DNA of 29,300 nt, taken from the IMG/VR virus record IMGVR_UViG_3300017759_000044, positions 1-29,300 of that record; one strand, written 5' to 3'. Source of the DNA: a virus. Positions 1 through 29,300 of the stretch are shown here, piece by piece. The stretch's first letter is position 1. Every line of letters begins with the position of its first letter. Under the pieces are notes generated by a model. The model was not told the DNA's origin and did not search any database. It saw only the letters and a list, made by a program, of their open reading frames with translations. A program made the position numbers and the translations under genes.

Positions 1-36
1 GAACGATCAGTATTCAACTGATTATTGAACGTACAT
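1..36. repeat. Short inverted repeats downstream of small terminase
   Basis: The stretch after the small terminase stop holds alternating copies of TTCAA and TTGAA (13-17, 25-29, 36-40). ATTGAA at 24-29 pairs perfectly with TTCAAT at 36-41 around a 6-nt loop, and TTCAA at 13-17 can pair with 25-29 instead. No T-run follows on either strand, so this is not a clear terminator. On the minus strand an ATG at 36 is followed by a stop after four codons, so the next leftward gene starts outside the window. Confidence 0.35.
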
Positions 37-498
37 TCAATGAGTGACATCTGACTCATCGATATCTGACTCGTCGACAACTGGCAAGGATAGCTCAGAC
101 AACTTACGTTTAAGATCGTTCTCGATGTCGTTACTGGAACGCTCGGTCACATCTTCGATGCGTGTAGTGTACATACCTGAGACCTTTGCGAGGATTGACA
201 ACGACTGAACCTGAGTCGATTCCAGATCGATTGTTCCAGATATATGATCGCGTAGGGTACGTGTGACGAGTTCTTGGCTGGATACACTCCGAGCCATATT
301 AAGATCACTCTTTCGCTTAATAATCGCGTTAACCGTACTCGCTATATACTCCAGCTTCATCAGCTTAGAAGCGCTGTTTCTGACCGTCTGACTAGAACCG
401 TTACTGTCGTATGCTTCTCTATATGCATCGGCTTGAGTTTTACCGCTCGCGACCAGCTCGCAAAATCTGCGTTGTTTAGCAGTGAGTTTATCAGTCAT
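37..498 (-). CDS. Terminase small subunit (Terminase_2 type)
   Basis: Predicted small terminase, which recognises the packaging site on phage DNA and hands it to the large ATPase/nuclease subunit. The N-terminus has the family's opening helix-turn-helix (LTAKQRRFCELV, then SGKTQADAYREAY, residues 5-30). Helical segments follow (about residues 35-110), then an acidic tail ending ESDIDESDVTH. Length (153 aa) is normal for the family. The ATG at 498 is preceded on the minus strand by GGAG, 9 nt away. It is the only gene on this strand at this end and is transcribed away from the early operon. The large subunit would be expected just to the left, outside the window. The family is assigned by motif recognition; the DNA target is unknown. 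Confidence 0.85.
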   Translation of the reverse strand: MTDKLTAKQRRFCELVASGKTQADAYREAYDSNGSSQTVRNSASKLMKLEYIASTVNAIIKRKSDLNMARSVSSQELVTRTLRDHISGTIDLESTQVQSLSILAKVSGMYTTRIEDVTERSSNDIENDLKRKLSELSLPVVDESDIDESDVTH

Positions 499-660
499 CT
501 TTTATAGCTCCGTTTTATTCGATAGCTGAGATCATACATGCATACTATTGACAAGTCACCACTAGACGCACGCAGAGACGATCTGAGCGACTTTATCACT
601 GGCCCTAGTGCTAGTATCAAAAACAAATTACTTTGCGACATGTGACATTCTGAGCAATGC

Positions 661-675
661 GTTACTTCAAGTAAC
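661..675. promoter_or_regulatory. Perfect dyad GTTACTT-C-AAGTAAC
   Basis: Seven-base arms around a single central base form a 15-bp palindrome in the non-coding gap between small terminase and the rightward operon. The half-site shares GTTAC with the TGTTAC repeats immediately downstream. The arrangement is typical of an operator for a dimeric repressor, but no repressor gene is recognised in the window. Confidence 0.5.
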
Positions 676-704
676 ACATCGACATATTACAAATACATAT
701 TTAT

Positions 705-773
705 TTGTTACATAACAACAACTTACTAATGTCAAGTCCTGATTTGTTACCGCAAGTGTTACCGATATGTTAC
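705..773. repeat. TGTTAC repeat cluster with palindrome TTGTTA-CA-TAACAA
   Basis: TGTTAC occurs at 706-711, 745-750, 757-762 and 768-773. The last three are spaced 12 and 11 bp apart, so they lie on nearly the same face of the helix. The copy at 706 is half of a palindrome (705-718, 6-bp arms, 2-bp centre), and another copy lies at 867-872. The surroundings are AT-rich. This fits either an array of operator half-sites or origin iterons. Nothing in the sequence decides between them. Confidence 0.5.
707..735 (-). promoter_or_regulatory. Candidate leftward promoter toward small terminase
   Basis: On the minus strand a perfect TTGACA (735-730) is followed after 17 bp by TGTAAC (712-707), four of six matches to TATAAT. 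The -10 box lies inside the palindrome at 705-718, so a protein bound there would block RNA polymerase. It points at the small terminase gene about 210 bp away. This is a sequence match only. Confidence 0.35.
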
Positions 774-799
774 TGTGCTACTCATATCAGTGGAATATA

Positions 800-850
800 T
801 GACATAATAACACCTGACATTTTGACATAATTAATATGTGACTTTTTATT
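800..850 (+). promoter_or_regulatory. Candidate rightward early promoter with TGACAT repeats
   Basis: TGACAT occurs three times at 800-805, 815-820 and 823-828. The last forms a consensus -35 box TTGACA (822-827), followed after 17 bp by TTTATT (845-850, four of six matches to a sigma-70 -10). Transcription would start near 857 and read through the structured leader, the first hammerhead ribozyme and the operon from 1150. The -35 is strong and the -10 is weak. Confidence 0.4.
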
Positions 851-861
851 CCTTTACATTT

Positions 862-880
862 CAACATGTTACAAATGTTG
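862..880. repeat. Inverted repeat CAACAT / ATGTTG
   Basis: CAACAT (862-867) and ATGTTG (875-880) are perfect complements around a 7-nt spacer that completes another TGTTAC. It sits just after the predicted rightward start point, so it may act as an operator or form a 5' hairpin on the transcript. Confidence 0.35.
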
Positions 881-904
881 GCATGGATAATGCTTTACTC
901 TTGA

Positions 905-1071
905 TAAGTCGACAGCGACAGCGCCCACTACGGGCCACCGACACCTAGGGTCAATCGGTAGCGAGAAACACAGACTTAACTGAACGGCCCAGTATACGGT
1001 CGGACTCCAGAGGGACGCTCTATTGTGAGCAGATCAAAGGGATGACTTCAGAACATGCTGCGGTCTAGAGG
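905..1071 (+). ncRNA. Structured untranslated leader upstream of the first ribozyme
   Basis: This gene-free stretch is clearly more GC-rich than the AT-rich DNA before it and contains successive small hairpins. GCCC/GGGC is at 923-926 / 932-935. ACCGA/TCGGT is at 937-941 / 955-959 with an inner ACC/GGT pair. GCTC/GAGC is at 1017-1020 / 1027-1030. No open frame with a ribosome-binding site is evident and there is no tRNA T-loop. If the promoter near 822 and the ribozyme at 1072 are both active, this would be released as a leader RNA of about 220 nt ending at 1079. No known RNA family was recognised. Confidence 0.4.
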
Positions 1072-1127
1072 GTTAGATAAGCGCCTGAAGCTGGCGTTCT
1101 GACGAGGCCAGCAAGCCGAAATCTAAC
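1072..1127 (+). ncRNA. Hammerhead self-cleaving ribozyme 1 (type III topology)
   Basis: All elements of a hammerhead are present in the right order. Stem III is GTTAGAT (1072-1078) with ATCTAAC (1121-1127), seven perfect pairs. The cleavage triplet is AUA with H17 = A1079, so the predicted cut is 1079/1080. Stem I is AGCGCC (1080-1085) with GGCGTT (1093-1098), six pairs including one G-U, around a 7-nt loop. The core CTGACGA is at 1099-1105. Stem II is GGC/GCC (1106-1108, 1115-1117) with a 6-nt loop. GAA is at 1118-1120, and A1121 pairs with U1078 as required. GCU in loop I can pair with AGC in loop II, a plausible distal contact. The ribozyme ends 22 nt before the ATG at 1150, upstream of the GAGG ribosome-binding site. 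Stem III is the open helix, hence type III. Confidence 0.93.
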
Positions 1128-1149
1128 ACTATTAAATGAGGATATAACG

Positions 1150-1365
1150 ATGATTAAACATTCAAACACCGGCGAGAAAGTGACCCCATTGACAGCAGTC
1201 AAATATGAGATGGCTCATAAAATTGGCGGGCTATTTTATGTTAACTGGGAGGATGAATACCCAGACGCGACTGAGCGAGAGCTGAAGCTGCTAGAGCATC
1301 ATGCTGAGGTGCTGGTTGATCGACTCGCAAAATTGCTAGGAGATCAGGGCTGCTGGACTGGATAA
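1150..1365 (+). CDS. Small acidic protein of unknown function between two ribozymes
   Basis: A 71-residue protein with no recognised family. The second half is predicted helical and charged (ERELKLLEHHAEVLVDRLAKLL, residues about 43-64, divided here as ERELKLLEHH and AEVLVDRLAKLL), preceded by an aromatic/acidic stretch FYVNWEDEYPD. The ATG at 1150 has GAGG 9 nt upstream. The TAA stop (1363-1365) ends one base before stem I of the second hammerhead ribozyme, and the first ribozyme ends 22 nt before the start codon, so this gene is packed between two self-cleaving RNAs. As first gene of the rightward operon it is probably expressed early. Possible roles such as a small host-takeover or regulatory protein are guesses. 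Confidence 0.75.
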   Translation: MIKHSNTGEKVTPLTAVKYEMAHKIGGLFYVNWEDEYPDATERELKLLEHHAEVLVDRLAKLLGDQGCWTG

Positions 1366-1366
1366 A

Positions 1367-1425
1367 TCAACACTGACGAGAGCCAGCTGGTAACTGGTCG
1401 AAACCGCAGCGATGCGGTCTGTTGA
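1367..1425 (+). ncRNA. Hammerhead self-cleaving ribozyme 2 (type I topology)
   Basis: A second complete hammerhead. Stem I is TCAACA (1367-1372) with TGTTGA (1420-1425), six perfect pairs, and is the open helix. Core CTGACGA is at 1373-1379. Stem II pairs GA and CCAG (1380-1381, 1383-1386, with G1382 bulged) with CTGGTC (1394-1399) around a 7-nt loop. GAA is at 1400-1402. Stem III is ACCGCA (1403-1408) with TGCGGT (1413-1418), capped by the GNRA tetraloop GCGA. The cleavage triplet is the classic GUC with H17 = C1419, so the predicted cut is 1419/1420. It begins right after the stop codon of the 71-residue gene. The downstream product would start 26 nt before the ATG at 1446, keeping its AAGGAAAG ribosome-binding site. 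Its stems share no sequence with ribozyme 1, so it is not a simple duplicate. Confidence 0.94.
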
Positions 1426-1445
1426 AACCATATAAGGAAAGCAAC

Positions 1446-1682
1446 ATGCAATATCAAGCGACCGATCATTTTTGGCAGCGAGCGCGGGAGCGCCAGCTGT
1501 TGAGCCGATACGCGGATATCATTGCAGCAGTAAAGCAGGGCCGAAAAATTCCGCAGCGAAACAATAGAGGCGAGCTGCTGTCTGACGTATTCGCGCATAT
1601 AGGCGAGCAGATAACTGTTATTGCTCAGGTCACTGAGCAGACAACCAATTTAATAACTATCTATGAAACGAAGGGAATATAA
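1446..1682 (+). CDS. Small DUF4258-like protein
   Basis: A 78-residue protein. The N-terminus (TDHFWQRARERQL) followed by a short helix (YADIIAAVKQGRKI), then alternating strands ending VIAQVTEQTTNLITIYETK, resembles the DUF4258 / toxin-like RNase fold pattern. In that family a His and an Arg near the start and a C-terminal beta sheet are conserved. The match is by pattern only. The start is the ATG at 1446, with AAGGAAAG 8-9 nt upstream; a TTG 24 nt earlier is inside the ribozyme stem and is rejected. It follows the second hammerhead directly and ends 2 nt before the DUF3150 gene, so the two are probably translated from one mRNA. Whether it is an active nuclease cannot be told. Confidence 0.7.
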   Translation: MQYQATDHFWQRARERQLLSRYADIIAAVKQGRKIPQRNNRGELLSDVFAHIGEQITVIAQVTEQTTNLITIYETKGI

Positions 1683-1684
1683 CT

Positions 1685-2701
1685 ATGGAAAACAAACTTC
1701 AAATGATGCAGCAAAGCGCGAGCGATGCTGTAAAAACCGCAGCAAATAATTTTGTTTTGCTGAGCGTCAAAGTATCGTTCTGGGATGGCGTAGCAAATCT
1801 CACTGGTGCTGCTGAGAAAGCAGCTCTCAACGCTGGAGCTGATCCTGATGGTACGCGCATGTATAAAAATCTGCTAGGCCAATTTCACGGAAAATTGCGA
1901 GAAGTCAAAACAAAATTCCGCAAGCTTAGAACAGCTCTCGATATTGCTTCGATACCCTACGCTCTCGCTCAAGATGACGGCCAGCGACGAGGCGAGAAAA
2001 TGCTGCACGTTACAAGGTACCCAAAAGTTCTTGCTGAACTAATCGCATTACGAGATTCAGCTTTCGATCAGCTCTCAGAATTTTTGAGCAGATACGACGA
2101 GTATCGCTCGCAGGCGCTTGATCAAAATTTCGGCACTTGGAGAGCTGAAGCTGAGAAATTATTTCCGACCAAAGCCGAGGTGATGGCTAAATTTTGCATC
2201 GAGATCAGTGACCCTAAGCCTTTACCAGTGTTCAGCGATGCTCAGCAAGCGACTTTCAATGTTCCAGCTAATGTCATGGCCGAAATTGTCGCTCAGTCTA
2301 ACGCTGCTATATCTAGGCAGTTAGAAGGAGCTAAACAAGATCAGATTCAGTCTGCTCTCAAAACTTGCGAGACGGCCCTTAAACAGCTCACTGATGGCAA
2401 GCGATTTCATCAGTCCGTTATTGATAACGTCAAGCAAGAGGCCGTTAAACTTGGCGAGATCAGTCAGGGATACGATGGCGATCATCGTGTCAAAAAAATC
2501 GCCGAGACTATGCTCGACGGTATCGCTAATGTGAGTGAACCTGAGCAGTGGAAAAATCACGATGGCAAGAAAGCAGAAGCCAAGCTTGCTGCTGAGAAGT
2601 CAGTTCAAAATCTCAAGCGCATGGCTCAAGCTGCACCAGTCGCACCTATTCCTGACTCGTCAGGCGTGATACTTCCAGAGATCACAGCCGATCTTATTTA
2701 A
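1685..2701 (+). CDS. DUF3150 family protein
   Basis: A 338-residue mostly helical protein matching the DUF3150 pattern: an N-terminal SVKVSFWDGVANLT segment, then MYKNLLGQFHGKLREVKTKFRKLRTAL (residues about 60-85, quoted here as MYKNLLGQFHG and KLREVKTKFRK), and a C-terminal helical part. DUF3150 genes are typically found in phages and plasmids beside MoxR-type AAA ATPases and VWA-domain proteins, which is the arrangement here: the AAA gene starts 32 nt downstream. Function is unknown. As an inference from gene order, it may be an adaptor or substrate of the ATPase/VWA pair. The start ATG at 1685 lies 2 nt after the previous stop, with GGGAA upstream. Confidence 0.8.
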   Translation: MENKLQMMQQSASDAVKTAANNFVLLSVKVSFWDGVANLTGAAEKAALNAGADPDGTRMYKNLLGQFHGKLREVKTKFRKLRTALDIASIPYALAQDDGQRRGEKMLHVTRYPKVLAELIALRDSAFDQLSEFLSRYDEYRSQALDQNFGTWRAEAEKLFPTKAEVMAKFCIEISDPKPLPVFSDAQQATFNVPANVMAEIVAQSNAAISRQLEGAKQDQIQSALKTCETALKQLTDGKRFHQSVIDNVKQEAVKLGEISQGYDGDHRVKKIAETMLDGIANVSEPEQWKNHDGKKAEAKLAAEKSVQNLKRMAQAAPVAPIPDSSGVILPEITADLI

Positions 2702-2733
2702 TATTAACTCTATGAAACCAAAGGAAAAATGTT

Positions 2734-3930
2734 ATGACTACTAAAACTCAAAAGACTACTAAAACTCAAAATATTCTCACTACAACAGCCGAGCTAATCA
2801 AAAATCACTTGCCGATCTTGATGGCAACGCAGACCGAATCAGGTTATCAGGGCTCGATGTCGGCTGTAGTGGTCGGCGCTGCCGGCACTGGTAAAACGTA
2901 CATTATGACTAATCAAGTTAGGCAGCTATGGGCTGATGCCAATGGTGTCAGTCTCGATGATGTCGGAATCTTGGTTTATCGGGCTGCTGATCGTGATGCT
3001 GCTGAATTCGCTGGCTTGATGATGCCTAGTAAGAATGCTGCTGGTGAGCTGCACACGGTCGCTAGTATTCCTGATCTTGTATCTCAGATCAGATCGCTGC
3101 GCGATCATGGCAAGTCGCATATCGTCCTAGTGCTTGATGAGATCATGCAGGCGAGCCAAGATGTGCAAAAAACGCTGAGCGATCTGCTTGACCGCAATAC
3201 CAATTGCCTTGGAGGTCATGACTTAGGCGCTGGAATTTTCGTGGTCGGCACTGGCAATCGACAGGCTGACAAGTCAGGCGCGAGGCCAGCACTAGGTCAT
3301 CTCAGAAATCGCATGTGCCTTTTTGAGCTGGAGGGATACAACGGAGATACTGTCGCTGAATGGGTGCGCGACTATGCAGAGCCAGCAGGCATATTGCCAG
3401 CGATTATCGATGTTGCGAGAGATCATGCCGACGATAATTTTTTCGCCGATGCTGTCCCGATTGATGGCGGTTTTTGTTCTTTCAGAGCGCTGACTAACGC
3501 GAGTCGATTGATCAGCACGTACATGGAGCGCACTGGCAAAGTCAAGCTGAGCATCAGCATGCAAGGGCTGGTCGCTGCCGTTGTCGGCGAGAGCGCTGCT
3601 ACGATCATCGCAGATCATTTTGACTGCGCGAATGAGGTTCCCACAGCAGATGACATCTTAAACAGTCCAGAAACGGCGATGGTTCCTGATCAGACAGGTT
3701 ATCAGAATATCGCTGGAACGCTGGCCTTACAGCTTGCTGTTGACTCTCAGTCAGCTGACGCAGCTATCGTGTACATAACGCGATTGAGACGCGACTTGCA
3801 GGTTCAGCTAGGTGTCAGATTGCTCAATAAATCTGAGCGCATCGGCAGCATTCTGATCAGCGCGACCGCTAATAAATTCATCAGAGAGCATCAAGAACAA
3901 ATCGCTCTCGCTTCAGATATGGAGGTATAA
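2734..3930 (+). CDS. MoxR/CobS-type AAA+ ATPase
   Basis: A 398-residue AAA+ ATPase. Walker A is GAAGTGKT (residues about 48-55) and Walker B is VLVLDE (about 131-136). A sensor region follows in FVVGTGNRQ, with an arginine-rich stretch HLRNRM behind it that could hold the arginine finger. The overall plan and the partner gene point to the MoxR/CobS branch, whose members work as chaperone-like remodellers with a VWA-domain partner. The VWA-peptidase gene begins one base after this stop, with GGAGG (3921-3925) inside this gene's end, so the two are almost certainly co-translated. The target of the complex is unknown. Cobalt chelation, the namesake activity of CobS, is unlikely since no cobalamin genes are present. 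Confidence 0.85.
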   Translation: MTTKTQKTTKTQNILTTTAELIKNHLPILMATQTESGYQGSMSAVVVGAAGTGKTYIMTNQVRQLWADANGVSLDDVGILVYRAADRDAAEFAGLMMPSKNAAGELHTVASIPDLVSQIRSLRDHGKSHIVLVLDEIMQASQDVQKTLSDLLDRNTNCLGGHDLGAGIFVVGTGNRQADKSGARPALGHLRNRMCLFELEGYNGDTVAEWVRDYAEPAGILPAIIDVARDHADDNFFADAVPIDGGFCSFRALTNASRLISTYMERTGKVKLSISMQGLVAAVVGESAATIIADHFDCANEVPTADDILNSPETAMVPDQTGYQNIAGTLALQLAVDSQSADAAIVYITRLRRDLQVQLGVRLLNKSERIGSILISATANKFIREHQEQIALASDMEV

Positions 3931-3931
3931 C

Positions 3932-5419
3932 ATGCAAGCCAAAAAACATTTTGATAATACTAATCCTGAGATGTCGGACTCTAAACAATTCGCGTCAGCG
4001 ATGATCATCTTGTCAGCCAAAGCTCGCATATACTGGCGCTTTGTCATTATGCATGAAGTTATCTGGACTCAAAAGTTGCCGACTGCTGCTACCGATGGGG
4101 TTTATATTTATGTCAATCCTGACTTCTTCACCAATTTACCGAGCGATAGCCAGCGAGCGTTTTTGCTAGGGCATGAAGTCGGTCACATGATTTTGAGACA
4201 CCCGCAACGTGGCAAGGCTTTTCGCAAGCGAGAATTTTTTCGCATAGTGAAGGGCCAGCGTATTCCTTTTGACCATAAACTTTTTAATCGCTCTGCTGAT
4301 TTAGTCATCAACGACGATCTACTAGCGCATGGTCTTGAGAAAATCGAGTGCGGTCTATACAGCGAAAAATACGGTCGCGATCACTTAGTAGACGATGTCT
4401 ATATGGAGCTATGGCAAGAGCAGCAAGAGCAGCAAGATCAGCAGCAAGATCAGCAAGATCAGCAGCAATCTAATGACAGCTCTGACAGCTCTGACGATGC
4501 TGACGATGCTGACGGCACTGACGGCACTGACGGTTCTGATGGTTCTGATGGTTCTGATGGTTCTGATGATGCTGACGGTTCTGATGATTCGCAGCAGGAT
4601 GATTCATCTACTCCTGACGAGTCAGCAGGTACAGATCATGACGGACACGATACCCATCTTGAGCCGATATATGATGGCACTGCTGAAGAAGTCGCGCAGG
4701 CCGAAGCTGAAGACACTCGTACACTTGATCGCACTCTTAAAGATGGTATCGAGGATCAAGAGCAAGCGGTTGAGGATGGCGAGTGTCGCGACATCGGACA
4801 TGGCGCTGGACTTGACGAGCGAGTCAAAGCTTCACAAAGCCGAATGAGCGCACCTATAACATGGCGCGACGAGATACCTGATCTGCTTCAAAAGGCTGGC
4901 AAGGGTGGCTCAGTGTCATGGTCTCGCATACACTCACGACGATTCAATCTGTACGGTGTTGTGTCACCAGTCACCAAAGGCTCGCTCAATCAAGCAGCGA
5001 TCATTATCGACATATCATACTCTGTTGATCGAAACGCTCTGAACGAATATCTGCACGTTGTTGCCGATATGATTGACGAGTTGCAGCCGACTGATGGCTT
5101 TCTGATATTGCTTACAGCCGACAGCGTTGAGCATTGCTACGAGGTCTATTCAGGTGCTGAGCTGCTCGATCTTGAGATTCCCTACGGTGGCGGAACCAAC
5201 ATGTCAGCAGGCTTGGATTACATCGAAGAGCAGGGCTATTCGCCCGATCTTGTCATGGTCTTTACTGACTACGAAGTCACTCATGATGATGGCAAGCGAC
5301 TGGTTGATGAGGGCTGCGTGATCGTGATGGACGGCCAGCCATCAGAATACGCTCGTTGGGTAATGGGCCGAACAGACCCGCGAGTGATCACTGTGGATGA
5401 CAGCTCACTCGCAGCGTAA
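3932..5419 (+). CDS. Metallopeptidase-like / VWA-domain protein (DUF2201-like)
   Basis: A 495-residue two-domain protein. The N-terminal domain carries a zinc-protease signature HEVGH (residues 81-85), with SADLVINDDL downstream (about 115-124), as in the putative metallopeptidase domain of DUF2201 proteins. A low-complexity linker follows (about 161-225: Gln/Glu/Asp repeats, then Ser/Asp/Gly repeats). The C-terminal VWA-like domain has a MIDAS-type DISYS (about 360-364), a GGGTNMSAGL loop and FTDYE, all expected metal-binding positions. It presumably partners with the AAA ATPase encoded immediately upstream, as MoxR-VWA pairs do. The protease motif suggests it may cut a protein rather than only bind it. 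No family member's phage function is known to me. Confidence 0.85.
   Translation: MQAKKHFDNTNPEMSDSKQFASAMIILSAKARIYWRFVIMHEVIWTQKLPTAATDGVYIYVNPDFFTNLPSDSQRAFLLGHEVGHMILRHPQRGKAFRKREFFRIVKGQRIPFDHKLFNRSADLVINDDLLAHGLEKIECGLYSEKYGRDHLVDDVYMELWQEQQEQQDQQQDQQDQQQSNDSSDSSDDADDADGTDGTDGSDGSDGSDGSDDADGSDDSQQDDSSTPDESAGTDHDGHDTHLEPIYDGTAEEVAQAEAEDTRTLDRTLKDGIEDQEQAVEDGECRDIGHGAGLDERVKASQSRMSAPITWRDEIPDLLQKAGKGGSVSWSRIHSRRFNLYGVVSPVTKGSLNQAAIIIDISYSVDRNALNEYLHVVADMIDELQPTDGFLILLTADSVEHCYEVYSGAELLDLEIPYGGGTNMSAGLDYIEEQGYSPDLVMVFTDYEVTHDDGKRLVDEGCVIVMDGQPSEYARWVMGRTDPRVITVDDSSLAA
4414..4605 (+). repeat. In-frame short tandem repeats coding the acidic linker
   Basis: The linker is made of degenerate 9-bp units. 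The first run is based on CAGCAAGAK (coding QQE/QQD). The second is based on GAYGGYTCT, GACGGCACT and GACGATGCT (coding DGS, DGT, DDA). Several units are exact copies, for example four consecutive gatggttct-type units near 4530-4565. Such arrays change length by slippage without breaking the frame. Confidence 0.8.
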
Positions 5420-5447
5420 CTAGTCACGACTTCACTTAACTTTAAAC

Positions 5448-5463
5448 GCTGCCTTCGGGCAGC
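5448..5463 (+). promoter_or_regulatory. C(UUCG)G tetraloop hairpin before a ribosome-binding site
   Basis: GCTGCC (5448-5453), TTCG (5454-5457) and GGCAGC (5458-5463) form a perfect 6-bp stem capped by the exceptionally stable UUCG loop. No T-run follows, so it is not an ordinary terminator. The hairpin touches the AAGGA ribosome-binding site (5464-5468) of the gene starting at 5477, a position suited to mRNA end protection or translation control. Confidence 0.65.
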
Positions 5464-5476
5464 AAGGAATTCTATT

Positions 5477-5752
5477 ATGATGAGTACATTTTATATCGAC
5501 ATGCCAAGCTGGATAAATTATATGAATCGTCCGGTGGAGCTAAAAGTTATTGCTGACTTGTCACCCATAGAGCCTGACGTAGGCATCATGGGCAATGGCA
5601 AGCAGGCGGTCGAATTATTGTCAGTTTATTGCGACGAAAAAGGATACGATCCGAATGAGGATATTCTGGAATGTTTTTCAACAGAGAGACAGGACGATAT
5701 CGCTCAGTTAATTTATCGACAACTAGAGGAGAGCAGTGATGAGGAGAGATAG
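5477..5752 (+). CDS. Hypothetical acidic protein
   Basis: A 91-residue acidic protein with no recognised family. It has an N-terminal FYIDMPSWINYM segment, a central IMGNGKQAVELLSVYC helix and a Glu-rich C-terminus (ECFSTERQDDIAQLIYRQLEE). ATG at 5477 is preceded by AAGGA with 8-nt spacing, and a second ATG lies one codon later. It follows the VWA gene after a 57-nt gap containing a UUCG hairpin, and its last 14 nt overlap the next gene. It also contains one TGACTTGTCA palindrome (5554-5563). Confidence 0.7.
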   Translation: MMSTFYIDMPSWINYMNRPVELKVIADLSPIEPDVGIMGNGKQAVELLSVYCDEKGYDPNEDILECFSTERQDDIAQLIYRQLEESSDEER

Positions 5753-5969
5753 AAGAAAAAAACAAGATGGTGGTGGATTGATGATGGCTGGCGGGTTTTT
5801 ATGCGGGGTGTTTACTGTTGTTGTTGTCATGTCAGCAATAAGCATCGGCTCGCGCTACGACATTATCGAAGCTGAACGTGCTGAAAGTTTATGCACAGAA
5901 ATGTTAGAGTTACACAAATCCACAGATGGTAGATATGGCTGGCCTAGTTGCAGCCATCTACTATCATAA
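5739..5969 (+). CDS. Small single-pass membrane protein
   Basis: A 76-residue protein with a basic N-terminus (RRDRRKKQ), one hydrophobic segment (LMMAGGFLCGVFTVVVVMSA, residues about 15-34) and a C-terminal part with two cysteines that would lie in the periplasm by the positive-inside rule. ATG at 5739 is preferred over the GTG one codon earlier because AGAGGAG is well placed upstream. It overlaps the previous gene by exactly 14 nt. Size and topology fit a holin- or spanin-like or superinfection protein, but no family is recognised and the endolysin is far away in another operon. Confidence 0.65.
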   Translation: MRRDRRKKQDGGGLMMAGGFLCGVFTVVVVMSAISIGSRYDIIEAERAESLCTEMLELHKSTDGRYGWPSCSHLLS

Positions 5970-5983
5970 CTTAGGAGTAAGCT

Positions 5984-6460
5984 ATGAAACTTGAGGATGT
6001 CTTAGACCCATTATCGTGTGCAGGCTTGGTACACGAGGGCTATGCTGGATTTACTGAAAACAACGAATTTTTCTTAAACCTACGAATGTTTTACGACAAA
6101 AAACATTCTTGGCTTGAGGTTCCTATACACCTACTTGCGATGATGAAATTGCTGCCAAACGATTTCTCAAAGTATTGCTATATCGACAGAGAAAAATCTC
6201 GACTGTATTTAGACGAAGATGTTGATGTTGGCATGTTTATGAAAGCGTGTTATGACTGGCCGAAAAATATAAACAGAGGAATCAATATGTCAAAAGCTAT
6301 GGAATTCTTGGGAGATGACGCAATCGCAGAATGGAATACGATTAAGGATTGTAAATTAGTTGGAGAATCTCTCGTTGATTCTATCCAATTTAAAACAAAT
6401 TCAGAAACCGATTTCATCAAAGATTTTGCCAAGAACGATAAAGGCCAGTCTATCCATTAG
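5984..6460 (+). CDS. Hypothetical protein, last gene of the left operon
   Basis: A 158-residue protein with no recognised family and no obvious motif. The sequence is mixed alpha/beta and mildly acidic, with aromatic-rich NNEFFLNLRMFYDKKHSWLEV near the start (residues about 26-46, quoted as FFLNLRMFYDKKHSW). ATG at 5984 has AGGAG about 7 nt upstream and the gene starts 14 nt after the membrane protein. It ends the rightward operon by overlapping the end of the leftward operon by 11 nt (6450-6460), so the two operons converge with no room for a dedicated terminator. Confidence 0.7.
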   Translation: MKLEDVLDPLSCAGLVHEGYAGFTENNEFFLNLRMFYDKKHSWLEVPIHLLAMMKLLPNDFSKYCYIDREKSRLYLDEDVDVGMFMKACYDWPKNINRGINMSKAMEFLGDDAIAEWNTIKDCKLVGESLVDSIQFKTNSETDFIKDFAKNDKGQSIH

Positions 6461-6845
6461 ACGATAATCTTCTGTCACTAACCAGAACGAGGCACTGGCG
6501 CAGCAGGTTAAGGTTTGTTGCTTCTAACATGTCACTAGCAACAGCATTGACCAAAACACTCGCTGCGTCATGCCCATACTCCTTTCGCACCATCATGAGA
6601 GTTTTTCGCAAAGGCAACATTCCGTTGTAATGATTCTTGTGATCCCCTCCTCCGCATGGCATGCCGTCAAAGTTAATCGCTTTAACGTGAATGCCAGCCT
6701 TTAAACATTGGCCAGCGACATACTCACCAGCCATATGCTCGCGCACTCCGATAACTTTTAAATCGAGCAGCGAATCAAGCAGCGTCTGATTCTTCACTCG
6801 CGCTACAGGTATCAGCCCACCATCAATGACAATTTCCCTATTCAA
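6450..6845 (-). CDS. Hypothetical protein, coupled to primase-helicase
   Basis: About 131 residues, unknown function. A glycine/histidine-rich motif (DGMPCGGGDHKNHYNG) follows a helical region and suggests a metal- or nucleotide-binding site, but no family is recognised. The most likely start is a TTG at 6845, whose sequence TTGA overlaps the TGA stop of the primase gene by 4 nt, a typical translational-coupling arrangement. A TTG 24 nt earlier is also open but lies deeper inside the primase gene. It is the last gene of the leftward replication operon and converges with the left operon. A role in DNA replication or nucleotide handling is inferred only from position. Confidence 0.65.
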   Translation of the reverse strand: MNREIVIDGGLIPVARVKNQTLLDSLLDLKVIGVREHMAGEYVAGQCLKAGIHVKAINFDGMPCGGGDHKNHYNGMLPLRKTLMMVRKEYGHDAASVLVNAVASDMLEATNLNLLRQCLVLVSDRRLSSNG

Positions 6846-8572
6846 AAATCTACATCCATATCTGTCCAATGCTTTTGATTTACATGAGCTGACTGAGGTG
6901 GCTTGTAATCTGAATATCTTCCTGTTGACTTGTCATATGTAACTGGCACCGATCCTTGCTTTCCGATCCACTTGAATCGAGATTTCCAGCAATGGACTTC
7001 AGTATCATCGCCCTTTCGATGAACAGTTACTCCCAAGTCAGCTTTAGCAAACCATGCTGCCGATCCTGAGATAGACATGCCTGTCGGTATTGGCATGCTG
7101 CCATCTTCACGAGGATACATTTTGGCTGGATGCGCGACAAACCAGACATGAACGCCATGCGCTTTAGCGAATGCAGTAACTTTAGTAAGCATTGATGAGA
7201 TGCTCTGAGACTCGTCAGAATTCGGATTTTTTTCGATGTAATTATAAGGATCAATGACCAAGCCCCTTACACCCAAACGCATGACCGCTTGCTTGGCTCG
7301 ATCAATTATTGAGTCGATAGTGCTGACAACGCCATCGCGAGCGTCAAGAAAAACAAAATGCTTATCAACGAAGTCACTCGCATGGGACAGCTCTTGATCA
7401 GTCATGCGTTGACCATCGCCTTCAAAAAATGCTTTACCTATAATTTTTTCAGATAGCTTTGCAATATGAAAATGAGGAGGATTCTCAAACGAAGCAACGG
7501 CAAACTTCCACGAACAACGTTGAGCAAGATTGACCATGAGCTGATCGACAAACTCAGATTTACCTGAGCTAGGCACTCCTGTGACCACAGATAACTGACC
7601 TTCTGCTATTGTGAACAAGTCATCAACAGAGGCAAGCCCCGTAGATTCTCCAGCACCAACTCCTTTTTTGTATATTTCATGAACATCGGCTATGTAAGAT
7701 TTTGCCGAGTAAACACCTTTAAGCGGCAGAGGTTGTGACTTACTAACAACATCTTGCAATGCCTGAGCGCCGTGTTTAGAAATTATATCATTCGCATCCT
7801 TGCAGTCGTTTGGATATTGAATCGCCCAGCATTTTGCTCTTCCGATCCGACGCGCAATTTCCTCAGCCAAAGCATGACCAGCCTTATCGTTATCGGTAGC
7901 CAGAATGATCTTGTCACAACGCTCAATAATTTCTCTCGCTTCCCAGATATAGGAAAACTTATTATCGTCTTCAGGCGAGAATGATTTACCGCTAACAACT
8001 TGTGGCGCTCCATTAGGGCAACTAACGGCAGGAATGCCAGCCGAAGCAAGAGCAAGAGCATCGCATTCACCTTCAACAATTATTAATTCTTTTGCGTCAT
8101 GAGGTATAAGCTCAATACCGTAAAACTGTCGGGCTGCTCCCTCTTGTGTAAATGCTTTTTGATTTATAGCTCGCCATTTTATTGCGCTCGGCTGTGACTG
8201 ATCACCATAAACAAATCCAACAGCATCAAGCTCGCCATGACCATTGAAATATCTTTTACCAGAAATTACAGGCAAATCAATATCTTGCGACCATAGAATC
8301 CCACGAGAGTTAAAGAAATTTGTTATTGATAACTGGTCAACAGTAGCGCGAGGTTGTATTCGCGTCACATTCGACTCCTTATGAAAGTATTCTTTTTTAC
8401 GGAATAATGAACCGCTCTCGCCACAATGATGACAAAAGTACAGTTTTGATCCGTCATTATTGACGGTTACGGAAAGCGTTTTTTCGTGTTTCTTTTTTCT
8501 GTCGCCACTGCATGCTGGACACGCGATACGACAGCTATCGACTACCGCCGATAACGACTCCTCAATTTGCAT
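6842..8572 (-). CDS. Phage DNA primase-helicase (T7 gp4/Twinkle-like)
   Basis: A 576-residue bifunctional replication protein. An N-terminal zinc ribbon has Cys18, Cys21, Cys47 and Cys50 (CPAC and CHHC) for template recognition by the primase. A TOPRIM domain follows, with VEGECDALAL (about residue 165) and ATDNDKAGH (about 225), the acidic metal-binding positions of primer synthesis. The C-terminal RecA/DnaB-like helicase has Walker A GVPSSGKS (about 333-340) and Walker B GLVIDPYN (about 440). Length is normal for gp4-type proteins. It would unwind DNA and lay primers at the fork for a DNA polymerase encoded outside this window. It lies downstream of RusA in the same leftward operon. Confidence 0.92.
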   Translation of the reverse strand: MQIEESLSAVVDSCRIACPACSGDRKKKHEKTLSVTVNNDGSKLYFCHHCGESGSLFRKKEYFHKESNVTRIQPRATVDQLSITNFFNSRGILWSQDIDLPVISGKRYFNGHGELDAVGFVYGDQSQPSAIKWRAINQKAFTQEGAARQFYGIELIPHDAKELIIVEGECDALALASAGIPAVSCPNGAPQVVSGKSFSPEDDNKFSYIWEAREIIERCDKIILATDNDKAGHALAEEIARRIGRAKCWAIQYPNDCKDANDIISKHGAQALQDVVSKSQPLPLKGVYSAKSYIADVHEIYKKGVGAGESTGLASVDDLFTIAEGQLSVVTGVPSSGKSEFVDQLMVNLAQRCSWKFAVASFENPPHFHIAKLSEKIIGKAFFEGDGQRMTDQELSHASDFVDKHFVFLDARDGVVSTIDSIIDRAKQAVMRLGVRGLVIDPYNYIEKNPNSDESQSISSMLTKVTAFAKAHGVHVWFVAHPAKMYPREDGSMPIPTGMSISGSAAWFAKADLGVTVHRKGDDTEVHCWKSRFKWIGKQGSVPVTYDKSTGRYSDYKPPQSAHVNQKHWTDMDVDF

Positions 8573-8591
8573 AGTATGACCCTGTTGATTT

Positions 8592-8885
8592 TTAGACCCC
8601 TAACTGCTCCAGCAGTTTATTTATTATCGCTCTCTTTTGAACATTCTTTAATTCAATAGTCAGTGCGACTGTTTTTAAAATATAATTGTAACCTATTTCT
8701 AGCTCATCGCAGTCCTCTTTAAATTGTTTTGATAAAAAATATCTATGCGCATTCTTCCGTAGTTTTGCTTTGTTCGATGCGAGGTCGCACAAGGCAAGCC
8801 TAACTATTTTTTTTAATAACTCAGTCCGTGGCCCAGACGTAAATAATACTTCGGGGATTTTCTCTATCGAGGGCGTGGTAGACAT
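8592..8885 (-). CDS. Hypothetical helical protein
   Basis: A 97-residue basic, helical protein (LLKKIVRLALCDLASNKAKL, then a second helical half TVALTIELKNVQKRAIINKLL) without a recognised family. The ATG at 8885 lies 65 nt inside the RusA gene, but an excellent AAGGAGAA ribosome-binding site stands 2-8 nt upstream, so the long overlap is probably real. It is sandwiched between RusA and the primase-helicase, which suggests an accessory role in replication or recombination; this is inference only. Confidence 0.65.
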   Translation of the reverse strand: MSTTPSIEKIPEVLFTSGPRTELLKKIVRLALCDLASNKAKLRKNAHRYFLSKQFKEDCDELEIGYNYILKTVALTIELKNVQKRAIINKLLEQLGV

Positions 8886-9183
8886 GCTTCTCCTTTACTT
8901 GTCTGTCGTTTTTGTATATGAGTCCTTGCATACAATCAAGAATTACTGACTCATCGAGATCAGGTCTTCTGCTGGCGTAATAAATAGTAATATGCACAGC
9001 AAGATCGCCTTCTAAAAACTCAGGTAGTTTTTGTACCTGTTTTTCAAAATTTTTAACATAATCTCTAGCTTTCTGACTCTTAATTATTGCTGGCTTCTTA
9101 CCGAACATAACAATTTTACGTGAGTTAGCCTTGCTTGCTGGCTCACCAATAACTTCTATAAATGTTGCTTTGTCTGGAATCAT
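8821..9183 (-). CDS. rusA: RusA-family Holliday junction resolvase
   Basis: A 120-residue RusA-type endonuclease, which cuts four-way junctions formed during phage replication and recombination so that branched DNA can be packaged. It has the family's opening strand with a GEP motif (residues 13-15). The diagnostic block RPDLDESVILDCMQGLIY is followed by KNDRQV, giving Asp75, Asp77 and Asp93 as the likely metal-binding residues corresponding to the catalytic aspartates of E. coli RusA. Length matches the family. It is the first gene of the leftward replication operon and is divergent from the recombination operon, separated by only 49 nt that must hold both promoters or lie downstream of them. 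Confidence 0.9.
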   Translation of the reverse strand: MIPDKATFIEVIGEPASKANSRKIVMFGKKPAIIKSQKARDYVKNFEKQVQKLPEFLEGDLAVHITIYYASRRPDLDESVILDCMQGLIYKNDRQVKEKHVYHALDRENPRSIIYVWATD

Positions 9184-9232
9184 GTATTAATATCGCTATT
9201 CGTTTTACGCAAGTTATCACAGGAGATATATT

Positions 9233-9592
9233 ATGTCACGTATTGGTGATTACATTATTGAAAAAGAAGAAAGCGGGGAGCTTGAACAAGATTTGAATCC
9301 ACCGGAGCTTGATATTCCTGAGTCCACTGGCATTGAAATTGATGATTCTGTGCCTATTCCAAGTCATTTGGTCGAGCGCAGTAATCTCAATTCTAAATTT
9401 GGTCATTTGCCTTTTGAAAAAATGGATACTGGTAATTCCTTCGCTCTTGAGGGACTGACTGAGAAAGAGTTCACAGCGCTTCGTGCGCGAGTTAGCAGAG
9501 CTAATAAAAGGGAGATAGGAAATTTTGCGTTACAAACCGTCAATAAGCACGACGATGGAGCGGTTGACGCAAGAGTTTTCCGAATAGAGTAA
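9233..9592 (+). CDS. Hypothetical protein with small C-terminal phage domain
   Basis: A 119-residue protein. The first half is acidic and probably disordered (EKEESGELEQDLNPPELDIP). The second half (FEKMDTGNSFALEGL, then RARVSRANKREIGNFALQTV, ending VDARVFRIE) resembles a small domain I have seen repeatedly in phage and plasmid proteins of unknown function, with a GxSF-type turn, a basic helix and a final VxRI strand. ATG at 9233 is preceded by AGGAGA. It opens the rightward recombination operon, and its TAA stop overlaps the nuclease ATG by one base (TAATG). Confidence 0.7.
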   Translation: MSRIGDYIIEKEESGELEQDLNPPELDIPESTGIEIDDSVPIPSHLVERSNLNSKFGHLPFEKMDTGNSFALEGLTEKEFTALRARVSRANKREIGNFALQTVNKHDDGAVDARVFRIE

Positions 9593-10467
9593 TGTTTACT
9601 AATATTTATAATTTGCCTGATCCAGTCGTTGCAGCGCTGTCAGATGACAAGTACGACAGTGGACATGTCAATAGCAGCGTTACGACGCTCATAGACTCGC
9701 CACAGGTTAAAATACTTTCCCGAAAGCATAAGGATGACATTTCTATTGATGTCTCTGAACGCCTCTGGTCAGTGCTTGGGACCGCCGTACACACGATGTT
9801 TGAAGACTATGCTACTGGAGACTATCTCAGTGAAGAAAGATTATTTACTGAGATAAATGGTTGGAAAATATCTGGCGCTATAGATATACAGAAAGCAGAG
9901 GCAGATGGATCGGTAACAATACTTGACTATAAGTGTACTAGCGTTTGGTCGGTGATATTTGGCAAGAAATCTTGGGAACAACAGCTTAACTTCTATGCTT
10001 ATCTTGTCAATGCATGCAAAGGGACCGAAGTTAACAAGCTTCAAATTCTTGCTGTGCTACGAGATTGGAAACAATCCGAGGCAGAATTCAAGCCAGATTA
10101 TCCCAAGCAGCCAATCGTTAAGATCGACATACCCTTATGGACGACAAGTCAGCAGAAACAATTTGTCGAAGCACGGGTTGCGCTGCATCAGCAAGCCGAA
10201 TGGGATTATCTTAACGGAAACACCATTTCAAAATGCAGTGATGAAGAAAGGTGGGTAAGACCAACCAAATTTGCTGTCATGAAGAAGGGGAGAAAGCGAG
10301 CCATTAAACTTCACGATGATGAGCATGACGCTCAAACGCATAGTGAAACGCTTGGGAAAGATCATTTTATAGAAACTAGAACAGGTCAGGCTATGCGGTG
10401 TGAGAAGTATTGTCCAGCAGCAATATTCTGTCCTCAATATCAAGGGAGCTTAAATGAACGAAACTGA
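9592..10467 (+). CDS. PD-(D/E)XK exonuclease with C-terminal cysteine cluster
   Basis: A 291-residue nuclease of the PD-(D/E)XK superfamily, Cas4/AddB/RecB-like. The core shows a GTAVHTMFEDY helix (residues 63-73), SGAIDI with Asp98, ILDYKC with Asp112 and Lys114, then WEQQLNFYAYL supplying the Gln/Tyr of motif IV. The C-terminus has Cys270, Cys274 and Cys280 (C-x3-C-x5-C). With an earlier cysteine (in ISKCSDEERW) these could bind an iron-sulfur cluster as in Cas4 and AddB. It is likely the strand-resecting partner of the ERF annealing protein two genes downstream. The start ATG overlaps the previous stop by one base. Confidence 0.85.
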   Translation: MFTNIYNLPDPVVAALSDDKYDSGHVNSSVTTLIDSPQVKILSRKHKDDISIDVSERLWSVLGTAVHTMFEDYATGDYLSEERLFTEINGWKISGAIDIQKAEADGSVTILDYKCTSVWSVIFGKKSWEQQLNFYAYLVNACKGTEVNKLQILAVLRDWKQSEAEFKPDYPKQPIVKIDIPLWTTSQQKQFVEARVALHQQAEWDYLNGNTISKCSDEERWVRPTKFAVMKKGRKRAIKLHDDEHDAQTHSETLGKDHFIETRTGQAMRCEKYCPAAIFCPQYQGSLNERN

Positions 10468-10684
10468 AATTATAGCAAAGGACAAAGCTGTTATGGGTAA
10501 AACCATCGGCATTGTGAGGGGTCTTAAAGGCAAGACAAGTATAGAAATGCAATTTTCTAGTGAGTCAGTGATATTTAAACCAGCAGAAGGTCAGCAGTTT
10601 AAGATTGATAACGCGCTGTTTAACTCATTGGATACCTTGGAAATCGTAAAAATCATAGAGGGTCACATAAATGGAAGCAACTAA
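10454..10684 (+). CDS. Hypothetical protein in recombination operon
   Basis: A 76-residue protein of mixed alpha/beta pattern (TIGIVRGLKGKTSIEMQF, then FKIDNALFNSLDTLEIVKII) with no recognised family. ATG at 10454 has AGGGAGC upstream. It overlaps the nuclease gene by 14 nt at its start and the ERF gene by 14 nt at its end, so translation of all three is probably coupled. Position between exonuclease and annealase suggests an accessory recombination role, which is not shown by the sequence. Confidence 0.65.
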   Translation: MNETEIIAKDKAVMGKTIGIVRGLKGKTSIEMQFSSESVIFKPAEGQQFKIDNALFNSLDTLEIVKIIEGHINGSN

Positions 10685-11252
10685 AGAGTTTAAAAAGGCA
10701 TGGTCTGAACAGAGAAAAAAGATCAAATGCCCTGAAAAGGGAGCTACGAATCCACACTTTAAATCTAAATATCGGAGCTGGGAAGTTACTGAGAAAGCTT
10801 TAAAGGATGCTGAGGTGGATTTTTATTTTGAATCACACAATAACGCAGATCAGGCTGGCGTTACTTGGTGGGTAATCCTTAATGACGAGGAAGCAGCAGT
10901 AGCTACATGCATGATCGACAAAGCTAAGCGTGATCCGCAGGCAACTGGCGGTTGCTACACATACGCTATGCGGTATGTTGTTCAGGTTCATCTTGGGTGG
11001 GGAATGCCAGACCTTGATGACGACGGCAACGAAGCAAGTGGCATATTGAACGAAGAGCAAGAGGTGGATTTGCTGGGTCAAGCATTTAGCATTCAAAAAA
11101 CATTGGCAGGCTTACAGAGTTGTTGGACAGAAAACGGCGATGTAATAAACCGAATGCATCAAAGCAATCAGAAAATGTACGAGAAGATCGTATCTTTATA
11201 TCAAAAAGCGCAAGCAAACATAAATAAGGAGATAGAAAATGCAGGACAATAA
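10671..11252 (+). CDS. erf: ERF-family single-strand annealing protein
   Basis: A 193-residue ERF-type recombinase, which anneals complementary single strands during phage recombination and genome end processing. Family landmarks in order are NPHFKSKYRSWE near the N-terminus, a beta-rich middle, DPQATGGCYTYAMRYVV (the conserved Q-xx-G-xx-TYA-RY motif) and DLDDDGNEA. The C-terminus is helical and variable, as usual. It is likely paired with the PD-(D/E)XK nuclease upstream and the SSB-like protein downstream. The start ATG has GAGGG upstream, and the gene overlaps both neighbours by exactly 14 nt. Confidence 0.88.
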   Translation: MEATKEFKKAWSEQRKKIKCPEKGATNPHFKSKYRSWEVTEKALKDAEVDFYFESHNNADQAGVTWWVILNDEEAAVATCMIDKAKRDPQATGGCYTYAMRYVVQVHLGWGMPDLDDDGNEASGILNEEQEVDLLGQAFSIQKTLAGLQSCWTENGDVINRMHQSNQKMYEKIVSLYQKAQANINKEIENAGQ

Positions 11253-11643
11253 AAAACCAAAAGATTACCCAGCACACACAAGCGGTGGGTTATGGAGTCA
11301 ACAAAAAACTAATCAGGGCCAACCTGACATGAAGGGTAAAATTGAAATAACCCAACACCAAATGCAACAACTGGTGCAAATGGGTAAGATGGGGCAAGAG
11401 CCTTCTTTGCAAATTGCTGCATGGTCAAAGCAAAGTCAGTCTGGCAGTAACTGGTTGTCAATTGATGCTGATGTTTATGTGAAGGACGGCGGCATAGTGT
11501 CTGCTTCTCCTGAGGTGTCAGCACCAGCTCCAGCCTACACACCTCCGCCAGCAGCGCCTCAAGCAACTGCTCAAACACCACCACCTTCACAGCCTATGGC
11601 TCCACCGACTTTTCCTGACTTCGATACTGATGTCCCTTTTTAA
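11239..11643 (+). CDS. Putative SSB-like protein with acidic DxDVPF tip
   Basis: A 134-residue protein built like a single-strand DNA-binding protein without clear sequence similarity to bacterial SSB. It has a compact N-terminal domain (WSQQKTNQGQPDMKGKIEIT to LSIDADVYVKDGG, residues about 18-85), then a Pro/Ala/Thr/Gln-rich disordered linker, then an acidic tip ending DFDTDVPF, almost identical in style to the SSB C-terminal DFDDDIPF that recruits repair proteins. Its place right after ERF supports the idea. ATG at 11239 follows AAGGAGA and overlaps ERF by 14 nt. The N-terminal fold remains unidentified, so this is an inference. Confidence 0.7.
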   Translation: MQDNKKPKDYPAHTSGGLWSQQKTNQGQPDMKGKIEITQHQMQQLVQMGKMGQEPSLQIAAWSKQSQSGSNWLSIDADVYVKDGGIVSASPEVSAPAPAYTPPPAAPQATAQTPPPSQPMAPPTFPDFDTDVPF

Positions 11644-11962
11644 GGATAAGCCAATCCGTAGCAAGAAACTCCTCTCCTCTGCGAGAGGAGAGTCTTGCGT
11701 AAACTGTGGAGCAAGGGATGATACTGTTGTCGCTGCACATTATCAGGGGCTACGCTCACTATCTTACGGAAAAGGTAAAAGCCAGAAGCCACACGACATA
11801 TTGGTAGCCGATCTTTGTCATAAATGTCATACCGCTTTCGATCAGTATAATTATGGCGAAGGCGATAATTTTCAAAAGAAGATTGATAGGTCTGAGCAGT
11901 TTCAGCATGCCATCTTACTTACAATCATTAGAAGAATACGAGAAGGGGTTATTAAGTTTTGA
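11630..11962 (+). CDS. YbcO-like (DUF1364) HNH-type nuclease
   Basis: A 110-residue protein matching the DUF1364/YbcO family of lambdoid prophages. It has SARGESCVNC (Cys23, Cys26), VVAAHYQGLR with His37, DILVADLCHKCH (Cys63, Cys66), and the closing IREGVIKF that mirrors YbcO's C-terminus. The two CxxC pairs would hold a zinc ion framing a beta-beta-alpha-metal nuclease site. YbcO sits in recombination modules next to RusA-type genes, consistent with this operon. ATG at 11630 overlaps the SSB-like gene by 14 nt. Confidence 0.8.
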   Translation: MSLFKDKPIRSKKLLSSARGESCVNCGARDDTVVAAHYQGLRSLSYGKGKSQKPHDILVADLCHKCHTAFDQYNYGEGDNFQKKIDRSEQFQHAILLTIIRRIREGVIKF

Positions 11963-12387
11963 AAATATTTTTAGGGTCACATCACGACAAAGAGCAGCTG
12001 CATAAGCTGCTTTTTTTTCTTTCAGAATTACTTCCAGCGAGGGTGGAAGATATACGATCCGCTGCTGCTGACATGTCACATGGAGCAACGTTAGAAATCA
12101 AACCACACAAAACTAATCGCTCAAGACCGCAAGAAAATTACTACAGAAAATGGTCACGAGAATTTGGCAAGCACGTTGGTCTTACTCCTAATGAGATGCA
12201 TGATGAAATTCTTTGCATTCATTTTGGCACTGAGGATATTGAAACCCCATTCGGAATAAAACGCAGACCAGTGCAACGTAGCAATGGCAGCAATAAGCAA
12301 GAATACGCAGAGCTTATTAATACGCTCATACGAGTTGCATCAGAGATGGGATATCAGATTCCTGAACCTAGACATGATGACGCTTGA
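11959..12387 (+). CDS. NinB-like recombination-operon protein, unknown function
   Basis: A 142-residue protein. The central motif RSRPQENYYRKWSREFGKHV followed by MHDEILCIHFGTE recalls the RSLxQN...W segment of NinB-type proteins and is common in phage recombination clusters, but assignment is tentative. The likely start is a TTG at 11959 overlapping the previous TGA by 4 nt (TTGA). The alternative ATG at 12073 would give 104 residues and leave a terminator hairpin (11993-12018) in untranslated sequence, but has no ribosome-binding site. It is the last gene before the promoter at 12384. Confidence 0.6.
   Translation: MKIFLGSHHDKEQLHKLLFFLSELLPARVEDIRSAAADMSHGATLEIKPHKTNRSRPQENYYRKWSREFGKHVGLTPNEMHDEILCIHFGTEDIETPFGIKRRPVQRSNGSNKQEYAELINTLIRVASEMGYQIPEPRHDDA
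11993..12018 (+). terminator. Intrinsic terminator inside a coding frame
   Basis: AGCAGCT (11993-11999) pairs perfectly with AGCTGCT (12005-12011) around a 5-nt loop, followed by a T-run (12012-12018). This is the textbook layout of a rho-independent terminator, on the plus strand, 30 nt after the YbcO-like stop. It lies within the first codons of the TTG-started frame, so it could attenuate transcription into that gene. Confidence 0.65.
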
Positions 12388-12412
12388 CATATTACTTATG
12401 ATTTTATAAAAT
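12384..12412 (+). promoter_or_regulatory. Strong sigma-70-type promoter
   Basis: Consensus TTGACA (12384-12389), 17-bp spacer, then TAAAAT (12407-12412, five of six matches to the -10). It overlaps the last codon and stop of the NinB-like gene and reads into the gene at 12444, with transcription expected near 12419. It is the best promoter match found in the window and follows the terminator at 11993, so the last three plus-strand genes probably form a separate unit. Confidence 0.7.
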
Positions 12413-12443
12413 TGATATTCTATGAACACTAAAGGATAAAATC

Positions 12444-13430
12444 ATGTACCGATCAGATAACAATCTATTAAAAAATTTATTAAAACGTAATCGATACGTG
12501 CTTGGAGATACCGCCGTCTTACCAGAAATGTTAAATCAAGCCTACAAGCTTCCGTTTATAAGTATGCCAATGCAGGAAATGGAAAAAGTAAAAGACGAAA
12601 TGGGGCCATTAGCAGTACAACAAAGCTATCCAAGCAACAGTTATGAGCCAGTCTTTGATGAGTGCGTTCTTCATTACGAACATTTAGTGGAACTCCGTAC
12701 AGATGTTGATGTTGGTATGGAATATGCTGAATGTTGGGGAGCTATTTTTAACATCGACAATCCTTTTATTAAAAAACTTCCAGATTATCCATCTTCAGAA
12801 TCAATACATAAGATGTTTGCAGAAACAAAAGTCATATGGGAAACAGTGAAATTTATTTATCACATTGTTAGATACGAAAAAACTGACCGTTATATTTTTA
12901 TTTGGTCAGGATGGGTGGGCGCTGAAGAGGGTGGAAAAACGATGCGTACATTACCAACAAGATCAGCAGAAGCATACTGGCGATCAAAAGATACGATAAA
13001 AAATTTAGACGAGGGACTGCAATCCCACGTAGCAAATACACTAGGTTTTCTACATTACGTTTTTCTTTACTCAAAATATGGTGAAAAACATGCTGTAGAG
13101 AAAGTGTCAAGCAAAGCAAAGCCCAGAAAAATAAATTCTCTTAATGTCAAAAGACCTTGGAATACAGCAACAGGCCCACACATATTATTTTTGGATCGAC
13201 TGCCGACAAAACAAAAAGAACAATGCGAAAACACAGGAAGCAGTAAAAAACCACACAGGCGAAGAGGGCATTGGCGTACTCTTAATCATCCTAAGTATCG
13301 GCATCATCCGCAGTTTGGAAAAAAGATTTATGTTAAGCCCAGTTTTATTGGCCCTAACGAATCAGAATACGAAGGTAATACTTATCGTCTCATCAAACCT
13401 CTAGACGAGGTTTTCTCTGATGATGACTAA
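12444..13430 (+). CDS. Hypothetical protein with His/Arg-rich C-terminal domain
   Basis: A 328-residue protein. The N-terminal two thirds have no recognised family (helical, aromatic-rich, for example YIFIWSGWVGAEE). The C-terminus carries a basic, histidine-rich segment (KKPHRRRGHWRTLNHPKYRH, then FGKKIYVKPSFIGPNESEYEG) that resembles a short conserved module found at the ends of many phage and prophage proteins of unknown function. AAAGGATA precedes the ATG, and the strong promoter at 12384 drives it directly. Its stop is followed by a 138-bp palindrome-rich gap. Nucleic-acid binding is plausible from charge but unproven. Confidence 0.75.
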   Translation: MYRSDNNLLKNLLKRNRYVLGDTAVLPEMLNQAYKLPFISMPMQEMEKVKDEMGPLAVQQSYPSNSYEPVFDECVLHYEHLVELRTDVDVGMEYAECWGAIFNIDNPFIKKLPDYPSSESIHKMFAETKVIWETVKFIYHIVRYEKTDRYIFIWSGWVGAEEGGKTMRTLPTRSAEAYWRSKDTIKNLDEGLQSHVANTLGFLHYVFLYSKYGEKHAVEKVSSKAKPRKINSLNVKRPWNTATGPHILFLDRLPTKQKEQCENTGSSKKPHRRRGHWRTLNHPKYRHHPQFGKKIYVKPSFIGPNESEYEGNTYRLIKPLDEVFSDDD

Positions 13431-13434
13431 AGAA

Positions 13435-13464
13435 TGGAAAAGGTTGGAAAAGGTTGGAGAAGGG
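13435..13464 (+). repeat. Tandem 10-bp repeat TGGAAAAGGT x3
   Basis: Three consecutive 10-bp units begin five bases after the stop of the preceding gene, the first two identical (TGGAAAAGGT) and the third diverged (TGGAGAAGGG). The period is close to one helical turn. It directly abuts a perfect palindrome at 13464-13478. Confidence 0.65.
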
Positions 13465-13494
13465 TGGATATTATCCACTAGTCCTGACTTGTCA
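13464..13494. promoter_or_regulatory. Operator-like palindromes GTGGATA-T-TATCCAC and TGACTTGTCA
   Basis: GTGGATA and TATCCAC (13464-13478) form a perfect 15-bp dyad, and TGACTTGTCA (13485-13494) lies 6 bp further on. On the minus strand the second palindrome contains TTGACA (13495-13490), followed after 16 bp by TAATAT, a possible leftward promoter that would run antisense to the gene at 12444-13430. The density of dyads in a non-coding gap suggests a regulatory switch. Confidence 0.45.
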
Positions 13495-13517
13495 AGGTTA
13501 ATAAAACAGAATTTAAA

Positions 13518-13539
13518 AAACATAACATTTATTATGTTT
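13518..13539. repeat. AT-rich inverted repeat AAACATAA / TTATGTTT
   Basis: AAACATAA (13518-13525) and TTATGTTT (13532-13539) are perfect 8-bp complements with a 6-nt loop. The repeat lies 30 bp before the start of the 43-residue gene at 13569 and may be an operator or a weak mRNA hairpin. No T-run follows. Confidence 0.4.
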
Positions 13540-13568
13540 ACGGAACAATAATTACTTTTGGAACAAAT

Positions 13569-13700
13569 ATGGGTAGACAAGTAGAGGTAACTATAAAATT
13601 CACAGGTAGTGAAGAAGACAGCGACGATGTGCTAGAGCTGTTGAGATTGATTGCTGAAGAAATTAAGGATAAAAAAGAGGAGGATGAAGATGATTCATGA
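13569..13700 (+). CDS. Small acidic hypothetical protein (43 aa)
   Basis: An open frame of 43 codons starting ATG at 13569 and ending TGA at 13698-13700. The product begins GRQVEVTIKFTG and becomes strongly charged (EEDSDDVLELLRLIAEE, then KDKKEEDEDD), looking like a small beta strand plus an acidic helix. No clear ribosome-binding site is seen (GGAACAAAT upstream). Support comes from its fit between the regulatory gap and the next gene, whose GAGGAGG ribosome-binding site it contains and whose start it overlaps by 11 nt. No known family. Confidence 0.5.
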   Translation: MGRQVEVTIKFTGSEEDSDDVLELLRLIAEEIKDKKEEDEDDS

Positions 13701-14064
13701 CGTATCTACTATTGACTTGTTACAAGATAAACTAGACGCAAGAAGAAAAAGGTTTTTGATTTGGTTAAAAAAGAACCCAGAAGTATGGACTGAATTCGTG
13801 AAGCTGTCGTTAATGGCTATTGACAACGGCAGAAGTCACTATTCAGCTTGGCTTATCTCAGCACACATACGATGTGACAGAGAAATAAAAGCTAGTGATG
13901 GGGACTACAAGATAAGTAATGAACGGATTGGCTGGCTTGCTAGATACTTTCATCACAAGTATCCACAGCATAGAGGGTTCTACAAGACTAGGCCAATGAA
14001 AGAAGAGAAACAAATAGAAGAGTTGAAATCTAAACCACATAACGTGGTACAATTTTACAGGTAG
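13690..14064 (+). CDS. Conserved phage hypothetical protein
   Basis: A 124-residue helical protein of a type widespread in phages and prophages: WTEFVKLSLMAIDNGRSHYSAWLISAHIRC, then GDYKISNERIGWLARYFHHKYPQHRGFYKTR (residues about 35-100, quoted as SHYSAWLISAHIR and YKISNERIGWLARYF and PQHRGFYKTR). The family has a conserved aromatic/Arg pattern but no established function. The ATG at 13690 is chosen because GAGGAGG lies 6 nt upstream. An ATG at 13684 abuts that site and a TTG at 13651 has none. It is the last plus-strand gene and converges with the 2038-residue virion protein gene. Confidence 0.75.
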   Translation: MIHDVSTIDLLQDKLDARRKRFLIWLKKNPEVWTEFVKLSLMAIDNGRSHYSAWLISAHIRCDREIKASDGDYKISNERIGWLARYFHHKYPQHRGFYKTRPMKEEKQIEELKSKPHNVVQFYR

Positions 14065-14169
14065 GATGTATTTAGCGTTACGCTCATTATACTAAATCAC
14101 ATTCTATATCAGACCAACGGATTCCTTATCCGCATAGGCGCTTTAGCGGTAGCGTGGTCGATACCGCAT
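14065..14169. other. Convergent intergenic region with hairpins
   Basis: This 105-bp gap separates the ends of converging operons. It contains AGCG-TTA-CGCT near 14073, CGGAT/ATCCG (14118-14122, 14128-14132) and GCGGTA/TACCGC (14146-14151, 14162-14167, loop 10 nt). None is followed by a clear T-run on either strand, so they are at best non-canonical terminators. No gene, tRNA or hammerhead core is present. Confidence 0.45.
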
Positions 14170-17100
14170 CTACTTTGTTCTTCCCACCGTTTCATCATAC
14201 TTTCTGTTAAAACGAGCAATGGCTTGATCTTTCTGATCTTGCAGTTTCTCCTCGTTATCTTGAAGGCGTAAACGAATACCAATATCAGTAGACTCTAATA
14301 TTTTTTCTCTGACATCCGTTAATCTCTGATTTAAGCTTTTTATTCTGCGGTCAGTAGCTCTCAAAGCACTGTTCATTCGTATCGATTCGATATTGTCGGT
14401 ACGGAAATTAACTCTTTCTTGCCCCTTTAAATTATCAACGCGATTTACAATCTGCCTGATGTCATCTCTTCGATCATAATAATTTGATTGACTCTCCCTG
14501 AGATCAGCCTCTCCTTGTATCTTCCGAACAAAAGGTATCTCTCGTAATTCTATTTTCTCACCTGACCTTAACTTCCTCGCATATTCTGCTGAGCGAGTAG
14601 CAAACACCCCAGCACCGCCAGTAAAAGAATTTAAAAGATGATTCGCTACATCGGGACTTATATCAATGTTATAAAACGTGTTACCCGATTGCTGTTCATT
14701 ACCACCAGTAAATTCATTAAGAAACATAGCGGCATCTTTCATGAACTGCGGCGTACTAAGCATTCCCTTTGAGGAGTCAGGAGTAGGAGCCGCGCCCGGA
14801 AAGTCTTCTCGATATATGGGAGAACCAAAATAATTCTCATTGGCAACCAAATCAATCAGAGGCTTGGCTGCTTGAGGCGCAATCCCTTTTCCTAAAGCTA
14901 TTGCTGCGCTATCTGAGCTGGCAAACCCAAGAGGTGAAAAAGAGCCTATTGCTGCTGATGTTAAGTCACCAGTAGCTTGCAGCGGAGATTTTTGACCTAA
15001 CTCCATTTCAGCAAGATTCACACCTAGCAAATGAAAGATATTATATCCATATGGCAACGGTATCTTGTAATACTTTTCTGCCGACTCTTCAAAAGGAATG
15101 CCTAAGATTTTAGCTGCTGGCTCAAACACATCCTTCATAATAATAATATTTCTTTCTTTCTCGTAATCAGGAATATTATCGTAGTACGATCTACCGCCAT
15201 CATCTTCTTCGTCGCTAAAACTCTCGTTTAAATATGTGATTAAAGCGCCAAATCCTGTCATCGCTGTCATCATTCCTAATTTCTTTTTAGATGACATCCC
15301 TCTTGCGAAGTTAGCTGTTCCCTGAACAGATGCATTAAAGAAAAGGTATGCAGCATTTAACCCCTCGCCCATATTGCCCTTCCTGTTGAAGTTAACAGTC
15401 AGGTTTTTAGCAAGTGTCGCGGCTCTAGCATTAGCTTCTGCTGGGCTAATTCCAGCATCAATTAAAGACTTTCTAGCCTGCTTAAACACAGCAAATCTAA
15501 CGCCGTTTTCTACCGCCCCATTAACGTCACCAACAAAACCAGTAAAGGCATCCATTCTTTTTTTAGCTGAACCTTTGAACGTACCAGTAGCCATCTCGTC
15601 AAGAGCAGCTATATCCTTAGCTGTCTCAGCAGGGCTTCTAGCATAAAAGAAGTCAGTCTTAGCGCCAGACTCAAGGTAGGTGTCCCAGATTTTTTGAGTC
15701 TCTGCATCGAGATTTTTATTTCTTAGCCCTTTAAAAACCTGTCTAACACTTGGCAAAGTGTCTTTTAAAATGGCTTTTTTAAGTCCTTTTATATCTACAG
15801 CTTTACCACCAGCCATTGATTCCTCGCCAACTATGTTAGCAAGCGCCGTTTGTATATCTCTGGTGAAGTTACTGATGACAAACTCTGGGTTGTAGCTTGT
15901 ATTCACAGCCGACAAAAACCTGTTAAGACCACGGAATACTTGAAGTATTGCGCTGCTGGACTGAGCGTCCATGCCAAGTAGGGCTTCGCTTAAACGCCTA
16001 TCGTACAAGACCATGTTACGTTGAACACCGTCTTGCTTGAATCCTATTGCAGTCTTTCCTTTTGGAATTGCTTCACCAATGCCAAGAACCTCCCAATATT
16101 CAGGATTTGGGTTATTCTCTATTAGGTTAAACAGCCTTTCACCAAACTCTTTGTTTTTGACACCACGTACTATTGCACCCTGCCTTGCGGCGTAAGCGTT
16201 GGCTAACGGATCAAAAGCCTGAGAACCAGTTCTTCCTGTTATCTTCTGGCCTTCTTTACCTTTAGTGCTAAGGTTATTAACGCTTGTCCTACGCCCTACG
16301 TTTTGATCAACCTCTTCCTTTAAGCTTAAAGGAGCTTCTGGGTTCTCTGCCTTACCTCGCATTGGCACATAGTATTTAAACTTGTCTGATAAACTATCGA
16401 ATTCTTTCTGACTAATTAGTCCGTATTTTAACTCGTCATCAAGAGAAGCCTGATTGATTGCATCAAAGTCAGCAGCAACGTTTAACATGTCAGCAGCAAG
16501 ACTGTTGCCGCCAACCCAGTCTTTAGCGGTGTCGTCCCAGCGAAGACCAAACTCTTTCGCCATGACATCTTTTACATAAGCATCAGTGAGTCTTACGCCA
16601 TTGAGAGTTCCAGTACCGCCGTCTGTTAAATCTGGATTGTATGAGTTAGTTCCTTCATTAGCCTGATTTCTTGCCCGAACAAATTCATTGCGCTCCATCG
16701 CATGTCTTAATATCAAGAAGTCATTTAGCTCTTGTCGTGTGATGCCCTTGTCATTTAACTTTACCAATAATGGCTTAATAACTTTTTCTTGCAGCTTGCG
16801 GAATTCATTGCCAACCTTGCCTGTTATTGACTCTATACCGTCATAAGCTGACTCAAGAGTAGGGAGCGAATCTATTCCTGCTTTTTTAGCTATACCCTGC
16901 TCTACTCTTTTCAAATCAAGGAACTTGTCTTGTACGTTAAATACAAGAGTGTCAAATTTACCTTTAGCCTTACTCCAACCGCCAGCTTGTGTGGGTGGCT
17001 GAGTAACCTCGTTAACAGCATTTGATCCAGCGACACCTCCAGCTTGACTTGCGACTACTTCAGCAGTTGCTTGCGACATACCATTATTAGTTAAAAAATC

Positions 17101-20100
17101 TAAAGCAGCCCTTTGAGCATCGGCAACATCTTGAGCAGCTTGGGACTGAGTAATTTCTGGTTCTGACCTTATCTTTGATTTGTCAGCAGCAATAGCATTC
17201 ACCGGGCGTTTTTCGGGCTGAGCCGCTTGTTCACCGGGTTGATTTGTAGCTATTGACTTGTCAGCAGATACTTCTGGGGCAGGTAGCGCAAGAGGAGATT
17301 CTAATGCTTGGTCTTGTAGTTGGACGGCATCATCATAATCCTGAACTAATGGAACTTCAGTAGCTTCACCGTAATAGAAAGGGTCATGAATAAAAAAATA
17401 TATCTCAGGCTCACCGTTACTGAATTTATTAAACATCTGCTTGTCCCAGTTGGGAGGAGCAAACTCGTCATTCCAAGGAAGCCTAGCAACAGGACGAAAC
17501 CCTACCCTGCTGTATATCTTTGGCAGATAGGTATTAAAAGCATCTAGTTTTTTACCACCAGCTTGAACCGCTGCTTGTAAGAGCGCATAAGAACCGCCCT
17601 TTGGTTCAGACTCACTAGCAAACACAGCAACGATATCGCCATCTGGTTTGATAGCAAATCCACTGCCGTTAGGAGTTCTAAATAGTCTGTATTTGGAAAG
17701 CTCGCTAGGAGATTTTATTTCTACTTGGGCAGCAAATTTGTGCCCACTCATAGCCGCAGTCATGTCGTTATGATAGTTGTCTGCTTCTAGCTCAGCATCC
17801 ACCTCAAAGACTTGAGGTAACGACAAGCCTGTATCTTGATAGCGCCCAGCGTTTTCGGCAGAGTCAAGCTCTAAAAGCCCATCTCGTCCATCATTTCGGC
17901 TAATTCTTCTTTTGTAAGGGCCGGATTCTCTGCCATAACTTCGTCGTATATAGGCGCTCTCACTTCCTCCAGCTTCTGAGTCTGAGTAAGGTCTTGCTGC
18001 TTGGTCACGCCTGAAGTTTTTAATGAACTCTGATCTTTGTTTACTTGTTTCACTTTCTAAATCTCCTGTGTCTGGTGTAACTATATCAGTGTCCTGTGTA
18101 ACTTGTAAAGAACCCGTGCCTTTGTAAAGAGGTAATTTAGTAGGCTCAGCAAAGTCAGATAGCTGATTTACTTTTTGATACAGAACACGCCTGTCTCCAG
18201 CAGTCATTGTTCGATAACTGCCAGCCCCAGTAAAAGACTTTATGAGAGGCTGCATTTCCTTTGATCGTACAGAAGAGATAATGTTTTTTTGCTCAAAAAG
18301 CTCGTTAAGCTTTTCCAAAGATACTTGTTTAGGAGCGCCTTCAGCGAACTTGTAAACACCTTGCCTCAGCAATGTTTTTGCTTTTCTAGGAGAGCCTTTT
18401 TCTCGTTTAGATATAGGCACTGAGGTTCCTGATATAGAGGCAAGATACTCGATCTCTGGTGTTATTTCAGGCTGAGGATTGGCTAGGTTGCCAAAATTTT
18501 TCCCTAATATTCTTCTGGCTTCTGCCATTGTAAAAGTGCTTTTCTCAGACTGTCCTTTATCCCTACGCTTCATGTTTTCTTTTTGCGTAGGAGTCAACAG
18601 ACGCATTTTTTCAGCATTGCTTCTTGCTCGATTTGCTGGAGCGCCTTGAGTTAAATAGTACTCTGCTTGATCTAAAGGAAGTTTTTCTATTGCCCGTCTA
18701 CGTCGGTCTGTTAGCACTGACTCGTCAGTATTAGCATCAGCCGCGTAATTTATTTCCGCAGCCGTGACTTCATTGAATCGAGGGTTAAGGACACGACTAC
18801 CTATTGCAAGGTAGTTGCGTAAAGTGGAGGGGTTTTCTCTGGATAATCCGCTTTCGTTAACGCTATTGTTTGCATCTCTTACAGACCGCTGATCTTTTTT
18901 TGTTTGATTTAACCTAAACGCTAATTGTCTAGCTGTCTCAGCTCCTGTTATAGGCGCACCATACGCCTTCTGATCACTGCCTATTATCTGAAACCCTCTG
19001 CCATCAGCCGTAGGCTCTGAAACAAAGGTTATCTCTTGGTCTGGATTTGTCTGACGTACAATTCGACTAGCTTCGGTCTGCATGTCACGAATATTTAGAT
19101 CGCGAGCTGGAAGCTGTACCTCTACTTCTTCTTCAATTTCTACGGGTGATGGATCGGGACTTAGACCTACTCCTGAAAAGTCATCAGGTAAATCAGTTGT
19201 GTCGTACTCAGGAGCAAGAAGATCACCGACTGAATCTTGTATCGCTAATTCTTCGTTTTCTTTCTTTTCAAGTAACTCAGCCTGACGCTCATTAGAAAGT
19301 CTATTTCTTCTACTAGTATAAGTACCTACGCCACCACCAAGTAATAGTCCTGCACCGCCCTCAAAAACACTTTGCCCAACAACACCTTCCATTAGATCAA
19401 CATCAAAGCCCTCTCTCTGCCTAGAGATATTGGCTGCAAACTTTTCTTGACCAGCTTGCACAGCTTCAGGAATTGACTCAGCTACAGCGCCACCAACTAT
19501 AGTTTTAATACCTACAGGCAATGCAGCTTCTTGACCAACCTTTCGAGTTATTAGATTGGTGATTCCTCTCTCTATACCGAGTCTGCCAGCAGCAGCGCCG
19601 AGGACACCGCCCAAAGCAATTTGATCTAGGTTTTCTCCTGTATAAGCTTGAGCCTGCTCAGCGATTTCACGAGCCTGCTCTGGGTCAACGCCTTGATTTA
19701 TGTACTCCCGCTCGACAGCATCAAAGATTGTACCTTTAACAAGGCCAGTACCAGTTGTTGCACCAAGAGCTAAAGCTGGAGTAGCGGCTCCACCAGTAAG
19801 CACACTAGCTGCAATAAAAGGCACAGCAGTACCACCAAACTGAGCAAGAGTATCAACAGGGGCTACAGTTAATGCTTTTAGTCCTGCTTTAACCTGTTCG
19901 CCAAAGCCTTTGTCTTCTGCGTCTGCAAATATTTCAGCGATCTCTTCTTGCTGTTGTCGAGAGCCTGCTGATATCAAAGAGCCAAGATAGTCTTCAACAC
20001 CCATCAATGTGTTTGCTACTGGGTTGTCAGCACCAAAAGCTTGAGTCCCCATACGAAACAGTTGGGTTGCGCCTTGTGCTGCAAATACTGGGACATCTAA

Positions 20101-20286
20101 CGCTTCACGGAAAAGGCCAGTGTCTTCGCTTTCGCTTTTCTCGACAAGGGCTTGAGCGATTTGTGAATAGGAAAACCCATCTTGCACTGCCAAACCAACA
20201 TTGAAGCCCCTTTTTTCCCCAAGGACTTCAGCTATCTGCTGATCAGTAAAACCGTCTTGTTTAGCTAGTGCGTAATTAAAACCCAT
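14170..20286 (-). CDS. Giant polyvalent internal virion protein with LPD38-like domain
   Basis: A 2038-residue protein. It opens with two short repeats (GFNYALAKQDGFTDQQIAEVL and GFNVGLAVQDGFSYSQIAQAL-type, each about 21 residues, overlapping residues 2-48). Next comes a long Ala/Gly-rich, partly hydrophobic region (about 140-330), then charged low-complexity linkers. A GNAT-like segment follows at about 855-960, where YRLFRTPNGSGFAIKPDG is followed by IYSRVGFRPVARLPWNDEF. Around 1460-1475 the sequence YNPEFVISNFTRDI matches the 'large polyvalent protein associated domain 38' (LPD38) pattern. Such proteins are packaged in the capsid and ejected with DNA. It is the last gene of the late leftward operon, and its ATG overlaps the previous stop (TAATG). 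Confidence 0.82.
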   Translation of the reverse strand: MGFNYALAKQDGFTDQQIAEVLGEKRGFNVGLAVQDGFSYSQIAQALVEKSESEDTGLFREALDVPVFAAQGATQLFRMGTQAFGADNPVANTLMGVEDYLGSLISAGSRQQQEEIAEIFADAEDKGFGEQVKAGLKALTVAPVDTLAQFGGTAVPFIAASVLTGGAATPALALGATTGTGLVKGTIFDAVEREYINQGVDPEQAREIAEQAQAYTGENLDQIALGGVLGAAAGRLGIERGITNLITRKVGQEAALPVGIKTIVGGAVAESIPEAVQAGQEKFAANISRQREGFDVDLMEGVVGQSVFEGGAGLLLGGGVGTYTSRRNRLSNERQAELLEKKENEELAIQDSVGDLLAPEYDTTDLPDDFSGVGLSPDPSPVEIEEEVEVQLPARDLNIRDMQTEASRIVRQTNPDQEITFVSEPTADGRGFQIIGSDQKAYGAPITGAETARQLAFRLNQTKKDQRSVRDANNSVNESGLSRENPSTLRNYLAIGSRVLNPRFNEVTAAEINYAADANTDESVLTDRRRRAIEKLPLDQAEYYLTQGAPANRARSNAEKMRLLTPTQKENMKRRDKGQSEKSTFTMAEARRILGKNFGNLANPQPEITPEIEYLASISGTSVPISKREKGSPRKAKTLLRQGVYKFAEGAPKQVSLEKLNELFEQKNIISSVRSKEMQPLIKSFTGAGSYRTMTAGDRRVLYQKVNQLSDFAEPTKLPLYKGTGSLQVTQDTDIVTPDTGDLESETSKQRSEFIKNFRRDQAARPYSDSEAGGSESAYIRRSYGRESGPYKRRISRNDGRDGLLELDSAENAGRYQDTGLSLPQVFEVDAELEADNYHNDMTAAMSGHKFAAQVEIKSPSELSKYRLFRTPNGSGFAIKPDGDIVAVFASESEPKGGSYALLQAAVQAGGKKLDAFNTYLPKIYSRVGFRPVARLPWNDEFAPPNWDKQMFNKFSNGEPEIYFFIHDPFYYGEATEVPLVQDYDDAVQLQDQALESPLALPAPEVSADKSIATNQPGEQAAQPEKRPVNAIAADKSKIRSEPEITQSQAAQDVADAQRAALDFLTNNGMSQATAEVVASQAGGVAGSNAVNEVTQPPTQAGGWSKAKGKFDTLVFNVQDKFLDLKRVEQGIAKKAGIDSLPTLESAYDGIESITGKVGNEFRKLQEKVIKPLLVKLNDKGITRQELNDFLILRHAMERNEFVRARNQANEGTNSYNPDLTDGGTGTLNGVRLTDAYVKDVMAKEFGLRWDDTAKDWVGGNSLAADMLNVAADFDAINQASLDDELKYGLISQKEFDSLSDKFKYYVPMRGKAENPEAPLSLKEEVDQNVGRRTSVNNLSTKGKEGQKITGRTGSQAFDPLANAYAARQGAIVRGVKNKEFGERLFNLIENNPNPEYWEVLGIGEAIPKGKTAIGFKQDGVQRNMVLYDRRLSEALLGMDAQSSSAILQVFRGLNRFLSAVNTSYNPEFVISNFTRDIQTALANIVGEESMAGGKAVDIKGLKKAILKDTLPSVRQVFKGLRNKNLDAETQKIWDTYLESGAKTDFFYARSPAETAKDIAALDEMATGTFKGSAKKRMDAFTGFVGDVNGAVENGVRFAVFKQARKSLIDAGISPAEANARAATLAKNLTVNFNRKGNMGEGLNAAYLFFNASVQGTANFARGMSSKKKLGMMTAMTGFGALITYLNESFSDEEDDGGRSYYDNIPDYEKERNIIIMKDVFEPAAKILGIPFEESAEKYYKIPLPYGYNIFHLLGVNLAEMELGQKSPLQATGDLTSAAIGSFSPLGFASSDSAAIALGKGIAPQAAKPLIDLVANENYFGSPIYREDFPGAAPTPDSSKGMLSTPQFMKDAAMFLNEFTGGNEQQSGNTFYNIDISPDVANHLLNSFTGGAGVFATRSAEYARKLRSGEKIELREIPFVRKIQGEADLRESQSNYYDRRDDIRQIVNRVDNLKGQERVNFRTDNIESIRMNSALRATDRRIKSLNQRLTDVREKILESTDIGIRLRLQDNEEKLQDQKDQAIARFNRKYDETVGRTK

Positions 20287-22145
20287 TATTTAGTATACTT
20301 ATCAAAACTGCTTGTAAGATCAGCACTTGTTCTTGGAGTACCAGTAGAGCCAGTAGGAACATTTATTCGAGGGACATCATAAGCACCAGCTAAAGCATTA
20401 TAAAGACTTGTATAAGCAGCAATCCTTGCATTTTCATCAACGTAATCTTCAGGCTCAAACATCTCCGCAACTACATTGGCAACCCCTGACTGCCTTGTTG
20501 ACTGATTTCTCGACTGCAAGTTCTCATTAGCAGTTATCTCTGCTGCAAGCTTTCTTTCATTAAGATCAATATTTGCTCGTGACTTAATGAAGTCTATCTG
20601 CCGTGTAATATCTGCATCTTCAGCAGCCATTTCTTGAGTACGCAACAGGTCTTCCCTGCCTCTGCTTTCAGTCATTATCTTAGAAGCAGCTTCTGAGCCT
20701 TTACCAATACCGAGGTCTGGTGCGTTTGATGCTATCCCTGCCCCTATCTGCGCTAAGGCAGCGTACAGAGCATCGTTTTTTGTTCTGCTGCGATTGGTTT
20801 CTATTAACTCTGATATTTCTTCAGCTCTTGATTTCGCAAGAGACGAACTGCGACCTTCAATGTCAGTGAATGCATCAGTTGCTCTTGACTTGTCCACTTT
20901 AAGAGCATCACCACCAGAACCAGCATCAAACGTGTTTGGATCGTAAAATCTAAAATCACTGTCTAAAAGATTTATTAAATTTGCTTGTTGACTCTCTTTG
21001 TCAGAAGCTAAATTACCATTAATCGTTGCAGCATTTATAATTTCATCAATAGAACCTGAGTCACTACCGATTGTGTCAGTTTCTTTTTCTATCTGAGTGG
21101 GATCATCATCGTATAAATTTCGCCTTCTGCCTGCTCCTTGCCCTCCTGCTCGACCTCTATTGTTGTCTTTTATTTCGTCACTTGAAAAAAGATCACTAAT
21201 AAAATCTGTTATGCCCGCGATACTTTCGCCCATGCCTTGCCTGTTGCTTTCTAATCCTAAGTTACGTGCGTCTATTTCATCTTGAGATAACGCTAAGTCT
21301 GTAGGTCTAAATGTATTGGCAGCGCTTTCGCCAACATCTGCAAGGATTTGACCCATTCCTTTTCTGTTGCTTTCCAGCTCTAAATTACGTGCGCCTATTT
21401 CATCTTGAGACGAGGAAGTGCCTAATCTATCAGCCAATAAATCTACACTACCTTCCAGAACGCCACTCAAAATGTCCCCCTGACTGCCAGCAACGCTGTA
21501 AGGCAGAGATGAATCGCCGTAATCTTTTATTTGCTGCGAGCCAATATCTACAAGCTCCTGAATCGTATACCCTGCTGGGTCTATATTTTGTTTTACTAAA
21601 AACTGTTGGGCTGTCTGTATAAGAAAGTCATTAGGGCCAGTATAAGACGAAGACATTCCATCAAGATAAGAAGGATCACCTCGGCTGGTAAAATTGTTGG
21701 GTGTAATGGTTCCTTCCGACATAGGTATAATGCCTCGACCTATGAGAATATCTTTTCGAGTTACATCGCCGTCACCACTGAGATCGGGAAACTGGCCTCC
21801 TGTAGCCATGCCTAAAAGACCGCCTTGAGCTGCCATTTGGACTTCCGCCCCTGCCAAACCCTGCTGAGCATCACCTAAAGGGAGGGGAGGTGACAAAGGG
21901 TTAGAAGCAGCAGGGACAGAAGAAATTGGCATCATAGCTGCAAGTCCTTCGGCCATAACTTGATCTTTTACCGTAGATGTAGGCATTGGTTGCTGGGCTG
22001 AATAACGCTGACGCATATCAGACCTACGCTGTATTTCTGACAATACAAGAAACTCAGGCACTTGACCTGAAGGCATTTGCATTTCCATCTGAAGCGCTGC
22101 GTCTGGAAGACCTTTAACAATATCCTCTTGCTCTATAATATTCAT
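20286..22145 (-). CDS. Internal virion protein
   Basis: A 619-residue protein resembling internal virion/ejection proteins of marine podoviruses, with the characteristic N-terminus IVKGLPDAALQMEMQMPSGQ, then FLVLSEIQRRSDMRQRY. Residues about 122-134 (DLSGDGDVTRKDI) look like an EF-hand or dockerin-type calcium loop. A segment SQDEIxARNLxLESNRxGMG occurs twice (about 50 residues apart), also visible as DNA repeats near 21240 and 21365. The C-terminal half is helical and Ala/Arg/Glu-rich, compatible with coiled coils. ATG overlaps the previous stop by one base. Function is inferred from position and composition. Confidence 0.72.
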   Translation of the reverse strand: MNIIEQEDIVKGLPDAALQMEMQMPSGQVPEFLVLSEIQRRSDMRQRYSAQQPMPTSTVKDQVMAEGLAAMMPISSVPAASNPLSPPLPLGDAQQGLAGAEVQMAAQGGLLGMATGGQFPDLSGDGDVTRKDILIGRGIIPMSEGTITPNNFTSRGDPSYLDGMSSSYTGPNDFLIQTAQQFLVKQNIDPAGYTIQELVDIGSQQIKDYGDSSLPYSVAGSQGDILSGVLEGSVDLLADRLGTSSSQDEIGARNLELESNRKGMGQILADVGESAANTFRPTDLALSQDEIDARNLGLESNRQGMGESIAGITDFISDLFSSDEIKDNNRGRAGGQGAGRRRNLYDDDPTQIEKETDTIGSDSGSIDEIINAATINGNLASDKESQQANLINLLDSDFRFYDPNTFDAGSGGDALKVDKSRATDAFTDIEGRSSSLAKSRAEEISELIETNRSRTKNDALYAALAQIGAGIASNAPDLGIGKGSEAASKIMTESRGREDLLRTQEMAAEDADITRQIDFIKSRANIDLNERKLAAEITANENLQSRNQSTRQSGVANVVAEMFEPEDYVDENARIAAYTSLYNALAGAYDVPRINVPTGSTGTPRTSADLTSSFDKYTK

Positions 22146-23239
22146 TATCCGCCCCTTAAACCTGTGTTGCCGTATCCTTGAGTACCGCCATATAAGGCAG
22201 CAGCACCAAGACCAGTGCCGACTAATTGTTGAAATGCAGAAGGTTGATTTCCGTAAGTCGATTGATACGTTCCGGGGCCAACTGGCACTCCTCTTAACAA
22301 GCCAGAGTAAAGATTAAGCTGCTCTCTTGGAAACGCTTGTTGACGCACAAAGTCTGAATAACCAATGTCCAGTCCTTGTTGAGCAAGTCCTCTACGCCTT
22401 GACCCAGCAGCTTCAAGCTGCCCTAGTCGGTCAAACTCCATAGCCTGCCTAGTCCCAGCTAAACTAGCCATCGATTCAGCAGCTCTTCCCCTGCGATCAA
22501 GGTCTTGACCTAGACTCTGAAATCCTTGCAGTCCAATATCAGTGCCACGTTGCCTAGCGATCCTGTCAGCTTCAAAGGCTTGCTGAGCTTGTCTAAAGTT
22601 CTCCAAGTCACCAGAAGCTTGTATATCTTGTAGCTGATTGGCTAGATTACGCTCACTTTCTGATTGCATAATGCCTTCTCTATACCCTCCAAGACCTCCA
22701 GCGACAGCGGCCTGCTGTGCTATCTCCTTTTGCCTTATATCAGCCTGTTCTTCAGCTAGTCTTTTTTGCCTATCAATAAAAGATTGCTGAAAAGGATTCA
22801 TATATTGATCAAGACGAGTCACATCAACAGGAGTTTCAACGCCAGCAACCATTTCGTTGCGTTGACCAACAACGTCACGTAAAGTCTCTGATTGTGACTC
22901 AACACCACTTTGTATGGTGTCTGTCAATCTTTGAATCACAGGATCACTCTGAACAGCCCTTGAGTATGGAGTGCCCATAGCTATTTCCCTAAGACCTGAC
23001 TGAGCCTCCCTTACGCTTTCAGGGGTTCCTGCCAGCGCCATTTCTGCGTATGCTTCCTGCGCTCCAGCTTCATAAGGGTCAAAGTCTGCAAGTCTTCTTT
23101 GAGGATAAGTTTCGTACCCTGTAAGAGATTCATAAACACCTCGACCAAGAAGGTCTTGATAAAACGGAACAAGCTCAGGAGGTAGCTTTTCTACCTGAGT
23201 AACTGTTGATGTAGGTGATCCACCGCCGCCTTTACTCAC
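22145..23239 (-). CDS. Coiled-coil internal virion protein
   Basis: A 364-residue protein with a glycine-rich start, then LPPELVPFYQDLLGRGVYES and YPQRRLADFDPYEAGAQEAY (common in marine phage virion proteins). A Gln/Ala/Arg/Glu-rich coiled-coil region follows (about 155-290, including MNPFQQSFIDRQKRLAEEQ) and a glycine-rich end. It starts with GTG at 23239, supported by GGAG 7 nt upstream and an 8-nt overlap with the GNAT-like gene. It is probably one of the proteins that leave the capsid and form or line the ejection channel. Assignment rests on recognised sequence style, not on a named domain. Confidence 0.7.
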   Translation of the reverse strand: MSKGGGGSPTSTVTQVEKLPPELVPFYQDLLGRGVYESLTGYETYPQRRLADFDPYEAGAQEAYAEMALAGTPESVREAQSGLREIAMGTPYSRAVQSDPVIQRLTDTIQSGVESQSETLRDVVGQRNEMVAGVETPVDVTRLDQYMNPFQQSFIDRQKRLAEEQADIRQKEIAQQAAVAGGLGGYREGIMQSESERNLANQLQDIQASGDLENFRQAQQAFEADRIARQRGTDIGLQGFQSLGQDLDRRGRAAESMASLAGTRQAMEFDRLGQLEAAGSRRRGLAQQGLDIGYSDFVRQQAFPREQLNLYSGLLRGVPVGPGTYQSTYGNQPSAFQQLVGTGLGAAALYGGTQGYGNTGLRGG

Positions 23240-23717
23240 TTGATATCTCCTTTTGAAAAACCGTATACGCTTCTTCGTAGTTATAATCTTTCATCCACTT
23301 CCAGAAACCTTTTCTAGCCGTGGCTTCAATGCCCTTACAGTTAGTGGCTGTAGCAAACTCTTCTAATATTTCCAACATAGAAAAAGCCCATTTGTCTAAA
23401 TCTTCACCACCAAGATACTGTATAGCTAACATTCTTTTATTGGGATAGTCCTGTATTTCTGTAGTAGCAACGCCTTTAATAGGGTTATTACCTTGATAAA
23501 CGATCCATAGCTGTTGCTTTCCTTCTCTGACCGCCTCTTTAAGAGACGGCATTGACCATCTGCCATGCGATCTATCCACTGCTGGACTTAAAAAGCCAGA
23601 AACTGTGTCCCAAATCTGATCAAGCATCTCTGCTGGAACAGCACTAATTGTAACTTTTTCATCAACATCTTGTGCTGCTAAAAAATTTTTGTCTATATGT
23701 TGTGCAATCGAGTTCAT
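23232..23717 (-). CDS. GNAT-like virion-associated protein
   Basis: A 161-residue protein with a GNAT (acetyltransferase-like) pattern: LWIVYQGNNPIKGVATTEI (central strands), MLAIQYLGGEDLDKWAFSML (strand plus helix), and GIEATARKGFWKWMKDYNYEE near the C-terminus, where GNATs place their last strand-helix. Similar proteins lie among internal virion genes of many podoviruses. The usual acetyl-CoA loop (Q/R-x-x-G-x-G/A) is not evident; the nearest is YLGGED, so it may be structural or inactive. The ATG overlaps the upstream TGA (ATGA), and the next gene starts within its last codons. Confidence 0.75.
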   Translation of the reverse strand: MNSIAQHIDKNFLAAQDVDEKVTISAVPAEMLDQIWDTVSGFLSPAVDRSHGRWSMPSLKEAVREGKQQLWIVYQGNNPIKGVATTEIQDYPNKRMLAIQYLGGEDLDKWAFSMLEILEEFATATNCKGIEATARKGFWKWMKDYNYEEAYTVFQKEISSE

Positions 23718-26257
23718 GCAGGCAATACTGCTGACTTGTCAATAGGAGCAGGTTGACGACCTCCTGTCCTTGCCGTCCTTACATCAGCCATCATCTGATC
23801 AAGAATATCTGCTCCAGCTTCTGAGCTACCATCGCCTAATCCAGACACAACATCTGCTGCAACTATATACTCATCAGGAGCAACAGCTACTGGCTGATTT
23901 TCGCCAATCATTCCCATGACTTCATCATCCATGCCACCGCCAGAACCTACTATTTTACCTTCTGTCTGAGCGCCCGGAACGATACTTTGTAGCACGGCCT
24001 CTCTAAGGCTCCTAAATTGGTCTACGCCATATTCATCAATAAACATTTCAATGATCTTGTCAGCGTCCTGAACGTTGCCACGAATAGCCTCAACGGTCAT
24101 AGCTACCATATTATCAAAATCAAGATCGCCCATGCCATTATCAAACATAGCGTCATCAGGCATTTGTTCGACAACCGCTTCCTCAACAACCATTGTTTCT
24201 TCTGGAGCGCCCATTACAGCTTCAGCTATACCGCCATTTGCAAGCTCCATCACGCCAGCTCTGGTCATGATTCGCTTTTTAGGCATTCTGCCACCACCTG
24301 CACTCTTTACAGCCGTATTGATTAATTCACTGTAAGCTGAGCCTAATTCCTCTGCTGGGGTTTCAGCAGCTCGCGTAGCAACGATATTGTCGTAAGTTGA
24401 TTTTACCTGCTCATAAGGCACTTGAAAGTATTCGGCAGCAGCCGTAAGAGAAAGTTGTTCAGAATCAATAAGACCTACAACAGCGTCTATTTCACCCTGC
24501 GTATAAGGGTCAGCGGCTTCCTGATCAGGGTCTACTTGCTCGATACCGCCTTCTATTGCGCTGTCAAGGAGTTCCTGAGTCGCTCTGTTCTGAGCAATCA
24601 CATCAACATTTGCTTGAGCTTCAGCAGCGTCAACACCAAAGTAATCAGCAACATTAGCAATTTCTTCTGCTCCAAAAGCATCATATTCGTCTAAAACATC
24701 GTAAACTGCCCTGCCCTCTGGTCGAACGTACTCTCCGTCAACTGGTAGACCTAGCGCTTGTATAGCCTTCATGTATTCAGGCACGACATTGCCAGAATCG
24801 ACAACCTCTTCTGACTCATCAACAACAGGAGAAGTAACGGGCGACGCAACAGGTATGTCTGTAAGAGGGTCTACTTTAGTAACGCCCATATCACTAAAGT
24901 TATCTACACCCGAAAACGGTGTTCCTCTCGTATCAGTGTATTCAGCCAAAGGCCGAGTGCCTTCTGCAATAGGAGTGCCAAGCTCTTGCAATCTTTCTGG
25001 ACTTGCAGCCAGCAAACCAGCTAAATAATCACTAGGCCCAGCACCAAATAAATCTTGATAACGCTCAATGGGCCTATCTTTTATAAAATCAAAGAACTGA
25101 AACTCTTCCTCAAAACCATGTCGATAATCTGTGGGAGGGTCTTGCTTTTCAAAGCCCCTAAGAAAGGACTGTCTTTCTGCTGCACTGCCTTTAGATGGTT
25201 TAATAAAGTACCTGTTGTCGGAGTCTAAACCGTAGTTACCCACAGAACGAATAATCTCTTCGGCCTTGCTTTCAACATCTCCTCCGTATTCCGTATCACC
25301 TCCGCCGTTCATTCTGACAAGGCCACCATTAGCATAATTACCAATATACCTACTCATGTACGGATTAGGGTTACTGCCACGAGACATGCCTAAAGTATCT
25401 GTTAATACATTTTTAAAGCCTTGTGCGTATGCGTTATCAGCATCAGCAGCCTCATCAGCTCTTCTTTGCATATCGTCTTGAACTTCCATCTGACCTCTTA
25501 CACCAAGACTTGGGCCAATAGTAAGTAAGTTTTCGGGTCGCAAGGCGGCTTGACCCATCGCTCCTAAGCCTTCTTGACTTGTAAAAGCCGATAGTCGATC
25601 AGAGAAGGGTATATTTAGTTTTGATTGCGATAATGCACTTTGAGAGTTTTGCAGAGTATCAAGAGCAGAAGCGTATTTAGACTGTTCTGGAGTTAAGACT
25701 TCAGTAAACGTCCTCTGTCCAGCGAAAGGGTCTATAGCTTGCTCAGCGGCTAAATTTATCCCATCAGGCATTTGACCTGCTTCAAAAGGCATTTGACCTG
25801 CGCTTCCTAATGCCTCGCTCGCTGTATCAAACCCAGTTTGAGCTACATTTGCTGCTCTCGAAGCCTCTAATACATCAGTATTTACAGCCTCAGCGCCTGC
25901 GTTAAATACTTTGCCTAAACCAAATCCAGTAATACCGCTAACCAAACCCTTTTCTAAACTGCCAGATTCGGCAAATGTACCCAAGCCCGATCCTATCGCT
26001 CCAGCAAGCCCAGCTCCAACCTTTCCAGCTAGCAACTTGGTTCCTATAGCTTTTCCTAGAAGAGGCGCTAAAAACGGCAAAAATGCTTCTGGCTGACCTG
26101 TCACAGGGTTTTTTGTAAGCTGACCAGTAGGTGACATAGCAGCTAATCCCTGCACCTCGTGTGGATTCATATGAACTAGCTGACTATCCCCATAGCGGCC
26201 ATGACTTGCAAGCTGTTGCCCTTGTCGGGCTAGAGGTGGTTTTGGGGCAATATTCAT
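23714..26257 (-). CDS. Large Gly-rich virion protein with conserved marine-phage C-terminus
   Basis: An 847-residue protein. The N-terminal part (to about residue 130) is Gly/Ala-rich and hydrophobic (FLPFLAPLLGKAIGTKLLAG, GLVSGITGFGLGKVF), suggesting membrane interaction. The middle is acidic. The C-terminus has VAPDEYIVAADVVSGLGDGS, then AGADILDQMMADVRTARTGG, a module found at the end of many marine phage virion proteins. The ATG at 26257 is chosen over a TTG at 26278 because GGAG lies 10 nt upstream and it leaves one base after the previous stop. Likely an internal or tail-associated ejection protein. Confidence 0.72.
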   Translation of the reverse strand: MNIAPKPPLARQGQQLASHGRYGDSQLVHMNPHEVQGLAAMSPTGQLTKNPVTGQPEAFLPFLAPLLGKAIGTKLLAGKVGAGLAGAIGSGLGTFAESGSLEKGLVSGITGFGLGKVFNAGAEAVNTDVLEASRAANVAQTGFDTASEALGSAGQMPFEAGQMPDGINLAAEQAIDPFAGQRTFTEVLTPEQSKYASALDTLQNSQSALSQSKLNIPFSDRLSAFTSQEGLGAMGQAALRPENLLTIGPSLGVRGQMEVQDDMQRRADEAADADNAYAQGFKNVLTDTLGMSRGSNPNPYMSRYIGNYANGGLVRMNGGGDTEYGGDVESKAEEIIRSVGNYGLDSDNRYFIKPSKGSAAERQSFLRGFEKQDPPTDYRHGFEEEFQFFDFIKDRPIERYQDLFGAGPSDYLAGLLAASPERLQELGTPIAEGTRPLAEYTDTRGTPFSGVDNFSDMGVTKVDPLTDIPVASPVTSPVVDESEEVVDSGNVVPEYMKAIQALGLPVDGEYVRPEGRAVYDVLDEYDAFGAEEIANVADYFGVDAAEAQANVDVIAQNRATQELLDSAIEGGIEQVDPDQEAADPYTQGEIDAVVGLIDSEQLSLTAAAEYFQVPYEQVKSTYDNIVATRAAETPAEELGSAYSELINTAVKSAGGGRMPKKRIMTRAGVMELANGGIAEAVMGAPEETMVVEEAVVEQMPDDAMFDNGMGDLDFDNMVAMTVEAIRGNVQDADKIIEMFIDEYGVDQFRSLREAVLQSIVPGAQTEGKIVGSGGGMDDEVMGMIGENQPVAVAPDEYIVAADVVSGLGDGSSEAGADILDQMMADVRTARTGGRQPAPIDKSAVLPA

Positions 26258-26258
26258 A

Positions 26259-26588
26259 TTATGTAGTCTCCACGCCAAATATGTTAAAGCTCATGTCACT
26301 GGTACTAGAGTATACTTTAACTACGTCTGCTTGATTAAGTGTTATTCCAATAACAACAGTGATTGTGTTATTAGCTGTAACTTCTTTATCGTAATAAATA
26401 AATTGTTTGTTGTCAGCACCAGCGCCAGCCACATGAATACTAATTCTAAAGGTCTGATTTCCTGAATTTCTGTTGCATATAACCAAAGAGCTTACAGTGG
26501 TTTGGGCTAAGTTTGGAACAGTATACAGCACTGTAGTAGTGGTTGCGCTAGGAGCTGCCTGCCCAAGTACCTTAATAGCATCAGCCAT
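26259..26588 (-). CDS. Small beta-rich virion protein
   Basis: A 109-residue protein almost entirely of alternating beta-type residues (TTTVLYTVPNLAQTTVSSLV, FRISIHVAGAG, NTITVVIGITLNQADVVKVY, ending MSFNIFGVE). It resembles a small beta-sandwich protein recurrent in marine phage structural operons, possibly a decoration or tail-accessory protein. The ATG at 26588 overlaps the previous gene by 8 nt, and the stop is followed after one base by the next ATG. No catalytic motif. Role is inferred from composition and position. Confidence 0.7.
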   Translation of the reverse strand: MADAIKVLGQAAPSATTTTVLYTVPNLAQTTVSSLVICNRNSGNQTFRISIHVAGAGADNKQFIYYDKEVTANNTITVVIGITLNQADVVKVYSSTSDMSFNIFGVETT

Positions 26589-26790
26589 TGCCAGAAGCTC
26601 CCATAAGAAGAAATTGATAACGCTTTAGGGCTAGAGACTCTTCTTTGTCAGTTTTTGTAGTAATAGTCCTAAAATCATCGCTTACATCGTTAAATGAGCG
26701 CTCTATAGCTCGCCTCATTGTCAGCTCATTCTGAAAATCATAATTAGGATTTGCGGTAGGTAAAACAACCAAATTGACTTTTTGAGCCAT
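26581..26790 (-). CDS. Small structural-operon protein
   Basis: A 69-residue protein with an N-terminal strand segment (KVNLVVLPTANPNYDFQNEL) and a charged helix (MRRAIERSFNDVSDDFRTI). No recognised family. The ATG at 26790 overlaps the preceding TAA (TAATG) and its end overlaps the next gene by 8 nt, so it is firmly embedded in the late operon. It may be a tail connector or fibre-linker component by position only. Confidence 0.65.
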   Translation of the reverse strand: MAQKVNLVVLPTANPNYDFQNELTMRRAIERSFNDVSDDFRTITTKTDKEESLALKRYQFLLMGASGNG

Positions 26791-28640
26791 TACCTTCTCC
26801 CATCGGGCTTAATATCAAATCTCAAAGCTCCCAGAGTCCAGCCATAGCCAGTTCCAGTGCCCTGCACCCTGATCACAGACTCCCTTGTTCTAGCGCGTAT
26901 AAAAGACTGTCCAGTGTTTTCGGTCACAGTAGTGGTGGCTAAGGTAGAGGCATTGTTTAAAGGAAAGTCCTTGCCTTTCATGGTAATATCAACTGAGGCA
27001 CTGGCCGTTGTACCTCGAAACTCAAAATCAGGTATCAGGCGATTAACGAACATAAGCTGCTCTCCATCACCAATTTCTACGCCACCAGATTCAACGTATG
27101 CATTCATTGCAGAACCGTCATCGTCATAACCGTTTTCATGATTATATAAGTAATTATTATCAGTGCCTGTAAAAGCTGAAGAGGCAATCGGGTATGTTCT
27201 GGTGTTTGCTGGAATAAAAGCACCTCTAGTTAAAGTTCCAATAGCCCACGAATCCTCCATATAATTGTAAGACACATAGTTAGTGCATTCTGTATTGCCA
27301 GTTCCCACTGGGTAGTACCAATAGACCTCAGAAAAATCTACGCTTGTTGTAGCAAAAACCTTATACTCTTCTGAGGTATTTATATTACTAAACACGTAAT
27401 CCAAAACTGTGCATGTAAGACGCTGTATAGAACCGTTATAAAAGTAAAACCCACCCCGATCCATAAAGAAAACCATATCGCCAGCATTGGTGGCAGCATT
27501 CGGAGATATCATTGACAACCCTTCGTTTATTACTTCAAACTGAAAAGTAAACGGACTGCCAGAAAACCTCATCGAATGAATACTACTGTCAGTAAATATA
27601 AGTATCTCTTGTCGAGTCTTAATCGCGCCAACAATAAAAGAGCCAGCTGTCAAAGTAACGCCACCCGAAGTATTCGTTGAAGTAGGAGTCCAATCAAATG
27701 GGTTTTCTTGATCGCTAAACCTTACTAGTAACGGGTCAAGAGTAGTGCTTCCAAGAGGGTTGCAACCAAAACATATCGTATGACGATCGGTTTCCGATAC
27801 CATTGTCTGTAGAGACAACAAAGGCGCTCCAACAGCTTCGGGTCTATCAACAAGAGCAACGCCTCGTGTGGCTGTTCCATTAGTCTCATCCCAATAGTAG
27901 ATACCACCACCCCTGACATTGAATATTAAATCATCCCCAAAAGTATCTTGAGAATACAGTCTAAGCTGATTACCAGAAGTGATTGCAGTAGAACCACCCC
28001 ACCCACTAGCTCCCCATGTTCCAGCACCAAAGCCAGAAGACGCTACATAAGTATTTAATCCAGTATTAATCTGATATTTGCCAACAATCGATCCACCACC
28101 GTTACCTGTATCAGAGCCATTGGCTGTAACGGCTGCCCCAGCGGTATTTTTTGCAAGAATAGTATAAGAGTTATTATTTAGTATTGTAGCGATCTGATAT
28201 TCTTGATTAAGCACAGCCGCAGTAATATTGCCGCCAAGAGACACAGCGCCACTATAACTAACAAAGTCATTAGCCACAGCGCCATGATTGACATCTGCAA
28301 CAGTGATTAAAGAAGAACCGTTGCTCGCCGAAAAGGTAACCGCCCCTGCTGCCGTAGTTTCTCGTATAGGCGTAACATCGTAATAAGCAGCGCCTTCATT
28401 AACATAAAACTTTAGGTTAGTGCCTAGTCCTAGATATTGGGTAGAAGCAGCAGCCACCCAGTCGTGCAAAGAACGACATATACCAAAAAATGTATTAATT
28501 GAATACTTTTGCCAACCGCCTATTTGCTCGGCACGACCTTTTCGGAACCTAATTTTATCAGAATCGTACCATCCAGTACCCGCAGTAAACTGCGTACCTT
28601 CACGATTTACTCCCGGTTTAAACTCGTACTTAACTAGCAT
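26790..28640 (-). CDS. Phage tail/stabilisation-type structural protein
   Basis: A 616-residue beta-rich protein. The N-terminus (FKPGVNREGTQFTAGTGWYD followed by SDKIRFRKGRAEQIGGWQKY) is a pattern I recognise from podovirus tail or tail-hub proteins, sometimes annotated as stabilisation or tail tubular protein. Repeated tryptophan/glycine-rich segments (SLHDWVAAASTQYLGLG, VYWYYPVG, MEDSWAIGTLTRGAF) suggest a beta-propeller-like body. It follows the nuclease gene with no gap, and its stop overlaps the next ATG. It probably forms part of the tail or portal-proximal neck. The exact family is uncertain. Confidence 0.75.
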   Translation of the reverse strand: MLVKYEFKPGVNREGTQFTAGTGWYDSDKIRFRKGRAEQIGGWQKYSINTFFGICRSLHDWVAAASTQYLGLGTNLKFYVNEGAAYYDVTPIRETTAAGAVTFSASNGSSLITVADVNHGAVANDFVSYSGAVSLGGNITAAVLNQEYQIATILNNNSYTILAKNTAGAAVTANGSDTGNGGGSIVGKYQINTGLNTYVASSGFGAGTWGASGWGGSTAITSGNQLRLYSQDTFGDDLIFNVRGGGIYYWDETNGTATRGVALVDRPEAVGAPLLSLQTMVSETDRHTICFGCNPLGSTTLDPLLVRFSDQENPFDWTPTSTNTSGGVTLTAGSFIVGAIKTRQEILIFTDSSIHSMRFSGSPFTFQFEVINEGLSMISPNAATNAGDMVFFMDRGGFYFYNGSIQRLTCTVLDYVFSNINTSEEYKVFATTSVDFSEVYWYYPVGTGNTECTNYVSYNYMEDSWAIGTLTRGAFIPANTRTYPIASSAFTGTDNNYLYNHENGYDDDGSAMNAYVESGGVEIGDGEQLMFVNRLIPDFEFRGTTASASVDITMKGKDFPLNNASTLATTTVTENTGQSFIRARTRESVIRVQGTGTGYGWTLGALRFDIKPDGRR

Positions 28641-29042
28641 TTAGTCCAACTCCACAAGCTTTCTGTTTTTTATGTGAGCAGCCTTAATTAGACTTTTGTT
28701 TTGGCCTGTATACTTAACAGCATGATAATTTGCTAATAACTCAGCACACAGCCATTTATTCTTTGCTTGAAAATCACCCAAATATCTACCATATTTACCT
28801 TTTTCCCAAGTTTTAAGAATTATTTCTTCTGCTCCTTCAAATAATTGCTCAACAAAACTTTTCGCGGCAAGACCATATTGTTTCTCTTTTTTGTCTCTAG
28901 TGCGAGACTCTGGCGTGTCAACTCCGTACAAACGAATACGGCCACCACTGCCACGAATCCAAGTATCGAAACCAAGATCAACTGCAACATCTATTGTGTC
29001 CCCATCTACAATTTTAACTATCTCACAACGATACTCATGCAT
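28641..29042 (-). CDS. Staphylococcal nuclease-like (SNase) protein
   Basis: A 133-residue nuclease of the SNase family. VDGDTIDV gives Asp13/Asp15, and RIRLYGVDTPE gives Arg37, Asp42 and Glu45 with the exact family spacing. KGKYGRYLGDF supplies Arg86. These correspond to the calcium-binding and catalytic residues of staphylococcal nuclease. No signal peptide is visible, so it would act inside the cell, possibly degrading host DNA or RNA late in infection, or be packaged. The ATG at 29042 overlaps the endolysin gene by 8 nt. Confidence 0.88.
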   Translation of the reverse strand: MHEYRCEIVKIVDGDTIDVAVDLGFDTWIRGSGGRIRLYGVDTPESRTRDKKEKQYGLAAKSFVEQLFEGAEEIILKTWEKGKYGRYLGDFQAKNKWLCAELLANYHAVKYTGQNKSLIKAAHIKNRKLVELD

Positions 29043-29300
29043 TTGAATAATCGCCAGTAGATATCATGTCTGCAAGTTCTAAAGCGCGTTTTCCAGTTTG
29101 TGTCGCCCATTTGGAATCTAAAAATTCTTCGGCGGCTTTTTCGTAGTCTCCTACCTCCATCCCTGCAAGAGCGCGTTTAAAAAGCCTTAATCGTGTTTGA
29201 CCAAGATTAAAAGCAATATCAATCATGGCATCCTTTCTGACCTCATCAAGAGAATTAAACCAAGGATATTCAGACGCAAGCTCTTTAATTACCCTTTCGA
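29035..29300 (-). CDS. Endolysin, T4-lysozyme-like (GH24), 5' end cut off by the window
   Basis: The visible part is the C-terminal 87 residues of a lysozyme that cleaves peptidoglycan to release progeny. The sequence RKDAMIDIAFNLGQTRLRLFK, then AAEEFLDSKWATQTGKRALE (each shown in part), parallels the T4 lysozyme C-terminal lobe (ALINMVFQMGET...SRWYNQTPNRA). The frame stays open to the right edge, so the catalytic Glu-Asp-Thr part lies outside; the Met at 29226 is internal, not the start. It overlaps the SNase gene by 8 nt. No holin gene is visible next to it in the window. Confidence 0.88.
   Translation of the reverse strand, partial: ERVIKELASEYPWFNSLDEVRKDAMIDIAFNLGQTRLRLFKRALAGMEVGDYEKAAEEFLDSKWATQTGKRALELADMISTGDYSNA

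Follow-up and report, generated by a model that had tools for sequence, protein, structure and literature searches.

The window, by which we mean the whole 29,300-nt stretch analysed, is a 29.3-kb contig of an uncultured virus (IMGVR_UViG_3300017759_000044). Near its left end, the gene for the terminase small subunit (TerS) and a rightward operon diverge from a long intergenic region, and a type III hammerhead ribozyme motif lies at the operon side of that region (Table 1). The initial annotation had placed this motif in the 5' leader of an early operon; the leader of a rightward phage operon is borne out, while the early status of the operon is only made plausible by its genes (AAA ATPase, VWA/metallopeptidase-like). 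No sigma-70-like promoter was found on the plus strand of the window leader. The gap between TerS and the operon also contains three copies of a repeat of about 21 nt with TTAC (674-876), possibly operators or replication repeats. Elsewhere in the window, a protein of 2,038 aa encoded on the minus strand at 14170-20286 contains the large polyvalent protein domain LPD38 (PF18857).

Window positions 1-8000 had no DNA match among 50,697 phage records, the TerS proteins of the window and of locus L206 had no match among cultured relatives, and the cultured-phage matches of the ATPase and the primase-helicase were all below 60% identity; a search of genome contigs with the ATPase alignment found no relative. 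The relatives were taken from IMG/VR, in which L006 is the same phage. The identity of their ATPases to that of the window is 78% in L002, 64% in L003, 62% in L004, 54% in L005 and 41% in L172, and all of them share the gene order of a reversed TerS, a long gap and the operon.

Table 1. Features at the locus. Positions refer to the window, except for the hairpins of the last row, which are given in the loci named.
Feature	Position	Strand	Basis or remark
TerS	37-498	-	Reads away from the ribozyme; Pfam PF03592 E 6e-6, phrog_51 E 2.6e-12
Intergenic region and leader before the ribozyme	499-1071	none	984-1128 kept in L002 (78.5% over 149 nt)
Type III hammerhead ribozyme	1072-1127	+	Base-by-base reading; descriptor; shuffles; covariance model 40.8 bits, E 4e-10
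Stem III, 7 bp, open-ended	1072-1078 with 1121-1127	+	Base-by-base reading
H17 = A1079 (not G)	1079	+	Base-by-base reading
Predicted cleavage point A1079/A1080	1079-1080	+	Established hammerhead numbering
Stem I, 6 bp including one G-U	1080-1085 with 1093-1098	+	Base-by-base reading
Loop I with GCU	1086-1092	+	Complementarity; possible contact to AGC of loop II
Core CTGACGA	1099-1105	+	All invariant CUGANGA positions present
Stem II, 3 bp	1106-1108 with 1115-1117	+	Base-by-base reading
Loop II with AGC	1109-1114	+	Complementarity
Core GAA	1118-1120	+	Invariant positions present
A1121-U1078 pair next to H17	1121/1078	+	Base-by-base reading
Putative Shine-Dalgarno word GAGG (likely)	1138-1141	+	Read off the sequence
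ORF 1150, first past the ribozyme, 71 aa, no family	1150-1365	+	Otherwise only in L006
ORF 1422	1422-1682	+	Homologue is the first gene after the L005 ribozyme
ORF 1685, 338 aa, no family	1685-2701	+	Homologues in L002-L005 and L172 (directly behind the L172 hammerhead)
AAA ATPase	2734-3930	+	phrog_1297 E 6e-39
VWA/metallopeptidase-like protein	3932-5419	+	PF13203 E 2e-21
Hairpins like T7 RNase III sites	L003 3625-3674; L004 3639-3685; L005 3861-3908; also L181, L182, L187		4/5 or 2/3 loop, 10-11-bp upper stem

A complete type III hammerhead motif

Re-reading of positions 1072-1127 confirmed a genuine, complete type III hammerhead ribozyme motif. All invariant core positions and the helices of 7, 6 and 3 bp in type III order, as initially described, agree with the re-reading in coordinates and stem lengths, and the start codon of ORF 1150 lies 22 nt downstream on the same strand. 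Residue H17 is also A in 11 of 32 phage type III examples among the matches listed. With a descriptor that requires the invariant core and 3 bp or more in every stem, 1072-1127 is the strongest match in the window; when both strands of 8,422 dinucleotide-shuffled versions of the window were scanned, none reached stems of at least 6/3/7. In addition, a covariance model (R1) was built from 26 of the 32 type III examples among the matches listed, leaving out the window family (L001, L002 and L006), L071 and L120 (repeats of L023 and L030) and L119 (long loop). When 63 kb were searched, R1 recognised the window motif at the score given in Table 1 and had no second match within the 29.3-kb record. 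The covariation count of the 26 rows is circular because a pairing-aware scan chose them, and it was kept out of the evidence.

The Rfam hammerhead models, the first check proposed with the initial annotation, gave no hammerhead in the window at the gathering score, nor at E 10 within 900-1400, which we ascribe to limits of the models. Rfam found one hammerhead (type II) among seven hammerhead loci (six strict ones and L005); since other good phage hammerheads also go unmatched, its silence on the window is weak evidence. The gathering scores likewise pass over consensus-fitting phage hammerheads in L010, L022, L023, L002 and L006, and phage annotation by Rfam will under-count hammerheads. As for the descriptor, one and the same hammerhead-like match in L149 (618-667), L158 (983-1032), L130 and L170 is without the usual ATG spacing and looks like coding sequence that the descriptor matched falsely.

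In the predicted folds, the hammerhead of the window (-16.1 kcal/mol) is not the minimum-energy structure (-19.1 kcal/mol), because GCUGGC and GCCAGC (1090-1095 with 1107-1112) can pair across the loops in a competing helix. Stem I appears early when growing fragments of the window are folded in prediction. The loops are complementary in GCU/AGC in the window and in UGCU/AGCA in L002; 3-4 bp are possible in L002, L005 and L172, and in L172 the two halves of the contact are swapped between the loops. As a general trait of phage type III hammerheads this contact was dropped: across 31 examples among the matches listed it is weak, slightly above shuffles (19 and 48 of 2,000 equal it).

Conservation, orientation and spacing among phages

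Type III hammerheads are present in L002 (R1 49.6 bits, E 7.7e-13), L005 (46.3 bits, E 7.8e-12) and L172 (36.8 bits, E 4.6e-8). Compared to the window, their stems carry 2, 4 and 6 pair changes on both sides, respectively, with the stem pairing kept; the compensatory changes that had been suggested as a check are therefore found, together with an intact core and helices. Stem II of L005 is non-canonical, with one non-pair, although a bulged drawing is also possible. The gene behind the ribozyme is ORF 1150 in the window, another ORF in L002 and the homologues of ORFs 1422 and 1685 in L005 and L172, where the L172 hammerhead precedes a later gene of the operon and not the first. The distance from hammerhead to start codon is 18 nt in L002 and 22 nt in L005. 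Given these paired changes and the differing next genes, the ribozyme is kept while both its stem letters and its neighbouring gene vary.

The competing helix of the window offers a ready-made off state, and regulation has been proposed for the halovirus hammerhead HHphage in the available text of PMC3088659; a ligand, a protein, salt or temperature might accordingly turn cleavage on and off, so that the element would control the operon rather than process its transcript constantly. However, L002 and L005 have lowest-energy folds without the competing helix, the loops measure 4-8 nt in the four relatives compared and hold no aptamer-sized insert, and RNase III-like hairpins occupy the same place in relatives (see below). 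We regard such a regulated switch as unlikely. A different possibility concerns the upstream product, if cleavage served to define the 3' end of a leader RNA (up to about 200 nt) acting as a small RNA. Part of the leader is indeed conserved in L002 (Table 1), and a short block is common to all five relatives compared; on the other hand, window leader plus ribozyme folds no better than shuffles (z -1.0), which led us to drop a structured leader RNA, and it is common for hammerheads to lie between genes, where no leader RNA would be released. A released small RNA is thus very improbable. The short block itself (CAAnGGG...CTTCA, window 1030-1051) precedes the ribozyme, or the nearby end of the leader, by about 20-45 nt in all five aligned relatives, and at the same place in L002-L005.

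The orientation of hammerheads relative to TerS was compared in two sets of loci. In the first, 28 rows have both TerS and a hammerhead (two contigs are listed twice), and the nearest hammerhead among the matches listed is divergent from TerS in 24; in the others it lies downstream and convergent (L023, L056 and L071) or on the TerS strand (L029). The second set comprises 80 TerS loci (L164, L177-L255) fetched by TerS alignment, aiming at no hammerhead selection. The strict scan of these loci, covering 174 kb upstream and 239 kb downstream of TerS per strand, placed 32/32 hammerheads (27 distinct sequences) upstream of TerS on the opposite strand and left the other three quadrants empty, and shuffles of the 80 loci (8.9 Mb) yielded 1 match. 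With R1, run on 65 of the 80 loci, 19/19 matches were divergent. Because 6 of the 11 alignment rows used for fetching came from hammerhead-selected loci, and at least 6 of the 80 loci lie on contigs already collected (L164, L184, L190, L191, L192 and L246), the share of TerS loci with a hammerhead is not unbiased; among loci with at least 900 nt upstream, it is 26/58 by the strict scan and 30/58 once R1 adds L190, L191 and L221 and L192 is counted as the contig of L005. The 32/32 orientation result should be independent of that selection. By type, the 27 distinct sequences divide into nine of type III and one of type II within 750 nt of TerS, and nine of type II, seven of type I and one of type III beyond, a split that is a lead and not a test since the phages are kin. 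Other phages lead with type I (L010, L020, L024, L065 and L080). Hammerheads are common in mobile or circular-RNA elements such as retrozymes or viroids, according to the accessible part of PMC3088659; nevertheless, the window motif is a single copy in its record, its position behind TerS is fixed in relatives, and no reverse transcriptase or integrase family was found in the 22 distinct window ORFs scanned, which makes an origin of this kind scarcely conceivable.

The spacing to start codons was counted more widely. A pattern scan collected at least 120 viral loci, and the descriptor found at least 170 hammerheads in 108 of 126 loci when the relatives were included. For distinct hammerheads with enough sequence, a frame of 50 aa or longer that starts with ATG begins 8-35 nt past the motif in 111 of 148 (among the matches listed), versus 673 of 5,000 random places, and a Shine-Dalgarno-like word stands between motif and ATG in 82 of those 111. 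The same spacing is seen in 23/25 of type III, 84/115 of type I and 4/8 of type II among the matches listed, and in 23 of the 27 distinct hammerheads of the TerS set. A location 22 nt upstream of a phage gene, initially considered unusual, is therefore the normal one for phage hammerheads, and a halovirus example stands at 13 nt in the available text of PMC3088659. With a cruder gene caller, about half of the hammerheads fell inside a reading frame of 80 aa or longer on one strand or the other, and only 43/160 (among the matches listed) had a same-strand ORF no more than 60 nt away; this less clear picture is ascribed, though without proof, to spurious long ORFs. In L174, a 13.4-kb viral stretch, eight type I hammerheads occur on the plus strand at 5576-10953, each with an ATG no more than 40 nt behind.

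If the motif were a functionless relic or a chance match, its loss or replacement in L003, L004, L181, L182 and L187 and the unfavourable predicted fold in the window would be easily understood. This reading is most improbable in view of the shuffles, the paired changes that keep the motif in L002, L005 and L172, and a place and orientation that are fixed in many phages.

RNase III-like hairpins in relatives without a hammerhead

Neither the descriptor nor R1 found a hammerhead in L003, L004 (identical to L178), L181, L182 and L187. Right before the first gene, these five loci instead carry a hairpin of about 48 nt consisting of a lower stem, an asymmetric internal loop and a 10-bp upper stem. 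In L003 and L187 the internal loop is of the 4/5 form (ACUC/UAUGA), with upper stems that differ in letters and keep their pairing; L004, L005, L181 and L182 have a 2/3 variant. The same loop and build occur in the T7 record (L256) before genes 0.3 and 0.5, hairpins which we take to be RNase III sites, and can be recognised by eye before gene 1.1. R1.1, from between T7 genes 1.0 and 1.1, is an RNase III substrate of 60 nt whose internal loop is of the asymmetric 4/5 kind (PMC6121014, in the text available). A descriptor of the hairpin matched nowhere in 2.5 Mb of shuffled sequence, and one of its matches in the real loci is likely false (L085). A T7-like hairpin thus stands in the place of the hammerhead in relatives lacking the latter. 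L005 carries both elements, the hammerhead before its first gene and the hairpin before the ORF 1685 homologue, and L188 has neither; no T7-like hairpin was found in the window. Throughout the window family, the hammerhead or hairpin ends about 18-35 nt ahead of the start codon. Another stretch of L003 and L004, with GCGCAC/GTGCGC, was considered as a further ribozyme and dropped: it is readable as protein, and what the two loci share by position with the other lineages lacking a hammerhead is the hairpin, which lies downstream of it. Rfam gave nothing on the L004 leader.

On the TerS tree, the window clade comprises 18 rows (support 100/97). The hairpin occurs in the L178/L181/L182/L183 group (100/98) and, apart from it, in L187, with hammerhead lineages beside each. 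Since these hairpin groups stand apart, parsimony calls for at least two exchanges, in either direction, on a tree with one weak branch (86/16) and six rows too short to score. L190-L193 were labelled manually: L190 and L191 follow R1, L192 is the contig of L005, and L193, with a short flank and no R1 match, is labelled only by the likeness of its TerS.

What is new here is the exchange of a hammerhead with an RNase III-like hairpin. No earlier report of it was found in the literature searched, outside which most subscription papers lie, and this does not by itself show that it is unpublished.

Probable processing of the operon transcript

That relatives keep either a hammerhead or a T7-like RNase III hairpin at this place suggests that the job of both is the trimming of viral mRNA. 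The window hammerhead is probably a conserved cis-acting mRNA-processing element that trims the 5' end of the operon transcript. What the analysis observed is the motif, its conservation, place and orientation and its replacement by RNase III-like hairpins; self-cutting, the chemistry of the RNA ends and possible consequences for mRNA stability or translation are what we infer. Transcription would start somewhere in the region of about 570 bp that separates the operon from the divergently transcribed terminase gene. Once the emerging leader RNA folds stems I, II and III, the chain would cut itself between A1079 and A1080; the cut 3' of A1079 and the resulting 5'-hydroxyl end are predicted from known hammerhead chemistry. 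The upstream leader would be removed with a 2',3'-cyclic phosphate end, and the operon mRNA would be left with a uniform 5'-hydroxyl end carrying the folded stem I/II part, a structure expected to stay on the mRNA, since the cleavage site of a type III hammerhead is close to the 5' end of the motif. The new 5' end would lie about 70 nt before the start codon, with the folded part clear of the ribosome-binding site. This would be the same job as that of the RNase III processing site in T7 early mRNA.

Several observations count against mRNA processing. The hammerhead is not the lowest-energy fold, its stem II has 3 bp, it is absent in L003, L004, L181, L182 and L187, and L188 has neither element. 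The non-canonical stem II of L005, the place of the L172 hammerhead before a later gene and the lack of an Rfam match point the same way, as does the report that no activity was seen in vitro for 4 of the 18 consensus hammerheads tested (PMC3088659, available text).

The closest known case is in the haloviruses HF1 and HF2, where, according to the accessible text of PMC3088659, the hammerhead variant HHphage lies 13 nt before the first ORF of a polycistronic early transcript and the 5' end of the mRNA maps no more than 3 nt from the cleavage site. In both cases a tailed virus has a hammerhead that closely precedes the first ORF of an operon and shares its strand; however, HHphage is described as a core variant in an archaeal virus, whereas the window motif, from an unrelated phage, keeps the canonical core and lies 22 nt before the start codon. 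With this precedent, the window ribozyme is of an already known kind. Clustered prophage hammerheads also flank phage genes and have been proposed to cut long phage transcripts (PMC3088659), and hammerheads are associated with Mu-like phages (PMC10085705), as far as the available portions of these papers go; the window record differs in its single leader copy, divergent from TerS. T7 sites of the R1.1 kind (PMC6121014, in part) share with the hammerhead the place before a gene in relatives and the presumed job of transcript cutting, but they have another RNA fold, need a host enzyme and occur in the relatives, not in the window. The RiboJ insulator, in the portion of PMC7536230 available, is likewise a hammerhead in a 5' untranslated region before the ribosome-binding site and normalises the 5' end; unlike the window motif, it is engineered with an added hairpin, and the insulating effect is that of RiboJ.

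Based on the results presented above, we lean, on balance, towards the view that this phage group can exchange a hammerhead, whatever its topology, for a T7-like RNase III hairpin, both being interchangeable devices for cutting operon transcripts just before the ribosome-binding site. Lineages would switch between self-cutting and a host enzyme at the same site, with type III used in the leader, where structure is left on the 5' end of the mRNA, and types I and II between genes. The ribozyme is ordinary for its kind, and the specialist interest lies in the exchange, the fixed orientation relative to the terminase and the spacing to start codons. The role of hammerheads in bacteria and phages has been called an open question (PMC6155905), and the halovirus hammerhead is said to need further study (PMC7230728), both in the text available. 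A locus that holds a hammerhead or an RNase III-like hairpin in close relatives is a natural experiment, which predicts the same function for both elements. If the two are indeed interchangeable parts, phage hammerheads would gain a defined function, namely ribozyme-based mRNA maturation without a host nuclease.

Follow-up and report, generated by a model that had tools for sequence, protein, structure and literature searches.

Clusters of hammerhead ribozymes around genes are already known from prophages, in which individual genes or short blocks of genes often lie between multiple hammerheads (Perreault et al. 2011, PMC3088659). These authors suggested that such clusters process transcripts into single-gene mRNAs; they also raised circles as a possibility, which they sought and did not detect. 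In vitro, three of the arrays underwent cleavage, which for the one from A. tumefaciens was seen in E. coli as well. A 2017 review (PMC6155905) again describes hammerheads that flank small, nonconserved ORFs, links them to phages, and calls their prokaryotic role an open question. Here we analyzed a stretch of 29,300 nucleotides (hereafter the window; IMG/VR virus record IMGVR_UViG_3300017759_000044, positions 1 to 29,300) in which a type III and a type I hammerhead stand on either side of one 71-codon gene. The preliminary description of this locus knew of no described phage system in which a type III plus type I pair cuts out a cistron, and called the combination its best candidate for something new. 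Given that gene-flanking hammerhead clusters of phages and prophages were published in 2011 (PMC3088659) and taken up again in PMC6155905, this was too strong, and the arrangement in the window belongs to a known kind.

As in the clusters of PMC3088659, several hammerheads per phage transcript surround a single gene or a short run of genes; in the window, two of them flank a gene on what, from strand and spacing, would be one transcript. Unlike those clusters, as the accessible part of that paper presents them, the present ones occur in uncultivated phages and have a leader-plus-operon layout, with type III standing after the leader and the other two types at stop codons. Three things look new, namely this rule of position, the leader RNA, and a hairpin element that occupies the same junctions; for the rule, we found no statement in the searchable literature, a search that most subscription journals lie outside.

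Two other groups of self-cleaving RNAs invite comparison. In retrozymes and viroid-like RNAs, hammerheads free an RNA of unit length that has a 5'-OH and a cyclic phosphate at its ends, as those of the window would; in the available portions of PMC4918200 and PMC7229834, their repeated units self-cleave and circularize. In the window, by contrast, two unlike ribozymes bound a coding unit in a DNA phage operon; the ends do not come from repeated copies able to re-form one ribozyme, and a circle is not indicated. The HDV-like theta ribozymes of gut phages resemble the present elements in that phage RNA is processed by self-cleaving ribozymes; however, according to the accessible part of PMC10879173, they have a different fold and are tied to tRNA-based recoding, not to mRNA segmentation.

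Two hammerheads flank a small gene

As judged from sequence, both self-cutting RNA elements that flank the small gene are confirmed as genuine (Table 1). They and their cuts lie where the preliminary description had placed them, the cores of both are complete, and both outscore shuffled sequence. In the type III copy, stem III (GTTAGAT/ATCTAAC) ends in H17, which is A1079, and is followed by stem I (AGCGCC/GGCGTT), the core CTGACGA (1099-1105), stem II (GGC/GCC), and GAAA. This copy has the CUGANGA...GAAA core, U16.1 and H17 at the cut, the A15.1-U16.1 pair, and three covariation-backed helices of which stem III is open. The type I copy has a full core and three helices, with stem I (TCAACA/TGTTGA) open; its core, CTGACGA (1373-1379), is followed by a stem II with one bulged base, GAAA, and stem III (ACCGCA-GCGA-TGCGGT, in which GCGA is the closing loop), H17 being C1419.

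The two cuts lie 340 nt apart. After a type III cut, the ribozyme body (1080-1127) would remain with the downstream RNA and, after a type I cut, the body (1367-1419) would remain with the upstream RNA, so that the 340-nt RNA would retain both bodies, one at each end. Cleavage at both sites is predicted, and we infer that the ribozymes are active in the cell, which RNAs they release, and how stable these are. Minimum-free-energy folds, in which loop-loop contacts go unscored, favor rival pairings by 3.0 and 4.5 kcal/mol.

Table 1. Positions of the ribozymes, neighboring genes, and hairpin elements (window coordinates unless a relative is named)
Feature	Position	Strand	Remarks
Terminase small subunit gene	37-498	leftward	Divergent from operon
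Noncoding leader RNA before type III ribozyme	893-1079 (start approximate)	+	Motif ACTGAACGGCCCAGTATACGGTCGG at 979-1003
Type III hammerhead ribozyme	1072-1127	+	Predicted cut A1079/A1080; read from sequence and descriptor
Type III loop I, UGAAGCU	1086-1092	+	GCU pairable with AGC of loop II
Type III loop II, CAGCAA	1109-1114	+	AGC is partner of loop I GCU
Shine-Dalgarno GAGG of 71-codon gene	1138-1141	+	Sequence; Shine-Dalgarno detection
71-aa ORF between both cuts	1150-1365	+	No family in Pfam or PHROG
Type I hammerhead ribozyme	1367-1425	+	Predicted cut C1419/T1420; starts 1 nt past stop codon
Type I loop II, UGGU	1388-1391	+	Predicted pseudoknot with ACCA 1427-1430
ACCA, predicted pseudoknot 3' half	1427-1430	+	Immediately before Shine-Dalgarno of next gene
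78-aa DUF4258-like gene, first after second cut	1446-1682	+	Pfam PF14076, E 0.0016, under curated cutoff
DUF3150-like, AAA ATPase, and DUF2201 metallopeptidase/VWA genes	1685-5419	+	Protein family search
Hairpin element	L035:5127-5161, 5503-5539, 5896-5932		Junctions
Hairpin element	L032:5067-5111, 5631-5663		Junctions
Hairpin element	L013:4259-4292; L015:5489-5524; L016:5485-5517; L033:3934-3965		Junctions
Hairpin element	L041, L045	-	Junctions

Both strands of the 29.3-kb window were scanned with a home-made descriptor, and 4000 dinucleotide shuffles of the whole window served as the control. The type III element scored 43.5, a value reached by none of the 4000 shuffles; the type I element scored 36.0, and 36 was reached by 3 of them. 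A third hammerhead-like match (13413-13563; score, 23.5) was at shuffle level and was rejected. At Rfam gathering thresholds, the window gave no match, including to either hammerhead, which we judge to be a false negative; the gathering score is a detection threshold rather than a structural feature, and both window copies lie below theirs. A relaxed scan placed Hammerhead_1 (RF00163) at 1367-1425 with 21.8 bits (gathering threshold, 34) and left the type III copy, which misses the Hammerhead_3 gathering score, unmatched. In core, junction, and their three permuted forms, the ribozymes of these phages are like the RAGATH-1 hammerhead (RF03152) and the Rfam families Hammerhead_1, Hammerhead_3, and Hammerhead_II; they differ in that the window copies fall under the gathering thresholds and relatives come near them, the type III homologue in L059 reaching 43.5 bits against a Hammerhead_3 threshold of 48.5 and the best type II copy 36.8 against 37. 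Covariance model R3, made from 11 type I copies of other phages with the window left out, scored 44.3 bits (E 2e-10) at 1368-1424, its sole match in 29.3 kb. Model R1, the training set of which included the window, gave the type III copy 66.5 bits.

The enclosed gene, the operon, and the leader

In agreement with the preliminary description, the 71-codon ORF sits inside the 340-nt interval together with its own Shine-Dalgarno sequence. Among viral contigs, its only match is an identical copy in the contig L009, which is from the same phage; the terminase of a further contig, L036, is 100% identical to that of the window. Rightward, the order is a noncoding stretch, the ribozymes, and then the DUF4258-like, DUF3150-like, AAA ATPase, and DUF2201 metallopeptidase/VWA genes. 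The DUF4258-like gene has homologues in L011, L012, and L013, and the DUF3150 assignment is weak (3 of 5 homologues; best E, 0.0024). The AAA protein had no relative among bacterial and archaeal genome contigs. Cultured phages gave no match to the window by DNA search and none by the terminase small subunit, and no cultured close relative is therefore at hand.

The leader recurs in relatives, where it is some 180 to 230 nt long and precedes the operon. Its motif (ACUGAACGGCNCAGKAUANNGUCGG) is found in L016, L059, L062, L063, L066, L073, L076, L078, L082, L085, and L104. The leader has no match in Rfam, and an attempt at a consensus fold across groups gave no solution. A promoter scan ahead of the leader was without a match on the + strand.

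Distribution of the ribozymes among relatives

Close relatives were gathered through the AAA, VWA, and DUF3150 proteins and a wider set through the terminase small subunit, that is, not by the ribozymes themselves. Within the window's subgroup, the pair is not conserved, in that L010 and L013 have only type III, at the leader-gene junction, and L011 and L012 have neither hammerhead (type I is absent from all four, L010-L013). Further afield, type III followed by type I is seen in L059-L061/L069, L066, L073, L084, and L104, with L082 and L085 showing the same order but a variant type III; wherever a phage has both types, the order is III and then I. Units from first to second cut contain one or two genes, such as a single 70-aa gene in the 327-nt unit of L073 and a single 180-aa gene in the 664-nt unit of L084. 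The proposal that such a pair excises a one-gene RNA is well supported as an arrangement, given its recurrence in relatives and the single-gene unit of L073. The check suggested alongside, a search of related phages for paired hammerheads around a homologous gene, found the pairs but not the gene; from phage to phage, the genes enclosed by the pair lack homology, and the first genes after the leader are not homologous to the 71-aa ORF. When terminases were clustered at 80% identity and at least 2.5 kb on the operon side was required, a hammerhead was present in 6 of 15 clusters, counts that are limited by fragment ends. Both types occur in two terminase clusters and in the window, the cluster of which otherwise has type III only.

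Two further features of these relatives deserve mention. In L073, a type I ribozyme (6400-6452, - strand) and extra small genes follow the first gene, whereas in L066 the first gene abuts the next; compared with L104 and L066, the L073 gene and its type I ribozyme look, from the sequence, as if they had been inserted as a cassette. In L063, L067, L085, and L094 (- strand), several hammerheads have one extra U between core A9 and stem II.

Placement, covariation, and tertiary contacts

Hammerheads are common in the terminase-fetched set, which holds 27 distinct ones (15 type I and 12 type III), and all 27 lie on the operon strand. Every type I copy (15/15) starts at most 9 nt from the upstream stop codon of a gene of at least 50 codons, and 13 of the 15 have a Shine-Dalgarno sequence and start codon 17 to 31 nt downstream. 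All 12 type III copies follow a leader, three of them showing only short, doubtful ORFs upstream, and a start codon lies 7 to 19 nt after the ribozyme in 10 of the 12. Both type II copies of L078 come directly after stop codons. In four distinct copies (L059, L066, L068, and L073), the UGA that ends the gene doubles as U4-G5-A6 of the catalytic core. The type II hammerheads that we observed (L078 1668-1735 and 1039-1102 and L062 3828-3892, all on the - strand) score 36.8, 35.2, and 35.3 bits, respectively, just below the Rfam threshold of 37.

In an alignment of 13 type III sequences, 12 of 17 pairs vary on both sides, with a slid-partner control near zero, and in 14 type I copies, 13 of 16 pairs do so, a signal that sliding the partners abolishes; these helix counts are partly circular, since the copies were selected by a pairing scan. 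The loop contacts played no part in that selection. In type III, the contact between loops I and II reads UGCU/AGCA in relatives, UGCC/GGCA in L084, and is swapped in L099. In type I, the tertiary contact between the stem I side and loop II also covaries, being UGGU/ACCA in the window and L073 and UGGA/UCCA or GGAU/AUCC in most others (chance match for a single copy, p about 0.15). The weight of these contacts rests on their constant place and compensatory changes; a single match this short is no rarity by chance.

Probable segmentation of the operon transcript and its alternatives

Because genuine ribozymes flank the gene and the same kinds stand at gene boundaries in relatives, the message is probably cut into separate mRNAs. 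We consider it probable that the operon is diced cotranscriptionally into a leader RNA, small-gene mRNAs with ribozyme bodies at their ends, and a downstream AAA/VWA mRNA. RNA polymerase would copy leader and operon rightward as one RNA, away from the leftward terminase small subunit gene. While still being made, this RNA would be severed by the type III ribozyme where the leader gives way to the first gene, and by type I just past that gene, which would part it from the main operon. The first of the three products would be the leader, which would carry a 2',3'-cyclic phosphate after its final ...GAUA. The second would be a linear mRNA of 340 nt that encodes the 71-aa protein and keeps a ribozyme body at either end, type III at the 5' and type I at the 3' side. 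The third, which would start with a 5'-OH and have a leader of 26 nt, would be the downstream message for the DUF4258, DUF3150, AAA, and VWA proteins. In this way, the ribozymes would serve as processing sites built into the transcript, and each segment would have ends, a half-life, and a translation of its own. Uncoupling of the 71-codon gene from the downstream operon, one of the options that the preliminary description had offered, emerges as the best reading. Unmasking of the ribosome-binding site through cleavage is unsupported, as its predicted accessibility hardly changes on cutting. Given this, and given that the active fold is not the lowest in predicted energy, mRNA decay or dosage is a likelier purpose than unmasking.

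It may be instead that selection acts on the type III cut alone, giving the leader its 3' end, and that type I is incidental, having arrived with the 71-aa cassette. The retention of just type III at the leader-gene junction of L010 and L013, the recurrence of the leader motif in many relatives, and the nonhomology of the first genes after it would all fit. However, the type I core is perfect, its pseudoknot covaries, and other lineages also carry type I copies at junctions between genes, and we regard selection of the leader cut alone as unlikely. More improbable still is that hammerheads arise or spread easily and mark phage cassettes without being of use. Their presence does differ between close relatives, and the type I copy of L073 adjoins genes missing from L104 and L066, but neutral passengers would be hard to reconcile with the strict strand and stop-codon placement, with compensatory changes in helices and loop contacts, and with the three permuted forms occupying different kinds of junction. 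Hammerheads leave a 5'-OH and a 2',3'-cyclic phosphate, ends that RtcB can join, which would suit the 340-nt RNA to it. That a host RtcB or other ligase closes this RNA into a translatable circle, as had been conceived, is nevertheless scarcely credible, in that no RNA ligase was recognized among the window proteins tested, the ends come from different ribozymes that cannot rebuild one hammerhead for self-ligation, and similar bacterial clusters were searched for circles and none was found (PMC3088659).

Ribozyme form and a hairpin element at the same junctions

In relatives that have no hammerhead at these positions, a hairpin element (AUAUCGAA-stem-UUCUAUUAUG or UACUCGAUG-stem-UAUCUAUGAAUUACUUUU, with conserved flanks) occupies the same leader-gene and gene-gene junctions (Table 1). 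Its stem covaries at 5 of 9 pairs, and it has no match in Rfam. A reading as an intrinsic terminator was set aside because the U-run is separated from the stem rather than directly after it.

One possible, and distinctly tentative, extension is that the form of the ribozyme is a code. Type III, placed after the leader, would leave its body to cap the following mRNA at the 5' end; the other two types lie on stop codons, where the type I body would cap the 3' end of the preceding gene. In copies with UGA in the core, the terminating ribosome might cover the core, so that translation gates cleavage, and junctions without hammerheads might use the covarying hairpin, perhaps an unrecognized processing element or ribozyme. 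Ribozyme form would then match whichever side of the cut needs protection. As a group, these phages make up a natural series of related operons with type I, II, or III, the hairpin, or nothing at the same junctions, which makes the segmentation idea testable.

Hairpins of another kind were noted farther along. A GC-rich hairpin (GCTGCC-TTCG-GGCAGC) lies at 5426-5470 of the window, just before the Shine-Dalgarno sequence and start of a 91-aa gene at 5477, and a similar hairpin follows the VWA gene of L011, near position 8640.

What the first reader, a model, noticed from the sequence alone, without database searches (positions are those of the whole stretch)
1367..1425. Second, unrelated type I hammerhead ribozyme directly after the first gene
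Independent of ribozyme 1 in sequence and topology, yet again complete: core CTGACGA (1373-1379), GAA (1400-1402), GUC cleavage triplet (1417-1419), stem I 6 bp, stem III 6 bp capped by a GNRA loop, stem II 6 bp with one bulged G. Its first paired base is 2 nt after the stop codon. Two complete hammerheads within 350 bp cannot be chance.
Basis: partly seen in the sequence, partly recalled or inferred. Interest (0 to 1): 0.95.

Follow-up and report, generated by a model that had tools for sequence, protein, structure and literature searches.

The report
Self-cutting RNA between two phage genes
Between two small genes of a marine phage lies a complete self-cutting RNA, of a kind found here between neighbouring genes in at least a hundred other phage contigs; it probably cuts the shared message so that the two genes end up on separate mRNAs.

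Summary
Window 1367-1425 folds as a complete type I hammerhead with a GUC|U cleavage site at 1419/1420. It is not chance. A covariance model built only from 47 hammerheads of other phages finds it at 69.9 bits, E 2e-17; the next site in the window scores 13.5 bits. Rfam's own models miss it at their cut-offs.

The bulge in stem II is a trait of the class, not a defect.

The class sits between genes. Of 117 members, 96 lie between a stop codon and a start codon, against 10.5% of random positions. PaP3, a cultured phage with an intergenic hammerhead listed as active in 2011, has one in the same arrangement. Upstream HHR1 is a type III. Across phages, type III tends to head operons and type I tends to separate cistrons.

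Most likely role: co-transcriptional cutting of the early mRNA. With HHR1 this would release a 340-nt p71 RNA. Cleavage was not tested. Phage hammerhead clusters are known since 2011, so this is a new member of a known kind.

The parts
1367..1425 (+). HHR2, type I hammerhead: stem I, core, stem II, GAA, stem III (GCGA loop), C17, stem I 3' strand
   Evidence: Sequence; descriptor and shuffles; model R1 69.9 bits, E 2e-17; Rfam sub-threshold
1373..1379 (+). catalytic core CUGACGA
1380..1399 (+). stem II with one unpaired residue (A1381 or G1382) and 7-nt loop CUGGUAA (1387-1393)
   Evidence: Same geometry in 47 of 123 class members
1388..1391 (+). pseudoknot strand 1, UGGU in loop II
   Evidence: Covariation in relatives
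1427..1430 (+). pseudoknot strand 2, ACCA, separated from C17 by 7 nt
   Evidence: Covariation in relatives; fixed register
1419..1420 (+). predicted cleavage site (GUC|U)
   Evidence: Established hammerhead chemistry; not tested here
1363..1365 (+). TAA stop of the 71-aa gene, 1 nt before stem I
1150..1365 (+). 71-aa ORF (p71), upstream cistron; no family match
1434..1448 (+). Shine-Dalgarno-like AAGGA and ATG of the downstream cistron
1446..1682 (+). 78-aa ORF (p78), downstream cistron, weak DUF4258 match; homologues in L004, L005, L006
1072..1127 (+). HHR1, type III hammerhead in the leader, predicted cleavage 1079/1080; conserved with compensatory stem changes in L002 and in L006/L012/L013

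Best explanation
HHR2 is a pseudoknot-stabilised type I hammerhead that works as an intercistronic self-processing site in a phage early operon. As the mRNA is made, HHR2 folds and cuts at 1419/1420. Nearly the whole ribozyme stays on the 3' end of the p71 message as a structured tail with a cyclic phosphate. The p78 message begins with a 5'-OH and a 26-nt leader carrying its Shine-Dalgarno sequence. The type III HHR1 upstream cuts at 1079/1080 and leaves its body on the 5' end of the p71 message. Together they would release a 340-nt p71 RNA (1080-1419) and uncouple p71 from the p78-p338-MoxR-VWA operon. Shown here: the structure, its covariation, and the stop-ribozyme-start placement across phages. 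Inferred: cleavage, the RNA ends in vivo, that the operon is early, and the effect on stability or translation.
For: A model from other phages finds HHR2 with E 2e-17. Helices are 99.6% paired in 47 relatives (stem pairing partly selected); the pseudoknot, not selected for, is 98.4% paired and 103/123 perfect against a shuffle mean of 57.6, maximum 74 of 2000. 96 of 117 class members lie between a stop and a start codon, against 10.5% of random positions; commonest stop-to-stem distance 0-2 nt, stem-to-start about 18-28 nt. Type I: upstream ORF in 236/293; type III: 4/20, downstream ORF in 18/20; Fisher p 4e-8, p 3e-4 after collapsing relatives. PaP3 has the same arrangement at 44028-44113, TAA abutting stem I, and an intergenic PaP3 hammerhead is listed among active ones in PMC3088659. 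The same paper shows tandem bacterial/prophage hammerheads cutting polycistronic RNA in vitro, one set in E. coli, and an HF1/HF2 halovirus transcript 5' end within 3 nt of a hammerhead cleavage site.
Against: No cleavage or RNA-end data for this phage. Folded alone without the pseudoknot, the hammerhead fold of HHR2 is about 4.4 kcal/mol above a competing fold that uses core bases (-16.8 against -21.2). No close relative keeps HHR2: those with p78 have a type III hammerhead or other leaders instead, so it is dispensable or recently gained. p71 is found only in this phage. Whether the paper's PaP3 ribozyme is the site found here was not confirmed from its figure.
Confidence: 0.72

Rival explanations
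1. The ribozyme is a translation-linked switch rather than a constitutive scissor. A ribosome ending p71 at 1363-1365 would cover stem I and the CUGA core and block cleavage. The intact pseudoknot would cover the 5' edge of the p78 ribosome site. So cleavage, and p78 output, would depend on how heavily p71 is translated.
For: Stop codon abuts or overlaps stem I in most class members. ACCA lies 16-19 nt before the p78 ATG. Stem-to-start spacing is tight.
Against: Close packing is also expected from compact phage genomes. No data on cleavage with and without translation.
Confidence: 0.13
2. The two ribozymes release a p71 RNA with 5'-OH and 2',3'-cyclic phosphate ends that is then joined into a circle by an RtcB-type ligase or by the ribozyme's reverse reaction.
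For: Type III followed by type I leaves matching ends and both ribozyme bodies on the same 340-nt RNA; type III then type I order 13 against 3 in neighbouring pairs.
Against: Perreault et al. looked for spliced or circular products of tandem hammerheads and found none (PMC3088659). Host and its ligases unknown.
Confidence: 0.04
3. HHR2 is a decayed or inactive copy of a mobile hammerhead, kept by chance.
For: Missing from close relatives; a competing fold is better in isolation.
Against: All core bases, three stems and the pseudoknot are intact, with the class register and geometry. Its score is in the range of other class members.
Confidence: 0.08
4. Chance resemblance.
For: Rfam matches alone are sub-threshold.
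Against: E 2e-17 with an independent model; shuffles.
Confidence: 0.01

Closest known systems
Type I hammerhead clusters of phages and prophages (Perreault et al. 2011, PMC3088659)
   Same: Core, type I topology, stem I/II pseudoknot, intergenic place, several ribozymes around single genes; polycistronic processing proposed there.
   Different: New phage; loop II pairs with the flank 3' of stem I at a fixed register; paired with a type III at the operon head.
Hammerhead of Pseudomonas phage PaP3 (NC_004466, 44028-44113, - strand)
   Same: Type I, TAA abutting stem I, pseudoknot UGAUU/AAUCA, then SD and start; R1 42.5 bits.
   Different: Long stem III; no second R1 match in that genome (a type III was not searched for there).
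Rfam RF03152 RAGATH-1-hammerhead and RF00163 Hammerhead_1
   Same: Core and order of stems.
   Different: HHR2 scores far below both cut-offs. In 12 loci with class members only one type I hit reached the cut-off.
HHphage of haloviruses HF1/HF2 (PMC3088659)
   Same: A hammerhead just upstream of an early gene; mapped transcript end near its cleavage site; compare HHR1.
   Different: Core variant, archaeal virus.

Membership tests
Hammerhead ribozyme, type I | CUGANGA ... GAA core and NUH cleavage triplet | tested here: met
   CUGACGA 1373-1379, GAA 1400-1402, GUC 1417-1419
Hammerhead ribozyme, type I | Three helices round the core with stem I open | tested here: met
   Stems of 6, 6 (one bulge) and 6 bp
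Hammerhead ribozyme, type I | Self-cleavage at H17 giving 5'-OH and 2',3'-cyclic phosphate | not testable with these tools
   No bench assay
Rfam RF00163 Hammerhead_1 | Bit score at or above 34 | tested here: not met
   21.8 bits; the model also misses most of the class
Rfam RF03152 RAGATH-1-hammerhead | Bit score at or above 56.3 | tested here: not met
   29.2 bits
Phage intercistronic type I class with loop II / 3' flank pseudoknot (defined here, model R1) | Loop II HURGUNA pairing with a flank (mostly ACCA or ACUA) that follows H17 after 7 nt | tested here: met
   CUGGUAA and ACCA at the exact register
Phage intercistronic type I class with loop II / 3' flank pseudoknot (defined here, model R1) | Placed between a stop codon and the next start codon on the same strand | tested here: met
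   Stop 1 nt before stem I, ATG 20 nt after it

The most novel reading that the evidence does not exclude
Phages use the permuted hammerhead types as position-specific punctuation. Type III heads early operons and leaves its body as a 5' cap on the message. Type I sits between each stop codon and the next ribosome site and leaves its body as a 3' cap. The operon thus cuts itself into single-gene mRNAs, and in this window the p71 message would carry a ribozyme body at both ends. I found no statement of this rule in the papers searched.
Probability: 0.4. Interest if true: 0.72.

Novelty: new member of a known kind. Interest (0 to 1): 0.52.

Why it matters
The biological role of bacterial and phage hammerheads was called unproven in 2011 and still unknown in 2023 (PMC3088659, PMC10085705). 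HHR2 belongs to a large set of phage hammerheads that Rfam mostly misses and that sit at a fixed place between cistrons. Flanking genes are mostly short unknowns plus anti-restriction proteins and MoxR-type ATPases. That makes the processing hypothesis directly testable by mapping 5'-OH ends in infected cells, and cultured Pseudomonas phages related to PaP3 carry a member of the class.

Tried and rejected
Direct homologues of HHR2 among phages sharing p78, p338 or MoxR: none in nine other contigs. Relatives of p71: none besides an identical contig. BLASTN of the region against sequenced phages: only chance matches. Rfam at its cut-offs: no hit. A repeated CTATGAAAC leader motif as a degenerate hammerhead: only 5 matches with up to one mismatch, fewer than chance, and no hammerhead there by descriptor. 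The leader of L004/L005 as a known ribozyme: no Rfam match. MFE folding as a test: not decisive, since the PaP3 ribozyme also has a non-hammerhead MFE fold. MoxR regions of KPP21, Ab2712 and CR9: no class hammerhead. Consensus promoters or terminators between p71 and p78: none on the + strand.

Full report
The observation. I read 1-3600 of the window and confirmed each coordinate of the finding. Stem I UCAACA/UGUUGA, core CUGACGA, stem II, GAA, stem III ACCGCA-GCGA-UGCGGU and the GUC triplet are all there. Rfam gives only sub-threshold matches: RAGATH-1-hammerhead 29.2 bits and Hammerhead_1 21.8 bits. A strict descriptor finds two hammerheads in the window and none elsewhere: type III at 1072-1127 and type I at 1367-1425. 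In 200 dinucleotide shuffles a loose cut-off gave two type I hits in all, none with 6-bp stems I and III.

Nearest relatives. The window is a 29.3-kb virus record. The genes are a small terminase on the minus strand, then on the plus strand p71, p78 (weak DUF4258), p338, a MoxR-like ATPase and a DUF2201 metallopeptidase/VWA protein. One contig is identical where it overlaps (L001). L002, L004, L005 and L006 share p338 and MoxR. HHR1 is conserved in L002 and in L006/L012/L013 with compensatory stem changes. HHR2 is in none of them. In L006 the type III hammerhead sits directly upstream of the p78 homologue, the place HHR2 has in the window.

A wider class. The second pattern gave 8 stretches in 257 Gb of bacterial and archaeal genomes. 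The first set holds about 165 distinct complete type I hammerheads, often several per contig. The second defines the class to which HHR2 belongs: 123 distinct hammerheads besides the window's. Of them 47 have the 7-nt stem II strand with one unpaired residue, as in HHR2. Of 120 pattern matches, 115 had stems I and III of at least 4 bp, although neither stem was in the pattern.

The pseudoknot. In the class, loop II HURGUNA pairs with four bases that follow the cleavage-site residue after 7 nt. The flank was not in the pattern. UGGU goes with ACCA in 65 cases, UAGU with ACUA in 38; 103 of 123 pair perfectly, against a mean of 57.6 and a maximum of 74 in 2000 shuffles. In a 47-sequence alignment the four helices are 99.6% paired, with covariation far above shuffles and slid controls. 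The stems were partly selected for pairing; the pseudoknot was not. HHR2 has CUGGUAA and ACCA in the exact register.

Independent test. A covariance model built from those 47 sequences, none from this phage, finds HHR2 at 1366-1432 with 69.9 bits and E 2e-17. The next place in the window has 13.5 bits. Only one type I hit in 12 loci with class members reached Rfam's cut-off.

Placement. Of 117 class members with room, 96 lie between an ORF ending and an ORF starting on the same strand, against 10.5% of random positions. The stop is most often 0-2 nt before stem I; the start most often 18-28 nt after. For all type I hammerheads in the retrieved loci, 236 of 293 follow an ORF end within 120 nt, median 0 nt. 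For type III only 4 of 20 do, while 18 of 20 precede an ORF start (Fisher p 4e-8). With relatives collapsed by eye to 13 type III groups and one type I per contig the difference stays, p 3e-4. Random positions give 35%. Among neighbouring pairs, type III then type I occurs 13 times and the reverse 3 times (p 0.02). One of the 13 is the copy of this window's own pair, and loci were fetched by type I matches, so these figures are indicative.

Neighbours. Of 70 sampled downstream genes most match no family. The named ones are anti-restriction proteins (ArdA, ArdC, PHROG 7245 and 2059) and MoxR-type ATPases. Four of 265 downstream proteins resemble the window's MoxR.

A cultured member. The model finds PaP3, a Pseudomonas phage, at 44028-44113 on the minus strand with 42.5 bits, TAA abutting stem I and a covaried pseudoknot UGAUU/AAUCA. 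Perreault et al. list an intergenic PaP3 hammerhead among active ones. They also report tandem hammerheads cutting polycistronic RNA in vitro, and one set in E. coli.

Mechanism. By hammerhead topology (established knowledge), type I leaves the ribozyme body on the upstream product and type III on the downstream product. So HHR1 plus HHR2 would release p71 RNA 1080-1419 with a ribozyme body at both ends, and start the p78 message at 1420. Structure and placement are shown; cleavage and its effect are inferred. In isolation a competing fold is 4.4 kcal/mol better than the hammerhead without pseudoknot, so an assay is needed.

Verdict. A real type I hammerhead, a new member of a known kind. The position rule for type III and type I is the part worth following.

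Noticed in passing
window 1072-1127: HHR1, a type III hammerhead in the operon leader, missed by Rfam but conserved with compensatory changes in L002 and L006/L012/L013.
   Followed up: yes
L004:4530-4630, L005:4545-4640, part in L008: In place of the type III hammerhead these relatives carry another conserved structured leader (GCGCAC...GUGCGC with inner GCAGC/GCUGC, then GAGGU-GCUGARA-ACCUC). No Rfam match; might be another ribozyme class.
   Followed up: partly
L005, L008, L011, L015 between small genes: Recurrent hairpin ATATCGAAG...CTTCTATTATGG between small genes of relatives, at the kind of place where HHR2 sits in the window.
   Followed up: no
window 1661-1669, 2710-2718, 5982-5990: CTATGAAAC directly before the ribosome sites or starts of several genes; also in L004, L005 and L008. 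Possibly a phage initiation motif.
   Followed up: partly
L253 (Candidatus Thermoplasmatota MAG, JAUXAU010000001.1): About ten class hammerheads in 8 kb on one strand of an archaeal contig, possibly viral.
   Followed up: no
L144, L177, L229, L240: Class hammerheads directly upstream of MoxR-like ATPase genes, the kind of operon that HHR2 precedes here.
   Followed up: partly
window 3932-5419: PHROG names this family HNH endonuclease (phrog_1314) while Pfam finds a DUF2201 metallopeptidase plus VWA-like domain; the PHROG name looks wrong.
   Followed up: no
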